Assembly (NCBI GenBank): GCA_947168655.1
Contig: CAMVMU010000003.1
Location: 1-64,000 of the forward strand
Length of the DNA stretch: 64,000 nt
Direction: 5' to 3'
Source: an uncultured Oscillospiraceae bacterium
Lineage (GTDB): Bacteria; Bacillota; Clostridia; Oscillospirales; Oscillospiraceae
Shown: positions 1 to 64,000 of the stretch, piece after piece
How positions within the stretch are numbered: position 1 is the first letter of the stretch
How the letters are laid out: the number at the start of each line of letters is the position of its first letter
Translations under genes and position numbers: made by a program
Notes under the pieces: generated by a model
What the model saw: the letters and a program-made list of their open reading frames with translations, nothing else
What the model was told of the DNA's origin: nothing
Database searches by the model: none

Positions 1-256
1 TGTACCCGGCTTTTCCACGGCCGCCGCGGCGTGCTGGCGGCCGGTGTGGTCGATGGTGTACTCCCCGGTGTAGATCAGTTGGGAGATGGGCACCACCGTG
101 TAGCCATCCTGGATGAGCGTATCCAAAATCCGGGGCAGGGCCTCCGGCGTGTGGAGTGCGGCATTGTGGAACAGCACGATGCTGCCCGGCGCAACCTGCG
201 ACGTGACCCGCTTATAAATCGTGTCCGCGTCGTAGTCCTTCCAGTCCAGGCTGTCC
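1..256 (-). pseudogene. C-terminal half of a PdaB-like polysaccharide deacetylase, cut off by the element
   Basis: Read on the minus strand this stretch encodes DSLDWKDYDADTIYKRV, then a segment with SIVLFHN and ILDTLIQDGY, which are typical C-terminal motifs of the NodB-homology polysaccharide deacetylases of the PdaA/PdaB type (removal of acetyl groups from peptidoglycan amino sugars). It has no start codon of its own. The matching N-terminal half lies at 27675-28217 in the same orientation; joining the two gives WDVDSLDWK in frame. The gene continues past base 1, so its true end is not visible. The ORF listed at 75-290 is a shifted-frame shadow. Confidence 0.85.
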
Positions 257-260
257 GTGT

Positions 261-490
261 ACCATACAAAGGAAAGTCGTTGTGGTGCAAGGGATTGCGG
301 CGTTTCGGTACAAATGCGCATACAGCAGTTTTGAGACCTGATTCATGTGCACAATCGGGAAAAAAACCACCTTATTTTTGCCTCTATAGTCGAAAGCACA
401 AATATAAAATATCGCGTAAATACGAGGAATGTCTCAAATTGTTGGTTGGATCCTCGATTCCCAATAAGGTGGAAAAATGAGTAGTTTGTC
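261..490 (+). repeat. Left terminal inverted repeat of the element
   Basis: Starting at ACCATACAA, this end matches the reverse complement of 27441-27670. My hand count over the first 140 bases is 102 identities without a gap; one small indel appears further in. Three blocks are best kept: GGATTGCGG near the tip, CCACCTTATTTTTG at about 367-380, and AATAAGGTGGAAAA at about 463. The last two blocks are inverted relative to each other, so each end can also form its own stem about 95 bases apart. Confidence 0.85.
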
Positions 491-563
491 GCGCTGTAAC
501 TGATGAAAAAATTGCGGTGAAGAATGTCGACCTCGGCTACCAATTTTTGGATGCTCTATACAT

Positions 564-607
564 ACAAAAGCGTCACCCTTGGAGAATCCAAAGGTGGCGC
601 TTTTTGT
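564..607 (-). terminator. Hairpin downstream of the TerB-like operon
   Basis: Arms ACAAAAGCGTCACCCTTGG and CCAAAGGTGGCGCTTTTTGT pair around AGAAT. It lies 112 bases past the stop of the last gene of the minus-strand operon and would end that transcript; it has T-rich sequence on both sides and may work both ways. The rest of 491-718 shows no gene that I can support. Confidence 0.6.
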
Positions 608-718
608 GCTTTTTGTTTTCCAAGGTAACCGACGCAATCACACGCAATGCCGATTTCATGTGATTACAATATGTCAAGTTCATTACATATGTTATCTCTC
701 GGATTCAATATTTTTCCA

Positions 719-1723
719 TCAGCTTGCGGCAGGCAGTCTTTTCTTCACATGGTCAACAAGATCTTTTGACTCCTTTGTCAACTCGCCATTTTCAGAAAGA
801 ATAGGAGTATCAAGCACAGATTTAATTGTAACTGCGATAGCTGCCGCCCTGGCAATAATGCCCTTTTCTTCTGCAGAATACAAGGAATAGTCTGTTCCTG
901 CAGTCTTTACTATGCGCTCCAGCTCATAGATTTGTGGCAGGAAAAACGAATCCAGTTGGGCAAGCAAACTGTAGAACAACATGGTTCTTCTTCGAATAGC
1001 AACACACTGAACTGCTCCCGTTTCAAGCTGTTCACAGTACTCCGTAGTCTGAGCGGCATTGATCTTTGCATTTTCGAGACTCTTGCCAGCCTGTGCGCCT
1101 GTAATCAGCCCCATAACCAGAAGCGCCGGTCCAGCGACAAGCCCTCCAAGGACGGCAGTACCGCCCGCCATTCCCAAGCCACCACTCGCAAGTGAACCAC
1201 CTCCGAAAAACGCAAGTGTTGCATTGGACGCAGCCGCTCCGCTCAATGTACTGATTGCAGTCCCGGTGGAGGCCGTCGCAAAAGTAGCTGCTGCCCCATA
1301 TGCTCCGAGAGCGGTAACCGCTCCGCCAGCAACACCGGCAGCGCCTCCGGCTGCCAGAGACCCTGCGAACTTATTCATTGCGGCGAGGCTCTCAAACTCC
1401 TTTTTGTCAATGTGCAGTTTCTTCAGTTCCGCTAATCCTGCGGAGTCCGTAAAGTCGACATTTTTGATCCGGGAAAACGATTCAAGAAATTGATGCATAC
1501 TTTGATTGAGCACAAACATCTTTTCCCGGCCCAATTCCTCTAGCGCTGTGCCACACTGGCGTCGAATTGTATCCAGGCGCTGAGCGGCTGCTTCGATCCT
1601 GGCATTGGAGTTATCGTTCAACACATTTGCCTTATGCTGGTCGAAGCCGGCTTTAACCGTTTTTCCCAAGCCGGTCATTCCTGTTGCTGCAGCAATTCCA
1701 ATAAACAAAATAGGAATCGGCAT
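719..1723 (-). CDS. Gly/Ala-rich protein with a long hydrophobic zipper region, function unknown
   Basis: 334 aa. Start chosen at MPIPILFIG because it follows the TGA of the TerB-like gene by one base and has a GAGGGGGAA ribosome site; the ORF track start lies inside the upstream gene. It opens with a short hydrophobic helix (residues 3-16), then a charged helical part, then about 100 residues (118-215) very rich in Gly, Ala and small residues with GxxxG-like spacing (AAGGAAGVAGGA), and a helical C-terminus. Such glycine-zipper stretches often insert into membranes or pack into pores. I do not recognise a family. It is the last gene of a tightly packed operon with a TerB-like protein and a 521-aa unknown, so it probably acts with them; a membrane effector is only a guess. 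Confidence 0.75.
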   Translation of the reverse strand: MPIPILFIGIAAATGMTGLGKTVKAGFDQHKANVLNDNSNARIEAAAQRLDTIRRQCGTALEELGREKMFVLNQSMHQFLESFSRIKNVDFTDSAGLAELKKLHIDKKEFESLAAMNKFAGSLAAGGAAGVAGGAVTALGAYGAAATFATASTGTAISTLSGAAASNATLAFFGGGSLASGGLGMAGGTAVLGGLVAGPALLVMGLITGAQAGKSLENAKINAAQTTEYCEQLETGAVQCVAIRRRTMLFYSLLAQLDSFFLPQIYELERIVKTAGTDYSLYSAEEKGIIARAAAIAVTIKSVLDTPILSENGELTKESKDLVDHVKKRLPAAS

Positions 1724-1724
1724 C

Positions 1725-2567
1725 TCATTCTTCCCCCTCTTGTTCATCGCCCGTTCTCTTGACACCCTTGCCCTCATTTTTTGCTTTTTTCTTTTTTAGG
1801 CTGGACAATAGACCGTCAGCTTTTTTGCTCACACCATCTGTCACAGGATTGAGCGCCTTCTCCAACTTTTCTCTTGTTCCGGAAAAAAACTTCGAAGCGG
1901 TGTCCCCAACTGCAGCCGCGACCGGCGTGACCGCCTCAACAACCTTTCCTCTCATTTTATCTATTGCGTTGGGTTCAAAGTGCAGTGCTTCGATACTCAC
2001 TTCATTGGTCTCATCCTCAATTATATTCTTCGCCTCGTTACAAATCACTTCCCTGCGGTGCATCAGTTCCTGCACCATCGGATGGATTTCTGAGTACGGC
2101 CTATCTGATCCAGAAAGAACTTCTAACTGCCGATCAATCGCCGAACTTGAATGAATAAGTTGTTCCATCTCCAGATAAACGCTTTTTTCAACGCCGGAAA
2201 TCCTCGCCACATGCTTGATCAACCTGCGCTCATTGGGATGAAAAACGGCGTCTTGCAGTGCGATAACCAACATATTCCAAATCAATAGCCTGGAAAAAAC
2301 GCAGCCATCCTCTTCAATCACAGGTCGTGCGAGAGCCTTATCAACGCCTTCTGCAATGACATCATATAAGTCTTCATCATCGAACATAGTCCCCATCTGC
2401 TGAGAATAGGCTGAAACTATGTCGTCGCGATAGACATCATATGTTTCCGGATCTAACTCTTGACCAATCTCATCCATTCTGTTGATTTCTTCAGTATTGA
2501 TAACTCCATCTGCAGCCATGAGATAGTAGAACGCTTCCACTGCGCTTCGTTTCGAGTATACCCTCAT
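1725..2567 (-). CDS. TerB-like helical domain protein
   Basis: 280 aa. The N-terminal 130 residues look like the TerB/DjlA-type all-helical domain: an opening helix, then LMAADGVINTEEI (about 16-28), the acidic metal-site-like signature typical of this fold. A second acidic stretch (DDEDLYDVI) follows. The C-terminal third is predicted amphipathic and ends in a Lys-rich then Glu-rich tail (LLSSLKKKKAK). The start has a good GGAGGAAAACAG site. TerB-type domains occur in tellurite and stress-response complexes and in several anti-phage systems, usually near membranes. Here it sits between a 521-aa helical protein (13-base gap) and the Gly/Ala-rich protein (1-base gap), implying joint expression. 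The precise role is unknown. Confidence 0.75.
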   Translation of the reverse strand: MRVYSKRSAVEAFYYLMAADGVINTEEINRMDEIGQELDPETYDVYRDDIVSAYSQQMGTMFDDEDLYDVIAEGVDKALARPVIEEDGCVFSRLLIWNMLVIALQDAVFHPNERRLIKHVARISGVEKSVYLEMEQLIHSSSAIDRQLEVLSGSDRPYSEIHPMVQELMHRREVICNEAKNIIEDETNEVSIEALHFEPNAIDKMRGKVVEAVTPVAAAVGDTASKFFSGTREKLEKALNPVTDGVSKKADGLLSSLKKKKAKNEGKGVKRTGDEQEGEE

Positions 2568-2579
2568 CTGTTTTCCTCC

Positions 2580-4145
2580 TCACAACTTAAAAGCCTCGTC
2601 CGATGCCATTAGCGTGTCAAACTCGCTCTGGTTGGAAAACTGGATTTCTCTGCCCATGATACGCTGGATTCTCAGATTGCCTCGAATGAATCCCTCTGTG
2701 TCATTCTTAATCATCGCTGTCTCCATGTCCGAAGTGCCTGTTATGTATGTCTGCAGATCTTCCGCAAGATATTGATCGATTAGTTTTTCCAGTTGTTCGC
2801 GGTAATCGCGGATCATTTCGACCGCCTTCTCTGTCTTTGCCTCTGTTAAGATCCTCTTTTCACGCAGCAATTGGAGTTCCTTCTGATCGGCCGAAATCTC
2901 CTTACACACGGAGATGGTTGCCGTTGCGGCACCGACCAGATTCAATCTGCTTGCAAATCCTCCCAGAAAAATAGCCGCATTTCCGCCTGATTCAAGTGCT
3001 GAGCGGAGCGCAGCATCCGCAGTATCCGCTGCGGTAAATGTAAGATTGGCGATGGTGGTCATTCTCTCAACAGTGCGGTTTCCAACAGGGCACACCCGCT
3101 TCCAGTCAACTTCACGGAGAGATGTGTGCTCTCTGCACTCCTCTGCCAAATGGCGGGCAAAATAGAAGCTGCGGACGAGAATTTCATTCAGCAGGACAGG
3201 GATACTCTGCTTAGATAGGTTTTTCATCAGAGGAAGCTCTCTGCGCAAATTCAGCTTTTCTTTAACGTATAGGTCATTGATGTATTTTGGCATTCCTGTC
3301 TGATTCAAGCCGGGCATACTGCTGATCTCATACAATAGGGAGAGAAAGATTCCCGGTATGCCCATTCCTGCCCCAGCCGTCTGTTTGGATCCCCCCATAT
3401 CACTGACCAAATGGCCGAACCAGTTGTCTGCGCATTTGAGCACCTCAATTGCAAGGGGTGCGTTGGCAAGTAACTTGATTAGTTTTCTGACATACTCCGG
3501 GAGATTCTCCCCTTCCGATTGATGTTCCTCAGCCATGGCAATCAGCCAATCAGTCACGCCTGTAACGACAGCGGGAATCCAAATCTTTGCCAGATCCTTT
3601 CCGGCGGTGTCTACGCGCTCAATATGCCACTCTCCATCTTTGTTGACAAAGACTCCGATCCGCAAGAACTGTACCAGTATAGCGGACACAAGCCCCAAGG
3701 GAGTTGGGTGATGGGCAAGGTCCGCCAGATGATGGTTTTTTGCACCTACGCCGATGTCCTGTCCCTTCCAGACATTATCTTGAGCGACTTTAAACTTATC
3801 TTCCAAAAATGCAATCTTGCTTTTTAGCTTCGGCTTGGGATTCTTGCTCTCAAAACCCCTTTTCTCAGCATACTCCTCTATGAAGTGGTTAACCTGCTCA
3901 TGTGAAAGGCTGATATCTGCTTTTGTAATCGTCAGCTTTCCAATAAAGAAAGAATCCACAATTCCGCACAGGATACCACTGGCAACCGCAACAGCGTAGT
4001 CAAGGCGGTCTGCCTGGTTAATGTATCGTTCAAGTTGATTATCGAGCAGGTTGAGCTGCTCCTGAAGTTTAGCCAACTCCTCACTGCTGTTATCATTCAA
4101 ACCAACCGGTAAAGAATACTGTAGACCTATCAGTTCCTTCTCCAT
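2580..4145 (-). CDS. 521-aa helical protein of the TerB-linked operon, function unknown
   Basis: Start set at MEKELIGLQ, which has GGAG eight bases upstream; the ORF track begins eight codons earlier without a better site. An N-terminal coiled-coil-like heptad region (about 10-50) is followed by a conserved-looking block with VGAKNHHLADLAHHPTPLG near residue 140, a long central part, a mildly hydrophobic AIFLGGFASRLNLVGAATA segment near 400, and a Glu/Lys-rich coil toward the end. No nucleotide-binding or nuclease motif is visible to me. It is the largest member of the operon and its His-rich HHLADLAHH block could bind metal, which is inference. Confidence 0.7.
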   Translation of the reverse strand: MEKELIGLQYSLPVGLNDNSSEELAKLQEQLNLLDNQLERYINQADRLDYAVAVASGILCGIVDSFFIGKLTITKADISLSHEQVNHFIEEYAEKRGFESKNPKPKLKSKIAFLEDKFKVAQDNVWKGQDIGVGAKNHHLADLAHHPTPLGLVSAILVQFLRIGVFVNKDGEWHIERVDTAGKDLAKIWIPAVVTGVTDWLIAMAEEHQSEGENLPEYVRKLIKLLANAPLAIEVLKCADNWFGHLVSDMGGSKQTAGAGMGIPGIFLSLLYEISSMPGLNQTGMPKYINDLYVKEKLNLRRELPLMKNLSKQSIPVLLNEILVRSFYFARHLAEECREHTSLREVDWKRVCPVGNRTVERMTTIANLTFTAADTADAALRSALESGGNAAIFLGGFASRLNLVGAATATISVCKEISADQKELQLLREKRILTEAKTEKAVEMIRDYREQLEKLIDQYLAEDLQTYITGTSDMETAMIKNDTEGFIRGNLRIQRIMGREIQFSNQSEFDTLMASDEAFKL

Positions 4146-4210
4146 GGTGATTTCTCCATCCTTAACCATTTAAGCGCTGTAGTCTTAAACTGCCCCATCG
4201 CTGACACCAA

Positions 4211-4946
4211 TCACTTGAAGGCTGCCGCAATGCGCCTGTTTCTTTTTTCCAAAAACTCCATCTGTCGGCTGATCCAAAGGAGATACTCATCGACAGTTTT
4301 CGGAAGAGGGTCTTCGATGAAATCGGCATTTCCAATCCAGATTTTTACCTCGCTATAATCGGTGGTCACACAATCCTGCAGAAAGAAGAAATCAACGAAC
4401 CCCTTGAAATCAACAAACAGATCAAAAAATCCCTTATCTCGAACAAGCGTCTTACTGATCGGACTCTCTTTGCCGTTGTAGTACCTTCGAATACACTCCA
4501 GTGTCAAATCCCAGCGATCACGGAGCTTCGGGCTTGTGCCTTCTTCCGGCGTGCTTTGGGAAAATCATCATGCCACCGATCGTATACGCTCTATGCAAAT
4601 AGTCCTCAACAAAGGCTCTGTAATCTGGGACAACCTTTTTCACCGCGTCCAGCATGTGGCGATACTTCTCGTATCGGAAGCTGACGATGATGGAGTCGCT
4701 GCCGAAGCGGAAATCCATCCATGTCAGGTAATTAGACCCTGTGCCGCACTGCAGTTCCATCGTATCACCACATGGGAGTTTCCTGCTCCAAATAGTCTGG
4801 TGATAGAGTTGGAGAGTTTTGCTTAACGAATCTGGATCACCGTTTCCGATCCCAAGGCCCTCGTTTCCTTCCCAGAAGTTGTCCCAATAGTGTGGCGTAT
4901 CGAGGGTAAAGTCAGCTGCAACATCAATCTTTATTCCGTTGGACAT
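4211..4946 (-). pseudogene. DUF6994-like gene broken by a frameshift
   Basis: Two ORFs read one after the other on the minus strand: 4946-4518 (begins MSNGIKIDVAADFTLDTPHYW, ends at a TGA after IFPKHAG) and 4507-4211 (DLTLECIRRYYNGKESP to the end). In the second frame the bases just before read GTSPKLRDRW, so the protein sense runs on across the stop in another frame. The pair together has the length and order I recall for DUF6994 family proteins, function unknown. A small deletion near 4550 would explain the break. It is the first gene behind a strong promoter and may now be only a leader for the TerB operon; a sequencing error is the alternative. Confidence 0.7.
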
Positions 4947-4969
4947 GGTGCCACCTCCGATCTGTTTTA

Positions 4970-4998
4970 ATTATATCACAGGACGGATTGCACCACAA
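4970..4998 (-). promoter_or_regulatory. Sigma-A promoter of the DUF6994/TerB operon
   Basis: On the minus strand TTGTGG, a 17-base spacer and TATAAT preceded by TG (extended -10). The start codon at 4946 follows after a GGAGGTGG ribosome site. The -35 region overlaps the 11-mer TTGTGGTGCAA, which is also present in the left terminal repeat (280-290). Confidence 0.7.
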
Positions 4999-5178
4999 GA
5001 TGGACATACAGAGAGGATGTAACGTGGAATGGGTTACAACCGCACTGTTTGTGACTAAAACTGCTATTTCAAAAAACACTGGCTTACAAACAATTGTATT
5101 GAGTGGTTTTGGCGTCCATGGCTTGCTTATAAGGCACCTGCCACTAATAGTATCATCACTACAGAAAAACAAAAATGC

Positions 5179-5244
5179 AAATAAGAGGCCTTTTTCTCGC
5201 GGAAATACCCGAATTATCCGCAAAAAGGGCCTCCTTATTTTTTT
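5179..5244. terminator. Large imperfect hairpin with T-run
   Basis: AAATAAGAGGCCTTTTTCTCGCGGA pairs imperfectly with the reverse of ATCCGCAAAAAGGGCCTCCTTATTT, followed by a run of seven T on the plus strand. It separates the TerB operon promoter from the repeat array. It could end transcription on the plus strand or be another folded site of the element. Confidence 0.5.
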
Positions 5245-5399
5245 GGCTAGCGAGTTTTGACATCGTATCAGGTCTTTCCGTTGTATTCGGTAGAAGCCTT
5301 GGGTCAAATGGCTTCCGATCCGAGGATTTTGGCGACGAAAAGCACATAGGGGCGGCAAAAAGATTGGATGACCAAAATTTCCTTGGCACAGTCCAACGA

Positions 5400-6240
5400 G
5401 GCAAAATATTACGGAGGAAGAAAAGCGGCACAATATTTTTAGGGCATCTGAGAATGTGCCGACATTAACCAAAACGACGGGGCGAACATAGGCGCGCTTG
5501 AAGCGTATGAGCTTCACACGCTTGTGTGAAAAGAATCGGCAAGAGAGGATAATGCGTTTTTCATGACTTGGAATTGTGTTGAAGGGCGAAATATTACAAC
5601 GGAAAGAAAAAGACACAATTTTTATAGAGCATTTGGGTTACACCGGCGGTCAGCTAGAGTCGCTGACAAGACTTAATAGCAATAAAGCAAAGAATGAGCC
5701 CCACCCTTTTGAGCGCGAGAGAATTGTCCAAGCTGGAGATGGATAATTTGCTGTCACATACCAGAGCGGAAGAAAAATATTACGAAGAGAACAAACAGAC
5801 ACAATTTTCATAGGGTAACTGCGAATGCGCAAGAAGCTGGCAAAAAGTGTCGCCAACATCAAAACGCAGCGTAGATATGGCACCGAGCCTCACGATTGTG
5901 CGAACCAGATAAGTTGGCAAGTTGGTATCCGATGAGTCCCAAGTTCATGCCTGCGTGGAGGCAAATTTTTACGAAGAAAACAAACAGGCAAAATAATTAT
6001 AGGGCAACTGCGAATACGGAAAAGGCAAGTAAAAAATGTCGCGAGCATCAACGTGCGGAGCATATTTGCGCCGAACCACCCGCTCTTGCGTGCCCCAAAA
6101 GCGGGCGAGAGAGCGTCAGATAGTCCCTAGGTTCAAATCGGCAAAATTTTTAAAAGGAAGAATTTAGGAACATTCTTATTAGAGCAACTGAAAAAACGCG
6201 GACAGTTACCCAATGCCCCACATTAATGCGAGAAAAAAGA
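5400..6240 (+). repeat. Array of five degenerate ~185-bp tandem repeats upstream of the recombinase pair
   Basis: Five units begin at about 5400, 5585, 5768, 5960 and 6140 (spacings 180-192). Each opens with a ~55-base conserved part of the form GGCAAAATATTACGAAG, then an A/G-rich stretch, then CACAATTTTTATAGGGCAACTGCGAAT with variations. The rest of each unit is poorly kept but rich in short inverted pairs (for example CACACG/CGTGTG in unit 1 and CCCGCTC/GAGCGGG-like pairing in unit 4). No unit holds a convincing reading frame. The last unit runs into the AAGGAGGTGA ribosome site of the first recombinase gene. Possible roles are recombinase binding sites or a structured RNA. The stretch 4999-5399 holds no gene I can support. 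Confidence 0.7.
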
Positions 6241-6255
6241 AGGAGGTGAACAAAA

Positions 6256-7830
6256 ATGAGAAAAAAACCAAAAACAATTGATTACTATGGCTGTGTGTTT
6301 CACTATCGGTTTGAGCGGCGGGCAAAAGGCCTGACAATAGTGTATTCGTTGCGGCGGGACAGAAAAATTATAAATGAGCTCGAGAGGAGCGTACCAAAAA
6401 AACTGCAAACAAAGTCCGATGAACAGATAGCCTGGGAAATGTTTCCGGGCACAATTATAGATTTGTTCGGCGTTTTGGAAGACTCAAGTTCAGATATCGA
6501 AGAGCTTGCTACTCAACGGAGAAACTTGCCGTTAGCTATGGTATGGCTTTTGGATCGTGAGGATATTGCCCAAGATCATGGCTGGTCCGCCGGTTCATTG
6601 GCGGATTATGACAAAATTGCGGAAAAACTTATAAACCGGTGGGGAAATAAGCCGCTACGGGAGATTGAACCTAAAGAGAGCGATCGCATATTAAAAAAGG
6701 ATGACGAAGTGAGCGATTCGGAACGAACGCGCTGTGAACGCCTTTTACAATTTATATGCCGACGGGAAGCGTTTTTGGGCTATTTGTCTGAGAAGGAGAA
6801 CCTGTGGCAGTTTTTTAGTCCGTCCGATCTTTCCAGAAAGCGATCTCGAAATTCCTACATCAACACGAATATTGAAAACAGAGACTTCACAGCAGGGCAG
6901 TATGCGGATGCAGTAAAAAAATGCGTTGAAAGAATTAATCAAAAAGACATGGATTCACGGTGGTATTTTGCCTCTCTGCTGTATTTAACGATGGCCTTGG
7001 ATGCAAGCGAGCTGTGCGGCTTATCTTTTGCCAGCTTTCGTCTCTTGAAAAACTACCCGAATCGATATGTGCTGATCGTAAAGGATACTTATCAACGAAG
7101 GAGTGGGACAAAAGAAGGCCACTGTTGGCTCCGACAGCAAGACGATGCGTATCGCATCCGTATGGTGCCATGTTCCGATTTGGTGGGTGTGGCATTTGGT
7201 AGCATCTATGCAAAATTTTTAGTAAAATATGGCGATAGCGTAAAGCTTGAGGAATACCCACTTCTGTGTGATAGAAAAAACGTGTGCCGTAGAATAGATC
7301 CGGAGGCGTTTAAAGAGAATTTTAGAGAAGAGTTTGGAGAACTGTTGTCTGCAAACAGAGTCATGAAACCCCAAAAAGAACTGAAGAAGGACACAATTAG
7401 ATCAACTAGCGAAATTGCCAAAATGATTCGCCGTACAGTTAAAGCAAATCTCCTGAATGCCGGATGTGAAGAAGAAGAAATTCGGTACTTTCTCGGGGAG
7501 ACTCCGCTCACTACAGCGGCAAAACACTATATGGATTCGGGAAATGAAGCGGAACTGAATAGGATGGGGGCGATTCAGGACCGGTGGCATTCGAAGCTCT
7601 ACCCTAGGATTGCAGACTATCCCGTGTGGGAAGAAGGGGGGAATAGAAGAATTTGGGCTTGGCATAATCCTACGCCGGGCATGATCGGTGACGTGAAAAT
7701 TCGCTGCACCATTCCTCCGGCAAAAACGGAAAATGCTGGAGATGTTATTTTGGGCCTGATTGCCAAGCACGGGGTGTCTTATCACGCACAACTGCTCAAA
7801 TCAGATCACAAGAAAGGAGGTGAGGAATAA
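6256..7830 (+). CDS. Tyrosine-recombinase-like protein, probably catalytically incomplete (first of a pair)
   Basis: 524 aa, with a near-perfect AAGGAGGTGA site. The C-terminal half has the outline of a tyrosine recombinase: a box I-like segment LTMALDASELCGLSF (about 244-258), a helical RRTVKANLLNAG region (about 390-405), FLGETPL (matching the LGH box) and a candidate tyrosine in AAKHYMDSG (about 424). The box I arginine is replaced by Asp (ALDASE where active enzymes have GLRxxE) and the LGH histidine by Glu, so it is unlikely to cut DNA alone. It overlaps the next recombinase gene by one base (TAATG), implying coupled translation. It may be a structural partner that binds one half-site. 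Not clearly Tn554 TnpA/TnpB or XerC/D. Confidence 0.75.
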   Translation: MRKKPKTIDYYGCVFHYRFERRAKGLTIVYSLRRDRKIINELERSVPKKLQTKSDEQIAWEMFPGTIIDLFGVLEDSSSDIEELATQRRNLPLAMVWLLDREDIAQDHGWSAGSLADYDKIAEKLINRWGNKPLREIEPKESDRILKKDDEVSDSERTRCERLLQFICRREAFLGYLSEKENLWQFFSPSDLSRKRSRNSYINTNIENRDFTAGQYADAVKKCVERINQKDMDSRWYFASLLYLTMALDASELCGLSFASFRLLKNYPNRYVLIVKDTYQRRSGTKEGHCWLRQQDDAYRIRMVPCSDLVGVAFGSIYAKFLVKYGDSVKLEEYPLLCDRKNVCRRIDPEAFKENFREEFGELLSANRVMKPQKELKKDTIRSTSEIAKMIRRTVKANLLNAGCEEEEIRYFLGETPLTTAAKHYMDSGNEAELNRMGAIQDRWHSKLYPRIADYPVWEEGGNRRIWAWHNPTPGMIGDVKIRCTIPPAKTENAGDVILGLIAKHGVSYHAQLLKSDHKKGGEE

Positions 7831-9332
7831 TGGATAAAGAGTTGTCGCTCATTGCATACTGGGAAAAATTTCGTGAAGAGATTAAAAAACTGAGAAATTG
7901 GTGCAACGACACCTTTCTGGATTATGACCAATTATTGAAAACGATAGCGAATATTTTAGGATATAAGGCGATAGGCTGCATCGTGGCCAACGATATCGGA
8001 AAGGCGTTGGAATGGGTGCAAAACAGCAAAAGCGGAGGCGGAAAGTATTCAGAAGCAACCATGCAAAAATTCCGGGCCGTGCTTTGGGATCTGTTTTTAT
8101 TTGCAGCAAATCGAGGGGATGCCACGAATGTTATGAAATATTTCCATGCGCCTCGATTGTCGTCATCGGAATATAAAAATGATATGGATTTAATTGCGGA
8201 TTTCTTCAACCCCGATGCAGATCTGACAAAGGTCAGGGCGCAAATGCAAAACCTTCGTGATCGCAAGCCGTATCTAATGAGGTCACTGTCGATCGAAAAA
8301 AGACTGCTTCTTGTGGGTAGAATAATTAAGCATATTGAGAAAGATGGCAGGTATGTTTGTCTGGCAATTATGCTGTTCACTGGCCTTCGTCCTGCAGAAG
8401 CAAGGGCCATCTGCTGGGAGGATATACACCCCTTCGTGGATCGATCAGATGCGTTCTATCTCACGGTCGATAAAATTCTCAACAAAAAGGGCGAAGTTTT
8501 GGAGAAGACCAAGACCGGTAACGGATATCGCAGAGTTCCGATTCACATAGAACTGCTCAACGTCCTTAATCGCCGTCGAGCCTATATCCAGAAAAAGACA
8601 GGGAAAGAACCAACCGGATATATTTGTTGTAAAGATGACCATCTAGGCGAGCCTGTATGGGATTATGAACTCGCTTCTGTAGGAGATCAGGTAATGAACA
8701 AAGAGCTTCTTGGGGAAGAAATCATCATTGGATGTGCGCTGGACATGTGCGATGAATTGTCCGGAAACACACAAGAAGAAAAAGACAGTGATGTGTTCGA
8801 CCACTTCACTCTCTACGTGCTGAGACGCAACTTCATGACTTGGATGGAGGCAGAGACAGAACTGGATGAAATGGAGAAAAACTACCTAATGGGTCACTCG
8901 ATGGTAGACAACGAGAAGGATATGAGACCCGAGTACAACAGTGAAGATAAGCTTTTGGCTATGCTGGATAAGATGAATCGATTCGCGATTCGCAAAGAGG
9001 ATCACTTTGATCTTGTTACGCGAAAACTGACCGCAGATAGCGTTGTATTTGGGACTGGAAATGGTATTAATCGGCTCGAAATCTCCGCGGAAGATTGTAA
9101 AGATGGAGCTACTGTAGAAATCAGCGCCCATCTGGAGGAACCAAACGATGCTATCATGTTGTATTCCTTGCGTCCAACGCGTAATACATATGGGATGATC
9201 ACAGTTGATTCGGTGACAACCGAGGAGCATATAGTATCAAGACCGCATAAGGAAATCAATTTGCAGTTCGACAATTGGTGCGCAATTACTAACGCGAAAA
9301 AAAGGAAAAAGGAGAAAGAACAAAACAAATAA
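7830..9332 (+). CDS. Tyrosine recombinase, likely active (second of a pair)
   Basis: 500 aa, with AAAGGAGGTGAGG ahead of the ATG that overlaps the previous stop. An N-terminal helical DNA-binding part (1-160) precedes a catalytic domain with LFTGLRPAEARAI (box I Arg near 187), a Lys in KTGNGYRRVPIH (near 230), LYVLRRNFMTW (box II Arg near 330, with Tyr where His is usual), LMGHS (near 354) and the candidate nucleophile in RPEYNSEDK (near 368). A C-terminal extension of about 120 residues with beta-rich sequence follows and ends in a Lys-rich tail, which is unusual for the family. It is the best candidate for moving the element, together with its incomplete partner. The hairpin after the stop ends the unit. 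Confidence 0.85.
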   Translation: MDKELSLIAYWEKFREEIKKLRNWCNDTFLDYDQLLKTIANILGYKAIGCIVANDIGKALEWVQNSKSGGGKYSEATMQKFRAVLWDLFLFAANRGDATNVMKYFHAPRLSSSEYKNDMDLIADFFNPDADLTKVRAQMQNLRDRKPYLMRSLSIEKRLLLVGRIIKHIEKDGRYVCLAIMLFTGLRPAEARAICWEDIHPFVDRSDAFYLTVDKILNKKGEVLEKTKTGNGYRRVPIHIELLNVLNRRRAYIQKKTGKEPTGYICCKDDHLGEPVWDYELASVGDQVMNKELLGEEIIIGCALDMCDELSGNTQEEKDSDVFDHFTLYVLRRNFMTWMEAETELDEMEKNYLMGHSMVDNEKDMRPEYNSEDKLLAMLDKMNRFAIRKEDHFDLVTRKLTADSVVFGTGNGINRLEISAEDCKDGATVEISAHLEEPNDAIMLYSLRPTRNTYGMITVDSVTTEEHIVSRPHKEINLQFDNWCAITNAKKRKKEKEQNK

Positions 9333-9336
9333 ATGG

Positions 9337-9379
9337 AGACGAGAAAAGGTGGGTAATACATACCCACCTTTTCATCTCG
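9337..9379. terminator. Bidirectional terminator after the tyrosine-recombinase pair
   Basis: CGAGAAAAGGTGGGTA and TACCCACCTTTTCATCTCG pair around a short loop. It lies five bases after the stop of the second recombinase and also faces the end of the minus-strand HD gene. Confidence 0.85.
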
Positions 9380-9458
9380 GCCTGTAATCTGGTTGTCATG
9401 TGCTTTTGCTTTTGGGGAAAATCCATGTGGCCATCGGTTTTGTCGACTACAATCGCGT

Positions 9459-10496
9459 TTATCCGCAAAGCACGTTCAGATACATCCCGTTGAACTTGAT
9501 CTTCGCGCCCGAGGCGTCAGTGGTGATGGCATCATTCTCAAGGAGTTCGTCGAGACTTGTGAGCTGGGCTTCCACGTCGTCGACGATATGCACCAGCAGC
9601 GCGCACAGCGTGCGGGGGTTCTCTCCGAATTCCCCGTGGTGCTGCAGCACCACGCTGCAAATCATGTAGAAGAACTCCTCGTCGTACAGGTCAGAGATCA
9701 TCTGCTTGTATGCCAGAAGGTGCTCAAAGCCGAGGCCCCTGTGGGTCAGGAAGGAGTTGGCCTGATACACGCCATCGTGCATCTCATAGATCTTCCCGAT
9801 GTCGTGCAGCGCCAGGCCGATCACCATAAGGTCATTGACCTTCTCGTTATCCAGAAAGGCATATGCGCCTTTGATGCCGTTGTAGACACGGATGCACTTT
9901 GCGGTATGTGCCAGCAGGCCGGAGGCACAGTTATCGTGATGGGAATATGCTGCGTACTCCTTAACAAGGCGTACGCTCACGAAGTCTTTGTAGTCCATAT
10001 GCATGACCGCGCGGATCACGGACATCGCGTTTTCGGAGATCCCGCTTGCATCCAGAGCCTTTTTGAACTCTGCAACAATTTCCTTTTCGGAATATTTGTG
10101 GTAGACAAACACATCCGGATCGTATTCGTCCGTGTCCGAGATGCTGCTGATAACCAGCCCGTACTTAGACAGGGTATAGCTGATTCGAACCACATGGGGC
10201 TGCGCGTCAGTGGGAAGCTGCTCGAAATACTCGTACGCGGACGAGCTGTTCCAAACGTTAAACTTGGCTTCTTCCTGGTTCACGATGGTGCCGGAGAACT
10301 TGGGTTTGCCGGAGCAGGTGGTGCCCTGGTTGAAATTCTTGAGAAGGACAATGCCTTCCCCACGGATCTCGGCAGGTGAACCGCCGAGATCTGCGGCGCG
10401 CTGGATTTCAAGAAGTTTCTTGTTCACTTCAGAAATCACGATCGGAGCGGAATCATTCGTTTCCACATCCGCAAAAGTAAACGTTGTATTTGACAT
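9459..10496 (-). CDS. HD-domain protein resembling YhaM-type 3'-5' exoribonuclease
   Basis: 345 aa from MSNTTFTFAD, chosen for its AAAGGAGG site; the longer ORF start in the track runs back into the recombinase gene. The C-terminal half has the YhaM-like HD domain: LLAHTAKC (near 195), ALHDIGKIYEM (near 230), then THRGLGFEH and VVLQHHGEFG, giving the His and Asp residues of a two-metal HD site. The N-terminal part, with a strand-rich region, could be an OB-like nucleic-acid-binding domain as in YhaM. Known YhaM degrades RNA or single-stranded DNA from the 3' end. It lies 43 bases downstream of the serine recombinase and is probably co-transcribed, so a role in processing DNA or RNA of the element is plausible. 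Confidence 0.75.
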   Translation of the reverse strand: MSNTTFTFADVETNDSAPIVISEVNKKLLEIQRAADLGGSPAEIRGEGIVLLKNFNQGTTCSGKPKFSGTIVNQEEAKFNVWNSSSAYEYFEQLPTDAQPHVVRISYTLSKYGLVISSISDTDEYDPDVFVYHKYSEKEIVAEFKKALDASGISENAMSVIRAVMHMDYKDFVSVRLVKEYAAYSHHDNCASGLLAHTAKCIRVYNGIKGAYAFLDNEKVNDLMVIGLALHDIGKIYEMHDGVYQANSFLTHRGLGFEHLLAYKQMISDLYDEEFFYMICSVVLQHHGEFGENPRTLCALLVHIVDDVEAQLTSLDELLENDAITTDASGAKIKFNGMYLNVLCG

Positions 10497-10539
10497 GAAA
10501 AATCCTCCTTTGTAATAAGCGAAGTCCTTGTGGGCTGCA

Positions 10540-12003
10540 TTACACAGCCCACTTGACCTCTGCGCTGTTTTCGGATACTTCGATCCGCTCGATGAACTGG
10601 GCGGCAACGGCCTTCTTCTCCTCAAAGGACAGCTCGCAAAATACCAGCCTGTCCGGCAGGGAGGGACGGGTTGCTTCCCGCTTTCGCTCCTCCAGCAGCT
10701 GCTTGCGCTCCTTTTCCAGACGCGCAAGCGCCCGCTGGAGATAGGCATTGGACATGTCCTCGCTCTCCGCGAAGGCGTCCATCAGACGATCGGCCCGGCG
10801 GTCCAGCTCGTCCAGCTTGGCGGCATAGACGTCCTTCTCCGGGGCAGCCGTCTCAACGGGACATTCCGACAGCAGCTTGTCCAGTTCCAGAGCCACAGCC
10901 TCCTCCAGCTCCGTCAGATCCACGTGGATGGAGGCGTCACAGTGCGCGGTGTTGTAGCGCCCGCTGCAGATCATCCAGCGGTACTGCTTCTCCGTCTGAA
11001 TCTTGATGCTGTATCCGCACTTGGCGCACTTCAACAGCCCGCTGAGCCAGGTGTGCTTGCCCTTTCCGGCGTTGCCGATCTGGGCGTTGCGCTGCAGCTT
11101 TTCCTGACACCGCAGCCAGAGCTGAGAGGGCACGAGCCCGACGCTGCCCAGCACCACCAGCGTGTGCTGGCGGACGTCGGTGTACTTGCGCTCATTTGCC
11201 TCCCGCTTGCCGTAGAGGAAGGCATTGTGCGTACCGTCGAATGCGCCTTCCGGGGCGTCCACATGGACGCCCATAGCTCTGTAGTGGAGATACACCTGCT
11301 CGTCGGCCATAACGTAGACAGGGTTATGGAGAATGCGGGACAGACTGACGTTGTCCCAAAAGGCACGCTTGGCACAGGGAATGCCCCGGTCGTTCAGCTT
11401 GCGGACGATACTGCCCAGAGAGGCGTCCTCCTGGGCGTATTCCTGGAAGATGAACTGTACCACCTTGCTGGTCTCATCATCGGGGAAAAGCGTGGGGACA
11501 ACTCGCCCGTTGGCGTCGTGGCTGCGTCCGATCCCGTAGCCGTAGGGCGCGGGCCCGCCGGGCCACGCGCCACTGGCGGCACGGGAGATGTAATTGTCGT
11601 GGACGCGCTCAGAGGTGGTTTCCCGCTCCAGCTGGGCGAAGACCATGATGATGTGGAGCATGGCTCTGCCCATGGGCGTCGCCGTGTCAAAGTTCTCGGT
11701 GACAGACACAAACTCCACCTGGTGCTCCTGCAGGACCTTCCACAGCTGGCTGAAGTCGGCGATGGAGCGGGAGAACCGGTCCAGACGGTAGACGTAGAGC
11801 TTCTGGATCTTGTCCGCCTTGATGTCGTTCAACAGCCTCTGAAAGTCGGGGCGCGCCGTATTTTTGCCGGAGTAGCCCCGGTCCTGATAGAGCCGGATGT
11901 CATCGGTGCTGGCTGCCCGCCGGCACAGCTCCTGCTGCCCCTGAATGGAGAGGCTGTTTTTCTTCTCGATGGACTGGCGGGCATAGATGGCTTCGTACCG
12001 CAT
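10540..12003 (-). CDS. Large serine recombinase (resolvase/integrase family)
   Basis: 487 aa. The N-terminal resolvase domain is clear: YARQS (nucleophile Ser near 11), RGYSGKNTARPDFQRLL, YRLDRFSRSIADF and the AQLERETTSERV helix. A recombinase domain and a zinc-ribbon-like segment with Cys pairs (LLKCAKCGYS, WMICSGRYNTAHC) follow near 310-350, then a coiled C-terminus. This is the TnpX/TndX-type layout used for integration and excision of mobile elements at short sites. Its base composition is visibly more G+C-rich than the tyrosine-recombinase region next door, suggesting separate origins. It starts four bases after a small upstream gene ends. It may move the whole element, a sub-element, or be a resident from an earlier insertion. 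Confidence 0.9.
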   Translation of the reverse strand: MRYEAIYARQSIEKKNSLSIQGQQELCRRAASTDDIRLYQDRGYSGKNTARPDFQRLLNDIKADKIQKLYVYRLDRFSRSIADFSQLWKVLQEHQVEFVSVTENFDTATPMGRAMLHIIMVFAQLERETTSERVHDNYISRAASGAWPGGPAPYGYGIGRSHDANGRVVPTLFPDDETSKVVQFIFQEYAQEDASLGSIVRKLNDRGIPCAKRAFWDNVSLSRILHNPVYVMADEQVYLHYRAMGVHVDAPEGAFDGTHNAFLYGKREANERKYTDVRQHTLVVLGSVGLVPSQLWLRCQEKLQRNAQIGNAGKGKHTWLSGLLKCAKCGYSIKIQTEKQYRWMICSGRYNTAHCDASIHVDLTELEEAVALELDKLLSECPVETAAPEKDVYAAKLDELDRRADRLMDAFAESEDMSNAYLQRALARLEKERKQLLEERKREATRPSLPDRLVFCELSFEEKKAVAAQFIERIEVSENSAEVKWAV

Positions 12004-12006
12004 GGC

Positions 12007-12222
12007 TTACGCGCTCCGACGCCGGACGCCCTTTGCCTTCTCACGCTGGGCGCGAATTAGCGCCAGGCAGATCCGCTGTCTGTCACGTACCTCGCTGCGG
12101 CGGGCGTCCTCATCGGCATGGCTGGGGTGCGTGTGCTTGATTTCCATAGGCGACCCTCCTCGGTCAAGCCTATGAGCGGCCGCGGCGGATAATTCCACGA
12201 CCGTGGGAGTCTTTGATAACAT
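12007..12222 (-). CDS. Small 71-aa protein upstream of the serine recombinase
   Basis: Starts at MLSKTPTVVELSAAAAHRL with GAAAGGAGTGGG seven to ten bases upstream, a much better site than the longer in-frame ORF. The protein is polar and rich in Arg and His toward the C-terminus (RRSEVRDRQRICLALIRAQRE), which could be a helix that contacts DNA or the recombinase. It is the first gene of the serine-recombinase operon and could be an excisionase-like partner; I do not recognise it. Confidence 0.6.
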   Translation of the reverse strand: MLSKTPTVVELSAAAAHRLDRGGSPMEIKHTHPSHADEDARRSEVRDRQRICLALIRAQREKAKGVRRRSA

Positions 12223-12450
12223 AAAAGACCCACTCCTTTCGTTTCGAAATGAAACAAAAACGCCGTGCAGGTGTAATGATCCTACACAGCGTGAAAGAGA
12301 GTGCGTCTCTAAAAACTCCTTGCACATTTGGGCTGATATGGGTATAATAAGCCCAACGGTGCGGGGAATCCCGTTGCATAGGTGGTCGCTTCACCTTTGC
12401 AGGCAGTAGAGAGGTACCAGCTCTCTGCTGCTGCCGTTGTTTTTGTTTTG
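12223..12450 (-). promoter_or_regulatory. Structured 5' leader of the serine-recombinase operon
   Basis: About 230 bases of transcript lie between the promoter and the first start codon. On the minus strand at least four hairpins can form in series: AGAGAG/CTCTCT within GCAG/CTGC, GGTG/CACC, CAACGG/CCGTTG, and GGGCT/AGCCC around TTATTATACCCATATC. Such a stack before an operon suggests attenuation or a regulatory RNA. No riboswitch class is recognised. Together with 12451-12570 this covers the gene-free stretch here. Confidence 0.5.
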
Positions 12451-12458
12451 TAAGGTGA

Positions 12459-12486
12459 GTATAACACATATGGGCCCATATGTCAA
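12459..12486 (-). promoter_or_regulatory. Promoter with an 18-bp palindromic operator between -35 and -10
   Basis: Minus strand: TTGACA, a 16-base spacer, TTATAC. The spacer is filled by the perfect palindrome ACATATGGGCCCATATGT (12466-12483). A dimeric repressor bound there would block polymerase completely. The RHH protein encoded just downstream in the other direction (12571) is the nearest candidate. Confidence 0.8.
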
Positions 12487-12570
12487 CATGCTTTTTGAAA
12501 TTTTTATTGTGGATTTGAAATTGTTTTTGTGATATACTTTTTCCACTTACAGAAAGCGGAGGCGGAGATT

Positions 12571-12789
12571 ATGAATAAGACGTCTGAATCCGTGCTACGC
12601 GCGGTTAAGAAGTACCAGCAGGAAAAGCTGGAGGAGATCAAATTCCGCGTTCCCAAAGGGGAAAAGGCCCGAATCCAGGCATATGCCAAGGCAAACGGAG
12701 AGTCCACCAACGCGTTTATCTATCGCGTTGTCTGCCAAGAAATGGACGGCGGTGCTGTTGCTCAGGAAGGAACAAAAGAGGACGAGTAA
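12571..12789 (+). CDS. Ribbon-helix-helix (Arc/CopG-type) regulator
   Basis: 72 aa from MNKTSESVLRAVKKYQ with GGAGGCGGAG just ahead; the track start is 14 codons further up. The segment IKFRVPKGEKARIQAYAKANGESTNAFIYRVV matches the RHH pattern: a strand (IKFRVP) followed by two helices. Such proteins bind palindromic or repeated operators as dimers of dimers. It is divergent from the serine-recombinase operon, whose promoter carries an 18-bp palindrome, so it probably controls that operon and itself. Confidence 0.75.
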   Translation: MNKTSESVLRAVKKYQQEKLEEIKFRVPKGEKARIQAYAKANGESTNAFIYRVVCQEMDGGAVAQEGTKEDE

Positions 12790-12810
12790 AACGGGCCCCA
12801 CTGTAATATG

Positions 12811-12854
12811 AAAAATAGGCCATGAGATGGGAGTGCATCTCATGGCCTATTTTG
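12811..12854. terminator. Bidirectional terminator between RHH and XRE genes
   Basis: AAAATAGGCCATGAGATG pairs with CATCTCATGGCCTATTTT around GGAGTG, an 18-bp perfect stem with A and T runs on both sides. It serves the plus-strand RHH gene and the minus-strand XRE gene. Confidence 0.9.
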
Positions 12855-12856
12855 TT

Positions 12857-13096
12857 TTACGGTTCCAAATTGTCTTCAGCAAAGAGAGAAGATCGGAAGA
12901 ACTCACTGATGTCAATATCCAGTCCTTGACACAACTCGTGGATGATTCGCAGTTTGACAGAGTCATAGGAGCAATTGATGACGTTTCCAATGGTCGACTT
13001 GGGGACGCCGCTTTTCATATAGAGTTGATATTGTGTCATCCCGCGTTCCTTGAGGAGCTCACTGAGCCGCATGCTGACGGCTTCATTTAACTGCAT
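12857..13096 (-). CDS. Short XRE-family helix-turn-helix regulator
   Basis: 79 aa consisting of little more than one HTH_3 domain: LSELLKERGMTQYQLYMKSGVPKSTIGNVIN gives helices 1-4 with the recognition helix near PKSTIGNVI. It is divergent from the SLOG gene and the defence operon, with two 13-bp direct repeats in the gap, so it probably represses one or both promoters. Confidence 0.85.
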   Translation of the reverse strand: MQLNEAVSMRLSELLKERGMTQYQLYMKSGVPKSTIGNVINCSYDSVKLRIIHELCQGLDIDISEFFRSSLFAEDNLEP

Positions 13097-13112
13097 AGTA
13101 TCACCACACGTT

Positions 13113-13172
13113 CCTGTAATTGTACCATTATTATAGGTTGCGTGGTGTGTAAATTAGTCCCTGTAACTGTAC
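13113..13172. promoter_or_regulatory. Pair of direct repeats between the XRE and SLOG genes, candidate operators
   Basis: CCTGTAATTGTAC at 13113-13125 and CCTGTAACTGTAC at 13160-13172 differ at one position and lie 47 bases apart (about 4.5 helical turns). The right copy also has partial dyad symmetry (AGTCC...GTACT). They sit in the divergent control region and suit a short XRE repressor. Confidence 0.5.
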
Positions 13173-13214
13173 TAATCCGGACAATCGTGTTACACTTTGC
13201 CTGGAGGCGATGAA

Positions 13215-13700
13215 ATGACTGACTTGCGTAATAAGACGTGCTGCTTTACGGGACACAGGGATATACCGGAGAGGGATCGTGTGCAAATATGCCAACGAGC
13301 CGAAAGGATTATTCGGCAGCTTTACAGCCGAGGCGTTCGTTATTTTGGCGTGGGTGGAGCAATTGGCTTTGACACCATGATGGCCAATCTGCTGATGGAA
13401 CTGCGCAAAAAGGATCTTCCGGACATCAAGGTGATTCTGGTCAAACCCTTTGAGGGCTATACAAGCAGATGGAGCAACGAACAGAGGAAACAGTATGAAG
13501 CGCTGCTGCCACAGTATGACAAGGTGGTATGTGTGTCAGATTCTCCCGGCCGCCAGGCCTACCTGGCCCGTAATCGCCATATTGTAAAGCATTCCGCCTT
13601 TTGCATTGCCTACTGTACCCGTGCCACCGGCGGAACAGCATATACGGTGGAATACGCTTGGCAGCTGGGCGTGACGGTTTATAATGTGGCAGAGATGTGA
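13215..13700 (+). CDS. SLOG/DUF1273-like Rossmann-fold protein
   Basis: 161 aa from MTDLRNKTCCFTGHRDIP, chosen because GGAGG lies seven bases upstream; the track start precedes that site. CCFTGHRDIP, FGVGGAIGFDTMMA and the later GGTAYTVEYAWQLG segment match the DUF1273/YoqJ group of SLOG proteins, related to DprA and LOG-type nucleotide-binding folds. SLOG proteins are common in phage, plasmids and anti-phage systems, where some bind signalling nucleotides. It is the first plus-strand gene before the large defence operon (128 bases ahead), so a sensing or regulatory role there is possible. Confidence 0.75.
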   Translation: MTDLRNKTCCFTGHRDIPERDRVQICQRAERIIRQLYSRGVRYFGVGGAIGFDTMMANLLMELRKKDLPDIKVILVKPFEGYTSRWSNEQRKQYEALLPQYDKVVCVSDSPGRQAYLARNRHIVKHSAFCIAYCTRATGGTAYTVEYAWQLGVTVYNVAEM

Positions 13701-13828
13701 GTTTTTGAAATCATATAATTCTCAAAGATAAAGCATGGAGTTTTTTGATTATTTGTGCTAAAATGACAAAATAAGACATAATGGGATTATATAACGTGTT
13801 ACAAGACAGAAAAACCGGGGTGAGCAGC

Positions 13829-16800
13829 GTGGAAATACTCGACAACATTAACCGCACGATGCGTGATGAACTGCTGACATCGATCAAAGGTGGCAGCAAG
13901 GTATCTATTGCTGCGGCGTATTTTTCCATTTATGCCTATCAGGAGCTTCGTGACCAGCTGGAGAGAGTTGACCAGCTCCGTTTCATTTTTACATCCCCCA
14001 CATTTTTGAAAGAAAAAGCGGAAAAGGCACGGCGTGAATTCTATATTCCCAGGCTGAACCGTGAGCGCAGTATCTACGGAACAGAATTTGAAATCCGCCT
14101 CAGAAACGAATTGACGCAGAGAGCCCTTGCCAAGGAGTGCGCAGACTGGATCCGCCGGAAAGCCGTATTCAAATCCAATGTCACACAGGAGCGGATGATG
14201 GGATTCATGACGGTGGACGAGGCGTCCTACATGCCAATCAACGGTTTTACCACTGTGGATCTGGGCTGTGAGCGCGGTAATAACGTATATTATCCCGTCC
14301 AGAAAACGGAAAGCTATGAAAATGGCCGCTACTTTCTCAAGCTCTTTGATGAGATCTGGGCAGACAGTCATCGCCTGGAGGACGTGACGGATATTGTCAT
14401 TGAGAGCATTTCAGTCGCCTACAAAGAGAACTCCCCTGAGTTTATCTACTTTTTCACCCTGTATAATATTTTCAATGAGTTTCTGGAGGACATTTCCGAG
14501 GATGTCCTGCCCAACGAGGCTACCGGATTCAAGCAGAGCAAAATCTGGAATCTTCTCTATAACTTCCAGAAGGACGCTGCGCTGGCAATTATCAATAAGC
14601 TTGAAAAATACAATGGCTGCATTTTAGCGGACAGTGTGGGCCTGGGCAAAACCTTTACAGCTCTCGCGGTCATCAAGTACTACGAAAACCGCAACAAATC
14701 CGTGCTGGTGCTTTGTCCCAAGAAGCTGTCTGAGAACTGGAATACATATAAAAGCAACTACACCAACAACCCCATTGCCGCTGACCGATTGGGGTATGAT
14801 GTGCTGTTCCACACAGACCTGTCGAGAGATAGGGGCCAGTCCAACGGCATCGATCTTGCGCGTATCAACTGGGGCAACTATGACCTGGTTGTGATCGATG
14901 AAAGCCATAACTTCCGCAACGGCGGCGATGTTTCCGGTGAAGATGACCGGGAAAACCGCTACTTGCGTCTTATGAATCGTGTGGTGCGTGCAGGCGTCAA
15001 GACCAAGGTTTTGATGCTCTCTGCCACGCCGGTCAACAACCGGTTCAATGACTTGAAAAACCAGCTCGCCCTTGCATATGAGGGCAACTCCGAATACATT
15101 AACCGCCAACTGAATACAACCAAATCTATTGATGAGATTTTCCGCAGTGCGCAGAAATCCTTTAACGCGTGGAGCAAGCACCCCGCAGAGGAACGAACCA
15201 CAGATGCTCTGCTGAAAACACTGGACTTCGACTTCTTCGAGGTGCTGGACAGTGTGACCATTGCCCGCTCCAGAAAGCATATCCGGAAGTATTACAATAC
15301 AGAGGATATCGGCACGTTCCCGGAACGGTTGAAGCCGATCTCCAAAAGCCCGCATCTCACCGATCTGAGCGATGCCATCAATTATAATCAGATTTACGGC
15401 ACGCTGAATTTACTTCATCTGACCATTTATACCCCCTCCAATTATATCCTGCCTTCCCGTGTCGCAAAGTATCAGGAGCTTACCCATAATGTGGGAACAA
15501 GCCTGACCCAAAGAGGTCGTGAGCAGGGTATCCGCCGCCTGATGAGCATCAACCTTCTCAAACGGCTGGAGAGCTCGGTCTATGCCTTTCAGCTGACGGT
15601 AGACAGGATCCGGAACTACATTGACTCCACCATCCGCGCCATCGACATGTACCGCGATGGACAGATGTCTTTGGAGCTGTATGAAATCTCCCAGGCAGAC
15701 GATTTTGACTACGATGATCAGAACAGCGACCTGTTCTCCGTCGGAAAGAAAGTCCGCATTGATCTGGGGGACATGGACTACGTTTCCTGGCGCAGAGAGC
15801 TTGCAGAGGACAGTGAAAACCTCGAGCTGCTTTCCCTGATGATCAAGGATATCACGCCGGAGCACGATTCCAAGCTTCAGGCTCTGCTGGAGTTGATCGA
15901 CGAGAAGATGGCGCATCCCATCAACCCCGGCAACAAAAAGCTGCTGATCTTTACGGCGTTTTCCGACACCGCCGACTATCTCTATGCCCATGTCAGCGCA
16001 TACGTCAAGGAGCATTATGGGCTTTCCACTGGTGAGATCACCGGCACCGTTGACGGAAAAACCACCATCCCCAAATTACATGCCGATCTGAATACGGTGC
16101 TGACCTGCTTCTCGCCCATATCCAAGAGCCGTGATACTTTGAATCTCAAAACAAACGCGGATCTGGATGTGCTGATTGCCACCGACTGCATCTCCGAAGG
16201 ACAAAACCTGCAAGACTGCGACTACCTGATCAATTACGATATCCACTGGAACCCTGTGCGGATTATACAGCGCTTTGGCCGTATTGACCGTATTGGCAGC
16301 CGAAATGCCTATATCCAGCTGGTCAACTTCTGGCCCGATATGGATCTGGATGAGTATATCAACTTGAAGGCACGAGTCGAGACCCGCATGAAGATTTCTG
16401 TCATGACCTCCACCGGCGACGATAACTTGATCAGTGCCGAGGAGAAGGGTGATCTGGAGTATCGCCGCGCCCAGCTGAAGCGTCTGCGTGACGAGGTGGT
16501 GGACATCGAGGATATGTCCAGCGGAATCTCCATTATGGACCTGGGACTGAATGAATTCCGGCTGGATCTGCTGGAGTACATGAAGCACCACGATGACGTG
16601 GAGCGCACCCCCTTTGGCATGAGTGCCGTGGTACCTGCCACGGAGGAATGTCCGCCCGGTGTGATCTTCGTGCTGAAGAATGTCAACAGCGGGGTCAACA
16701 TCGGCAACCAGAACCGCATCCACCCCTTTTACATGGTTTATATTGACGTCAATGGGCAGGTGGTCTGCGACTATCTGGATCCCAAACGGATGCTGGACAC

Positions 16801-17053
16801 CATGCGCCTGCTCTGCCGCGGTAAGGCGGCTCCGGTGGACGAGCTGTGCCGCCAGTTCAATCGGGAGACCAAGGACGGCCGTGATATGCGCAAGGTCTCA
16901 ACCCTGCTCAATGATGCGATTGACTCCATTGTGAATACCAAAGAGGAGCGTGACATTGACAGCCTTTTCCGTCCCGGCGGAACAACGGTTCTATTCAATA
17001 ACATTTCCGGGCTGGAAGACTTTGAGTTGATCTGTTTTTTGGTTGTGAAGTAA
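13829..17053 (+). CDS. SNF2-type helicase with N-terminal phospholipase-D-like domain
   Basis: 1074 aa if GTG 13829 (after GGGGTGAGC) is used; the longer ORF at 13781 lacks a ribosome site. The N-terminus (KVSIAAAYFSIYAYQEL) is a PLD-like nuclease-type domain. Helicase motifs follow: Walker A DSVGLGKT near 267, DESH near 357, SATP near 397, and the C-terminal core IATDCISEGQNLQ and IQRFGRIDRIGS near 790-818. In related loci this helicase accompanies type III Mod and Res subunits and DUF4391 proteins, which are all present here. It likely translocates on DNA for the defence system; whether its PLD domain cuts DNA cannot be told since the HKD motif is not obvious. First gene of a 13-kb operon. 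Confidence 0.85.
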   Translation: MEILDNINRTMRDELLTSIKGGSKVSIAAAYFSIYAYQELRDQLERVDQLRFIFTSPTFLKEKAEKARREFYIPRLNRERSIYGTEFEIRLRNELTQRALAKECADWIRRKAVFKSNVTQERMMGFMTVDEASYMPINGFTTVDLGCERGNNVYYPVQKTESYENGRYFLKLFDEIWADSHRLEDVTDIVIESISVAYKENSPEFIYFFTLYNIFNEFLEDISEDVLPNEATGFKQSKIWNLLYNFQKDAALAIINKLEKYNGCILADSVGLGKTFTALAVIKYYENRNKSVLVLCPKKLSENWNTYKSNYTNNPIAADRLGYDVLFHTDLSRDRGQSNGIDLARINWGNYDLVVIDESHNFRNGGDVSGEDDRENRYLRLMNRVVRAGVKTKVLMLSATPVNNRFNDLKNQLALAYEGNSEYINRQLNTTKSIDEIFRSAQKSFNAWSKHPAEERTTDALLKTLDFDFFEVLDSVTIARSRKHIRKYYNTEDIGTFPERLKPISKSPHLTDLSDAINYNQIYGTLNLLHLTIYTPSNYILPSRVAKYQELTHNVGTSLTQRGREQGIRRLMSINLLKRLESSVYAFQLTVDRIRNYIDSTIRAIDMYRDGQMSLELYEISQADDFDYDDQNSDLFSVGKKVRIDLGDMDYVSWRRELAEDSENLELLSLMIKDITPEHDSKLQALLELIDEKMAHPINPGNKKLLIFTAFSDTADYLYAHVSAYVKEHYGLSTGEITGTVDGKTTIPKLHADLNTVLTCFSPISKSRDTLNLKTNADLDVLIATDCISEGQNLQDCDYLINYDIHWNPVRIIQRFGRIDRIGSRNAYIQLVNFWPDMDLDEYINLKARVETRMKISVMTSTGDDNLISAEEKGDLEYRRAQLKRLRDEVVDIEDMSSGISIMDLGLNEFRLDLLEYMKHHDDVERTPFGMSAVVPATEECPPGVIFVLKNVNSGVNIGNQNRIHPFYMVYIDVNGQVVCDYLDPKRMLDTMRLLCRGKAAPVDELCRQFNRETKDGRDMRKVSTLLNDAIDSIVNTKEERDIDSLFRPGGTTVLFNNISGLEDFELICFLVVK

Positions 17054-17083
17054 GCGATTACTGATGACAAGCGGGAGGACATT

Positions 17084-17920
17084 ATGATAGAACTTCTTTC
17101 CATACCGGATAAGTGTAAGAGGGAGCTATGTATTCCATTGAACCGCATCTTTACAGGCGAGGATAGCTATTCAGACGACATCCAATCGATTAGACTCCTT
17201 GCCGTGTTGGAACCACACACGGCAGATGTACTTCCAGCAAAGTCGGAACGACTTCGGATGGAAGAAATACATTTTTACCAAGTGGAATTGTCCTCGGTTG
17301 AAAACATCTACGAGCTTGCCGCAGTAATTTATCGGAAAATCGCCTATGCCTGTATTCTTTTGTTCCATTATAGACAGCAGAATAAATGGATGCTAAGCGC
17401 ATGCCCGTTCTATGTTGGAAAAGTGGACGAGGATAAAAACATTTTGCGTAGAATTGCCTGTTCTCATTGGATTCGGGCAAATGACCTGTCATCTGGAGGT
17501 CAAAAGATGATTGATGCTATTAATCAATTATTGATTAATGGTGGGAACATATCTGACATGTATACCGCTATTTACCACGAGGTGCAGTATTTCAAATTGT
17601 CCGGACTAGCAAAAACACATGTACAAGCAGTGTGCGAATTCTTGCTCGGCGCAAAAAACACACCATGGAATATAATTGAGGGATACTGCACCCCATACAA
17701 ATATTACCCACCCAAATCGGCATCTGGGGCTGCGCAATATAAAAGGAGGGATCGTTCTACTAGGTTTGTTTTCAGATACGATCCCGAAGATCTGTGGTAT
17801 GCGCTTTTACATTATGATAAAACACGGCGTATTATTGAAAATGGGAAATATCCGGATATAGATCGTCTGCTTTACCGGATTGACAGTGCAATTTACAACG
17901 AAGGTGGAAATGGTAGATGA
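17084..17920 (+). CDS. 278-aa protein with a DUF4391-like N-terminal half
   Basis: Start has GGGAGG. The N-terminal half follows the DUF4391 pattern: CIPLNRIFTG, then IRLLAVLEPHTADV, EEIHFYQVELSSVENIYELAAVIYR, CILLFHYRQQNKW and CSHWI. This parallels the next gene, a clearer DUF4391 protein. The C-terminal 130 residues (with IYHEVQYFKLSGL and RFVFRYDPEDLW) are not recognised. DUF4391 proteins accompany helicase/Mod/Res operons, and their function is unknown. It overlaps the next gene by four bases (ATGA), so the two are translated together and may form a heteromer. Confidence 0.6.
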   Translation: MIELLSIPDKCKRELCIPLNRIFTGEDSYSDDIQSIRLLAVLEPHTADVLPAKSERLRMEEIHFYQVELSSVENIYELAAVIYRKIAYACILLFHYRQQNKWMLSACPFYVGKVDEDKNILRRIACSHWIRANDLSSGGQKMIDAINQLLINGGNISDMYTAIYHEVQYFKLSGLAKTHVQAVCEFLLGAKNTPWNIIEGYCTPYKYYPPKSASGAAQYKRRDRSTRFVFRYDPEDLWYALLHYDKTRRIIENGKYPDIDRLLYRIDSAIYNEGGNGR

Positions 17921-18558
17921 TTGGTTTTCCCCGGTCAACTGAATACAACAGACGGATCCCCAAGCAGAAATTCTATGATAATCTGACCGTTACGCCGGCG
18001 CTGCGGCGGGTGTTTGTGGAGCAGATTAAGGTGATCTACTGGCGGAACAAGGTTGCGCCCAGCACCGTTAACGTTGCGCAGGGCAGCAATGTTACGGAGA
18101 TGGAGGTCTTCGAGCTGCAGCTCAACCAGCCCTCTCTGGAAGAGGCCGTTCTCCGTCAGATTGACAAGGAGATCCCGTATCATATCCTTTTCATTCTGAC
18201 CTGTGACGGGAAGTCCCAGGCGTGGATCGGCTATAAGGAGGCCTCCGCCTCCGGCAGCTTTAAGGTGAGCCGCTATTATCATACGGATTGGCTGGAAGGG
18301 GACAAGCTTGCCTTGAAGCTGGACGGTCTGACCACCGATGCCGTATATGAAAGCCTGGTTCGCCAGATTGCTGGAGAGGCGCTGACAAGCGCAGGGGACA
18401 GCCTGCGGGAGTCCGTGGATCGCAGCGCGAAAAGAGCGGAGCTGGAGAAAAAGATCGCCGCGCTGGAAACAAAAATCCGCCGGGAGAAGCAACTCAACCG
18501 ACAGATGGAAATGAATGCGGAATTGAAAAAATTGAAAGCAGAAATGGAGAAGTTGTGA
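17917..18558 (+). CDS. DUF4391 family protein
   Basis: 213 aa. IPKQKFYDNLTVTPALRRVFVEQI, VFELQLNQPSLEEAVLRQIDKEIPYHILF and YYHTDWL are typical DUF4391 segments; the tail is a strong coiled coil (AELEKKIAALETKIRREKQ). The family is found almost only beside type III-like Mod/Res genes and SNF2 helicases, which is the setting here, so it is a core member of the extended system though its biochemical role is unknown. Starts inside the stop of the previous gene. Confidence 0.8.
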   Translation: MIGFPRSTEYNRRIPKQKFYDNLTVTPALRRVFVEQIKVIYWRNKVAPSTVNVAQGSNVTEMEVFELQLNQPSLEEAVLRQIDKEIPYHILFILTCDGKSQAWIGYKEASASGSFKVSRYYHTDWLEGDKLALKLDGLTTDAVYESLVRQIAGEALTSAGDSLRESVDRSAKRAELEKKIAALETKIRREKQLNRQMEMNAELKKLKAEMEKL

Positions 18559-19205
18559 TGGATTGGAAAACAATAGCGGAAATTGCTATAACATTTTCGG
18601 CGGCAGTAGGCGGAGGCGGTGCTGTTTTTATTGGAATAGTAAAATGGGCATCAAACATTATTGCAGATAGACTTTCAAAGAAATATGAAATGCAGATGAC
18701 CAAAGAGATTGAGCAATATAAAGCTGAGGTTGGAAAGAAGCAACATGTCAGTATCGCAACCTTTGATGCAGAATTTGCTATATACCGCGATCTATGCAAA
18801 GCGTTTAGTGAGTTTCTGCAAGACCTATTCACGCTTATTCCTATTTCTGAAAAGAGCCTGCCAGATAGGCAAATACCTATGAATCCCGATGAATACGCTT
18901 CCACTTCCAAAGAGATCTTTTTTCACGCATTATCTGCGTCTGCCAAATCAAAAGATCTGTTAACTGCAAACAAACCCTTTATTCCAAAGGAAATAGTAAA
19001 TTCCTTTTATATAATCTTGGATTTGACCGATCAGCAGCTGATTAGATTTTCTGAAAGATATAACAAGCTTGTTCCAGGAGAACCGCAGGAAAAAATGACG
19101 CTATCCAACGATGACTTTGCTGTTTCCCAAAAGATTTGGGAGCAATGGAACGCGATTTCCGACAGTATACGGGATTATCTCAGATCATTGGAAATTGTTA
19201 AATAA
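18558..19205 (+). CDS. Single-pass membrane protein with coiled coil, function unknown
   Basis: 215 aa from ATG 18558, directly after the DUF4391 stop and with GGAGAAG upstream. An N-terminal hydrophobic helix (IAITFSAAVGGGGAVFIGIVKWA, about 6-28) is followed by a charged coil (MQMTKEIEQYKAEVGKKQ) and a helical soluble part. Its codon use is more A+T-rich than the DUF4391 and Res genes, so it may be a later arrival in the operon. A membrane-anchored effector or sensor is possible but unproven. Confidence 0.65.
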   Translation: MDWKTIAEIAITFSAAVGGGGAVFIGIVKWASNIIADRLSKKYEMQMTKEIEQYKAEVGKKQHVSIATFDAEFAIYRDLCKAFSEFLQDLFTLIPISEKSLPDRQIPMNPDEYASTSKEIFFHALSASAKSKDLLTANKPFIPKEIVNSFYIILDLTDQQLIRFSERYNKLVPGEPQEKMTLSNDDFAVSQKIWEQWNAISDSIRDYLRSLEIVK

Positions 19206-19248
19206 GACATACCTCTACAGGAATCTTGTTTTTTGAGGAGAGAGATAG

Positions 19249-21150
19249 ATGGAACACATGAAATTTGAGACTCCAGATTTGGTGCAGGGGAATGTGGAGA
19301 AGATCGAGGCGCTATTTCCCAACTGCGTGACGGAGACGCGGGGCGAGGATGGGAAGCTGAAAAAGGCCGTGAATTTTGAGATGCTCCGTCAGATGCTGTC
19401 CGGTGATGTGGTGGAAGGCGATGAAGCATACGAATTTACCTGGGTGGGCAAGAAGGCGGCCATCGTGGAGGTCAACAAGCCCATCCGTAAGACACTGCGC
19501 CCCTGCCCGGAGGAGAGTGTGGATTGGAATACGACAGAGAACCTGTATATTGAAGGTGACAATCTGGAAGTGCTCAAGCTGTTGCAGGAAAGCTATCTTG
19601 GCAAAGTCAAGTTGATCTATATCGATCCACCGTACAATACAGGAAATGATTTTGTTTATGCTGATGATTATCGTATTTCAAGTGAAGAATGGGATTCTGA
19701 AAGTGGTTCAGTAGATGAGGTTGGTAACCGGCTATTCAAGAACACAGACTCTAATGGACGTTTTCATTCTGATTGGTGTAGTATGATTTACCCACGGTTG
19801 GTACTCGCGAGAACGCTTCTATCTGAGAATGGTGTGGCATTTATAAGCATTGACGAATGCGAAATCACAAATCTAGCAAAGATATGCGACGAGGTGTTTG
19901 GCGAAGATAACCACATGGTAACCTTTATCTGGAAAAGCAAAGGAAGTGGCGCATATGATAGCGCCCAGTTTAAGACAGAACATGAATATGTTCTTGCTTA
20001 TGCGAAAAACAGAAATGAAGTTATAGCAAACAAGCAATTATATGATACTGGTAAAGATTCTGCGTATTCATTAACAGATGAACGTTACCCGATCGCGGGG
20101 AAGTATAAGAGGCAAGCGCTTTCCATGGGAACTCTTTCATACTCTCCGTCGTTGGACTATCCTGTAGAATGTCCTGATGGATCAATACTATATCCCGGAG
20201 GATCATATGGTCCTCCATATGCCTGGCGGTATAGTAAAACAAAAATGAAAAAGGCTCTCGCTGAAGGATTCGCAGAATTTGTAAAAACAAAAAACGGATG
20301 GAGTCTTTTTTCAAAACAATATGAAAAAATGGATGGTGAAGGCAATCCTATTATCAGAGACAAGCCATATACCTCTATGGATTTAAATGCAATGAACAGA
20401 AACGGAACGGAATTGGTGAAACGCTTATTTGGTCGCAAAGTGTTTGATTATCCAAAACCTATTGATGTTCCTCTTTTTTTGACTCGTCTGATTCCGTGTA
20501 ACGATTCTATTATCATGGACTTTTTCTCGGGTTCTGCCACAACTGCACATGCAGTGATGCAGCAGAATTCAGAAGACAGCGGAAAACGCAAGTTTATAAT
20601 GGTACAGCTTCCTGAGAAGACAGCAAGTAATAGTGAAGCATACAAGGCGGGGTATAAATCCATCTGTGAAGTAGGCAAAGAACGAATTCGTCGCGCAGGT
20701 ACAAAAATCAAAGAAGAAAGCCCGTTGACTACACAAGACCTCGATATCGGATTCCGTGTATTCAAGCTGGATGATAGCAACATGAATGACGTGTACTACT
20801 CCGCTGGAGAATACACGCAGGATCTTCTTGCTGCGATGGAGTCCAATGTGAAGTCAGACCGAACAGATCTGGATCTTCTCTTTGGCTGCCTGCTGGAGTG
20901 GGGCCTGCCTCTGTCCCTCCCGTACACCTCCGAGACCATTGAGGGCTGCACGGTACATACCTACAACGACGGCGACCTGATTGCCTGCTTCAACAACAAT
21001 GTGCCGGAGAGCGTCATCAAGGAGATCGCCCGCCGCAAGCCCCTTCGCGCCGTCTTCCGCGACAGCAGCTTTGCCAGCAGCCCCGACAAAATCAACGTAA
21101 CAGAGATCTTCAAAATGCTCGCCCCGGATACAAGGGTAAAGGTGATATGA
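19249..21150 (+). CDS. Type III restriction-modification methyltransferase (Mod), beta-class
   Basis: 633 aa, GAGGAGAG site. Motif IV IYIDPPYNTGND is near residue 122-133 and motif I MDFFSGSATTAHAV near 423-436; DPPY before FSGSA is the beta-class order of type III Mod enzymes that make N6-methyladenine. The middle (about 170-400) holds the variable target-recognition region and is notably A+T-richer than the ends, as if swapped in from another source. It partners Res at 22030, although two small genes lie between, which is unusual for type III systems. Confidence 0.9.
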   Translation: MEHMKFETPDLVQGNVEKIEALFPNCVTETRGEDGKLKKAVNFEMLRQMLSGDVVEGDEAYEFTWVGKKAAIVEVNKPIRKTLRPCPEESVDWNTTENLYIEGDNLEVLKLLQESYLGKVKLIYIDPPYNTGNDFVYADDYRISSEEWDSESGSVDEVGNRLFKNTDSNGRFHSDWCSMIYPRLVLARTLLSENGVAFISIDECEITNLAKICDEVFGEDNHMVTFIWKSKGSGAYDSAQFKTEHEYVLAYAKNRNEVIANKQLYDTGKDSAYSLTDERYPIAGKYKRQALSMGTLSYSPSLDYPVECPDGSILYPGGSYGPPYAWRYSKTKMKKALAEGFAEFVKTKNGWSLFSKQYEKMDGEGNPIIRDKPYTSMDLNAMNRNGTELVKRLFGRKVFDYPKPIDVPLFLTRLIPCNDSIIMDFFSGSATTAHAVMQQNSEDSGKRKFIMVQLPEKTASNSEAYKAGYKSICEVGKERIRRAGTKIKEESPLTTQDLDIGFRVFKLDDSNMNDVYYSAGEYTQDLLAAMESNVKSDRTDLDLLFGCLLEWGLPLSLPYTSETIEGCTVHTYNDGDLIACFNNNVPESVIKEIARRKPLRAVFRDSSFASSPDKINVTEIFKMLAPDTRVKVI

Positions 21151-21713
21151 TTGCTATGAAAATAATGGACAAATTTGAAATGCTTGAACAGTACATAAGC
21201 CACGCAGATGAAATCTTAGACAAAAATGATATATCTTCTGCTGAACAATTTGTGCGCGAAGTAGTTGCGGTATATGGTATGGAAATCAGTGACATAAAAA
21301 GCCAGCTAGATACCTTTAGCATTGTTGCGTCGTATGGTGTAGGTACGCCGGACTACTTGGGGGATGTAAAGCTTTTGAAGGCAAAGCTGATGAACTATTA
21401 CAATAACCTACGATCCGGACTTTATAAAACCCTCATGTCTAGCGATGGCACAAATATCCATGTCAATCAGGAGATGCATAGCTCTATAAGCATATCACTA
21501 GAGCAAGTCGCAGAGGCCATCAACCGCATTCCAGAAACTGAACTAAGCGCTGAAGAAAAAGTTGAACTGACTGGCAAGCTTGCTTCCCTTTGGGCCGATA
21601 AAGATAAGAAGTCAAAGTGGGATAAAGCGAAAGAGATCCTCAAGTGGATAGGGGACAAAAGCGTGCAGGTAGGGATTGCGGCATTGCCGTACATTACACA
21701 GTCGATACAATAA
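21147..21713 (+). CDS. Small helical protein between mod and res, with hydrophobic C-terminus
   Basis: 188 aa, start overlapping the mod stop (ATGA). Helical N-terminus, a strand-rich IHVNQEMHSSISIS segment near 110, then EEKVELTGKLASLWADKDKK and a C-terminal amphipathic to hydrophobic end (ILKWIGDKSVQVGIAALPYI). The end pattern is seen in various small conflict-system proteins whose last helix contacts membranes, which is a loose resemblance only. A+T-rich codons compared with res. Not recognised. Confidence 0.65.
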   Translation: MIAMKIMDKFEMLEQYISHADEILDKNDISSAEQFVREVVAVYGMEISDIKSQLDTFSIVASYGVGTPDYLGDVKLLKAKLMNYYNNLRSGLYKTLMSSDGTNIHVNQEMHSSISISLEQVAEAINRIPETELSAEEKVELTGKLASLWADKDKKSKWDKAKEILKWIGDKSVQVGIAALPYITQSIQ

Positions 21714-21722
21714 GGTGATACC

Positions 21723-22013
21723 ATGATTTATTCAGTACATGGCTATTATGGAAAAATAAATGGTCGCAAGCCACAGGCCAAGATTGAAGCCATAGTGTTT
21801 GCGGCATCTCCCAGTTTGGCACAAGAACTGGTGGAGAAGTTATTTGACGGCTATCCGGTTTTGTTTGACTATTTCACCGTGGTAGGAGGAACAGAGCAAG
21901 ATTTGCAAAAGATCTATAGAGAACGTCCAGAACTTGTTGGAATAGACCCTCATAGGGGCTACATTTATAACCAGTTTTCACACAAAGAGAGCATTCGGAG
22001 ATATTTCAAGTGA
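21723..22013 (+). CDS. 96-aa hypothetical protein between mod and res
   Basis: Starts after AAGGTGATACC, ten bases past the previous stop. Compact alpha/beta-looking sequence (MIYSVHGYYGKING, AIVFAASPSLAQELVEKLF) with no motif I recognise. Its position in the mod-res operon implies co-expression, perhaps with the 188-aa gene as a pair. Confidence 0.6.
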   Translation: MIYSVHGYYGKINGRKPQAKIEAIVFAASPSLAQELVEKLFDGYPVLFDYFTVVGGTEQDLQKIYRERPELVGIDPHRGYIYNQFSHKESIRRYFK

Positions 22014-22029
22014 AGGAGTTTAGTTATAT

Positions 22030-25000
22030 ATGAAACTCCAATTCAAACATCAAAAATTCCAAGCTGATGCAGCAAGGGCGGTTGTAGACGTATTTGCGGG
22101 ACAGCCCTATCTGACGCCCACCTATATGATAGACCGCGGCGCGGCGGATTACACCGAATCCGGACAAGTGGGCGGGCAGGTGCAGATGGCCGCTATGGAC
22201 AACTACACCGGCTGGAGCAATCAGAAGATCGTGCCGCAGCTCAACGACGCCGTGATTCTGGAAAACCTGCGGAAGATCCAACGGGCCAACCAGATCGAGC
22301 CGTCGGCCCAACTGGAGGGGCACTATAACCTGACCGTTGAGATGGAGACGGGCGTGGGCAAGACCTACACCTACATCAAGACCATGTACGAGCTGAACAA
22401 GCACTACGGCTGGAGCAAGTACATCGTCGTGGTGCCCAGCATCGCTATCCGCGAGGGTGTCTACAAATCCTTCCAGATGACACAGGAGCATTTTGCGGAG
22501 GAGTACGGCAAGAAGATCCGCTTCTTCATCTATAACTCCGCCCAGTTGACGGAGATCGACCGCTTTGCCTCCGACAGCGCCATCAACGTGATGATCATCA
22601 ACTCCCAGGCATTCAATGCCAAAGGAAAAGACGCCCGGCGCATTACCATGAGACTGGACGAGTTCCGCAGCCGCCGCCCCATAGACGTCATCGCCAAGAC
22701 GAACCCCATCCTGATCATTGACGAGCCCCAATCCGTGGAGGGCAAGCAGACCAAAGAGAACCTGAAGCAGTTCAACCCAATGCTCACCCTGCGCTATTCG
22801 GCCACCCACAAGGCGGACAGCATCTACAACATGGTGTATCGTCTGGACGCCATGGAGGCCTACAACAAGCGCCTGGTGAAGAAAATTGCCGTAAAGGGCA
22901 TCACCGAGTCCGGCAGCACGGGCACGGAGGGGTACGTGTATCTCCAGAGCATCAACCTGTCCAAGGCGGACCCCACCGCCACGATCCAGTTTGACTGCAG
23001 GGGTGCCACCGGGATAAGGAAGATCACAAAGACTGTTGGAATCGGCTTCAACCTGTTTGATTACTCCAACGGCATGGATGAGTACAAGGTGGGCTATGTG
23101 GTCAAGGCAATCGACGGACGGGATGACTCCGTCGAGTTCCTGAATGGCCTGAAAATCTATGCCGGGGATGTAGTGGGCAAGGTCAGCCAGGAGCAGCTGC
23201 GCCGGCTCCAGATTCGCGAGACGATTCTCTCCCACATCGAGCGGGAGCGCCAACTGTTTTACAAGGGTATCAAGGTGCTGTCCCTGTTCTTCATTGATGA
23301 AGTGGCCCACTACAAGTGCTATGACGCCGCAGGACAGGCCTACAACGGTATCTTTGCGGACATGTTCGAGCAGGAATATGAGGATGTGGTATCCACCCTT
23401 CAGCTGGGAATTGGCGAGGATGATTACCTCCGCTATCTCAAGGCCATTAAGCCGGAGGACACCCATGCGGGTTATTTCTCCATCGACAAAAAAGGGCATA
23501 TAGTGGACACCGTGGCTGGAGATGATAAGAAGGCGAAGATGTCCAACGATATCGACGCCTACGATCTGATTATGAAAAACAAGGAGCTGCTGCTGGATCG
23601 CGATCCGAAGCGCTCCCCTGTCCGGTTTATCTTCTCCCACTCTGCATTGCGGGAGGGGTGGGATAACCCCAATGTATTCCAGATTTGCACACTGAAGCAG
23701 AGTAGCAGCGATGTCCGCAAGCGCCAGGAGGTGGGCCGTGGCCTGCGCCTGTGCGTCAATCAGGACGGCGAACGTATGGACGCCAATGTGCTGGGAAACG
23801 ACGTACATAATATCAATGTACTGACGGTCATTGCCAGTGAGAGCTATGACAGCTTTGCCAAGGGGCTGCAGAGTGAGATCGCCGAGGCCGTTGCCAATCG
23901 GCCCCGTGCTGTTACGCCGGAGCTGTTTACGGGCAAGACCATTACAGATCAGAACGGAAATGCCGATGTGATCACGCAGCAGATGGCCCTGAACATCTGG
24001 TTCGATCTGCGTACCCGGGGATATGTTGACGAGGAAAACAGCCTGACAGACCAGTATTACGCGGATAAGAACAACAACGATCTGCAGGTATTCTCCGGTG
24101 TAGCGGACTATGCCGATTCTATCATCCAGATCCTTGACTCGATCTATGACGCCAAGGCTATGCAGCCGGAGAACGCGCGGAGCAACAATGTTGAGCTTAC
24201 CGTTGATCCGGACAAGCTGGCCATGCCGGAGTTCAAGGCGCTGTGGTCGAGAATCAATGCCAGGTCTGTCTATGTGGTGGACTTCGATACGGATGAACTG
24301 GTGCGAAAGGCAATTGACGCTCTGAACGCAAAGCTCCGTGTCACAAAGATCTTTTTCAGAGTGGAAACCGGCACCATGGACAAGATCGATTCCAAAGACG
24401 CCCTGCAGTCCGGCGAAGCCATGAAGAAGACGGAGTCCCGCGCGTCTGACGCACAGAGCCGCATTGCTGCCAACAAGGGCGTGAAATACGATCTGATCGG
24501 CAAGCTGGTGGAGGAAACCAAGCTGACCCGGAAAGATGTCGTAGCCATCCTGCGTGGGATCGACAAAGGCGTCTTTGACCAGTTCCGTGAGAATCCGGAG
24601 GACTTTATCATCAAGGCAGCCGCACTGATCAACGATGAAAAAGCCACCGCAATCATTCAGCATATCACTTATAACATGCTGGATGAGCGCTACGAAACTG
24701 ACCTCTTCACAGAACCCACCATCAGGGGCAAGCTGGGCGTCAATGCCATGAAGGCGAACAAGCATCTTTATGACCACATTGTGTATGACTCCGCCAATGA
24801 GCAGAAGTTTGCGACAGAACTGGACACCAACACAGATGTGGCCGTATATGTCAAGCTGCCGGACGGGTTCTATATTTCCACGCCCGTTGGAAAGTACAAC
24901 CCGGACTGGGCAATCGCGTTCTATGAGGGGAAGGTAAAACACATTTACTTCGTCGCGGAGACGAAGGGGTCCATGTCCTCGATGCAGCTTCGGCAGATTG

Positions 25001-25113
25001 AAGAGTCAAAAATCCACTGTGCGCGGGAGCACTTCAAAGCTATCAGCGGGGACAATGTGGTTTATGATGTGGTGGATAGTTATCAGACGCTGCTGGAGAA
25101 GGTTATGAAATAG
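22030..25113 (+). CDS. Type III restriction endonuclease subunit (Res)
   Basis: 1027 aa. Superfamily 2 helicase: Walker A METGVGKTYT near 104-113, DEPQ near 231 (the DEPQ box is typical for Res), SHSALREGWDNPNVF and RQEVGRGLRLC near 535-573. The C-terminus has the nuclease core NPDWAIAF...FVAETKG near 957-978 (PD-ExK). All catalytic parts appear intact. With Mod it would cut unmethylated DNA after communication between two sites. The antisense 972-aa ORF in the track is a mirror of this gene and is not real. Confidence 0.93.
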   Translation: MKLQFKHQKFQADAARAVVDVFAGQPYLTPTYMIDRGAADYTESGQVGGQVQMAAMDNYTGWSNQKIVPQLNDAVILENLRKIQRANQIEPSAQLEGHYNLTVEMETGVGKTYTYIKTMYELNKHYGWSKYIVVVPSIAIREGVYKSFQMTQEHFAEEYGKKIRFFIYNSAQLTEIDRFASDSAINVMIINSQAFNAKGKDARRITMRLDEFRSRRPIDVIAKTNPILIIDEPQSVEGKQTKENLKQFNPMLTLRYSATHKADSIYNMVYRLDAMEAYNKRLVKKIAVKGITESGSTGTEGYVYLQSINLSKADPTATIQFDCRGATGIRKITKTVGIGFNLFDYSNGMDEYKVGYVVKAIDGRDDSVEFLNGLKIYAGDVVGKVSQEQLRRLQIRETILSHIERERQLFYKGIKVLSLFFIDEVAHYKCYDAAGQAYNGIFADMFEQEYEDVVSTLQLGIGEDDYLRYLKAIKPEDTHAGYFSIDKKGHIVDTVAGDDKKAKMSNDIDAYDLIMKNKELLLDRDPKRSPVRFIFSHSALREGWDNPNVFQICTLKQSSSDVRKRQEVGRGLRLCVNQDGERMDANVLGNDVHNINVLTVIASESYDSFAKGLQSEIAEAVANRPRAVTPELFTGKTITDQNGNADVITQQMALNIWFDLRTRGYVDEENSLTDQYYADKNNNDLQVFSGVADYADSIIQILDSIYDAKAMQPENARSNNVELTVDPDKLAMPEFKALWSRINARSVYVVDFDTDELVRKAIDALNAKLRVTKIFFRVETGTMDKIDSKDALQSGEAMKKTESRASDAQSRIAANKGVKYDLIGKLVEETKLTRKDVVAILRGIDKGVFDQFRENPEDFIIKAAALINDEKATAIIQHITYNMLDERYETDLFTEPTIRGKLGVNAMKANKHLYDHIVYDSANEQKFATELDTNTDVAVYVKLPDGFYISTPVGKYNPDWAIAFYEGKVKHIYFVAETKGSMSSMQLRQIEESKIHCAREHFKAISGDNVVYDVVDSYQTLLEKVMK

Positions 25114-25125
25114 GAGGATGAAGAA

Positions 25126-27156
25126 ATGAGTGAGATTAATGGCCATGAATATCAACTACTGAAGATATTCAGCTCGGATTTTGAATACCACATTCCCGCA
25201 TATCAGAGACCGTATGCGTGGACAACAGAAGAAACAAACACTCTCTTTGATGACTTGTATGGCTTTTTTATTTCCGAAAATGAAGACGAGAATTATTTCC
25301 TTGGTAGCATTGTCCTAATTAAAGAAAACACGGACAGGAAAGCCGATGTAATTGACGGCCAGCAGAGATTGACCACGTTGACGATTCTATTTTCCGTTCT
25401 TGCAGATAATCTTACAGATCCGAAGAAGAAGGCGTCTTGTATGAAAAGACTACAAGAAGAAGGCGATGAACTTGCCGGAATTGCCAGCCTCCCACGAGTG
25501 TTTCTACGTGAATGGGATCAGGAATTCTTCAATAAATATATTCAAAATGTGAATCTCTCCGACTTGTTTAAAATTGATCCTGTGACACTTGACACGGAAG
25601 CAAAACGTCACATTCAGGAAAACTGCAAATCTTTATCTGTAAAATTCAAAGAAACTTTCCACGGTGACGAAGCAGAGCTGCTAAAGTTCAGCGGTTTTCT
25701 TTTGAACCGATGCTATCTTGTTGTGGTTTCCACTCCGAGTCAGGCATCTGCATTCAGAGTTTTCTCTGTAATGAATAGCCGAGGACTGAACCTCCTGCCG
25801 ACGGATATCATCAAATCCGAAACCATCGGGAAGCTACCTACCGATCTTCAACGGAGTTATACAGACAAGTGGGAGGAATTAGAAAATCAGGTTGGAAGAG
25901 ATGGATTCAATGAGGTGTTTACCCATACGCGTACCATATTTACAATGGAAAAGGCAAAGAAAAACCTTCTCGATGAATTCCGCTCTTTTGTGGTGTCTGA
26001 AACTACGCCCAAATCATTGATTGACGACTACCTTGAACCATATACTTTAGCTTATATGAAGCTAAAAAATTGTGCGTATACCTCGACCAAAAATGCGGAG
26101 GAAATTAACAGTTATCTGTATTGGCTGAATAAATCCAACAACTACGATTGGATGCCTCCAGCTATTCTATTTATGACCTTGCATCCGGATGATTCGGATT
26201 ATCTGCTCTGGTTTATCAGGAAGCTCGAACGTCTGTCTTCTTATCTTCAGGTAACAGCTCAGGATGTAAATCATAGAATGGCAAGATACAAATTCGTTCT
26301 GGCTGAATTGAAAGAAAGACTGAATAGCTCCTTGACAGATCCCATTCAAAACATTGAGTTGACAGAATGGGAAAAGGAGGAGTTCTTAAGAACACTAAAT
26401 GGCGAAATCTACACTATGCCTGCAGCGAGAAGAAACTATATCATCCAGCGCTTGGACTCCTTTGTTTCTGACGGGGGAGCAACCTATAACACCAAGCTCT
26501 TTACTATCGAGCATGTTCTTCCGCAGAACCCGAGTGCCGGGAGTGCATGGTTTGATTTGTGGCCGGATGCCAAGGAACGTCAATATTGGCTTAACCGTAT
26601 CGCCAACCTCGTTCCGCTCACAAGACAGAGAAATAGCGCAGCGCAGAACTATGACTTCAAAACTAAGAAGGAGAAGTACTTCACCACCAAGAGCGGAACA
26701 TCCTCTTATCAACTCACGACACAAGTGCTGAGTATTGACACATGGAGTCCGGCAATAGTAAAAAGTCGTCAAGAAGATATGCTAGATATCTTTGCGAGAA
26801 ACTGGGATCTGGAAAAGGACACTGAACGCAAAGGGAAAGAGAGCTTTCTACTGTCTGGCAGAGGAGGCAGCGCTACCGGCTATCCGCTGGATAGTGATAA
26901 CTTCATCGTCTACGCAGGCAGCAAGATTTCTAAAGATGTGACAGACGGATACCCACAGAATTATGCCAATCTCAGAGATTCTTTAATTGCTGATGGCGTT
27001 ATCGTTGATGGCATTTTTGCACATGACTATACATTTACCAGTTCATCTGCAGCGGCTTGTATAATTCTTGGAAGATCTGCAAATGGTAGAAAAGAATGGA
27101 CGCTGTTGGACGGCAGAACATATGGAAAGTACGGGGGCCTGGATTCGGACGACTGA
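25126..27156 (+). CDS. GmrSD-type endonuclease: DUF262-DUF1524 with C-terminal DUF4357
   Basis: 676 aa, AGGAGG site 12 bases after res. DUF262 (GmrS-like, NTP-using) is shown by YHIPAYQRPYAW, YFLGSIVL and DVIDGQQRLTTL (near 73-84). DUF1524 (GmrD-like, HNH) is shown by FTIEHVLPQNP near 460 and NRIANLVPLTRQRNSAAQN. A final part (about 590-676; FIVYAGSKIS, LRDSLIADGVI) fits DUF4357. GmrSD enzymes are type IV restriction systems that attack phage DNA with modified cytosines. Being last in the type III operon, it would cover phage that avoid Res by base modification. Confidence 0.88.
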   Translation: MSEINGHEYQLLKIFSSDFEYHIPAYQRPYAWTTEETNTLFDDLYGFFISENEDENYFLGSIVLIKENTDRKADVIDGQQRLTTLTILFSVLADNLTDPKKKASCMKRLQEEGDELAGIASLPRVFLREWDQEFFNKYIQNVNLSDLFKIDPVTLDTEAKRHIQENCKSLSVKFKETFHGDEAELLKFSGFLLNRCYLVVVSTPSQASAFRVFSVMNSRGLNLLPTDIIKSETIGKLPTDLQRSYTDKWEELENQVGRDGFNEVFTHTRTIFTMEKAKKNLLDEFRSFVVSETTPKSLIDDYLEPYTLAYMKLKNCAYTSTKNAEEINSYLYWLNKSNNYDWMPPAILFMTLHPDDSDYLLWFIRKLERLSSYLQVTAQDVNHRMARYKFVLAELKERLNSSLTDPIQNIELTEWEKEEFLRTLNGEIYTMPAARRNYIIQRLDSFVSDGGATYNTKLFTIEHVLPQNPSAGSAWFDLWPDAKERQYWLNRIANLVPLTRQRNSAAQNYDFKTKKEKYFTTKSGTSSYQLTTQVLSIDTWSPAIVKSRQEDMLDIFARNWDLEKDTERKGKESFLLSGRGGSATGYPLDSDNFIVYAGSKISKDVTDGYPQNYANLRDSLIADGVIVDGIFAHDYTFTSSSAAACIILGRSANGRKEWTLLDGRTYGKYGGLDSDD

Positions 27157-27316
27157 TTCAATGATACAAAAAAGGGTTGTCCCCTTGGAGTATAGCTATC
27201 GTACCAGCATACAGATATAGCGCCGAGAGGCCCCTTCTTGTGGCACACCAAAATTCCAAAAGCCATTAATTTTCTTCTTGTGGAATTGTAGCTCGAGATT
27301 AATAAGAAAACCAATT

Positions 27317-27377
27317 AAAAAGTGACCTTTTCTCCCCAGGAATCACAATAGGTTCCGTGTGAGGAAAGGTCACTTTT
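27317..27377. terminator. Terminator-like hairpin after the defence operon
   Basis: AAAAGTGACCTTT and AAAGGTCACTTTT form a 13-bp stem around about 34 bases, followed by T-rich sequence. It lies 160 bases past the GmrSD stop and just inside the right end of the element. The stretch 27157-27440 shows no gene. Confidence 0.7.
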
Positions 27378-27440
27378 CCGGTTTGCATTTTATTTCGTTT
27401 GGCAGCTATTACTCGCACAGGCGAGGAGATAGTAAAGACG

Positions 27441-27670
27441 CACAAACTGCTCAATTTTCCACCTTATTTGGTGCAGAGCATTAAACAACGATTTGAAACA
27501 ATCATTGTATAAAACACGGTTTACGCCATGGTTGCTTCCGTCTACGAAGACAAAAATAAGGTGGAATTTTATCCGTTTGCGCACATGGATTAGGACTTAA
27601 AACTCCTGTTTTTGCATTCGGGCTTAATCACCGCAATCCGTTGTGCCGCAAGGGGTTTCGGTTGTATGGT
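27441..27670 (-). repeat. Right terminal inverted repeat of the element
   Basis: Reverse-complement counterpart of 261-490. Read inward it begins ACCATACAACCGAAA and repeats the blocks CGGATTGCGG, CCATGTGC, CCACCTTATTTTTG and AATAAGGTGGAAAA at the same distances from the tip as the left end (the last block starts 202 bases in on both sides). No gene lies in it. Confidence 0.85.
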
Positions 27671-27674
27671 ATAC

Positions 27675-28217
27675 ATCCACATCCCACTGGATGGGCTCCA
27701 TGCCGAAGGAGCGGATGGCAGAGATTACGTGGTCATCATATTCCCCATAGGGGCAGCGGATCAGTGTGGGCGTGGCGCCCGTGGCAGCGCGGATCTTCTC
27801 GTTGGCAGCCGCCAGGTCCGCCAGGATCTGATCGGCGGTCAGCGAGCTGTAGTGATCGTGGTGCAGGGAATGGCTCATGACCTCATGCCCGGCGTCGGCC
27901 AGAGCCTTGGCGGATTCAGGATACTTCTCCGCCCAATCCCCCACCACAAAAAAGGTGGCCTTGACGTTGTATCGGCCCAGAATATCGATAAGGGCCTGAG
28001 TGTCCTCGTTGCCCCAGGCGGCGTCAAAGGAGATGGAGCAGATCTTTTGATCCCGATCCACCGAGTAGATGGGCAGCTGGCGCTGCGCGGCGGTGGCGCT
28101 GACGGCGGCGGGCCAGCTGACGACGCCAAATATGCCGCCCGCCAGTATCAACGCAGCCAGTATGAGAAGATATTGCCGCCGCAGCAGCAGAACCTTCACA
28201 GAGCGTTTTTTCCTCAT
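27675..28217 (-). pseudogene. N-terminal half of the PdaB-like polysaccharide deacetylase, cut off by the element
   Basis: From MRKKRSVKVLLLRRQYL: a signal-anchor helix (about 14-34), then ICSISFDAAWGNEDT (NodB motif 1, with Asp), HEVMSHSLHHDHY (motif 2, the metal His pair SHSxxHD) and TLIRCPYGEYDD (motif 3, here with Cys in place of the usual RxP Arg-Pro spacing) up to IQWDVD, where the element begins. The frame continues 16 codons into the element. Such proteins are exported deacetylases of peptidoglycan; the PdaB subgroup is made in sporulation. The protein lacks its last third unless the element is removed. Confidence 0.85.
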
Positions 28218-28367
28218 AGCTTTCCGTCCCTTCCTGTCAATCTGCCGCAGGGCGGCACCCTCCGGCTTTCCATAGCGTATGCGCCGGGGATGGGGAACAT
28301 GACAGGGGGGATCCAAATGACGGCACGGATCCCACTATGTACGGATCAGTGCCGGGCGGGGACATAT

Positions 28368-29207
28368 TTACGTCTTCCTCTCCCGTTCCAGCTTTGCCTG
28401 AGCGATCCAGGCAGGACCTTCCCAGTCGATACGTGCCGCGTTTGGGTGGCTTTTGCACCAAGGATTCAATCCGCTATCCAAAGAGGAAAGAAAGCTCTCA
28501 TAATGCTCCGCATTCCAACGGCTCCAAGGCAGCGTGTGATCCGCCGAGTACACATTATCCGGCTCGCCGTCCTTCCGCGGCGCGTTCACGTTGAGCCAGT
28601 ATTCACGGATCGCCGCCGTTTTTGTCCCCGGACGCGATGCGGCAATCTTCAGGATATAGCTGTCCACGGGAACGTGGAGGAATTGCCGGACAGACGGGCT
28701 GCTATCCGTGCGCAGCTCCTTCCAGAACCCCAGGAGCATCATGTACTTCAGCGTCATATTGACCCATTTCTGGGCCTGCCCGTAGTGAAATTTCGATCCC
28801 GTGTACTTATCCGGCAATAGTAAGTCGGATTGATTGGCGTAATCGCGGATTTGGGTACACAATTCCCGGTGCAATTTGTCAAAGGTCTCTTGATTATCTG
28901 TTGCCAGCAGCCCCTTAATGCGTTCGATCATTTTCACATCGCAATCGCTGCCGCTGCCTGCGCCCTTTTCTATGCCGTAAACCTTCTCGCGGAACGACCG
29001 CACGTTCTCTCTTTCGTGTGAGGACATTTCCTGCCCGTCCTTTTTGAGATAAGTCAATGTCCGATTGAAATCCAGATACGCACGCTCGGCACAGCAGCGA
29101 ATCACTTCATCGGCGTTGGCGGAATACATGTTCTCAAGTTCATCATAGGTATAGCCGAAATAGCCATATACGAGGAAATTCAACAATTCTCGTTCCTGAC
29201 AATCCAT
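28368..29207 (-). CDS. 279-aa protein paired with the WYL regulator, function unknown
   Basis: Follows the WYL gene by 14 bases with a GGAGG site. Helical N-terminus (LLNFLVYGYFGYTYDELENMY), then KFHYGQAQKWVNMTLKYMMLLG near 150-175, a well-ordered segment that looks like a family hallmark, and a C-terminal part with SADHTLPWSRWNAEHYESF. No catalytic signature recognised; I note only that it is linked to a WYL regulator and to a helicase/MoxR/VWA operon reading the other way. Confidence 0.7.
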   Translation of the reverse strand: MDCQERELLNFLVYGYFGYTYDELENMYSANADEVIRCCAERAYLDFNRTLTYLKKDGQEMSSHERENVRSFREKVYGIEKGAGSGSDCDVKMIERIKGLLATDNQETFDKLHRELCTQIRDYANQSDLLLPDKYTGSKFHYGQAQKWVNMTLKYMMLLGFWKELRTDSSPSVRQFLHVPVDSYILKIAASRPGTKTAAIREYWLNVNAPRKDGEPDNVYSADHTLPWSRWNAEHYESFLSSLDSGLNPWCKSHPNAARIDWEGPAWIAQAKLERERKT

Positions 29208-29221
29208 TTTTCAAACCTCCT

Positions 29222-30280
29222 TCAAACTTGTTGATACGCATCTACGGTTCTCTCCGCGTCCCGTCGGACAGCGTCCGCCAGACGTTTGGGTTCCAGAATC
29301 ACCACGTCCGGGGCATAGCTCTTGGCAAACTGCCGCATGGCCAGCTCATTGACCCGGGCCGTGACGGTGACGTGGGTATCCGTCTCATCGGAGAAGGCCA
29401 CATCCATGCCGAACAGGTCAATCACGTCGCTGACCATAGTCTTCACCACCCGGAAGGTGACCCGTGCTGTATCGCTGGCGTACATATAAATATGCTCGGC
29501 CATATACTTTGCCAGATCCAACTGGCCGTTTTCCGCGCCCCGCAGCGTCTCAAAGGGCTTCACCGGCTCGTCCAGCATCTTGATGTCTGCAATGCGATCC
29601 ACCCGGTAGTTGGAGATATCGTCGTACTTGTCGTAGTTGCAGATAAGGTAATACTTGCCCTCCTTGGCCGCCATCTGATAGGGACTCACCACGTACTGCC
29701 GCGCCGTGCCGTCCGGCCTGCACCGCTTGTGGCGCTGCTTGTCCGTGCCGTACTCCAGATAGGAGAAAGTCACCTTCCGTCCCGCGCTAATGGCCTCGTC
29801 CAGCACCTCGATGGTGTAGAACAGCTCCGGGTTCTGGGGCAGGGTGTCCGGCACGGTGTGGATATGGCTGACGTGGGCGTGGAAATACCGGCTGGACAGG
29901 CCCTCCAGCTTTTCCACCAGCTCCTTGCACTGGCTGTAGGGCAGGTGGCGGGAGAAGAGCAGGGAGTCGATCAGCAGCCGCAGCTCTGCCTCAGTGAAAT
30001 CCCGCACCAGATAGAAGTCGGACAGCAGCTTCGTCTCCACCATCTCCCCGGTCTTGGGGTCCGGCGCCATGCGCACCGCCTCGCTGTACTCCAGCTCCAC
30101 GCCCATTTCCAGCAGATGGGAGATATTGCGCCGGATAGCCTTGCGGTCCGCCGTCATGTCGTATTCGGTTTTCAAAATATTCGCGATGTCCCGCTGGCTG
30201 AGCCGGTGATCCGCGTCGGTGTAGCGGCGCAGGATGTCCAGGATCAGCATGGGCAGCACTTTCTTGGGTGGCTTTGTCAT
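29222..30280 (-). CDS. WYL-domain transcriptional regulator
   Basis: 352 aa. N-terminal winged HTH (LILDILRRYTDADHRLSQRDIANIL...DRKAIRRNISHLL, about 10-60), central WYL domain (VVSPYQMAAKEGKYYLICNYDKYDDISNYRVDRI, about 190-225) and a C-terminal WCX-like domain (VTFRVVKTMVSDVIDLFG). WYL proteins sense nucleic-acid ligands and often control defence loci. The TGTCCCA dyad directly ahead of its start (30329-30358) and the same motif near the helicase promoter suggest that it controls itself and the opposite operon. Confidence 0.88.
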   Translation of the reverse strand: MTKPPKKVLPMLILDILRRYTDADHRLSQRDIANILKTEYDMTADRKAIRRNISHLLEMGVELEYSEAVRMAPDPKTGEMVETKLLSDFYLVRDFTEAELRLLIDSLLFSRHLPYSQCKELVEKLEGLSSRYFHAHVSHIHTVPDTLPQNPELFYTIEVLDEAISAGRKVTFSYLEYGTDKQRHKRCRPDGTARQYVVSPYQMAAKEGKYYLICNYDKYDDISNYRVDRIADIKMLDEPVKPFETLRGAENGQLDLAKYMAEHIYMYASDTARVTFRVVKTMVSDVIDLFGMDVAFSDETDTHVTVTARVNELAMRQFAKSYAPDVVILEPKRLADAVRRDAERTVDAYQQV

Positions 30281-30310
30281 TTTCTATCACCTGCTGTCAG
30301 TTTATCATGT

Positions 30311-30358
30311 TTGTCCCAATAATACAACGTGAGATGGGACAAAATTGTCCCATCTCAC
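30311..30358. promoter_or_regulatory. 30-bp dyad with TGGGACAA/TTGTCCCA arms plus an extra half-site
   Basis: GTGAGATGGGACAA and TTGTCCCATCTCAC are perfect 14-bp arms around AA (30329-30358), with a further TTGTCCCA at 30311. It sits 49 bases upstream of the WYL start and directly after the stop of the small gene at 30359, so it could be an operator, a terminator, or both. Confidence 0.6.
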
Positions 30359-30709
30359 CTAAACCGGCGGCTGCTTCCGTTCCCCGTCTGTCAGAGTGCA
30401 GAGCCTTTCCTCAAAACGCACCAGCTGCTTATCCCAGCGGCACGGCACAATTATCTCACCGCTCCGATCTGCAACGATGATCTTCGCCCGGTCCGGCGCG
30501 TCCGGGTCAAATGGACTGTCATAATACGCCTCCCGGCAGGGCAGCAGCACGACGTCTGCCGTGTCAACGGGAAGAGCAAGCAGGTAATCATCCATTGAGG
30601 GGTATGGATCCTCGCGCTGGCCCGGATCACGGTACAGCGTGCCGGGCTGCAGCCCGCCGCCCGGCGCTTTGTCCAGCGGACCAAGTCCCGTGGGAATGGG
30701 GTTGTTCAT
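30359..30709 (-). CDS. Small hypothetical protein upstream of the WYL gene
   Basis: 116 aa from MNNPIPTGLGPLDKA, about ten bases after AGAGGAG; an ATG three codons earlier has too short a spacing. Pro- and Asp-rich, with ALPVDTADVVLLPCREAYYD and KIIVADRSGEIIVP. Not recognised. It reads toward the WYL gene and away from the helicase operon. Confidence 0.55.
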   Translation of the reverse strand: MNNPIPTGLGPLDKAPGGGLQPGTLYRDPGQREDPYPSMDDYLLALPVDTADVVLLPCREAYYDSPFDPDAPDRAKIIVADRSGEIIVPCRWDKQLVRFEERLCTLTDGERKQPPV

Positions 30710-30823
30710 AGGTGTCATTCTCCTCTTTTTCTCTGCACGGCTATCGCCTCCATGCTCTGCGTGCCAACTGCGATAGACGGTAATAATCGTCGGATTATGT
30801 TTTTAGTCGGCGTTTGTTCCATT

Positions 30824-30890
30824 TCGTCCCATTATTTTGCTTACACTGTACGGCAAGGCACGGGGCAAAAATGTCCCACGCCTTGCCGTA
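30824..30890. promoter_or_regulatory. Control region of the helicase operon: TCGTCCCA, ATGTCCCA and an 11-bp-stem hairpin
   Basis: TCGTCCCA lies at 30824 and ATGTCCCA at 30871. The second is inside a dyad whose outer arms TACGGCAAGGC and GCCTTGCCGTA (30849-30890) are perfect. TGTCCCA also occurs in the WYL control region. The remaining bases of 30720-31065 show a further direct repeat, ACGCGTACTC, near 30966-30985, and no gene I can support; the 84 extra codons of the track ORF are probably leader sequence. Confidence 0.5.
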
Positions 30891-31065
30891 TGCTTGTATG
30901 TGGTCAATAAAGCTTTTTGCGAGAACAATCCGTTTTTTTGGACTGAACATTGTATATGATCGCTCACGCGTACTCCTCACGCGTACTGACACACTGTTGG
31001 AAATCCAAATTGTTAGACGAATGCCGCCTTGGGCGGCAGATCATGAAAGTGAGGTGGAGAGGATC

Positions 31066-34000
31066 ATGGGCGGAAACAGAACAAAGCAGCCGAAGTTGGA
31101 TCAGATGATTCAGCTTTCCCTGTTTGACAGTTTTCTGGAGGATCTCCGCGCCGCCGGCGCCATGACCGCCGGGAAGATCTCGGAGGTCATCGAAAAGCTG
31201 CAGAAAGCAAAGGACAAGATGGCAAGGCGGGAGAAAGAGGAGGCGCGCCGTAAAGAGCAGCTGGAGGCGGAGGAAACGGCCTGGCAGGAGGTGGGGCGCC
31301 GGACTGACCACGTGGAGGAGATCACCAGCATGGATCTCCCCATGGACTGGGAGAACGTCTTTCCATCCGATACGGCCACCCAGGGCGTTCATACCGACAG
31401 CATCTCCGACGGCCTGATCCTGTCCCTTTCCAATCTGGGACGGGTGGACATCGAGTACATCGCCGCCGTTACCGGCGCGGATTACAAGACGGTGATCTCC
31501 ACGCTGCAGGGCTCCATCTATCAGAATCCGGACACCTGGGAGGAGTGCTTTTACAAGGGCTGGGAGACGGCGGAGGAATACCTCTCCGGCAATCTCATGC
31601 GAAAGTGGCGGCTGGCCCGGGAGGCGGACAGGCAGTACAGCGGCTGTTTTGCCAATAACGTCCGCGCCATTGAAAAGGTGCTGCCGCCCACGGTTGCCAC
31701 AAAGGACATCTATGTGACGCTGGGCTCCCCCTGGGTACCCGCCGACGTGATCGATGATTTCATGGAACACCTTTTCGGCCAGCTGCCCTCCCGCTTTTTC
31801 AATCAGGAGAAGGCAAGGGTCAAACACGATGAGATCACCGGCACCTGGGAGATCCCCTTGAAGAGCCGGTACAACCACAATGTGGCCACCACCCGGACAT
31901 ACGGCACAAAGCGCCTGGAGGCCCTGTATATTCTGGAAAAGACGTTGAATATGAGGACCGTCTCCGTTACCGACGGGGTCAGCTGCCCCACCAACGCCTC
32001 CGGCAAAAAGCGGGTGCTGAACCAGCCGGAGACCGTGCTGGCTCTGGAGAAGCAGAAAAAGCTGGTGGATGAGTTCCGGCGCTGGGTCTGGCTGGATCCG
32101 CAGCGAAAGGAACGGTTGGAGAACATCTTTGAGAACAACTTTAGCTGCGTCCGCCGCCGGATCTTCGACGGGTCGTTTCTCGTGTTCCCCACCATGTCGC
32201 CGGATGTGTCCCTGTACCCCTACCAGAAGGACGCCGTGGCCCGCATCCTGTTTTCCCCCAACACCCTGCTGGCCCATGACGTGGGCAGCGGCAAGACCTA
32301 CGTGATGATCGCCGCCGGCATGGAGCTGCGGCGGATGGGGCTCTCGAAAAAGAACCTGTACGTGGTGCCCAACAACATCGTGGGGCAGTGGAAAAATATC
32401 TTTTTGACCATGTATCCCCAGGCAAAACTCCTGTGCGTGGAGCCGAAAACCTTCACGCCGAAAAAGCGGGGAAGGGTGCTGGAGAACATCCGCGACAATG
32501 ACTATGACGGCGTCATCATGGCCTACAGCTGCTTCGAGCAGATCCCCCTCTCCAAGGAATACTACATGGAGGATCTGGAGGAGAAGAAAGAAGCGATCGT
32601 GCGGCTTGCCGCAGATGCCAACAAGGCGACCTCCCGTCTGGATAAAAAGCGGGAGGATATCTCCAAGGCTCTGTCCCAGCTGGCGGTGGCTGTGACAAGC
32701 CTCGATGAAGGCGTGTTTTTTGATGAGCTGGGCGTCACCCGGCTCTTTGTGGACGAGGCACACAACTATAAAAACGTGCCGCTGGACACCAAGCTCAGCA
32801 ACGTTCTGGGGATCAGCGCCAGAGGCTCCAAAAAGTGTCAGGATATGCTGGACAAGGTGCGCATGATCCAGAAGCAGAACGGCGGGGGCGGCGTGGTGAT
32901 GGCCACCGGGACCCCCATCACAAACTCCATCACCGACGCCTTTGTGATCCAGCAGTATCTTCAGAGCGGCGAGCTGGCGCTGGTGGATCTCCAGAACTTT
33001 GACAGCTGGGTGGGCATGTTTGCCGAGCGCGTCACAGAGTTTGAGATCGACGTGGACACCTCCTCCTACCGCCTTGCCACCCGCTTTGCCCGGTTCCACA
33101 ATCTGCCGGAGCTGACGGCGCTTCTCTCCTCCGTGGCAGATTTCCATCAGACGGATTCCAGCGCCGGCATTCCGGTTCTTGACGGCTATTCCGATGCGCT
33201 GGTGGGGAAAACCGCGGCTTTTGAGGACTACCTCCAGAGCATCTCGCGGCGTGCCGACGCCGTGCGCCGGGGCCGCGTCAGCCGCAAGGAAGACAACATG
33301 CTGAAAATTACGACGGACGGGCGCAGGGCTGCGCTGGATCTCCGGCTGGTGGATCCCAACGCCGCTTTTACCTGCCAATCCAAGGTGGTACGCTGCGCTC
33401 AAAACGTGTGTGACATCTATCGCCGTACGATGAAGTCCTGCGGCACCCAGCTGGTGTTCTGCGATTCCTCCATCCCCAAGGCCGGGTTCAATATGTACGA
33501 CGACCTCCGGAATCTGTTGGTGGGAATGGGGATCCCACCGGTGAAAATTGCCTTCATCCATGACGCAGAGACGGAATCAGCGCGGTCAAAGCTGTTTGAG
33601 CGAGTGCGGCAGGGAGAGATCCGTGTCCTCATCGGCTCCACCTTTAAGCTGGGACTGGGCGTCAACGTGCAGGACAGGCTGATTGCGCTGCACCATCTGG
33701 ACGTGCCGTGGCGTCCCGCGGACATGACCCAGCGGGAGGGACGCATCCTCCGTCAGGGCAACCAGAACCCCAAGGTGCAGATCTTCCGCTACGTCACCGA
33801 GGGCAGCTTTGACGCCTATTCCTGGCAGCTGCTGGAGACGAAGCAGCGGTTCATTACGGGTCTCCTCTCCGGTTCGCTGACAGAGCGCAGCGGCGCAGAC
33901 ATCGAGGACACAGTGCTGGACTATGCCGAAGTGAAGGCGTTGGCGGTGGGCGATCCGCTGGTGAAGGAGCGGGTGGAGGCCGCCAACGAGTTGAGCCGGT

Positions 34001-34584
34001 ATCTGACGCTGCAGCGCAAGCTGCTGGAGAGCCGGCTGCAGATGGAGAAGGAGCTGCTGGAGCTGCCTGCGCGCATGGAGCACCAGCGGGATCTGATCCG
34101 CCGCTGCCGGGAGGACCGGGACGATTATGAAAAAGTGCGCTGCCTGGTCCCCGTTCCCGTGACGGCGGCGGAGAAGGCGTGGGAGGCGGAGGAGCGCAGG
34201 ACCCTGCGGCAGCGGATCAACACCGCCGTGTCGGAAAACGTGCTGAAAAACACCGAGCGCCTCCTGCTGACCTACCGAGGTTTTCAGATCGTGCTCCCCG
34301 CCAATATGCTGGCGGAGAAGCCCTTCGTCTGGGTGCAGCGGGCCGGGAAATACTACCTGGAGCTGGGCGATACCGAACGGGGTAACCTGACGCGCATTGA
34401 CAATCTGCTGGAAACCCTGCCCCGCCGCGCAGAGGAACTGTGGGAGAGCCTTGAGAGAATGAAGTCCCGGGAGGCCGCCATTCACGCCGAGCTGGCGAAA
34501 AAGGAGAGCTACAGCGAGCAGATCGAGACATTCCGGGAGCTGGTCAAAACACTGGATGAGAAGTTGGGAGTGAACACGCGATGA
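31066..34584 (+). CDS. Large SNF2-like DNA helicase of the MoxR/VWA operon
   Basis: 1172 aa from MGGNRTKQPKLDQMIQ (GGAGAGG site). The first 400 residues are a separate helical and DNA-binding-like part (ANNVRAIEKVLP, SRYNHNVATTRTYGTKRLEAL). Then a helicase of the kind fused to phage or plasmid N6-methylases: AHDVGSGKTYVM near 400-412, VDEAHNYKN near 562, MATGTPITNS near 612, and WRPADMTQREGRILRQGN near 880-897. The C-terminal 270 residues are coiled coil. No methylase motif (NPPF) is visible. The stop overlaps the start of the MoxR gene (ATGA), so the three downstream proteins are likely made together. Confidence 0.85.
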   Translation: MGGNRTKQPKLDQMIQLSLFDSFLEDLRAAGAMTAGKISEVIEKLQKAKDKMARREKEEARRKEQLEAEETAWQEVGRRTDHVEEITSMDLPMDWENVFPSDTATQGVHTDSISDGLILSLSNLGRVDIEYIAAVTGADYKTVISTLQGSIYQNPDTWEECFYKGWETAEEYLSGNLMRKWRLAREADRQYSGCFANNVRAIEKVLPPTVATKDIYVTLGSPWVPADVIDDFMEHLFGQLPSRFFNQEKARVKHDEITGTWEIPLKSRYNHNVATTRTYGTKRLEALYILEKTLNMRTVSVTDGVSCPTNASGKKRVLNQPETVLALEKQKKLVDEFRRWVWLDPQRKERLENIFENNFSCVRRRIFDGSFLVFPTMSPDVSLYPYQKDAVARILFSPNTLLAHDVGSGKTYVMIAAGMELRRMGLSKKNLYVVPNNIVGQWKNIFLTMYPQAKLLCVEPKTFTPKKRGRVLENIRDNDYDGVIMAYSCFEQIPLSKEYYMEDLEEKKEAIVRLAADANKATSRLDKKREDISKALSQLAVAVTSLDEGVFFDELGVTRLFVDEAHNYKNVPLDTKLSNVLGISARGSKKCQDMLDKVRMIQKQNGGGGVVMATGTPITNSITDAFVIQQYLQSGELALVDLQNFDSWVGMFAERVTEFEIDVDTSSYRLATRFARFHNLPELTALLSSVADFHQTDSSAGIPVLDGYSDALVGKTAAFEDYLQSISRRADAVRRGRVSRKEDNMLKITTDGRRAALDLRLVDPNAAFTCQSKVVRCAQNVCDIYRRTMKSCGTQLVFCDSSIPKAGFNMYDDLRNLLVGMGIPPVKIAFIHDAETESARSKLFERVRQGEIRVLIGSTFKLGLGVNVQDRLIALHHLDVPWRPADMTQREGRILRQGNQNPKVQIFRYVTEGSFDAYSWQLLETKQRFITGLLSGSLTERSGADIEDTVLDYAEVKALAVGDPLVKERVEAANELSRYLTLQRKLLESRLQMEKELLELPARMEHQRDLIRRCREDRDDYEKVRCLVPVPVTAAEKAWEAEERRTLRQRINTAVSENVLKNTERLLLTYRGFQIVLPANMLAEKPFVWVQRAGKYYLELGDTERGNLTRIDNLLETLPRRAEELWESLERMKSREAAIHAELAKKESYSEQIETFRELVKTLDEKLGVNTR

Positions 34585-35696
34585 AAGAGATGAAACTATC
34601 CAATATCCCCTCCATGCCGGTGGGGAAGCTGATCGACACACTGGCGGAGACTTATACCGCCGTGATCCGGAGGGGCGTGCCTCTGCGCACGGTGCCCTCG
34701 GTGATGCTGTGGGGCCCGCCGGGCGTGGGCAAAAGCCAGGCGGTACGCCAGCTGGCACAGGCGCTCAGGCAGTCCACGGGAAAGCGCACCGCCGTCACCG
34801 ACGTGCGGCTGCTGCTGTTTAACCCCATTGATCTGCGAGGCATCCCCACCGCCAACGCCGACAAGACGCTGGCTATCTGGCTCAAGCCCCGGATCTTCCA
34901 GATGGACGAGAGTGACGACGTGGTAAACATCCTCTTTCTGGACGAGATCTCCGCCGCGCCCCAGTCGGTGCAGGCGGCGGCCTATCAGATCACCCTGGAC
35001 CGTGTGGTGGGTGAGCACGCTCTGCCGGAGAACTGCCTCGTCATCGCCGCCGGCAACCGCACCACCGACAAGTCCGTAGCATTCAAAATGCCCAAGGCAC
35101 TGGCCAACCGCCTCCTCCACATCGAGGTGGAGGGCAGCTTCGCATCCTGGCGGGCGTGGGCGGTAAAAAGCGGCGTCAACGACAAGGTGGTGGGCTTTCT
35201 CTCCTTCCGCCAGAACTACCTCATGGGCTTCGATGCCGCCTCGGATGACCTGGCCTTTGCCACGCCCCGCTCCTGGGAGATGGTCAGCAATCTGCTCAAC
35301 CACGTGAAAAGCGACGTGGACGCCATGTATCCGCTTATCGCGGGACTGGTGGGCACGGGCGTGGCGGTGGAGTTCCGCACCTGGGCGCGGGTCTACGGCC
35401 AACTGCCGGAGATCCGTGATATCTTTGACGGCAAAATGCCGTCCCCGCCCTCCAATACCGATGCCCTCTATGCCCTTACCGCCGCCATGACCGCCTATGC
35501 CCGGGATCATCGGACGGACATGGCCCGTATCGCCAATTCCATCCGCTATGCCGACCGCCTGCCGCCGGACTTCTCCGTGGTGGTGATGAAGGACTATATG
35601 TATCTGGAGCCGGACTACAAAAACAAGCTGATGGCCGTGCCGGAGTTTGCTCGGTGGCTGAGAACAAGGGGGAAACTGCTCAATGGCGCTGTCTGA
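34581..35696 (+). CDS. MoxR-type AAA+ ATPase
   Basis: 371 aa. Walker A GPPGVGKSQAVRQ near 45-57, Walker B NILFLDEISAAPQSVQAAAYQ near 114-134, sensor segment VIAAGNRTTDKSVAF near 152, and sensor 2 region ATPRSWEM near 230. MoxR ATPases act as chaperone-like remodelers with VWA partners, and the next gene, overlapping by 14 bases, encodes a VWA protein. The pair probably responds to, or is driven by, the helicase. In other conflict systems MoxR-VWA pairs form the core of a three-part module. Confidence 0.88.
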   Translation: MKEMKLSNIPSMPVGKLIDTLAETYTAVIRRGVPLRTVPSVMLWGPPGVGKSQAVRQLAQALRQSTGKRTAVTDVRLLLFNPIDLRGIPTANADKTLAIWLKPRIFQMDESDDVVNILFLDEISAAPQSVQAAAYQITLDRVVGEHALPENCLVIAAGNRTTDKSVAFKMPKALANRLLHIEVEGSFASWRAWAVKSGVNDKVVGFLSFRQNYLMGFDAASDDLAFATPRSWEMVSNLLNHVKSDVDAMYPLIAGLVGTGVAVEFRTWARVYGQLPEIRDIFDGKMPSPPSNTDALYALTAAMTAYARDHRTDMARIANSIRYADRLPPDFSVVVMKDYMYLEPDYKNKLMAVPEFARWLRTRGKLLNGAV

Positions 35697-36933
35697 GGAA
35701 AAGGTTCGCGAGTATATCCGCCGCCTGCTGCTCTCCCGGATGCGCCTGCTCTGCAGCCACGGGTTTTTCGGCCTGCTGCTGATGCATATGGCGTACGGGG
35801 TGGACGAACAGCAGGAGACCGCCTGCACCGATGGGGTCCGCATCATCTTTGGAACAGCGTTTCTGGACAGCCTCAATGACCGGGAGCTGGACTTTGTGAT
35901 GATGCACGAGATCATGCATGTGGTGCTGCAGCACTGCCTCCGGGGCAGCGATCTGGATCACGAGCGATTCAATATCGCCTGCGATATCGTGGTCAACTCC
36001 AATATCCTTCTGGAGTGCGGCATGGATCCCCGGGCGATCCGGCTGCGGGCGTATGGAGAGGCGATGCACCTGGCACCCGACGGAAAGGAGGGTTACGAGT
36101 ACACCGCCGAGCAGGTCTACCAAATGCTCCCGCCCTCGAAAAAGCAAAAAGAAAAAGCTTCCGGCGTCGCAGCCAAGGGACGCGCCGGACAGGAGATGGG
36201 ACAGGGGAGAAACGCCCCCGGCTGGCGGTGGGACGACCACTCCCGCTGGGGCATGTATGAGGAGGACAGCACCCTCCGGGACGTCTGGGTCAAGCGGTTC
36301 GAGGACGCCTGTGAGGCCATCTCCATCCGCGATCCATCCAACTGCCGCGGGCTGCTGCCCGCCTTTGCCCGGCGGCTGCTGGCGGAGCTGCGCAAGCCAC
36401 AGACGGACTGGCGCGCCATCCTCAATGACTTTGTGCAGGAGGAGGTGGTGGACTACTCCTTCACGCCACCCGACCGGCGCTTTGAAGGCCCGTTCTTTCT
36501 GCCGGATTTCAGCGATAAGGAGGATCTGGTGGAGGACATTCTCTTTATGATTGACACCTCCGCCTCCATGTCAGACGATATGATCGCCGCCGCCTACTCC
36601 GAGATCAAAGGCGCCATCGACCAGTTCAACGGCAAGCTGCGGGGCTGGCTTGGCTTTTTCGATGCGGCGATCATCGAACCGAGACCCTTCGAGAGTGAGG
36701 AGGAGTTCCGGGTCATTCATCCCGCCGGAGGCGGCGGCACGGACTTTCAGATCATTTTTGAGTATGTTGCCGGACACATGGCGGAAAAGCCGCCCGCCAG
36801 CATCATCATCCTGACGGACGGCTACGCGCCCTTCCCGCAGGAACCGCTTGCCCGGGGAATTCCGGTCCTGTGGCTGCTGAACAACGAGGAGGTGCAGCCA
36901 CCCTGGGGCAAGGTGGCGCGGATCAAGGTATAA
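35683..36933 (+). CDS. VWA-like protein with N-terminal metallopeptidase domain (DUF2201 type)
   Basis: 416 aa. The N-terminal half carries MMHEIMHVVLQHC (HExxH zinc site near 75-79) with a downstream Asp-rich NIACDIVVNSN helix. The C-terminal half is a VWA-like domain with MIDTSASMSDDMI (DxSxS MIDAS near 290) and ILTDGYAPFP. The layout matches DUF2201 predicted metallopeptidases. Both metal sites look intact, so proteolysis triggered through MoxR and the helicase is a plausible mode of action, which is inference. Confidence 0.85.
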   Translation: MALSEEKVREYIRRLLLSRMRLLCSHGFFGLLLMHMAYGVDEQQETACTDGVRIIFGTAFLDSLNDRELDFVMMHEIMHVVLQHCLRGSDLDHERFNIACDIVVNSNILLECGMDPRAIRLRAYGEAMHLAPDGKEGYEYTAEQVYQMLPPSKKQKEKASGVAAKGRAGQEMGQGRNAPGWRWDDHSRWGMYEEDSTLRDVWVKRFEDACEAISIRDPSNCRGLLPAFARRLLAELRKPQTDWRAILNDFVQEEVVDYSFTPPDRRFEGPFFLPDFSDKEDLVEDILFMIDTSASMSDDMIAAAYSEIKGAIDQFNGKLRGWLGFFDAAIIEPRPFESEEEFRVIHPAGGGGTDFQIIFEYVAGHMAEKPPASIIILTDGYAPFPQEPLARGIPVLWLLNNEEVQPPWGKVARIKV

Positions 36934-36962
36934 GCGGCCCGGCACATGAACTGCCTGTCTGG

Positions 36963-37001
36963 CACAAGACCCCGGGGGAAATTCTCCCCCGGGGTCTTGT
37001 G
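36963..37001 (+). terminator. Strong terminator after the helicase/MoxR/VWA operon
   Basis: CACAAGACCCCGGGGGA pairs with TCCCCCGGGGTCTTGTG around AATTC, a 17-bp perfect stem, followed by TTGCG. The rest of 36934-37131 holds nothing I can support. Confidence 0.85.
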
Positions 37002-37131
37002 TTGCGTGTCAGGATCCGGTGCCTTGGCCGTGAGGCGGCTGCACTCTCACGGAGGGATCCGGAACTGGATGCTGTGCGCGAGTGCGTTTTCCCGAAGCCG
37101 GCCTTTCACGGCCTGCACGCGCTTTTCCCGC

Positions 37132-38151
37132 TTAATAACGGGGATACCGGTATGTGAACCGGAAAAAGAATATATTCTGTTTCTCGTTAAAACTGGCGGA
37201 ATAAGTGTAACCGTTTGTGCAGTACTTGTTCGCGGCCTTTTCCACCAATTCCGCTATCTGCAGAGCATCCGCTCTCGTCAGACTGCTGTTTCTCTTCAGC
37301 TTGAAGTAAATCACTTCTTCCTGTGCGGCCATCTTGGCGGAAAGAAAAGGCTCCAGGCCAGAAAGGCTGCTGATCATTGCCTTTTTACTTACAAAATAGC
37401 TGTGGGAAGAGCTGATGCATGGAGGTGTGTCTGAGTAGGTGTGGTCAAGCTTTGTGTCTTCGTCGCTGATACAAAAATAATCATACCGATCGAAATGACT
37501 ATGTGTGCTGACGTTGATATCCCAGGTCACGTCCATGTGGGCAAAGCCGTCATTCAATTTTACAATGTTCCAGGCGTGACTGACGATCTGTCCGGTCTGT
37601 GAATCTGCGGACGAGCCCGATACCAGCATGCAGAACAGATTGGCCTTGTCGCACAGGTATTTGAACGCTTTGGCAATTCCCTCGCAGACGGCTGCGTGAG
37701 AGAGGAATACCCCCGCTATGGTATGTGCTTCCAAATTTGCCCTGGAATTGGAGGGCGCTGAGGAATCGTATCTTACCGCGTGCAGCAGCTGATCATGCAA
37801 AATCTGATACTGGATGTAGCTGGGTCTCATCCTGTCTACACCGATGGCTTTGATAATCGCATCGGCCCGGGCGTCAATCTGCTGCTTTAACGCCTCCGCA
37901 GCGGCAGGCGGATACAGATATTCCAGCTGCAGGGTATAGCCTCGATAGTCGTGCAGATAGCTTTGCTTTTGGAAGTTCACATAGAAGAGTTCCGGGTGAT
38001 CATAGTTGACCGCCTGAACGGTTGCCGCAAATGCGTCTTTCGTCAGCAGAGGGGAACCGGAGACATGGGATTTCCTTTCAGCGATCGCAGAGAGCAGCCG
38101 CCGATAAAAGCTTTTACCACCACTTGACAATTTTTGATAGTAGTATTCCAT
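37132..38151 (-). CDS. Transglutaminase-like superfamily protein
   Basis: 339 aa from MEYYYQKLSS. A transglutaminase/cysteine-protease fold is shown by HAAVCEGIAKAFKYLCD (nucleophile Cys near 154), VSHAWNIVKLND (His near 191) and MDVTWDIN (Asp near 208), in the usual order and spacing. No signal peptide, so it is probably cytoplasmic. In clostridia such proteins serve in cell-wall or spore processes or as peptidases. It stands alone, with a different codon feel from the G+C-rich neighbours. Confidence 0.8.
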   Translation of the reverse strand: MEYYYQKLSSGGKSFYRRLLSAIAERKSHVSGSPLLTKDAFAATVQAVNYDHPELFYVNFQKQSYLHDYRGYTLQLEYLYPPAAAEALKQQIDARADAIIKAIGVDRMRPSYIQYQILHDQLLHAVRYDSSAPSNSRANLEAHTIAGVFLSHAAVCEGIAKAFKYLCDKANLFCMLVSGSSADSQTGQIVSHAWNIVKLNDGFAHMDVTWDINVSTHSHFDRYDYFCISDEDTKLDHTYSDTPPCISSSHSYFVSKKAMISSLSGLEPFLSAKMAAQEEVIYFKLKRNSSLTRADALQIAELVEKAANKYCTNGYTYSASFNEKQNIFFFRFTYRYPRY

Positions 38152-38402
38152 AGCCACTTTGCCCCTCGCTCATCGATTAGGATGTAATCGTTTCATACAA
38201 AAGATTTCGCATGAAAAACGTATTCTCACGCACATCCGTGCCCATTTGTTTAATCACATAATAATAGAGGGTAAATGGAAAGTCAATTATGTCCGGTTGA
38301 AGTACTTCTGTATCACATACCCACCAGCGCCGACCGGAAACAGCCGGTGTTCGGCAGCTGCACGCGCTGCGGCCCCAAAACAGAGGGCATGGGGAACAAA
38401 AA

Positions 38403-38425
38403 GCGCCGCCCGTCAAGGGCGGCGC
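38403..38425 (-). terminator. Terminator of the XRE gene
   Basis: GCGCCGCCC and GGGCGGCGC pair around GTCAA, with a T-run on the minus strand after it. It lies 31 bases past the stop of the minus-strand regulator. The stretch 38158-38402 holds no gene. Confidence 0.85.
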
Positions 38426-38455
38426 TCAGGGACGCGGTCATACGGCTGCAGGCAA

Positions 38456-38836
38456 TTACACCTGCTCCCCTTCGGGGGCAGGGCCATTCTCCGCTGCGCC
38501 GCGTTTTGCGCGGGCGCGGGGATTATCCATGCAGCGCTCATACTCTACCTGCATAACGGAGTTAACGGTGTGGCGGCCGTAATTATCCAGATTGGAATAC
38601 TGCTCTACCAGCCGCAAGGCGTCTTCCGTGAGATAATGGCTGCTCTCCTCGGAGACGGCTTGGATTCCCAGCGTTTTGCAGATGTGCACTACGGTGTCAT
38701 AGGACGATCCGCCGATCCCGTTGTGCAGCGCGCTGTTGATAGTGGACAGAGGAACATTCACCGCAAAAGCAAACTGGCGGACGCTTTTGTACTGCCGGGA
38801 AATCTCTGAACGGACGATTTCAGTGAGTTTATCCAT
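38456..38836 (-). CDS. XRE-family helix-turn-helix regulator
   Basis: 126 aa. HTH in the N-terminus: VRQFAFAVNVPLSTINSALHNGIGGSSYDTVVHICKTLGI (about 18-57). The middle (ALRLVEQYSNLDNYGRHTVNSVMQVEYERC) is a common clostridial dimerisation-like tail. Ends in a Glu/Pro-rich segment. Two dyads upstream (38887-38919) suggest it regulates itself; no partner gene is evident. Confidence 0.82.
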   Translation of the reverse strand: MDKLTEIVRSEISRQYKSVRQFAFAVNVPLSTINSALHNGIGGSSYDTVVHICKTLGIQAVSEESSHYLTEDALRLVEQYSNLDNYGRHTVNSVMQVEYERCMDNPRARAKRGAAENGPAPEGEQV

Positions 38837-38886
38837 AGTTTAACCCTCTTTTACAGATACTGGAAATAGGCGATGTATAATTCTCG

Positions 38887-38919
38887 ATCATAAGCATGAT
38901 AACATATATTTCCAAATAT
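38887..38919. promoter_or_regulatory. Two dyad operators upstream of the XRE gene
   Basis: ATCATAAGCATGAT (38887-38900) and ATATTTCCAAATAT (38906-38919) are each symmetrical with five- and six-base arms, and lie in the A+T-rich stretch before the minus-strand start. Confidence 0.45.
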
Positions 38920-39087
38920 TACAACACATTAAATCAAAAAAATGGAAAAATTATTACGTGAGACAGGGGATAAGGCGCGTCGCGATAAAATGACTTTTCT
39001 TTTGCTCTCCGCTGTGTTAAAATTATTTTTGAAATACAATCCGCAGAATGACCCCGGGAAGGTGCGAACGGAAAGGGGGAGAGTCAG

Positions 39088-39966
39088 ATGAGCGAAAAAA
39101 AGGGACGCAGCCGGAGCAAATTGGTCCGCCTGATCGGGCAGGTCGTGACGCGCTATTACGCCCACGATGTGGCGCGGGACAGCGCGGCGCTGACATACTA
39201 CCTGCTGTTCGCCATTTTCCCCCTGCTGATTTTTATCAGCGTACTGCTGGGCGCTCTGGCGCTGGATGTGGAGGGGATCACGGAGTTCCTGTCCAATGTG
39301 GCGCCGCCGGCTGTGGCGGGCATTGTGGAGAACTATCTGACATACATCTCCGAGAATACCAGCAGCCAGCTGCTCTGGTTCAGCCTGGTCTTTTCCATCT
39401 GGTTTCCCATGCGGGCCACCAGCTGCCTGATGCACTCCGTACGCAAGGCGCTGGGCTATGGAACGCCCCAGAGCATCTGGGGCAGCACCCTGCGCACGCT
39501 GATTTTTGCCGTGCTGCTGATTGTCACCATTGCGCTGACGACGCTGCTGTCCATGGTGGGCGGACGTGCGCTCCACTTTGTATCCGAACGGGTGGAGATC
39601 CCGGATGGCTTTATCACCGCATGGAGTTACCTGCGCTTTGTTTTGATGGCGCTTGTCATGGCGACCATGCTGGGGGCGCTCTACATGCTGGCCGTGGGGG
39701 AGCGCATGCCGGTGCGCCGCGTACTGCCCGGTGTTGTCAGTTCCCTGGTGGCATGGCTGCTGGTGAGTATGGCCTTTTCCTATTATGTGGAGCATTTTGC
39801 CCATTATGCGGAACTATATGGCTCTATCGCCACAATTGTGGTGGTGCTGTTATGGCTCTATTGGAGCGGCTCCGTGCTGATCATGGGCGCGGAGCTCAAC
39901 GGCGCTTTGCTGGAGGTGTGGGGCCGGAGCAACAGCCCGGCGGAGACCGGGAAAGAGGAGGAATAG
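39088..39966 (+). CDS. YihY/BrkB family inner-membrane protein
   Basis: 292 aa with about six membrane helices. DSAALTYYLLFAIFPLLIF near 30-50 is the family's opening helix. PMRATSCLMHSVRKALGY and ALYMLAVGERMPVRRVLPG are family loops, and SYYVEHFAHYAELYGSIATIVVVLLWLYWSG is the conserved last part. The function of YihY proteins is unsettled; they are not ribonuclease BN. Four bases separate it from trkA, so the two probably share a transcript. Confidence 0.9.
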   Translation: MSEKKGRSRSKLVRLIGQVVTRYYAHDVARDSAALTYYLLFAIFPLLIFISVLLGALALDVEGITEFLSNVAPPAVAGIVENYLTYISENTSSQLLWFSLVFSIWFPMRATSCLMHSVRKALGYGTPQSIWGSTLRTLIFAVLLIVTIALTTLLSMVGGRALHFVSERVEIPDGFITAWSYLRFVLMALVMATMLGALYMLAVGERMPVRRVLPGVVSSLVAWLLVSMAFSYYVEHFAHYAELYGSIATIVVVLLWLYWSGSVLIMGAELNGALLEVWGRSNSPAETGKEEE

Positions 39967-39970
39967 CAGC

Positions 39971-41335
39971 ATGAGGATCGTAATAGTCGGTAACGGAAAG
40001 GTGGGCTACGCCATCGCCCGTGAGATGGCGCGTGAAAACCACGATATCGTCATGGTGGACTCCGCCGCCGCTGCTCTCCACAGAGCGGACAACACCCTGG
40101 ACATCATGTGCGTGGAGGGCAACGGCGCCAGCATCAGCGTGCTGATCGAGGCGGGAGCACGCAACGCCGACCTGGTGATCGCCGTGACGGATAAAGACGA
40201 GACCAATCTGGTTTGTGCCTTGATCGCCAAAAAGCTGGGCGCCCGCCATACCATTGCCCGTGTCCGCAATCCCGAATACCACCGCGATGCGGAAACGCTG
40301 AAGCGGGAGATCGGTCTGGACATGGTCATCAATCCGGATCTGAGCGCGGCCCGGGAGATCGCCCGGATCCTCAGCTTCCCAACGGCGTTTTCCGTGGAGC
40401 CCTTTGCCCGGGGCCGTATCGACATGATCGGCATCCAGCTGACGGGCGGCGACAAGCTGGTGGGAAAGACCCTCGGCAGCCTCGGGATCCCCCGCCTGGC
40501 CAACGTGCTGGTCTGCGCCGCCGAGCACCGCGGCGAGCTGCTGATCCCCAACGGCAGCTTCACCCCGTCGGAGGGGGACAAGCTCTATATGATCGGCACC
40601 AAGCCGGAGATGCAGAAGATCCTGCTGGATATGGGCCGGACCCAGCAGCGTATCAGGACGGTGTCCATACTGGGCGGCAGCCGCACGGCGGTATATCTGG
40701 CCTGGGAGCTGGCCCGCACAAAGACCCGGGTGCGCTTGATGGAACTGAGCCATGAAAAATGCCTGCGCCTTGCGGCGCAGCTGCCCCATGCCATGATCAT
40801 CGAGGGGGACGGCACGGACAGCGACCTGCTGCAGAGCGAAAACATCTTTGACGCCGACGCCTTCATCTCCCTGACCGACCGGGATGAGGAGAACCTGCTG
40901 ATGGCCATGAACGCCCAGCGCATGGGCGTGCCCAAGGTGGTCGCCAAAATGAACCGGCCCAACTACATCGGGCTGGTGCGGGATACGGGGATCGACAGCA
41001 TCATCTCCCCCAAGGACATCACCGCCAATCAGATCACCCGGTATGTCCGAGCCATGGCGAACGGTGAGGGCAGCGCCGTGGAGAGCCTCTATAAGATGCT
41101 TGACGGCACCGTGGAGGCACTGGAGTTTACAGCCACCGCTTCCAGCGCGGCTGTACTGAACAAGCCGCTGATGGAATTGAGTTCCAAGCTCAAGCAGGGC
41201 ATTCTGGTGGCAGCTATCGCCCGGGGCGACGACATCATCATCCCCGGCGGCATGACCTCCATCCGGGAGGGCGACCGCGTGGTGGTTGTCAGCAAGGCAG
41301 TGGGGCTGAAGGATCTGAAAGATATCCTGGCGTAA
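39971..41335 (+). CDS. trkA: Trk potassium uptake regulatory protein TrkA
   Basis: 454 aa with the double layout of TrkA: two RCK N-domains (IVIVGNGKVGYAIAREMA at 3-20 and VSILGGSRTAVYLAWELA near 233-250), each followed by a TrkA-C domain. The first Gly-rich loop fits NAD(H) binding; the second (GGSRTA) is the usual degenerate form. It gates the TrkH/TrkG potassium channel at the membrane. The TrkH gene is not next to it in this window. Confidence 0.95.
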   Translation: MRIVIVGNGKVGYAIAREMARENHDIVMVDSAAAALHRADNTLDIMCVEGNGASISVLIEAGARNADLVIAVTDKDETNLVCALIAKKLGARHTIARVRNPEYHRDAETLKREIGLDMVINPDLSAAREIARILSFPTAFSVEPFARGRIDMIGIQLTGGDKLVGKTLGSLGIPRLANVLVCAAEHRGELLIPNGSFTPSEGDKLYMIGTKPEMQKILLDMGRTQQRIRTVSILGGSRTAVYLAWELARTKTRVRLMELSHEKCLRLAAQLPHAMIIEGDGTDSDLLQSENIFDADAFISLTDRDEENLLMAMNAQRMGVPKVVAKMNRPNYIGLVRDTGIDSIISPKDITANQITRYVRAMANGEGSAVESLYKMLDGTVEALEFTATASSAAVLNKPLMELSSKLKQGILVAAIARGDDIIIPGGMTSIREGDRVVVVSKAVGLKDLKDILA

Positions 41336-41353
41336 AAGACGGTAAACAAGGAA

Positions 41354-41381
41354 GGACCTCCCGCTCATTGGCGGGAGGTCC
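41354..41381. terminator. Terminator between trkA and the DUF3298 gene
   Basis: GGACCTCCCGC and GCGGGAGGTCC pair around TCATTG. It is placed between two converging genes and probably serves both. Confidence 0.85.
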
Positions 41382-41386
41382 GCTTT

Positions 41387-42064
41387 CTATTCCGGCAGCA
41401 CGGGGCCGCCATCTTCGTTCCAGGGCAGAAAAAAGGCAGGGATCCCCTCTGCCGCCGGGGCAATGGCGTACATCTGATAGAACAGGAAGAGTCCCTGCTC
41501 CGTTAAATAGAACCGGTCGCTGTTGAAGGCGGTACGCAGACGCCTCTGCCAATCGGGGTGGTAAAGCGCAACGCCCTGTTGCTGCTGCAGACGGATCTGC
41601 GCCGCTGCGGCGGACAGCAAATGACGGCGCCATCGCCTTCCCTCCGGAAAGAACCGGCTCAGCGGCACCAGGGATGCGTCCGTCAGGTCCCAGGTCTCGC
41701 TGCGGCGCAGTACCATGCGCCGAGCGCTGCAGCGCTCCACGGTGTCGGTGTAGAGGCTGAGCAGACCGTCCGTATGCAGTGTAACCACAGTGTCAAGGCC
41801 GATCTGCCACTCCGGCAGAGCGCCGCCGTTCTCGCGTGCCGCCGCCAGCGCTTCCTGCGCCTGGGGCAGCAGTACGCTTTGGCAGTAGGAGAAAAACGCC
41901 CGCCCGTACGCCGCGTAATAGCGGTTGAAGGGACGGCCGCCCGTTCCCTCCCATTGCGGCAGGCGGAGCCGGGCAGTCAGCAGCGGCAGATCGTCCGGCG
42001 GAAACGAGCGGCACTCATCGGTAAACAACAACTGTCCCTGCAAAAAAAACACCTCTCTGCGCAT
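41387..42064 (-). CDS. DUF3298/RsiV-like domain protein
   Basis: 225 aa. The segments TVVTLHTDGLLSLYTDTVE and RRSETWDLTDASLVPLSRFF match the DUF3298 pattern seen in the extracytoplasmic part of RsiV-type anti-sigma proteins, and RTAFNSDRFYLTEQGLFLFYQMYAIAPAAEGI matches its closing strand region. There is no signal peptide or membrane helix here, so it may act inside the cell or be a shortened form. Function unknown. Confidence 0.7.
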   Translation of the reverse strand: MRREVFFLQGQLLFTDECRSFPPDDLPLLTARLRLPQWEGTGGRPFNRYYAAYGRAFFSYCQSVLLPQAQEALAAARENGGALPEWQIGLDTVVTLHTDGLLSLYTDTVERCSARRMVLRRSETWDLTDASLVPLSRFFPEGRRWRRHLLSAAAAQIRLQQQQGVALYHPDWQRRLRTAFNSDRFYLTEQGLFLFYQMYAIAPAAEGIPAFFLPWNEDGGPVLPE

Positions 42065-42123
42065 ATTCTCTGCCCCAATCTATGAAATAGCGTGCAAAAA
42101 CGTGAAAATAATCCGTCTGGGTG

Positions 42124-42152
42124 TTTACTTTCGCTCACTAATATGTTAATAT
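42124..42152 (+). promoter_or_regulatory. Sigma-A promoter of the yerC-like gene
   Basis: TTTACT, 17 bases, TAATAT; the GAGGGAGGG ribosome site and start codon follow 20-35 bases later. Confidence 0.65.
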
Positions 42153-42186
42153 AACCACATATTTAAACGTAGAGGGAGGGTTTAGC

Positions 42187-42498
42187 ATGGCCAGATTGGC
42201 AAAATCAAAGATCGCGCGCAAGGAAAAGAGCGACCTGTTGTATCGGGCGATCATGACGCTGAAGACAGAGGAGGAGTGCTACCGCTTCTTCCAGGATCTG
42301 TGCACCATCTCGGAGCTGCGCTCCATGGAGCAGCGCTTTGAGGTGGCCAAGCTCCTCAGCGAGGGCATGATCTATACGGATATTCTGGACAAGACCGGCG
42401 CATCCAGCGCCACCATCAGCCGCGTCAACCGCAGCCTGCTGGGCGGCACCGGCGGTTATGAGGAAGTGCTGGACAGGCTGAAGGAGACAGAGGAATAA
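42187..42498 (+). CDS. YerC/TrpR-related DNA-binding protein
   Basis: 103 aa. EEECYRFFQDLCTISELRSMEQRFEVAKLLSEGMIYTDILDKTGASSATISRVNRSL is the full TrpR-like helix-turn-helix of the YerC/YecD family. In Firmicutes it is a small regulator of unclear targets. The stop overlaps the next start (TAATG), so it is coupled to the methyltransferase gene. Confidence 0.9.
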   Translation: MARLAKSKIARKEKSDLLYRAIMTLKTEEECYRFFQDLCTISELRSMEQRFEVAKLLSEGMIYTDILDKTGASSATISRVNRSLLGGTGGYEEVLDRLKETEE

Positions 42499-43238
42499 TG
42501 GGCTGCTACGATCAGCTGGCTGCCTGCTACGATGAGCTGACAGAGGACGTGGCCTACGAGAAGCGGGCGGACTATCTGGAAAAGCTGTTCCGCCGTGCCG
42601 CCATGCCGGTCCATACGGTGCTGGATCTCGCCTGCGGGACCGGCACCATGACATGGCTGCTGGCCGGACGGGGCTATGAGATGATCGGCGTGGACGGCAA
42701 CGAGGAAATGCTGGCCAAGGCTATGGAGAAGTACGGCAGCGTAGAGGCGGAGCCTCCCATCTTTTTGCACCAAACCATGCCGCGGCTGGATCTCTACGGC
42801 ACGGTGGACGCGGCAATCTGCTGCCTGGACAGCCTGAATTACCTGACCCGTCCCGCCGATGTGAAGCGGACGTTTCAGCGGCTGCGCCTGTTCATCGCTC
42901 CCGGCGGACTGCTGGTGTTCGACGTAAACACTCTGGAGAAATTCCGCACCCTGGACGGGCAGGTCTTTCTGGACGAGACGGAGGACGCCTACTGCGTCTG
43001 GCGGACGGAGTACAGCCGCAGGATCTGCACCTATTACATGGATCTGTTCCGCCGCCGGACCGACGGGACCTGGGACAGAAGTCTGGAGATCCACCGGGAG
43101 CGGTACCACACGGTGGAGGAGCTGACGGCCTGGCTGCAGGAGGCGGGGTTTGGAAAGATCCGGGTCTACGGCGATGGGAAGCTGCGCCGCCCGGCAGAGG
43201 AGGAGCAGCGGATCTATTTCTCCTGTGTGCGGCTATGA
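42498..43238 (+). CDS. Class I SAM-dependent methyltransferase
   Basis: 246 aa. VLDLACGTGTMTWLLAGRGYEMIGVDGNEEML (about 41-72) gives motif I and the acidic ribose-binding Asp; AAICCLDSLNYL is motif IV-like and GGLLVFDVNT the following strand. The substrate is unknown; the family (often placed beside YerC and upstream of hslO in clostridia) methylates small molecules or tRNA. Cytoplasmic. Confidence 0.88.
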   Translation: MGCYDQLAACYDELTEDVAYEKRADYLEKLFRRAAMPVHTVLDLACGTGTMTWLLAGRGYEMIGVDGNEEMLAKAMEKYGSVEAEPPIFLHQTMPRLDLYGTVDAAICCLDSLNYLTRPADVKRTFQRLRLFIAPGGLLVFDVNTLEKFRTLDGQVFLDETEDAYCVWRTEYSRRICTYYMDLFRRRTDGTWDRSLEIHRERYHTVEELTAWLQEAGFGKIRVYGDGKLRRPAEEEQRIYFSCVRL

Positions 43239-43251
43239 GGGAGGCAGAGGC

Positions 43252-43536
43252 GTGTATCGTACGTTTTTTTATATCATGATCCTGCTGCTGGTGGTTGCCG
43301 CCCACTGCGCGCTGATATGGCACACGGAGAAAATGAAAGAGGACAGGCAGCCCTGGAGCAGGGGAACCAAGATCCCGCTGGCGGTGCTGGCCGCACTGTG
43401 CATAGCAGCGGTAATTGGCGGGCTGATTGTGGTTCTGGCCCATCTGGATCCCACTGCCAGCCATGCGCTGGCCGGAGTTGCCCTGCTGATGGCGATCTGG
43501 TTTGATTTCCGCCTGGGCCGCGCCTGCGGCAAATAA
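43252..43536 (+). CDS. Small two-helix membrane protein
   Basis: 94 aa from GTG 43252 (GGGAGGCAGAGG ahead). The ORF track start lies in the previous gene. Two clear membrane helices, near 5-22 (IMILLLVVAAHCALIW) and 39-60 (AVLAALCIAAVIGGLIVVLA), and a third weaker hydrophobic part. Positioned between the methyltransferase gene and hslO with short gaps. Function unknown. Confidence 0.7.
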   Translation: MYRTFFYIMILLLVVAAHCALIWHTEKMKEDRQPWSRGTKIPLAVLAALCIAAVIGGLIVVLAHLDPTASHALAGVALLMAIWFDFRLGRACGK

Positions 43537-43561
43537 GAAGAACAAGAGGAGTTTTACAAAG

Positions 43562-44461
43562 ATGAGTGACCGCATTGTCAGAGCCATTTCCACCGACGGA
43601 TTGGTACAGGCTGCAGCGATTTGCAGCCGCGATCTGGTGGAGCGTGCCCGGCAGATCCACCATACAACGCCCACCGCCACCGCTGCGCTGGGACGTGCGC
43701 TGTCCGGCGCAAGCCTCATGGGCAACGCCCTGAAGGGGCAGGGCGCCAGCCTGACGCTGCAGTTCAAGGGCAACGGTCCTCTGGGCACGGTGCTGGCCGT
43801 GTCGGACAGCCTGGGCAACGTGCGGGGCTATGTGACGAATCCGGAGACGGACCTGCCCCTGCGGCCGGACGGCAAGCTGGACGTTGGCGGCGCCGTGGGT
43901 CACGAGGGGACGCTGACGGTCATCAAGGATCTGAATATGCGGGATCCCTATGTGGGCACCGTGGATCTGCTGGGCGGCGAGATTGCCGAGGATATCGCCG
44001 GCTACTTCGTGGAGTCGGAGCAGATCCCCACTGCCTGCGCTCTGGGCGTACTGGTGGATCGGGATCAGAGTGTCCGTTCCGCCGGCGGCTATCTCATCCA
44101 GCTGATGCCCGGCGCCACGGAGGATACCATTGTGAAGGTGGAGGGCGGCATCATGGCCGCCGGGGCCGTATCGTCTATCCTGGAAAAGGACGATGATCCG
44201 GAGCACCTGCTGCGCACGGTCATGTCCGATTTTGAGCTGCACATTCTGGATACCGAGCCGGTGGAATACCGCTGCTACTGCTCCCGCGAACGGGTGGAGC
44301 GTGCGCTGATCTCCCTGGGGGCGGAAGAGCTGGAGGGGATCCTGAGGGAACAGGGCGGCTGCCAGATGACCTGCCAGTTCTGCGACGCGGTATATGAATT
44401 TTCCGCCGCCGAACTGGAGGCGCTGATTGCCGGGCTGCGCGGCGACGGTTCAAAAAATTGA
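43562..44461 (+). CDS. hslO: Hsp33 redox-regulated chaperonin
   Basis: 299 aa from MSDRIVRAIS. Typical N-terminal domain (GALSGASLMGNALKG-like segment, GPLGTVLAVSDSLGNVRGYV) and the C-terminal zinc redox switch CYCSRERVE near 240 with CQFCDAVYEF near 275 (four Cys: CxC and CxxC). Oxidation frees zinc and turns on holdase activity in the cytoplasm. Usual length. Confidence 0.95.
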   Translation: MSDRIVRAISTDGLVQAAAICSRDLVERARQIHHTTPTATAALGRALSGASLMGNALKGQGASLTLQFKGNGPLGTVLAVSDSLGNVRGYVTNPETDLPLRPDGKLDVGGAVGHEGTLTVIKDLNMRDPYVGTVDLLGGEIAEDIAGYFVESEQIPTACALGVLVDRDQSVRSAGGYLIQLMPGATEDTIVKVEGGIMAAGAVSSILEKDDDPEHLLRTVMSDFELHILDTEPVEYRCYCSRERVERALISLGAEELEGILREQGGCQMTCQFCDAVYEFSAAELEALIAGLRGDGSKN

Positions 44462-44480
44462 AATTTTTCAAAACTTTTTA

Positions 44481-44509
44481 TTGACAGAGCCTGCCCGGTT
44501 TAGTATAAT
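44481..44509 (+). promoter_or_regulatory. Consensus promoter of the Val-Asp-Phe-Gly tRNA operon
   Basis: TTGACA, 17 bases, TATAAT, 31 bases ahead of tRNA-Val. Matches consensus at all twelve positions. Confidence 0.93.
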
Positions 44510-44540
44510 AACCCTTGCCGTTCTCGAGGCGGCAAGGGAC

Positions 44541-44617
44541 GGGAGCATAGCTCAGCTGGTTAGAGCACCTGCCTTACAAGCAGGGGGTCACTGGTTCGAG
44601 TCCAGTTGTTCCCACCA
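44541..44617 (+). tRNA. tRNA-Val (TAC)
   Basis: Full cloverleaf: acceptor GGGAGCA/TGTTCCC, anticodon loop CTTACAA giving TAC, T loop TTCGAGT, CCA encoded. First of four tRNAs in one transcript. Confidence 0.95.
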
Positions 44618-44624
44618 AACATAT

Positions 44625-44701
44625 GGCCAAGTAGTTCAGTTGGTTAGAACGCCAGCCTGTCACGCTGGAGGTCGTGGGTTCGAGCCCCATCTTGGTCGCC
44701 A
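44625..44701 (+). tRNA. tRNA-Asp (GTC)
   Basis: Acceptor GGCCAAG/CTTGGTC, anticodon loop CTGTCAC giving GTC, encoded CCA. Confidence 0.95.
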
Positions 44702-44704
44702 TAT

Positions 44705-44780
<76 letters not shown>

Positions 44781-44783
44781 TTT

Positions 44784-44859
44784 GCGGGCGTAGCTCATCT
44801 GGTAGAGCGCGACCTTGCCAAGGTCGAGGTAGCGAGTTCGAGCCTCGTCGCCCGCTCCA
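44784..44859 (+). tRNA. tRNA-Gly (GCC)
   Basis: Acceptor GCGGGCG/CGCCCGC, anticodon loop TTGCCAA giving GCC, encoded CCA. Last of the four; terminator follows at once. Confidence 0.95.
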
Positions 44860-44896
44860 AAAACAAAGGACACCTTACCGGGTGTCCTTTGTTTTT
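44860..44896 (+). terminator. Terminator of the tRNA operon
   Basis: AAAACAAAGGACACC pairs perfectly with GGTGTCCTTTGTTTT around TTACCG. Confidence 0.92.
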
Positions 44897-44994
44897 GGAA
44901 CAGATAGAAGATGAGCGCCTTGCGGTACATGCTGGTTGTGCCTGCGAGTACCGGATATCCAGACAAACGTCTCCATAATCGCCAAAATCGCCCC

Positions 44995-45023
44995 TTGACA
45001 AAGCCGGAGGGCTATATTATAAT
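44995..45023 (+). promoter_or_regulatory. Consensus promoter of tRNA-Cys
   Basis: TTGACA, 17 bases, TATAAT; tRNA-Cys begins 34 bases later. Confidence 0.93.
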
Positions 45024-45057
45024 ACCCATCGAGCCTTTGGGCAGAACAATGAAATAT

Positions 45058-45132
45058 GGTGACATAGCCAAGTGGTAAGGCAAGGGTCTGCAAAACCCTC
45101 ATTCCCCGGTTCAAATCCGGGTGTCACCTCCA
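45058..45132 (+). tRNA. tRNA-Cys (GCA)
   Basis: Acceptor GGTGACA/TGTCACC, anticodon loop CTGCAAA giving GCA, short variable part, encoded CCA. Own promoter and terminator. Confidence 0.95.
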
Positions 45133-45136
45133 GACG

Positions 45137-45170
45137 AAACCCTGTAGTCGCAATGACTACAGGGTTTTTT
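45137..45170 (+). terminator. Terminator of tRNA-Cys
   Basis: AACCCTGTAGTC and GACTACAGGGTT pair around GCAAT, followed by a T-run. Confidence 0.9.
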
Positions 45171-45330
45171 GTACCTGCTTGGGGTTTTGTTTTCGCTTTT
45201 TTTGTTGATTTCCTGATTCAAAATGTATAAAATTGAGCAAAACTATCAGAAACCAAGACCGGACCGCGCGGGGCGGGAACCGCCACGGCGTGCCGATCTG
45301 CTTTGACAAGTGTTGAAAAGGAGAATACCC

Positions 45331-46191
45331 ATGATCTACGATACCGCCATTATCGGCACCGGCCCCGCCGGTGTCTCCGCAGCCCTAACCCTCAGAGCAA
45401 ACGACAAGAAGTTCATCTGGATCGGCAGCAAGACCTTCAGCGACAAGGTGGGCAAGGCCGAGCGGATTGCCAACTATCCCGGCCTCCCCATGGTCACCGG
45501 ACAGGAGATGAACGACGTTTTCCGCCGCCAGTGTGAGGAACTGGATATTGCCATCGAGGACCGGATGGTCACCTCCATCATGAAGTTCGGCGACCACTAT
45601 GCCCTCACCGCCGGCAGCGAATTCTACGAGACCTATACCATCATTTTTGCCACCGGCGTTGCCAACGTGGGCACCCTCCCGGGCGAGGGGGAGCTGGTGG
45701 GCAAGGGCGTCAGCTACTGCGCCACCTGCGACGGATTCCTGTATAAGAACAAGACCATCGCCGTGATCTGCACCGCCAAGCGGTTCGAGCATGAGGTGGA
45801 GTTCCTGTCCGGCCTTGCGGCCAAGGTGTACTATTTCCCGCTGTACAAGGATCCCTCCCGGTTCGGCGAAAACGTGGAGATCATGAGCGAGCGGGCGGTA
45901 AAAATGAACGCGGAGAACGGCCGCCTGGCCTCGCTGACCTTGAAGAACGGCGAAGCTGTCTCGGTTAACGGCGTGTTCTGCCTGCGGGAAAGCGTGTCTC
46001 TGGCCACGCTCCTGCCGGGCCTCGCCACGGAGCAGGGGCACATCGCCGTGGACCGGGCCATGGTGACCAATCTGCCCGGCGTCTTTGCCGCGGGCGATTG
46101 CACCGGAAGACCCTATCAGTACGTGAAGGCCGCCGGCGAGGGCAACGTGGCCGCCCACAGCGCCATTGAGTACCTGGCGTCTCTCCGGTGA
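45331..46191 (+). CDS. Thioredoxin-reductase-like flavoprotein without the usual NADPH motif (FFTR-like)
   Basis: 286 aa from MIYDTAIIGTGPAGVSAAL (AAAAGGAG site), shorter than standard TrxB. FAD-binding GTGPAG near 8-13 and FAAGDCTGRPYQ near 250-262 are present, as is the redox pair CATC near 130. After it, where TrxB has a Gly-rich NADPH loop (GGGxSA), this protein reads AVICTAKRFEHEVEFL, with no GxGxxA/G. This is the feature of ferredoxin-dependent flavin thioredoxin reductases described from clostridia. It would then reduce thioredoxin using ferredoxin, not NADPH. No thioredoxin gene is adjacent. Confidence 0.8.
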   Translation: MIYDTAIIGTGPAGVSAALTLRANDKKFIWIGSKTFSDKVGKAERIANYPGLPMVTGQEMNDVFRRQCEELDIAIEDRMVTSIMKFGDHYALTAGSEFYETYTIIFATGVANVGTLPGEGELVGKGVSYCATCDGFLYKNKTIAVICTAKRFEHEVEFLSGLAAKVYYFPLYKDPSRFGENVEIMSERAVKMNAENGRLASLTLKNGEAVSVNGVFCLRESVSLATLLPGLATEQGHIAVDRAMVTNLPGVFAAGDCTGRPYQYVKAAGEGNVAAHSAIEYLASLR

Positions 46192-46300
46192 TCAGGACGG
46201 GATTCCGGCCGGGCGACCCGGGAGAGTTTTTCCAAATGATTTCCAATGCCGGTTTGTAAAAACGAAAAAAATGATCTTCAAGTCCGGGCGCAACTGCCCC

Positions 46301-46341
46301 AACAGCAAAGACACGCCATAGCGTGTCTTTGCTGTTTTTTT
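46301..46341 (+). terminator. Terminator after the flavoprotein gene
   Basis: AACAGCAAAGACACGC and GCGTGTCTTTGCTGTT form a 16-bp perfect stem around CATA, followed by seven T. Confidence 0.92.
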
Positions 46342-46348
46342 ATGGCGC

Positions 46349-46401
46349 TTGACAATCGCAGGCTTTTCTGTTACACTCTCGAAGGTGTTCCATTTGGAAC
46401 A
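46349..46401 (+). promoter_or_regulatory. Promoter and Crp/Fnr-type operator of the regulator-ABC operon
   Basis: TTGACA (46349), 17 bases, TACACT (46372-46377), then the dyad TGTTCCATTTGGAACA (46386-46401) just past the start of transcription. Its position suits autorepression by the Crp/Fnr-like protein encoded next. Confidence 0.75.
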
Positions 46402-46417
46402 GATTTGAGGTGGAAGT

Positions 46418-47044
46418 GTGGCGGAAAAAGAATTCGATCTGTCGGAGCTGTTCCTGTTTGACGGCGCGCAGGATGCGCTGACCGAGGTGGGGGAGGCGGA
46501 GTTGGCAGCCTATCACCGGGGAGAGCTGATCCTTGAGGGCGACAGCTGCCGCCGTGCGCTGGGCGTGCTGCTGCGGGGCCGGGCAGAGGCGGTGTCCCCG
46601 GCAAAGGAGACGGCGGTGCTGTCCACCTTTGGGCCGGGCGCGGTGTTCGGCGCGGCGGCGCTGTTCGGCATGGAGCAGTCCTACGTCAGCCGGATCCGGG
46701 CTGTGACCGACTGCACGGTGCAGTTTCTGCCGGAGGAGATGCTGGAGCGGCTGTTTTTGCGCTATCCCCGCACGGCGGTGAACTACATTGCCTTTCTGTC
46801 GTCCCGGGTGCGGCTGCTCAACGGCAAGATCGCCGTGCTGGAGCAGAACGATGCCGAAAGCAGGCTGTACCGCTATCTGACGGAGAACTGCAGCAGGGAT
46901 GGACGGCTGAGCAGCCGAATGACCATGAAGAGCCTGGCGGCTACGCTGAACATGGGCCGTACCAGCCTGTACCGCGCCATGCAAAGCCTGGAGGAAAAAG
47001 AATTAATTGTCCGGAAGGACGGAAAAATGGAGGTTATCAGATGA
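46418..47044 (+). CDS. Crp/Fnr-family transcriptional regulator
   Basis: 208 aa, GTG start after GAGGTGGAA. N-terminal cyclic-nucleotide-binding-like beta roll (LILEGDSCRRALGVLLRGRAEAV, FGPGAVFGAAALFG), a long dimer helix, and a C-terminal winged HTH (MTMKSLAATLNMGRTSLYRAMQSLEEKELIVRKDGKMEV). It lacks the N-terminal Cys cluster of Fnr, so oxygen sensing by iron-sulfur is unlikely. It overlaps the substrate-binding-protein gene by four bases, so it probably controls this uptake system in response to an unknown ligand. Confidence 0.88.
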   Translation: MAEKEFDLSELFLFDGAQDALTEVGEAELAAYHRGELILEGDSCRRALGVLLRGRAEAVSPAKETAVLSTFGPGAVFGAAALFGMEQSYVSRIRAVTDCTVQFLPEEMLERLFLRYPRTAVNYIAFLSSRVRLLNGKIAVLEQNDAESRLYRYLTENCSRDGRLSSRMTMKSLAATLNMGRTSLYRAMQSLEEKELIVRKDGKMEVIR

Positions 47045-48060
47045 TGAAGAAGATTGTGAGTTTGCTGCTGGCGCTGACGCTGGTGTTTGCCCTGGCAGCC
47101 TGCGGCGGAAACCCCGAGAAGAACCCGGAGCCGGATCCCAAGCCTGTGGAAACGGCCGACCCCGTGGACATCAACCTGTACGTACTGGCCGGCCCCACCG
47201 GCATCGGCGCCGTGAATCTGCGCGCCAAGGCCGAGGCGGGGGAGACCCTGTCCAACAACTACCACGTGACCATGACCGGCGCCAACGACGAAGTGGTGGC
47301 CGCCGTGTCCAACGGTCAGGCGGACATCGCCTGCGTGGCCACCAACCTGGCCGCTGTGCTGTACAACAAAACCGAAGGCGGCGTGAAGGTGCTGGCGGTG
47401 AACACCCTGGGCGTGCTGTCCATTCTCACCAACGGGACGGAGCTGAACACCGTGGCCGACCTGAAAGGCAAGACCATTTACAGCCCCGGCCAGGGCGCCA
47501 ATCCCGAGTATATCCTGCGCTATGTGCTGCAGGGCAACGGCCTTGACCCCGACAAGGATGTGACCATCCAGTTCGTGGGCGAAGGCAGTGAACTGATGAA
47601 TGTGTGGCAGGACGATTCCGAGGCCGTCATCATGGCGCCCCAGCCGGTTGCCACCGCCCTGCTGATTCAAAACGAGGGCGCCAAGAAGGCCTTCGATATG
47701 ACCGAGGAGTGGGAGAAGGTCTCCGGCGGCGACAGCACCCTGATGATGGGCTGCGTCATCATCCGCACCGCCTTCCTGGAGGAGCATCCCGAGGCCGTGA
47801 CCGGCTTCCTGAAGGACTACTCCCTCTCCATTGAGGCTGCCCAGAACGACGTGGAGGGCACTGCTGCCCTGTGCGAGCAGTTCGGCATTATCCCCAAGGC
47901 TCCCCTTGCCAAGCAGGCCATTCCCCAGTGCGGTTTGACCTTCGTGGCCGGCGCGGACATGAAGGCCCAGCTGAACGGCTATCTGTCCGTGATGTTCGAG
48001 GCCAATCCCAAGAGCGTGGGCGGCAAGCTGCCCGCCGATGACTTCTATTATGTCGGCTAA
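47041..48060 (+). CDS. ABC transporter substrate-binding lipoprotein (NMT1/TauA-like)
   Basis: 339 aa. Signal peptide with lipobox LAAC (Cys near 21), then a Pro/Glu-rich linker and a periplasmic-type binding fold: VYVLAGPTG-like first strand, ANDEVVAAVSNGQADIACV, DLKGKTIYSPGQGANPEYILR and VIMAPQPVATALLI, as in proteins for nitrate, sulfonate, taurine or thiamine-precursor uptake. It is anchored outside the membrane. The ligand cannot be told from sequence alone. Confidence 0.88.
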   Translation: MMKKIVSLLLALTLVFALAACGGNPEKNPEPDPKPVETADPVDINLYVLAGPTGIGAVNLRAKAEAGETLSNNYHVTMTGANDEVVAAVSNGQADIACVATNLAAVLYNKTEGGVKVLAVNTLGVLSILTNGTELNTVADLKGKTIYSPGQGANPEYILRYVLQGNGLDPDKDVTIQFVGEGSELMNVWQDDSEAVIMAPQPVATALLIQNEGAKKAFDMTEEWEKVSGGDSTLMMGCVIIRTAFLEEHPEAVTGFLKDYSLSIEAAQNDVEGTAALCEQFGIIPKAPLAKQAIPQCGLTFVAGADMKAQLNGYLSVMFEANPKSVGGKLPADDFYYVG

Positions 48061-48799
48061 AAAATGGCAGACTGCCGCCGCTGTGGCCTTCTGGATCGCA
48101 GCGTGGCAGTTGGGCGCCATGCTGGCCAATCGAAAACTTCTGATCGCAATCCCTACGCCGGTAGACACGCTCCGTGCCCTGTGGCGTCTGGGCGGCACAA
48201 CGGATTTCTGGCTTACGGTGGGCGCGTCCGCCCTGCGCATTTGCCTGGGCTTTGCTGTGGCGGTGCTGGTGGGTACGGCCTGCGCCGTGCTCTCGGAGCG
48301 GTGGGGGCTGTTCCGCGCCGCGTCGGAGCCGCTGCTGCGCCTTGTCCGGGCGGTGCCGGTGGCGTCGGTGACCATTCTGGTGTTTCTCTGGCTTCCCCGG
48401 GAGCGCATCCCCGGCTTTATTGCCTTCCTGACGGTCTGCCCCATCGTGTGGAGCAACGTGGCAGGCGGTATCCGCAATACTGACCGGGGACTAACGGAGA
48501 TGGCCCGCGTTTTCGGCATGGGGCGCTGGGAGATCCTGCGGAAAATCACCCTGCCGGAGATCCGGCCCTACTTCACAGCGGCTGTCGCCACAGGTCTGGG
48601 CTTCGCCTGGAAGTCCGGCGTGGCGGCGGAGATCATCTGCCGCACGAATCTGTCTCTGGGCAGTATGCTCTGGAGCAGCAAAAGCGCCGTGGCCTATGAC
48701 GAGGTGTTTGCCCTGACGCTGGTGATCGTGGTGTGGAGCGTGGCGCTGGAGAGCGGCGCCCGCGCCCTGCTGAAAGGAGGCCGCCGTGATCCGGTTTGA
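48050..48799 (+). CDS. ABC transporter permease (TauC/SsuC-like)
   Basis: 249 aa from MSAKKWQTAAAVAFW, overlapping the previous gene; ATG 48038 is an alternative. About six membrane helices; the EAA loop EMARVFGMGRWEILRKITLPEIRPYF near 156-181 is the ATPase contact. Pairs with the ATP-binding protein that starts 14 bases before its stop. Confidence 0.9.
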   Translation: MSAKKWQTAAAVAFWIAAWQLGAMLANRKLLIAIPTPVDTLRALWRLGGTTDFWLTVGASALRICLGFAVAVLVGTACAVLSERWGLFRAASEPLLRLVRAVPVASVTILVFLWLPRERIPGFIAFLTVCPIVWSNVAGGIRNTDRGLTEMARVFGMGRWEILRKITLPEIRPYFTAAVATGLGFAWKSGVAAEIICRTNLSLGSMLWSSKSAVAYDEVFALTLVIVVWSVALESGARALLKGGRRDPV

Positions 48800-49346
48800 G
48801 AACGTGACCTTCGGCTATCGGGGCAAACAGCCGGTGGTCGAAAACCTGAATCTGGAGATCCGTCCCGGTGACCGGCTGTGTCTGTTCGGGCCGTCAGGCC
48901 GGGGAAAGACAACGGTGCTGCGGTTGCTGATGGGGCTGGAGAAGCCCCGCAGAGGCCATATCACCGGTACGGAGGACCTGCGTTTTTCCGCTGTGTTCCA
49001 GGAGGACCGGCTGATTGCCGGAAAAACGGTGCTGGAGAACGCCACGCTCTTTGCGGAGGAAACCGCCGCGCGCGCCGTGCTGGAGCGGCTGGGGCTGGGG
49101 GAGGTGCTGGACAGCCTGCCCGGCGAGCTCTCCGGCGGACAGCGGAGGCGCGCCGCCCTGGGCCGCGCCCTTGCCCACCCCTTTGACGTGCTGGTGCTGG
49201 ACGAGGCGCTGACGGGATTGGACGAGGCGGCGGCGCAGCGATGCCTGGCAGTCATCGACGAGATGGCCCGGGACAAAACCGTGGTTATGGTCACCCATGA
49301 CCGCACCCGCGCGCAGGCGTTGGGCGCGGCAGTGACGGAACTGTAA
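48786..49346 (+). CDS. ABC transporter ATP-binding protein
   Basis: 186 aa, GTG start after GAAAGGAGG. Walker A GPSGRGKTTVL near 38, Q-loop AVFQEDRL, signature LSGGQRRRAALGRAL near 117 and Walker B VLVLDEALTGLD near 135. It is shorter than the usual 240 aa, lacking the C-terminal extension, but all ATP motifs are intact. Energises the uptake system with the two genes before it. Confidence 0.92.
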   Translation: MIRFENVTFGYRGKQPVVENLNLEIRPGDRLCLFGPSGRGKTTVLRLLMGLEKPRRGHITGTEDLRFSAVFQEDRLIAGKTVLENATLFAEETAARAVLERLGLGEVLDSLPGELSGGQRRRAALGRALAHPFDVLVLDEALTGLDEAAAQRCLAVIDEMARDKTVVMVTHDRTRAQALGAAVTEL

Positions 49347-49358
49347 AAACACCCCATA

Positions 49359-49394
49359 AGGCGTCTGAGCCCACAGATGGCGCAGACGCTTTTG
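49359..49394 (+). terminator. Terminator of the ABC operon
   Basis: AAGGCGTCTG and CAGACGCTTTT pair around about 15 bases, followed by TTTTG. Confidence 0.75.
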
Positions 49395-49395
49395 C

Positions 49396-49424
49396 TTGAC
49401 AAGCGTGACACCGAAGAGTAGGAT
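49396..49424 (+). promoter_or_regulatory. Promoter of the DtxR-type regulator gene
   Basis: TTGACA, 17 bases, TAGGAT, 43 bases ahead of the start codon. Confidence 0.65.
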
Positions 49425-49466
49425 AAAAGAAAGAAGAGGCATTGTTGCCGATGAGGAGGGACAGAA

Positions 49467-49838
49467 ATGGCGGACGGACATCGTTCCAGCGAGGATTATC
49501 TGGAGGCCATTCTTATGATCCGGCAGGCCAAAGGCAGCTGCCGCAGTGTGGACGTGGCCGCGCATCTGGGCTTCTCCAAGCCCAGCGTCAGCGTGGCGGT
49601 GGGCAAGCTGGTGGACAGCGGCTGCCTGCAGCGGATGGATGACGGCCAGCTGGTGCTGACCGAGAAAGGCATGGCCATCGCCAGCGAAACGCTGGATAAG
49701 CACCGCCTGCTGACGGACGTGTTCTGTGCCATGGGCGTCAGCCCGGAGACGGCGGAGCACGACGCCTGCCTCATTGAGCACCACCTCAGCGAGGAGACCT
49801 ATGAGAAGCTGCGCGCCTTCTGGCAGAGCCGCGGCTGA
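49467..49838 (+). CDS. DtxR/MntR-family metal-dependent regulator
   Basis: 123 aa. The N-terminal winged HTH (SEDYLEAILMIRQAKGSCRSVDVAAHLGFSKPSVSVAVGKL, about 7-47) and the dimerisation domain with metal ligands (HDACLIEHHLSEETYEKL, about 97-114) match short MntR-like proteins without an SH3 domain. Likely represses manganese or iron uptake elsewhere; no transporter for these metals is adjacent. Confidence 0.9.
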   Translation: MADGHRSSEDYLEAILMIRQAKGSCRSVDVAAHLGFSKPSVSVAVGKLVDSGCLQRMDDGQLVLTEKGMAIASETLDKHRLLTDVFCAMGVSPETAEHDACLIEHHLSEETYEKLRAFWQSRG

Positions 49839-49851
49839 CAGTACTGCCGTT

Positions 49852-49884
49852 GAACGCCGGTCGGCTGGCCGGCGTTCTGTTTTT
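49852..49884 (+). terminator. Terminator of the DtxR-type gene
   Basis: GAACGCCGG and CCGGCGTTC pair around TCGGCTGG, followed by TGTTTTT. Confidence 0.85.
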
Positions 49885-49916
49885 CTCACACCCATGAAGG
49901 TCAGGGAAGGAACGAT

Positions 49917-51314
49917 ATGCTGAAATTTACACCTGTAACACCGGAAAACGGACACATCCTGCGCGCCTACTATGAAAACTGCCCCTACCGGCTGTGTGAG
50001 TACGCCGTGGGCACCAAGCTCATGTGGAGAGGTTATCTGCACCCGTCCTTTGCCGAGGCAGCCGGGTGCCTGATCGTCCGCAATGAGATCGAGGGAGAGA
50101 TCCTCTTTGATCTGCCGGTCCCGTCGGCGGAGGGAGACGTGGACGCCGCGCTCACCGCCGTGGAGGAATACTGCACAAAGGCGGGGCTTCGCCCTGTGAT
50201 CTCCGTGGTGCCTCAGGAGGAGACGGCGCTGCTGTGCGGCCGATACGCCCGGGTGATCATGACCAGCAAGCGTATGTGGAAGGATTACCTCTACCGCGCC
50301 TCGGATCTGGCGGGATTCGCCGGCCGGCGATACAGCGGCCAGCGCAACCACATCAACAAGTTCCGCAAGGAGCATCCCAACGCCCGCTTCGTTGAGCTGA
50401 CGGGGGCTGACATGCCGCGGCTGGAGGAGTTCTGGCGGGCATATGAATCCGAGTTTCAGAAGGACAGCTTCAACGCCCGGCGGGAGCTCCGCTACGCCAG
50501 GGACACGTTCGGCCTGATGGACACGGGCTGGTTCCGCTGCGGCGCGCTGGAGGAAGACGGCCGGCTGCTGGCGGTGAGCCTGGCGGAGAAGTCCGGTGAT
50601 ACACTGATCATCCACATCGAGAAGGCGCTCTACTCCGCGCCGGGTGCCTATCCCGCCCTGGTGCAGGCTTTTGCCGGCCATTTTGCCGCCGACTGCCAGT
50701 GGATCAACCGGGAGGACGACGCCCGGGACAAGGGACTGCGGACCTCCAAGCTCCAGTATCTGCCGGCGGAGCTGGGCAGCAAGGTCCACTTTGCCGTGGG
50801 CAGCGAGCTGGACGATCTGGACGATGTGCCCCGGCTGGAAACGGAGCGGCTGGTGCTGGACGGCCTTACGGAGGCGGACACGACCGCCTATAACGCGCTG
50901 TGTCTGGACGATGAGCGCAACCGCTGGTGGGGCTACGACTATCGGGAGGACCTCCACGGTGAACTGACAGAGGACTACTTCCTGGATGTGGTACGGGAGG
51001 ACTTTGCCAAACGTATGGCGGTGAACTTCGCCGTGCGCCTGGGGGGAGAACTCATCGGCGAGGCGGTGCTCTACAATCTGGACTGGCGGGGCGGCGCCGA
51101 GCTGGGCTGCCGCGTCGCGCCGGCATACGCCGGTCACGGCTACGGCACAGAGGCTTTCGCCGCGGCAGCGGAATGGGCGCTGTACCGGCTGGGGCTGGAC
51201 CGTGTGGTGGCCAAGTGCTATAAGGAGAACGCGGCATCCTATAAGATGCTGTCGTCCTGCATGCGCCGCAGCGGGGAGGACGAGACGTTTTACTACTTTA
51301 TAAAGACAGTATAA
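49917..51314 (+). CDS. Fusion of a DUF2156-like domain and a GNAT acetyltransferase
   Basis: 465 aa. Residues 1-290 resemble the DUF2156 (phosphatidylglycerol lysyltransferase-like, GNAT-fold) group: YRLCEYAVGTKLMWRG, GQRNHINKFRKEHPN, GALEEDGRLLAVSLAEKSG, YPALVQAFAGHFA and INREDDARDKGLRTSKLQYLP. Residues 300-465 form a second, ordinary GNAT domain: LETERLVLDGLTEAD, GELIGEAVLYN, RVAPAYAGHGYGTEA (acetyl-CoA loop) and ENAASYKML. The two may act in series on one substrate. No membrane helices; substrate unknown. Confidence 0.82.
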   Translation: MLKFTPVTPENGHILRAYYENCPYRLCEYAVGTKLMWRGYLHPSFAEAAGCLIVRNEIEGEILFDLPVPSAEGDVDAALTAVEEYCTKAGLRPVISVVPQEETALLCGRYARVIMTSKRMWKDYLYRASDLAGFAGRRYSGQRNHINKFRKEHPNARFVELTGADMPRLEEFWRAYESEFQKDSFNARRELRYARDTFGLMDTGWFRCGALEEDGRLLAVSLAEKSGDTLIIHIEKALYSAPGAYPALVQAFAGHFAADCQWINREDDARDKGLRTSKLQYLPAELGSKVHFAVGSELDDLDDVPRLETERLVLDGLTEADTTAYNALCLDDERNRWWGYDYREDLHGELTEDYFLDVVREDFAKRMAVNFAVRLGGELIGEAVLYNLDWRGGAELGCRVAPAYAGHGYGTEAFAAAAEWALYRLGLDRVVAKCYKENAASYKMLSSCMRRSGEDETFYYFIKTV

Positions 51315-51343
51315 AACAGGGGGCGATCCGCCCTCTGTTTTTC
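51315..51343 (+). terminator. Terminator after the fusion gene
   Basis: AACAGGGGGCG pairs with CGCCCTCTGTT around ATC, followed by TTTTC. Confidence 0.75.
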
Positions 51344-51404
51344 TATGGAATAATTTGTTCCCGCTTCGCCCCATACTAAAAGAAAACCAACGGGGAGGCG
51401 GGAC

Positions 51405-52811
51405 ATGAAACAGGTGCATTTCACGGATCGCACGGCGGAGATGGACGCTCTGCTGGGGGACGGCCGCTGCTTCGACATGACCAGCCGGATGCTGCGGATC
51501 GGCGGGCGGCAGGCCAAGCTGTGGGTGGTCAACGGCTACGCCGACGACGCGGTACTGGAGCGGATGATCGCCGTGTGGCTGCAGGTGCCGGACTGGAACG
51601 GCATGGATACGCTGGAGGACTTTCTGGAGCGGTACGTCAGCATCTCCGACGTGAAAACGGAGACGGATCAGCGGAAGATGGCCACGGCGGTGTTTGCCGG
51701 AAAGACGCTGCTGATGATCGAGGGACTGGGCGGCGGCATATTGCTGGACGCCAAGCAGTTCCCCCTGCGCTCCATCGAGGAGCCGGACGCCAGCAAGGTG
51801 CTGCGGGGCAGTCACGACGGCTTTGGCGAGAGCCTGATGCAGAACGCCGCCCTGCTGCGCCGCCGCATCCGCCATTCCGGATTGACGCTGGAACCCCACC
51901 AGATCGGCGGCCGGACCGCCATGGACGTGGCCATCTGCTACCTGGAGGGGAAGGCGGACGGGAAGCTGCTGGAGGAACTGCGGCACAAGCTGTCCGCCAT
52001 CGATGAGCGCTCATTGTCCATGGGGCAGGAGAGCGTGGCCGAGTGCCTGTCACCGCGCCAGTGGTACAACCCCTTTCCCAAGGTGCGCTATACCGAGCGG
52101 CCCGACGTGGCGGCAGCCTGCCTCATGGAGGGGGACGTGCTGCTGATGCTGGACAACTCCGCCTCGGCCATGATCCTGCCCACCACCATCTGGAGCTTTG
52201 CCGAGGAGATCAACGATTACTACTTTCCGCCGCTCATCGGTTCCTATCTGCGCATTTTGCGTCTGGTGGTGCTGTTGCTGACGCTGTTCATCACGCCGCT
52301 GTGGTATCTGCTGGTGAACAATCCGGACCGCCTGCCGGAGGGCATGAGCTTCCTGCTGGTGGAGGGGGACTACGCCGTGCCCCTCATCCTGCAGCTGCTG
52401 CTGGTGGAGTTCATCATCGACATTTTGAAGCTGGCCTCGCTGAACACGCCAAACTCTCTGAGCACAGCCTTCAGCATGCTTGGTGCCTTGATCCTGGGCG
52501 ACTTTGCCGTGCAGTCCCGTTGGCTGGTGCCGGAGGTGCTGGTATATATGGCCTTTGTGGCCGTGGCCAGCTACACCCAGCACAGCTACGAGATGGGCTT
52601 TGCGTGTAAGCTGTGCCGGGTGCTGCTGCTGGGCCTCATCTGGCTTTTGGGCTGGTGGGGCTTTGGCCTGGGCGTGGCGGTGATCCTGGCGCTGATCGCC
52701 ACCACCAAACCATTGATCGGCAGAGGCTATCTCTACCCTCTGATCCCCTTCAACGGCAAGGCGCTGGGCGCCATTCTGCACCGGAGGCCCATCAGTCGGG
52801 AGAACACGTGA
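51405..52811 (+). CDS. GerA-family spore germination protein (SpoVAF-like)
   Basis: 468 aa. The soluble N-terminal half has family marks (GLGGGILLDAKQFPLRSIEEPDASKVLRGSHDGFGESL, NAALLRRRIR, RPDVAAACLMEGDVLLMLDNSASAMILP), and the C-terminal half has five to six membrane helices with ITPLWYLLVNN and SLNTPNSLSTAFSMLGAL. It sits in the spore inner membrane. It lacks the usual GerB and GerC partner genes next to it and most resembles the stand-alone SpoVAF type. Supports a spore-forming host. Confidence 0.9.
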   Translation: MKQVHFTDRTAEMDALLGDGRCFDMTSRMLRIGGRQAKLWVVNGYADDAVLERMIAVWLQVPDWNGMDTLEDFLERYVSISDVKTETDQRKMATAVFAGKTLLMIEGLGGGILLDAKQFPLRSIEEPDASKVLRGSHDGFGESLMQNAALLRRRIRHSGLTLEPHQIGGRTAMDVAICYLEGKADGKLLEELRHKLSAIDERSLSMGQESVAECLSPRQWYNPFPKVRYTERPDVAAACLMEGDVLLMLDNSASAMILPTTIWSFAEEINDYYFPPLIGSYLRILRLVVLLLTLFITPLWYLLVNNPDRLPEGMSFLLVEGDYAVPLILQLLLVEFIIDILKLASLNTPNSLSTAFSMLGALILGDFAVQSRWLVPEVLVYMAFVAVASYTQHSYEMGFACKLCRVLLLGLIWLLGWWGFGLGVAVILALIATTKPLIGRGYLYPLIPFNGKALGAILHRRPISRENT

Positions 52812-52820
52812 AAAATAAAC

Positions 52821-52862
52821 AACACAAAGCCGTTCTGCTTGCACAAGGGACGGCTTTGTGTT
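52821..52862 (+). terminator. Terminator after the GerA-family gene
   Basis: AACACAAAGCCGT and ACGGCTTTGTGTT form a 13-bp stem. Confidence 0.85.
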
Positions 52863-52899
52863 ATGCTTATTTTGTATTATTATGTACGGGAGGGATACC

Positions 52900-53691
52900 A
52901 TGGCCCATCTGCGGGACAAGCGGCTGTTTCTGCTGGATATGGACGGCACCATTTATCTGGACGAGCAGCTGTTCGACGGCGTCAAGGAGTTTCTCACCCA
53001 CGTCCGCGCCGTCGGCGGGCGGTATCTGTTCCTCACCAACAACTCCTCCCGTGGCGTGGAGGGCTACATTCAAAAAATGCAAAGGCTGGGCATTGAGACC
53101 ACCGGAGATGATTTCCTCACCTCGGTGGACGCCACCATCCGCCACCTGCGCAACCATCTGCCGGGGAAGCGGTGCTATGTGTTCGGCACCCGGTCCTTCT
53201 ACCAACAGCTGGAGGCGGCCGGCATCCCGGTGACGGACGACCGGGAGGACAGCGTGGACGTGCTGCTGTGCGGCTTCGATACGGAGCTGACCTTTCGCAA
53301 GCTGGAGGACGCCTGTATCCTGCTGAACCGTGGCGTGGACTGGATCGCCACCAATCCGGACTGGGTCTGTCCCACCTGGTACGGCAGCGTGCCGGACTGC
53401 GGCAGCGTGTGTCAGATGCTGACACGGGCCACGGGCCGGGAGCCGCTGGTCATCGGCAAGCCGAAAAGCGCCATGGTGGAGCTGGCTCTGGAGCGGACCG
53501 GCTTCACGGCGGAGCAGGCCGTCATCATCGGCGACCGGCTCTATACCGACGTGGCCTGCGGCGTCAACGCCGGGATCGACAGCATCTTCGTCCTCTCCGG
53601 CGAGGGCGTGATGGAGGACATCAAAAAGTATGGGATCACCCCCACGTGGGTGTTCCGGGATATTGAGAAAGTATGGGAGGAACTGCGATGA
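52900..53691 (+). CDS. HAD-superfamily phosphatase (NagD/AraL type)
   Basis: 263 aa from MAHLRDKRLF (GGGAGGG site). HAD motif I LLDMDGTIYLDE (about 9-20), motif II FLTNNSSRG, a C2 cap region, and motif IV VIIGDRLYTDVACGVNAGIDS. Cap type and GDRLYTD match NagD-like sugar- or glycerol-phosphate phosphatases. It overlaps the MFS gene by four bases and is two genes ahead of a glycerophosphodiesterase, so a role in handling sugar or glycerol phosphates fits. Confidence 0.9.
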   Translation: MAHLRDKRLFLLDMDGTIYLDEQLFDGVKEFLTHVRAVGGRYLFLTNNSSRGVEGYIQKMQRLGIETTGDDFLTSVDATIRHLRNHLPGKRCYVFGTRSFYQQLEAAGIPVTDDREDSVDVLLCGFDTELTFRKLEDACILLNRGVDWIATNPDWVCPTWYGSVPDCGSVCQMLTRATGREPLVIGKPKSAMVELALERTGFTAEQAVIIGDRLYTDVACGVNAGIDSIFVLSGEGVMEDIKKYGITPTWVFRDIEKVWEELR

Positions 53692-55118
53692 AACCGCTGA
53701 AACTCAACTACAAACGCACCGCGCTGATCGGCTTTGCCTTCTTTGGCATCCTGCTGCTGTGGCAGGTGTACGACTCCTGGTGCCCCACCTTTTTGACCGA
53801 CATCTTCGCCCGCAACATCTATGAGATGTCCTCGGCGGAGCTGAAGGCCAGCGACCCGGAGAAGATCCTCAACGTCCAGTGGATCGTGGGCATCATCATG
53901 GCCTGCGACAACCTGGCCGCGCTGATCCTTCTGCCGATCTTCGGAAACCTTTCCGACAAGACGAAGACCCCGATTGGCAAGCGCATGCCCTTCATTCTCG
54001 TGGGCACCTTCGTTTCCGCTGTGGCCTTCCCCTTCATCCCGATCTTCTTCCATTACAACAATGTGGCCGGCATGATTGCCATGATGGCGATCGTGCTGCT
54101 GTTCATGATGATGTACCGCAACCCGGCCGTCGCGCTGATGCCCGACATCACGCCCAAGCCCCTGCGCGCCAAGGCCAACGGCATTATCAATATCATGGGC
54201 TATTTCGGCGGCGCCTTTGCCACAGTGCTGGGACTGGTCTTCGTGCTGTCCCATTACATCAACACCCCCGTGGCTGAGCGCAATCTCTGGACCATCGAGC
54301 TGCCCTTTATCATCGCCTCCGTGCTGATGGTGATCTCCGCGCTGGTGCTGTTCAAGACCATCCGGGAAAACGAGCTGGCTGAAAAGCTCAAGGACGAGAT
54401 GGAATTGGGCGAGCAGCTGGCCGCCGTGGAAACGCCCATCGATGACGACAAGCCCATGTCCAAGGCCAACCGCAACATGCTGCTGGCGATCCTCGGCGCC
54501 GAGTTCCTCTGGTTCATGAGCGACAACGCCCTCGGCACCTACGTCGGCAACTACGTCATCTACTATCTGAACGCCGCGTCCAGTGCCACGATGATCCTGA
54601 CGATCCTCGGCGGCCTCGCCTCCGTCGTCGGCTTCGCCATCGCCGGCGCCATCGCGGACAAGATCGGCCGCAAGTGGACGATCTCCATGGGCCTGATGAT
54701 CACCTTCCTGGGCCTGATCGTCATGTGCTTCGTTATGCCCACCGGGCAAACCGCCGCCAACGCTGCCCACGGCGAGTTCACCTTCCCGGCCCTGCTCTAC
54801 GCGGTTTGGGTGCTCAAGGGGTTCGGCATGGCGTTGGTGCACAACTGCTCCTTCCCGATGGTCGTGGAGCTCTGCTCGGCCAAGCGGATCGGAAAGTTCA
54901 CCGGCTACTACTACGCAGCCAGCATGTCCGCTCAGACGGTCACGCCCGTGCTGCTGGGCCTGGTTCTGCGGGCGGCCAACGCCTGGCGCGCCCTGCCGGT
55001 CTACGCCTGTATCCTTACGCTGCTGAGCTGCACGGTCTTTACATCCCTCGTCAAGAACATCAAGGCCGGCAAGGTGGCCAACGTCACCGGCCTCGAGGCC
55101 ATCGGCGGCGACGATTGA
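53688..55118 (+). CDS. Major facilitator superfamily carrier
   Basis: 476 aa with twelve expected membrane helices. KRTALIGFAFFGILLLWQVYDSWCPTFL opens the first helix; GNLSDKTKTPIGKRMPFILVG (about 84-104) is the cytoplasmic loop 2-3 motif and GAIADKIGRKWTISMG its repeat in the second half. A SLC45/glycoside-like sugar carrier is likely from the SDKTKTPIGKRMP motif. Start is within the HAD stop (ATGA). Exact substrate unknown. Confidence 0.85.
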   Translation: MKPLKLNYKRTALIGFAFFGILLLWQVYDSWCPTFLTDIFARNIYEMSSAELKASDPEKILNVQWIVGIIMACDNLAALILLPIFGNLSDKTKTPIGKRMPFILVGTFVSAVAFPFIPIFFHYNNVAGMIAMMAIVLLFMMMYRNPAVALMPDITPKPLRAKANGIINIMGYFGGAFATVLGLVFVLSHYINTPVAERNLWTIELPFIIASVLMVISALVLFKTIRENELAEKLKDEMELGEQLAAVETPIDDDKPMSKANRNMLLAILGAEFLWFMSDNALGTYVGNYVIYYLNAASSATMILTILGGLASVVGFAIAGAIADKIGRKWTISMGLMITFLGLIVMCFVMPTGQTAANAAHGEFTFPALLYAVWVLKGFGMALVHNCSFPMVVELCSAKRIGKFTGYYYAASMSAQTVTPVLLGLVLRAANAWRALPVYACILTLLSCTVFTSLVKNIKAGKVANVTGLEAIGGDD

Positions 55119-55127
55119 GGATAAGCT

Positions 55128-55967
55128 ATGTGGTACGTTGTATTGATCCTGCTCATCGCGCTGGTGCTCGGTGAGCTCTACACCCTGGCCCTCCGCTGCC
55201 GGCGGGGCCACCCCGACTGGAAATTCCTGCGCCTGTGGCGCTACGCCCACCGGGGCTTTCACGACAAGCCCGCCATCCCCGAGAACTCCATGGCCGCCTT
55301 TCGCCGGGCGGTGGAGAACCGCTTCGGCGCGGAGCTGGACGTGCACCTCATGAAGGACGGCAATCTGGCCGTGATCCACGACAGCAGCCTTCTGCGCACC
55401 GCAGGAGAGGACGTGGCCGTGGAGGATCTGACAGTTGAAGAACTGAAGCAGTACCGTCTGGAGGGCACCGACGAGCAGATCCCCCTGCTGGAGGAGGTGC
55501 TGGCTCTTTTCGAGGATCAGACGCCGCTGATCGTGGAATTGAAGGCGGAGCGGGGCAACTATAATGAGCTGGCCGCCGCCACTGTGGCCATGCTGGACAA
55601 GTTCCGGGTGCGCTACTGTATCGAGTCCTTTGACTACCGCTGCCTGCGCTGGCTGCGCAAAAACCGCCCGGAGATCGTCCGCGGCCAGCTGGCCGAGCAG
55701 TTCTCCCGCCACGGCGACGCCGCCTATCTCAGCGGCATCGCCCGGTTCATCCTCAGCAACCTGCTGATGAATTTCCAGGCGGTGCCCGACTTCATCGCCT
55801 ATCGCTTTTCCGACAGGAAGTGCCTGAGCGTCCGCTGGTGCCGTCGGTTCTACAAGGTGCAGGAGGCCAACTGGACCATCGCCAGTATGGAGGAGATGAC
55901 CGAGGCGGAGAAAGACGGAAATATTGTCATCTTTGAACGCTTCGATCCAAGAGGAGAGAACAAATGA
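55128..55967 (+). CDS. Glycerophosphodiester phosphodiesterase
   Basis: 279 aa. A short N-terminal membrane helix (VVLILLIALVLGELYTLAL), then the GDPD barrel: YAHRGFHDKPAIPENSMAAF (HRG and EN, catalytic, near 39-58), AELDVHLMKDGNLAVIHD (ExD and HD) and LIVELKAERGN. Frees glycerol 3-phosphate from lipid head groups at the membrane. Follows the MFS and HAD genes closely. Confidence 0.9.
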   Translation: MWYVVLILLIALVLGELYTLALRCRRGHPDWKFLRLWRYAHRGFHDKPAIPENSMAAFRRAVENRFGAELDVHLMKDGNLAVIHDSSLLRTAGEDVAVEDLTVEELKQYRLEGTDEQIPLLEEVLALFEDQTPLIVELKAERGNYNELAAATVAMLDKFRVRYCIESFDYRCLRWLRKNRPEIVRGQLAEQFSRHGDAAYLSGIARFILSNLLMNFQAVPDFIAYRFSDRKCLSVRWCRRFYKVQEANWTIASMEEMTEAEKDGNIVIFERFDPRGENK

Positions 55968-56521
55968 GAGTGATCACAGGATCTGCCCGGGGCAGACGGC
56001 TCAAGGAGCTGGAGGGCATGGAGACCCGCCCCACCACAGACAAGGTGAAGGAGGGCATGTTCTCCATCATCCAGTTCGACATCGAGGGCCGGCGCGTGCT
56101 GGATCTGTTTGCCGGCACCGGCCAGCTGGGCATCGAGGCCCTCAGCCGCGGCGCGGCGGAGTGCGTGTTCGTGGACCGCAGGCCCGATGCCGTGGAGCTG
56201 ATCCGGGAGAACGTGAAGCTCTGCGGTCTGGAGGAGAATGCCCGGATCCGGAAAGGGGATTCCCTGGCCTACCTGCGCAGCGGGGAGAAGTTTAACCTGA
56301 TCTTTCTGGACCCGCCCTATGCGTCGGATCTGCTGGATCAGGCGCTGGAGGCTATCGCGGGATTTGACATTTGCCGGCCGCATGGTATAATTGTGGCGGA
56401 AAGCGCGGCGGACCATACTCTGCCGCCGGTACAGCCGCCCTACCGGCTCTACCGGGAGTACCGCTACGGAAAGATCAAGCTGACGGTGTACCATCGCAGC
56501 GGAAACGAGGACGATGAATGA
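55964..56521 (+). CDS. rsmD: 16S rRNA (guanine966-N2)-methyltransferase RsmD
   Basis: 185 aa. MRVITGSARGRRLKELEG opening, TRPTTDKVKEGMFSII, VLDLFAGTGQLGIEALSRGA (motif I) and LIFLDPPYAS (motif IV DPPY) are diagnostic. Methylates G966 in the small subunit. Overlaps its neighbours on both sides by four bases; rsmD-coaD is a conserved pair. Confidence 0.95.
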   Translation: MRVITGSARGRRLKELEGMETRPTTDKVKEGMFSIIQFDIEGRRVLDLFAGTGQLGIEALSRGAAECVFVDRRPDAVELIRENVKLCGLEENARIRKGDSLAYLRSGEKFNLIFLDPPYASDLLDQALEAIAGFDICRPHGIIVAESAADHTLPPVQPPYRLYREYRYGKIKLTVYHRSGNEDDE

Positions 56522-57000
56522 GTATCGCAATTTACCCCGGCAGCTTTGACCCCATCACGCTGGGCCATCTGGACGTGATCCGGCGGGCGGCAGCCTGCTT
56601 TGAAAAGGTGATCGTTTGCGTCATGGTGAACGCCGAGAAGAGATCACCCATGTTCACGGCGGAGGAGCGCGTGGAGCTGATCCGCGCTTCAGTGGCCGGC
56701 ATGGACAACGTGGAGGTGGAGTCGTTCAACGGCTTGCTGGCCGGCTATGCCGAAAGCAAGGGCGCCAACGTGCTGGTGAAGGGCGTGCGCAACGCCACGG
56801 ATTTTGACCAGGAATACCAGATGGCTGCCATCAACCGCGGCATCTGCCCCCAACTGGAGACGGTCCTGCTGCCGTCGAGCCCAGCCTTTCAGCATTTCAG
56901 CAGCACCATGGTCCGTGAAATGATCAAGTACGGCCAGCCCATGGAAAAGTATGTGCCCGCCCCGGTGGCGGAGGAATTAAAGAGAAAGGAAAGAGCTTGA
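56518..57000 (+). CDS. coaD: Phosphopantetheine adenylyltransferase CoaD
   Basis: 160 aa. AIYPGSFDPITLGHLDVIRRAA (nucleotidyltransferase TxGH near 15-18), EERVELIRASVAGMDNVEV, LVKGVRNATDFDQEYQMA and the SSTMVREMI end are all standard. Fourth step of coenzyme A synthesis. Confidence 0.96.
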   Translation: MSIAIYPGSFDPITLGHLDVIRRAAACFEKVIVCVMVNAEKRSPMFTAEERVELIRASVAGMDNVEVESFNGLLAGYAESKGANVLVKGVRNATDFDQEYQMAAINRGICPQLETVLLPSSPAFQHFSSTMVREMIKYGQPMEKYVPAPVAEELKRKERA

Positions 57001-57002
57001 AG

Positions 57003-57518
57003 ATGGAAGAGAAAGACGTACAGCGTTTGCTGGATATGCTCTACGGTATGGTAGATGAGGCGAAGGGCGCCGCTTTCAGCTCTGATAAGTGCGTCATCAA
57101 CCGGGACGATGCGCTGGACCTGCTGGATGAGATCAAGGGCAAGCTGCCTCTTGAGCTGAAGAAGGCGCAGGAGTTGCTTCACGCTCGGGAAGAGTTTATT
57201 AACGCTGCCAAGAAAGAGGCGGAGAGGATCCTGCACCAGGCGGAAACAGATGCGAAAAACATCGTTTCTGACAGTGAGACCCTGCAGGTGGCCCGGCAGA
57301 AGAGCGCTGAGATCATCCGCCGCGCAGAGGAGCGCAGCAAGGAGCTCTATGCCGCTGCCAACACCTATACCGAGGATGCCCTGCGCCGCACGGAGGAGGC
57401 CATCCAGATGGCTCTGACGGAGGTCCAGGAGTCCCGTACCCGCTTCCGCACGGCCTCTGCTGAAAAGCTTCAGGAGCAGCGCCAGAAGCTGAATCACCAG
57501 GAAGAAGAGGAGTTGTAA
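57003..57518 (+). CDS. Coiled-coil protein (ATP synthase subunit H/DivIVA-like region)
   Basis: 171 aa from ATG 57003 (the track uses a TTG two codons earlier). Almost wholly helical with long heptad stretches (EEFINAAKKEAERILHQAETDAKNIVSDSE, SAEIIRRAEERSKELYAAANTYTEDALRRTEEA). Similar proteins follow coaD in many clostridia and are thought to be cell-division or cell-shape related; function unproven. Confidence 0.8.
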   Translation: MEEKDVQRLLDMLYGMVDEAKGAAFSSDKCVINRDDALDLLDEIKGKLPLELKKAQELLHAREEFINAAKKEAERILHQAETDAKNIVSDSETLQVARQKSAEIIRRAEERSKELYAAANTYTEDALRRTEEAIQMALTEVQESRTRFRTASAEKLQEQRQKLNHQEEEEL

Positions 57519-57615
57519 AAACGCAGAAAATTACACTTCATTTTTGTGTAAAATGACCATTTTTTATCCGCGCAAGTTTCCAGACTGAGTGACAATTGGA
57601 TATATTGTGGTTTAT

Positions 57616-57655
57616 CAAAAACGGCAGGCACTATATGTAGTGTCTGCCGTTTTTT
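57616..57655 (+). terminator. Terminator after the coaD operon
   Basis: CAAAAACGGCAGGCACTA pairs with TAGTGTCTGCCGTTTTT around TATG. Confidence 0.9.
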
Positions 57656-57757
57656 AACGCACAGAATATAGAACGGATGTTTCAAAATCTGCCCGGAAAA
57701 ATGAGATAAAATATCGAAAAAAAGCGAAAAACCGGACCATTTCACAAAAAAATCTAC

Positions 57758-57836
57758 TTGCATTTGGCCGGGAAATTATGTATACTCAATCTACCAGGTG
57801 GGGAATTGTGGGGGAAGTGCCCCTATTTGTGGGGGA
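57758..57836 (+). promoter_or_regulatory. mraZ promoter and MraZ-type operator repeats
   Basis: TTGCAT, 17 bases, TATACT (57781-57786), followed by three TGGGG(G) repeats at 57799, 57809 and 57830, two of them ten bases apart as known for MraZ operators. The long untranslated leader and this region fill 57656-57888, where I see no gene. Confidence 0.8.
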
Positions 57837-57888
57837 TCATCCCACGATTTCCTGAAAAACCGATCTGTGAACGAGGGGGGTGACAGAC

Positions 57889-58305
57889 GTGACCGGGCAA
57901 TATGCACACAACATCGACGCCAAGGGCCGTCTGTTCATTCCCGCCAAACTGCGAGAGGAGCTGGGCTCCACGTTCCACGTGATCGCCGGACAGGACCACT
58001 GCCTGTATATTTTCTCTGAGGACAAGTGGAACGCCTGGATGGAACAGCTGGGAACCAAGAATTACAGCGAAATCAAAGCATTGCGTTCCGTGTTTGCCAA
58101 TGCCGCCGACTGTGAGCCGGACGGCCAGGGCCGCATCTTGATCCCCGCGCGTCTGCGCAGCTGGGCGAATCTGGAGAAGGAAGTCGTCGTCATCGGCAGC
58201 TTTGACCGTGTGGAGATCTGGAATGCCCAGCGCTGGGCCAAGATGGATGAAGAGGCTTTCTCCAGCGGCGCTCTGGAGGCCGCCATGGAAGCCATGGGTC
58301 TGTAA
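57889..58305 (+). CDS. mraZ: Division/cell-wall operon regulator MraZ
   Basis: 138 aa from GTG 57889 (MTGQYAHNIDAKGRL), which has GAGGGGGGTGA at ideal distance; the track starts three codons earlier inside that site. Two SpoVT/AbrB-like halves: NIDAKGRLFIPAKLREEL and PDGQGRILIPARLRSWA carry the DxxGR and (L)P motifs. Binds the TGGG repeats upstream and controls the dcw cluster. Confidence 0.95.
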   Translation: MTGQYAHNIDAKGRLFIPAKLREELGSTFHVIAGQDHCLYIFSEDKWNAWMEQLGTKNYSEIKALRSVFANAADCEPDGQGRILIPARLRSWANLEKEVVVIGSFDRVEIWNAQRWAKMDEEAFSSGALEAAMEAMGL

Positions 58306-58308
58306 GAC

Positions 58309-59280
58309 GTGGAGAGGGAATCGTTTCGTCCCAACGGGACGGAGGATATGGCCTACGGCCACAAACCGGTGCTGCTGGACGAGTGCCTGACGGCTCTGAG
58401 CATCAAGCCGGACGGCGTCTATCTGGACGGCACACTGGGCCGGGCCGGGCACTCCCTGGAGATCGTCAGGAGATTGACCACCGGCCGTCTTATCGGCGTG
58501 GACCGGGACGAGGCGGCACTGGAGGCCGCAAGGGAGCGGCTGGCACCGTACATGGACCGGGTAACGCTGGTCCACAGCAACTTCGAGCGGCTGGGAGAGA
58601 TCCTGGCGGAGCTGAATCTGAACGGCGTGGATGGTATGCTGTTCGATTTGGGCGTTTCCTCCCCGCAGCTGGATGATGCCGAGCGCGGATTTTCTTACAT
58701 GCACGATGCGCCGCTGGACATGCGAATGGACCGAACTTCCGACCTGACCGCCCGGGAGGTGGTCAACGGCTGGAGCTATGAGGAGCTGCGGAGAATCCTG
58801 TTTGACTACGGCGAGGAGCGTTACGCCCCAGCCATTGCCTCCGCCATCTGCCGCCGGCGTGAAGAGAGAGAGATAGAGACCACGCTGGAGCTGGCGGAGA
58901 TCATTCGCGGTGCCATGCCCGCCAAGGCCCTGCGGGAAAAACAGCACCCCGCCAAACGGAGCTTTCAGGCCATTCGTATCGCCGTTAACGGCGAGCTGGA
59001 CGTACTGCCGCCTATGCTGCGCGCGGCTGCGGACGGATTGAATCCCGGCGGACGGCTGGCGGTGATTTCCTTCCACTCCCTGGAGGACCGCATTGTCAAG
59101 CGCACCATGCAGGAGTTGGCCACCGGCTGCACCTGCCCCCCGGAATTCCCGGTTTGCGTGTGCGGAAAAAAACCGAAGATGAAGCTGATCACCCGCAAGC
59201 CGGTGGTATCCGGCCCCGCGGAACTGACGTATAACCCCCGCGCCCGCAGCGCCAAGCTGCGCGTGGCGGAAAAGATTTGA
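58309..59280 (+). CDS. rsmH: 16S rRNA (cytosine1402-N4)-methyltransferase RsmH
   Basis: About 323 aa if the GTG three bases past the mraZ stop is used, coupled to it; ATG 58348 (MAYGHKPVLLDECL) is the alternative, with GGAGG at a rather short two-base distance. GHKPVLLDECLTAL, LDGTLGRAGHS (motif I), GVDRDEAALEAA, LFDLGVSSPQLDDAERGFSY and AVISFHSLEDRIVK are family marks. Second gene of the dcw cluster. Confidence 0.94.
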   Translation: MERESFRPNGTEDMAYGHKPVLLDECLTALSIKPDGVYLDGTLGRAGHSLEIVRRLTTGRLIGVDRDEAALEAARERLAPYMDRVTLVHSNFERLGEILAELNLNGVDGMLFDLGVSSPQLDDAERGFSYMHDAPLDMRMDRTSDLTAREVVNGWSYEELRRILFDYGEERYAPAIASAICRRREEREIETTLELAEIIRGAMPAKALREKQHPAKRSFQAIRIAVNGELDVLPPMLRAAADGLNPGGRLAVISFHSLEDRIVKRTMQELATGCTCPPEFPVCVCGKKPKMKLITRKPVVSGPAELTYNPRARSAKLRVAEKI

Positions 59281-59314
59281 CATAGAAAAAGAACCAGAAA
59301 GGAGGCTCCCGACG

Positions 59315-59860
59315 ATGGCTGATCCGCGCAGGAGACACGGCACAATGACAAACGGCAACCTGGCGTACGATCTGGACGCCCTGGTTCGGGAGCGCAACCT
59401 GGAGGAGGCCGGCAAGGTCCACGAGCACGAGCGCGAGGCGCGGCGGCCCCGGCCGCAGCGGCGCAGTCAGGCGCAGGCGCAGCCCCGGCCCAGAACGTCG
59501 CCGGTGGTGGTGGGCGGCATTGTGGTGCTGGCCGCCATGGTAATGGTACTGATCATGGGCTACGTGCAGCTGACCACCATCTCCGGCAATGTGGCGGAGA
59601 TGAAGAACGAGCTGGCTGTACTCAACGATGAGCATGTATCCCTGCTGACCAAATACGAACAGACCTTTGATCTGGCCACTGTCAAAGAGACCGCCGAGGC
59701 GGCGGGCATGAGCAAGCCCACCAGCGCCCAGATCGAGTATGTGGATCTCTCCGGCTCCGATGTGGCCGTGGTCCATCAGGCGGGGGCAGGCGGACTGCTG
59801 AGCGGCCTGACCGAAAGCCTGGAGGAGGGCTTCCGTTCCCTGGTGGAATATTTCCGATAA
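59315..59860 (+). CDS. FtsL-like septum protein
   Basis: 181 aa. A basic, Arg/Pro-rich cytoplasmic N-terminus, one membrane helix (VVVGGIVVLAAMVMVLIMGYV, about 68-88) and an external coiled coil (GNVAEMKNELAVLNDEHVSLLTKYEQ) followed by DLATVKETAEAAGM. Position between rsmH and the class B PBP is that of ftsL. FtsL bridges the divisome with DivIC; sequence identity in this family is low, so the call rests on layout and place. Confidence 0.82.
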   Translation: MADPRRRHGTMTNGNLAYDLDALVRERNLEEAGKVHEHEREARRPRPQRRSQAQAQPRPRTSPVVVGGIVVLAAMVMVLIMGYVQLTTISGNVAEMKNELAVLNDEHVSLLTKYEQTFDLATVKETAEAAGMSKPTSAQIEYVDLSGSDVAVVHQAGAGGLLSGLTESLEEGFRSLVEYFR

Positions 59861-59991
59861 ACCGCCCCATATAGTGGGAGCGAGTACCCGACAACCATGA
59901 AACGTAGGAAGGAGTGAGAAGGGGACTTCTTGCTCCTTCATTGGTATCAGGCAATTGTTGCAGGCGGTCTGTACCGCCGAAAGGAGATAAA

Positions 59992-62268
59992 ATGGCAGAA
60001 TCCGGCAATCGAAAAAGTGAAAACAGCCGTCGCGCCAACCGGGTGATCCAGCGGCGCACCTTCCTTCTGATGCTGGTGCTGGGCGTTGGCGTTTTTCTCC
60101 TGCTGTTTGGCAAACTGTATCAGCTGCAGATCAAGCGGCACGAGGAACTGCAGAAGCTGGCGGTGAGTCAGCAGACCCGCAGCACCGTGGTCTCCGCCTC
60201 CCGGGGCACCATCTGCGACCGCAACGGCAACATTTTGGCCATCTCCGCCACGGCGGAGACCGTGTTCCTCTCGCCTCTGGAGATCAATGAGACCCTGAAG
60301 GCCAGCGACGAGGCCACAAAGCCCCAGGACAAGGTGACCTGGACCAAGGACTCCCTGGCCGCCGCACTGGCGGAGATCCTGGACGTCAACGAGGAAAACG
60401 TCCGCCAGCGGATGGACCGCACCAACTCCCAGTATGAGGTCATCAAGCTGCGGGCCGACGAGGACGTGGCCAACAGAGTCCGGGAGTACATCAACGAGAA
60501 CAAGGTTCGGGGCGTCTATCTGGTGACGGACTCCAAGCGGTACTATCCGTACAGCGATCTGGCATGCCACATCATCGGTTTTGTTGGCAACGACAATGTG
60601 GGTCTGTACGGTCTGGAGGCTAAGTACGAGAAGGACCTGGAGGGCCAGACCGGTCTGGTGATCACCGCCAAGGACAACGCCGGCAACGATATGCTCTATG
60701 AGTATGAGCAGTACTTCGCCCCTGAGAACGGTCACACCCTGATGCTGACCATTGACACCACCATCCAGTACTATCTGGAGAAGGCCCTGGCGGACATGGT
60801 CTATAAGTACGACGTGCAGGAAGGCGGCATGGGCATTATCCTCAACGCCAAGACCGGCGCCGTGCTGGGCATGGCGTCCTACCCCAACTACGACCTGAAT
60901 CACTTCTCCGAGGTCCTGGACCCCCGGATGAAAGAAGCAGTGGAGTCCGAAGAGGCCTCTCTGGGCGAGATGCAGATGAAACAGTGGTGGAACAAGGCCG
61001 TCAACGAGGTGTATGAGCCCGGCTCCACCTCCAAGGTGCTGACACTGGCCGCCGCACTGGAGGAGGGCGTGGTGGACATGAACACCACCTTTGACTGTGT
61101 GGGCTATATCAACGTTTCCGGCGCCCATATCAAGTGCTCCGGCAATCACGGGCATCAGACCCTGGCGGAGACGGCGGCCCACTCCTGCAACCCGGCCTTT
61201 ATCACATACGGCCTGCGGCTGGGCAATGAGAAATACTACCAGTACATGCGCGATTTCAACCTGATGAGCGGCTCCGGCATCGACCTGGACGGCGAGGCCA
61301 CCAGTATTTTCCAGCCGGAGGATAAGTTCACCACGCTGGACCTGGCCTGCTATGCCTTCGGCCAGAACTTCAGCGTGACGCCCATCTCCCTCATTGCTGC
61401 CCAGGCGTCCTGTGTCAACGGCGGTTACCTGCATACGCCCTATGTGGTGGCGCAGGTGCTGGACGATGACGGCAACGTGATCTGGGAGCACGACGATACC
61501 CCTGTGCGCCAGGTGATCAGCGAGGAGACCAGCGCCCTGGTGTGCGAGTGTCTGGAGACTGTGGTGGCCACCGGCACCGGCCGGAACGCCCAGGTGGCCG
61601 GCTACCGCATCGGCGGCAAGTCGGGCACGGCAGATAAGCGCGACGCCACGGGCCAGACCCGTGAGGTCATCGTATCCTTCATGAGTTTTGCCCCGGCAGA
61701 CGATCCGGAGGTCATTATGCTGATCGCCCTGGACAGCCCCGGCCGGGATACCGGGACCTATCCCTCCGGCGGCAACATGGTGGCTCCCAGCTGCAGCCAG
61801 ATCATGGCGGAAATTCTGCCCTATCTGGGTATTGAACCGTCCTTCTCCGCCGAGGAGCTGCTGGGCGCGGACACCACGGTGCCCAATGTGGTGGATTCCA
61901 CGGTGGAGGAGGCCCAGAAGAAGCTGCAGGAACGGGGCTTCAGCAGCCGCGTGGTCGGCGAGGGCAACATCATCACCGACCAGACGCCGGTGGGCGGCGC
62001 CATTATCCCCGGCAAGTCCGTGGTGGTGCTGTACGCCGGTGAGGAAAAGCCCGACACGCTGTGTGTCGTGCCCAATCTGCTGGGCAACTCCCCGGCCGAG
62101 GCCAACGCCGCGGCCACCAACGCGGGATTGCTGATCCGGTTTGCCGGCACCACCGGCAGCGGCAGCACCAGCGTCCGCGTCATGAGCCAGTCGGAAGAGC
62201 CGGGCACGGAGCTGCCGGCCGGCACCGTTATCACGGTGCAGCTGGGCGACACCAACGTCCCGGATTAA
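59992..62268 (+). CDS. Class B penicillin-binding protein with two PASTA domains (FtsI/SpoVD type)
   Basis: 758 aa from MAESGNRKSE (AAGGAG site); the earlier track start is in leader sequence. N-terminal membrane helix (about 24-46), PBP dimerisation domain (RGTICDRNGNILA), transpeptidase domain with EPGSTSKVLTLA (SxxK near 343), HSCNPAF (SxN near 399) and GGKSGTADK (KTG-box variant KSG near 543), then two PASTA repeats (VPNVVDSTVEEAQKKLQ and VPNLLGNSPAEANAAA). It cross-links septal or spore-cortex peptidoglycan; with a single such gene visible here I cannot separate division (FtsI) from sporulation (SpoVD) use. Confidence 0.93.
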   Translation: MAESGNRKSENSRRANRVIQRRTFLLMLVLGVGVFLLLFGKLYQLQIKRHEELQKLAVSQQTRSTVVSASRGTICDRNGNILAISATAETVFLSPLEINETLKASDEATKPQDKVTWTKDSLAAALAEILDVNEENVRQRMDRTNSQYEVIKLRADEDVANRVREYINENKVRGVYLVTDSKRYYPYSDLACHIIGFVGNDNVGLYGLEAKYEKDLEGQTGLVITAKDNAGNDMLYEYEQYFAPENGHTLMLTIDTTIQYYLEKALADMVYKYDVQEGGMGIILNAKTGAVLGMASYPNYDLNHFSEVLDPRMKEAVESEEASLGEMQMKQWWNKAVNEVYEPGSTSKVLTLAAALEEGVVDMNTTFDCVGYINVSGAHIKCSGNHGHQTLAETAAHSCNPAFITYGLRLGNEKYYQYMRDFNLMSGSGIDLDGEATSIFQPEDKFTTLDLACYAFGQNFSVTPISLIAAQASCVNGGYLHTPYVVAQVLDDDGNVIWEHDDTPVRQVISEETSALVCECLETVVATGTGRNAQVAGYRIGGKSGTADKRDATGQTREVIVSFMSFAPADDPEVIMLIALDSPGRDTGTYPSGGNMVAPSCSQIMAEILPYLGIEPSFSAEELLGADTTVPNVVDSTVEEAQKKLQERGFSSRVVGEGNIITDQTPVGGAIIPGKSVVVLYAGEEKPDTLCVVPNLLGNSPAEANAAATNAGLLIRFAGTTGSGSTSVRVMSQSEEPGTELPAGTVITVQLGDTNVPD

Positions 62269-62388
62269 CGCTCAGGAATAGCCTGCCGCAAAACTGACAT
62301 ATATATGATGACACGGCGCATACGCCGTTCAATACAAAGGAGCGGTCCCGCGGACCGGAAGTGAAAATCCGGAAAGGGAGATGCTCCG

Positions 62389-63828
62389 ATGCAACTGAAA
62401 GATATTGTCTCAGGCCTGGATATCTTATCCGTCCACACCGATCTCACCCGGGAAGTTACCGGCATCAGCTATGATTCCCGCAGCGTAGAGCCCGGCCATG
62501 TTTTTGTGGCCATCTCCGGCGCGGAGGCGGACGGCAACGAGTTTGCCGCCGAAGCCCTGGAACGGGGCGCCGTCTGTGTGATCTGTGAGCACCGGCCGGG
62601 GATAAACTCCTACGTGACGGTGCCCTCGGCGCGGCGCGCCCTTGCCATTGCCAGTGCAAACTGGTACGGTCACCCCGCCGGAAAGCTGACCGTGGTGGGC
62701 ATTACCGGTACCAACGGCAAGACCAGCACAAGCTACTATATCAGGCATATTCTGGAGCATGGCCTGCACGCCAAAGTGGGTCTGGTGGGTACGATCCAGA
62801 ACATGGTGGGCGGGGAAATCCTGCCTGCCGGGCGGACCACCCCGGAATCCGCCGATCTGCAGGCGCTTCTGTGCCACATGGCGGAGGCCGGGTGCACGCA
62901 CGCGGTGATGGAGGTGTCCAGCCACGCTCTGGCGCTGGACCGGGTGTACGGCATCCCGTATGCGGTGGGGGTCTTTACGAATCTGACCCAGGATCATCTG
63001 GATTTTCACCGCACCATGGAGGCCTACTGCGACGCCAAAGCGCTCCTGTTTGGGCAATGCGGGACCGGCGTATGCAACGGCGACGACCCCTGGCGTGAGC
63101 GGCTGCTGCGCGGCAGCACATGCCGTACCGTCTTTTACGGGATAGATGGCATGGCGGATCTCCGGGCGGAGAACATCTGTCTCTCCGGCTCCGGCGTGAC
63201 CTATGACGCCGTGTCGGAGGGGGAGCGCGTCAGCGTCTGGGCAGCGACGCCGGGCCGGTTTACCGTCTATAATACACTGGCTGCGCTGGCAGCCGGACGG
63301 GAGCTGGGCGTGCCGCTGGCAGCGGGGGCAGAGGCCCTTCGCAGCGCCTCGCCTGTGCGCGGGCGGCTGGAGCCGGTTTCCACCCACGGCAGACCCTATC
63401 ACGTGCTGATCGATTACGCCCACACGCCGGACGCCCTGGAAAACGTGCTGTCGGCGGTCCGCGGCTTTGCCCCGGGCCGGGTGGTGGCGCTGTTCGGCTG
63501 CGGCGGAGACCGGGACCGCACCAAGCGGCCTCAGATGGGGGCTATTGCAGCCCGCCTGGCGGATTTCTCCGTTGTCACCAGCGACAATCCCCGCACGGAG
63601 GAACCGGGCGCCATTATCCGGGATATCCTGGCGGGAATGGAGAACTGTGACCACTATGCGGTGGTGGAGGATCGGATCGAAGCCATTCGCTTCGCCCTGT
63701 CCCACGCACAGCCGGGGGACGTGATCGTCCTGTGCGGCAAGGGTCACGAGGATTATCAGATCATTGGACACACAAAGCGGCACCTGGACGAGCGGGAGGT
63801 TGTGGAATCGTTCTTCCGGGAAACCTAA
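62389..63828 (+). CDS. murE: UDP-MurNAc-L-Ala-D-Glu:meso-DAP ligase MurE
   Basis: 479 aa. GITGTNGKTSTSYYI (ATP loop near 105-119), MEVSSHALALDRVYG, TNLTQDHLDFHRTME and SDNPRTEEP (near 404-412). DNPR at this place marks enzymes that add meso-diaminopimelate and not lysine. Adds the third residue of the peptidoglycan stem peptide in the cytoplasm. 120 bases after the PBP, with two small hairpins between (ACGGCGCATACGCCGT and GGTCCCGCGGACC). Confidence 0.95.
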   Translation: MQLKDIVSGLDILSVHTDLTREVTGISYDSRSVEPGHVFVAISGAEADGNEFAAEALERGAVCVICEHRPGINSYVTVPSARRALAIASANWYGHPAGKLTVVGITGTNGKTSTSYYIRHILEHGLHAKVGLVGTIQNMVGGEILPAGRTTPESADLQALLCHMAEAGCTHAVMEVSSHALALDRVYGIPYAVGVFTNLTQDHLDFHRTMEAYCDAKALLFGQCGTGVCNGDDPWRERLLRGSTCRTVFYGIDGMADLRAENICLSGSGVTYDAVSEGERVSVWAATPGRFTVYNTLAALAAGRELGVPLAAGAEALRSASPVRGRLEPVSTHGRPYHVLIDYAHTPDALENVLSAVRGFAPGRVVALFGCGGDRDRTKRPQMGAIAARLADFSVVTSDNPRTEEPGAIIRDILAGMENCDHYAVVEDRIEAIRFALSHAQPGDVIVLCGKGHEDYQIIGHTKRHLDEREVVESFFRET

Positions 63829-63869
63829 CACATGAAACAGCGCCCCGCAGGGGCGGGAGGAGAGAAGAT

Positions 63870-64000
63870 ATGAGTGATTTATTGACGCTGATCCTGACGC
63901 TGATTGTCAGCTTTGCGGTGACGGCAGTTGCCGGAAAGCTGCTGATCCCCATGCTGGTGAAGCTGAAGTGCGGCCAGAGCATCAAGGAGATCGGTCCTAC
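63870..64000 (+). CDS. mraY: Start of MraY (phospho-MurNAc-pentapeptide transferase), cut by the window end
   Basis: Only 43 codons: MSDLLTLILTLIVSFAVTAV opens with a membrane helix and continues KLLIPMLVKLKCGQSIKEIGPT, where GQxIKExGP is a MraY signature. GGGAGGAGAG lies ahead of the ATG. Makes lipid I at the inner face of the membrane; follows murE as in other dcw clusters. Confidence 0.9.
   Translation, partial: MSDLLTLILTLIVSFAVTAVAGKLLIPMLVKLKCGQSIKEIGP

What the first reader, a model, noticed from the sequence alone, without database searches (positions are those of the whole stretch)
28368..36933. WYL-controlled helicase/MoxR/VWA-metallopeptidase block as a candidate three-part conflict system
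A large SNF2-type helicase without methylase motifs, a MoxR ATPase and a VWA protein with an intact HExxH site overlap in one operon, divergent from a WYL regulator with a 279-aa unknown. MoxR-VWA pairs are the core of predicted ternary systems. The order suggests DNA sensing by the helicase, ATP-driven remodelling by MoxR and proteolysis by the VWA protein. I cannot name a described system with exactly these parts.
Basis: partly seen in the sequence, partly recalled or inferred. Interest (0 to 1): 0.65.

Follow-up and report, generated by a model that had tools for sequence, protein, structure and literature searches.

The report
Mobile helicase–ATPase–protease operon under WYL
Gut-type Clostridia share a patchily inherited three-gene operon (a DNA-tracking motor borrowed from mobile elements, an AAA+ ATPase and a metalloprotease) that here sits beside a WYL switch and its probable binding sites; it is probably an undescribed defence-type system, but nothing has shown its function yet.

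Summary
HEL (31066-34584), MoxR (34581-35696) and a DUF2201 metallopeptidase-VWA protein (35683-36933) overlap in one operon, divergent from WYL plus a 279-aa unknown. Homologues share conserved SF2, Walker, HExxH and MIDAS motifs. The trio is a real unit: 49 of 62 loci found in Clostridia genomes carry all three in this order, and the three proteins' distance matrices agree (r 0.86-0.92). HEL is the helicase half of DarB-like phage/plasmid polyvalent proteins without the methylase. MoxR-VWA alone is a wider phage and chromosomal pair. In this genus the block is a ~10 kb insertion between two genes that are neighbours in seven relatives, and no conjugation genes were found around other copies. 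A palindrome found once in the 1.7 Mb assembly lies upstream of WYL, and a degenerate copy upstream of HEL; a sister genome carries the same WYL (94%) and palindromes with a PcrA/PolC/DnaB-like cassette instead. So WYL is probably the switch, and the trio one of several interchangeable loads. WYL and the 279-aa gene are not part of the core. Defence is the best but unproven reading; repair of DNA-protein complexes is the main rival. No library model or paper searched describes this set.

The parts
31066..34584 (+). HEL: DarB-like SWI2/SNF2 helicase/translocase, 1172 aa, no methylase domain (the ORF can be extended to TTG 30814)
   Evidence: Pfam SNF2-rel_dom, Helicase_C; phrog_10089 DarB-like antirestriction 1.5e-245 over aa 194-1235 of the long ORF; conserved SF2 motifs in 48 homologues
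34581..35696 (+). MoxR-type AAA+ ATPase, 371 aa
   Evidence: AAA_3/AAA_5; phrog_1297 1.2e-93; Walker A GxPGxGKS, Walker B LFLDE, sensor AGN conserved in 54 homologues
35683..36933 (+). DUF2201 metallopeptidase (HEIMH, residues 75-79) fused to a C-terminal vWA domain with MIDAS, 416 aa
   Evidence: PF13203 1.3e-32, PF09967 1.9e-16; phrog_1314 3e-73; invariant H75 E76 H79 D101 D291 S293 S295 T353; AF2 model pLDDT 73, C-terminal half matches vWA folds incl. Rea1-MIDAS and NorQD
29222..30280 (-). WYL regulator (N-terminal winged-HTH by inspection, then WYL and WCX), 352 aa
   Evidence: PF13280 1.8e-12, PF25583 2.3e-6; 94% identical copy in a genus relative, L122 13346-14401
28368..29207 (-). U279, unknown gene directly after WYL on the same strand; not a core part
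   Evidence: No family; 59-62% homologue beside the same WYL in G011 without the trio; 29% homologue divergent from WYL in L066; AF2 low confidence, all-helical, pLDDT 55
30329..30358 (.). Palindrome 1 (GTGAGATGGGACAA-AA-TTGTCCCATCTCAC), 49 bp upstream of WYL: probable WYL operator
   Evidence: perfect 14-nt arms; degenerate core pattern occurs once in the 1.7 Mb assembly, 0 in the backwards control
30849..30890 (.). Palindrome 2 (19-nt arms, 84% complementary, core GGGGCAAAAATGTCCC), 176 bp upstream of HEL: probable second WYL operator
   Evidence: matching palindromes at L122 5471, 8645 and 13274
30359..30718 (-). Decayed remnant of a DnaB/RadA-like ATPase gene (Walker A region deleted)
   Evidence: two BLASTP segments to the full gene L122 8655-9524; weak DnaB_C

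Best explanation
A horizontally moving, WYL-switched three-protein module of Clostridia, most likely a defence-type system. Shown by sequence: the three proteins are inherited as a unit; all catalytic motifs are kept; HEL is kin to the helicase half of DarB-like proteins that phages and conjugative elements carry; probable operator palindromes sit upstream of both WYL and HEL; the block was inserted between chromosomal neighbours. Inferred: WYL (by analogy with BrxR and CapW) holds the operon low and releases it on a nucleic-acid signal; HEL then tracks along incoming or stalled DNA and recognises a foreign or abnormal DNA-protein complex; MoxR, docked on the vWA domain, uses ATP to remodel it; and the DUF2201 zinc peptidase cuts one or more bound proteins, stopping the invader (or, if the target is a host protein, the cell). 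Each inferred step is untested.
For: Trio order conserved in 49 of 62 loci and in distant trios G050 (36-43% identity) and G585 (40-44%); distance matrices HEL/MoxR/VWA r 0.86-0.92, Mantel p 0.001. HEL of trios forms one clade (support 0.88; 0.98 with G050) apart from 21 other, mostly giant-protein, helicases. Motifs conserved. Patchy: a close MoxR in 9 of 391 class genomes, at least two of them without HEL; the VWA gene at high identity in none of the 31 other genus genomes. Insertion: PDA and HTH126 are neighbours (71-197 bp) in seven relatives but about 10.2 kb apart here. Palindromes unique to the two loci with this WYL among 1.14 Mb and the core found once in the own assembly. WYL genes in 28 of 70 trio loci. 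Decayed copies in five loci. Upstream lies a type III R-M, PLD-helicase and GmrSD island.
Against: No protection assay exists. PADLOC hits among 130 neighbours, apart from WYL, are not clearly more frequent than among 93 control proteins. Several recurrent neighbours are repair- or replication-like (LigA, RtcB, Pnkp ligase, PolC-like). The MoxR-VWA pair also stands alone in chromosomes among ordinary genes. WYL subfamily and position vary and WYL distances correlate only weakly with the trio (r 0.34-0.47). The palindromes are shown only for this WYL and its 94% relative.
Confidence: 0.5

Rival explanations
1. A DNA-protein-complex repair module. By analogy with eukaryotic SPRTN plus p97 and a helicase (own knowledge), the SNF2 motor, MoxR unfoldase and HExxH peptidase clear crosslinked or stalled proteins from DNA; WYL, like PafBC, responds to ssDNA made by damage.
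For: The combination of a dsDNA translocase, AAA+ remodeller and metalloprotease; neighbours include an FtsH-like AAA protease with HEAGH, CbbX-like AAA, DNA ligase, RtcB, Pnkp ligase and PolC-like genes; ssDNA-activated WYL regulators are known (PMC11804915).
Against: Very patchy distribution, insertion between chromosomal neighbours and decayed copies are unlike a housekeeping repair pathway. HEL's nearest kin outside the trio are mobile-element proteins.
Confidence: 0.22
2. A domesticated or left-over piece of a mobile element: an antirestriction-type helicase with a chaperone-protease pair that once served phage or plasmid protein processing (as proposed for jumbo-phage MoxR/metallopeptidase-vWA pairs), now a passenger or superinfection-exclusion device.
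For: HEL is DarB-like and MoxR/VWA match phrog_1297/phrog_1314; a VWA homologue with a nearby AAA+ gene lies near replication genes in Thermus phage phiFa, and a VWA homologue is in Bacillus phage G; Iyer et al. 2021 propose virion maturation (PMC7824862).
Against: No conjugation marker near 70 trio loci; the only IMG/VR contig with a close VWA carries an interrupted HEL; phage VWA homologues are about 30% identical or less and no phage trio was seen; motifs are conserved across many families.
Confidence: 0.18
3. A neutral neighbourhood: three independent genes that happen to be adjacent here.
For: MoxR-VWA occurs without HEL in distant genomes; HEL occurs without MoxR-VWA in G086.
Against: 49 of 62 conserved trios and congruent distances.
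Confidence: 0.03

Closest known systems
vWA-MoxR-VMAP and related ternary conflict systems (Kaur et al. 2020, PMC7159879; iSTAND versions in PMC12839542)
   Same: MoxR AAA+ plus vWA core; peptidase fused to the vWA protein in some members; predicted defence
   Different: Third partner is a DarB-like SNF2 helicase; no VMAP, iSTAND, EAD or TCAD domain found; Clostridia rather than mainly multicellular bacteria
MoxR / metallopeptidase-vWA pair of jumbo phages (Iyer et al. 2021, PMC7824862; phrog_1297 + phrog_1314)
   Same: Same two protein families, same metallopeptidase-vWA fusion
   Different: Phage genomes, no HEL partner reported, no WYL; about 30% identity or less
DarB-like methylase-helicase polyvalent proteins (Iyer et al. 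2017, PMC5512222)
   Same: Homologous helicase half (38-41% identity to giant relatives in the order)
   Different: Here a stand-alone 1172-aa protein without methylase, in a chromosomal operon
DISARM DrmD, Zorya ZorD, PLD-helicase and other SNF2 defence helicases
   Same: SF2 helicase core
   Different: Only 19-56 bits against NCBIfam cut-offs of 610-1500; none of the partner genes is in the operon
BrxR/CapW-type WYL repressors (PMC9122601, PMC9122588)
   Same: HTH-WYL regulator with an inverted repeat just upstream of its gene and, as in the BrxR island, a second one before the effector operon
   Different: DNA binding and repression not tested; the regulated genes are not BREX or CBASS

Membership tests
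vWA-MoxR-VMAP ternary conflict system | MoxR AAA+ ATPase | tested here: met
   AAA_3/AAA_5 hits and conserved Walker/sensor motifs
vWA-MoxR-VMAP ternary conflict system | vWA protein with MIDAS, optionally with a peptidase | tested here: met
   DUF2201 VWA-like, invariant D291 S293 S295 T353, vWA fold match
vWA-MoxR-VMAP ternary conflict system | third component VMAP (or iSTAND) with EAD/TCAD domains | tested here: not met
   No such Pfam family in the five genes; HEL occupies the third place in 49 loci. A highly divergent iSTAND could be missed
Jumbo-phage MoxR/metallopeptidase-vWA pair | same protein families | tested here: met
   phrog_1297 1.2e-93, phrog_1314 3e-73
Jumbo-phage MoxR/metallopeptidase-vWA pair | carried by a phage and linked to virion assembly | tested here: not met
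   Chromosomal site between PDA and HTH126; one IMG/VR contig with a close relative, carrying an interrupted HEL. Virion role itself not testable
DarB-like polyvalent protein | SWI2/SNF2 module of the DarB type | tested here: met
   phrog_10089 E 1.5e-245
DarB-like polyvalent protein | fused adenine methylase and location in a phage or conjugative element | tested here: not met
   No methylase domain; no conjugation markers in the flanks
DISARM | DrmD above curated cut-off | tested here: not met
   DrmD 43 bits against a cut-off of 610
BrxR-type WYL regulator | HTH plus WYL plus C-terminal WCX-type domain | tested here: met
   Pfam WYL and WCX; the N-terminal HTH was read by eye only
BrxR-type WYL regulator | inverted repeats upstream of the regulator and of the regulated operon | tested here: met
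   30329-30358 and 30849-30890
BrxR-type WYL regulator | binds the repeats and represses | not testable with these tools
   needs EMSA and reporter assays
Anti-phage defence system | protects against phage or plasmids | not testable with these tools
Anti-phage defence system | enriched next to known defence genes | tested here: inconclusive
   PADLOC counts in 130 neighbours against 93 controls, WYL aside, not clearly different; the window copy does lie beside a type III R-M/GmrSD island

The most novel reading that the evidence does not exclude
An undescribed immunity family in Clostridia in which bacteria turned the mobile elements' own DNA-riding helicase (DarB type) into a sensor that feeds invader DNA-protein complexes to a MoxR-driven metalloprotease, carried as one of several interchangeable loads (trio; PcrA/PolC/DnaB-like spare replication proteins; AAA-protease sets) that share WYL switches.
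Probability: 0.35. Interest if true: 0.75.

Novelty: new variant of a known kind. Interest (0 to 1): 0.55.

Why it matters
If it is a defence system it would be a MoxR-vWA conflict system with a DNA motor instead of a VMAP sensor, in common gut and rumen Clostridia, built from a helicase type that mobile elements use against restriction. The paired palindromes give a direct handle on when it is switched on. Even if it is a repair device, it would be a bacterial translocase-unfoldase-metalloprotease set comparable in logic to SPRTN/p97.

Tried and rejected
Pfam, NCBIfam, PADLOC and PHROGs gave no named system. bpMoxR family search in the genome: one weak hit elsewhere, not this gene. Conjugation tie: markers absent in 70 loci; the test used two plasmid marker sets and could miss distant relatives. 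PADLOC neighbour enrichment: inconclusive; the control is small and the tool reports only counts. General palindromes before HEL in other loci: mostly terminator-like hairpins; no shared operator, except a similar-looking palindrome TGTCCCAAAATTGGGACA in L082. U279 structure: too few homologues, poor model. PDB sequence matches for MoxR and VWA: none. The fold search matched only the vWA half in the hits shown, so the metallopeptidase fold and its third metal ligand (D101 suspected) are not confirmed. I first suspected the CbbX-like F676 as an obligatory fourth part; it occurs with WYL but without the trio nearby in G121 and G099.

Full report
OBSERVATION. Pfam finds SNF2-related and Helicase_C domains and no methylase in the large protein, MoxR-type AAA domains in the second, a DUF2201 metallopeptidase plus DUF2201 VWA-like domain in the third, WYL plus WCX in the regulator and nothing in the 279-aa protein. 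The helicase most likely begins at ATG 31066: a good ribosome site precedes it, and homologues start to align only near there. Frames overlap by 4 and 14 nt.

ONE UNIT. A scan of 84,980 species genomes with the VWA protein returned 62 loci, all from Clostridia-type MAGs or isolates at 47-83% identity. 49 carry HEL, MoxR and VWA in the same order; eight of the rest are cut by contig ends and five are decayed. Very distant trios exist in G050 and G585 at 36-44% identity. Pairwise distance matrices of the three proteins agree (Pearson 0.86-0.92, Mantel p 0.001), whereas WYL agrees only weakly (0.34-0.47). SF2 motifs, Walker A/B, HExxH and MIDAS columns are conserved in 48-54 homologues, and H75, E76, H79, D101, D291, S293, S295 and T353 are invariant in a 32-member alignment. 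So the core is the trio; WYL and U279 are attachments.

ORIGIN OF THE PARTS. HEL residues 194-1235 match the helicase part of the DarB-like antirestriction family (phrog_10089, 1.5e-245). In the order sampled, trio-type HELs are 50-68% identical and most of the next matches, at 37-41%, lie in ORFs of about 2000-3400 codons. On plasmids the relatives are giant SNF2 proteins, beside the MobP2 relaxase and conjugation genes in the two records opened. DarB protects P1 DNA in cis against type I restriction (PMC5512222). Trio HELs form one clade, support 0.88, or 0.98 with G050. MoxR and VWA match phrog_1297 and phrog_1314; phrog_1314 is labelled HNH endonuclease, but the window member matches DUF2201. 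The pair is known in jumbo phages, where virion processing was proposed (PMC7824862), and here it was also seen alone in chromosomes of other members of the phylum.

MOBILITY. Seven same-genus relatives have HTH126 and the polysaccharide deacetylase gene (PDA) 71-197 bp apart; in the window about 10.2 kb lies between them. In G007 and G008 other DNA, not identified, separates the same genes. The VWA gene at high identity is in none of the 31 other genus genomes, and a close MoxR in 9 of 391 class genomes, at least two of them without HEL. Relaxase, VirD4, TraE, pLS20_p028, PcfJ and serine-recombinase queries gave no hit in the flanks of 70 trio loci.

THE SWITCH. A perfect palindrome lies 49 bp upstream of WYL, and a longer imperfect one with a related core 176 bp upstream of HEL. 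A degenerate form of the core occurs once in the 1.7 Mb assembly. The three-mismatch search alone is not strongly significant (3 matches, reached by 4 of 100 shuffles); the case rests on position and on the sister genome. G011 (L122) carries a 94% WYL and a 59-62% U279 with no trio, and shows the same palindromes before its WYL, before a 270-aa gene and, degenerate, between divergent PcrA-like and DnaB-like genes; none of the 70 trio loci has the motif in the form searched. The window keeps a remnant of that DnaB-like gene (30359-30718) and the same promoter region, with HEL standing where the PcrA-like gene stands in G011. G011 also has a PolC-like gene before WYL (868.7 bits against a cut-off of 873). 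I infer that one WYL/operator system has been re-used for different loads. BrxR binds such repeats and represses (PMC9122601).

NEIGHBOURS. WYL proteins occur in 28 of 70 trio loci, a CbbX-like AAA protein in 16, an FtsH-like AAA protease in 11 (HEAGH intact in 10 of 11 sequences read), PolC-like genes in 5, LigA and RtcB in 3 each. PADLOC counts among 130 neighbours, WYL aside, do not clearly exceed 93 control proteins, so defence enrichment is not shown. The window itself has a type III R-M, PLD-helicase, DUF4391 and GmrSD island at 13.2-27.2 kb.

MECHANISM AND VERDICT. The most likely reading is a WYL-switched defence-type module (0.5): HEL tracks DNA, MoxR remodels, and the DUF2201 peptidase cuts. 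Only the parts list, conservation, insertion and palindromes are shown. Repair of DNA-protein complexes (0.22) and a domesticated mobile-element leftover (0.18) remain open. Caveats: most loci come from MAGs; the AF2 model of VWA is modest (pLDDT 73) and the fold search confirmed only the vWA half; the literature search covers open-access papers only.

Noticed in passing
L122 4641-15249 (G011): A WYL-linked cassette with a PcrA-type UvrD helicase, a DnaB/RadA-like ATPase, a PolC-like polymerase III alpha (PHP, NTPase, finger domains) and U279: it looks like spare replication proteins under WYL control. PolC-like genes also lie in five trio loci.
   Followed up: partly
L134 4216-6066: A large serine recombinase (CcrB/XisF-like) abuts the HEL coding sequence at helicase motif VI, with ParB-like and AAA genes before it: apparently a mobile element inserted into HEL.
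   Followed up: partly
window 13197-27156: Defence-type island: SLOG protein, PLD+SNF2 helicase, two DUF4391 proteins, type III Mod and Res, GmrSD with DUF4357.
   Followed up: partly
window 7830-12003: A probable tyrosine recombinase (7830-9332 +, by eye; no NCBIfam or Pfam hit) and a large serine recombinase (10540-12003 -, XisF/CcrB-like) just upstream of that island.
   Followed up: no
L055 13034-18875 and similar loci: Recurrent downstream set: CbbX/SpoVK-like AAA protein with a ~400-aa unknown N-terminal part, a 283-aa unknown, and an FtsH-like AAA protease. The AAA protein also occurs with WYL but without the trio nearby (L174, L175).
   Followed up: partly
trio neighbourhoods (A1 set, L061, L079, L107): RNA-repair-type genes (RtcB, Pnkp ligase, HAD_SAK_2, calcineurin-like phosphoesterases) occur near several trio copies.
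   Followed up: no
L117 7648-11136 (G086): A trio-type HEL (about 50% identical) with no MoxR or VWA within the 19 kb read.
   Followed up: no
phrog_1314 / many phage records: The label HNH endonuclease appears to be wrong for this family: the window member matches DUF2201 metallopeptidase plus VWA.
   Followed up: partly
window 37132-38157: Transglutaminase-like gene (lower GC3 than its neighbours) on the minus strand, inside the inserted block but not conserved with the trio.
   Followed up: no
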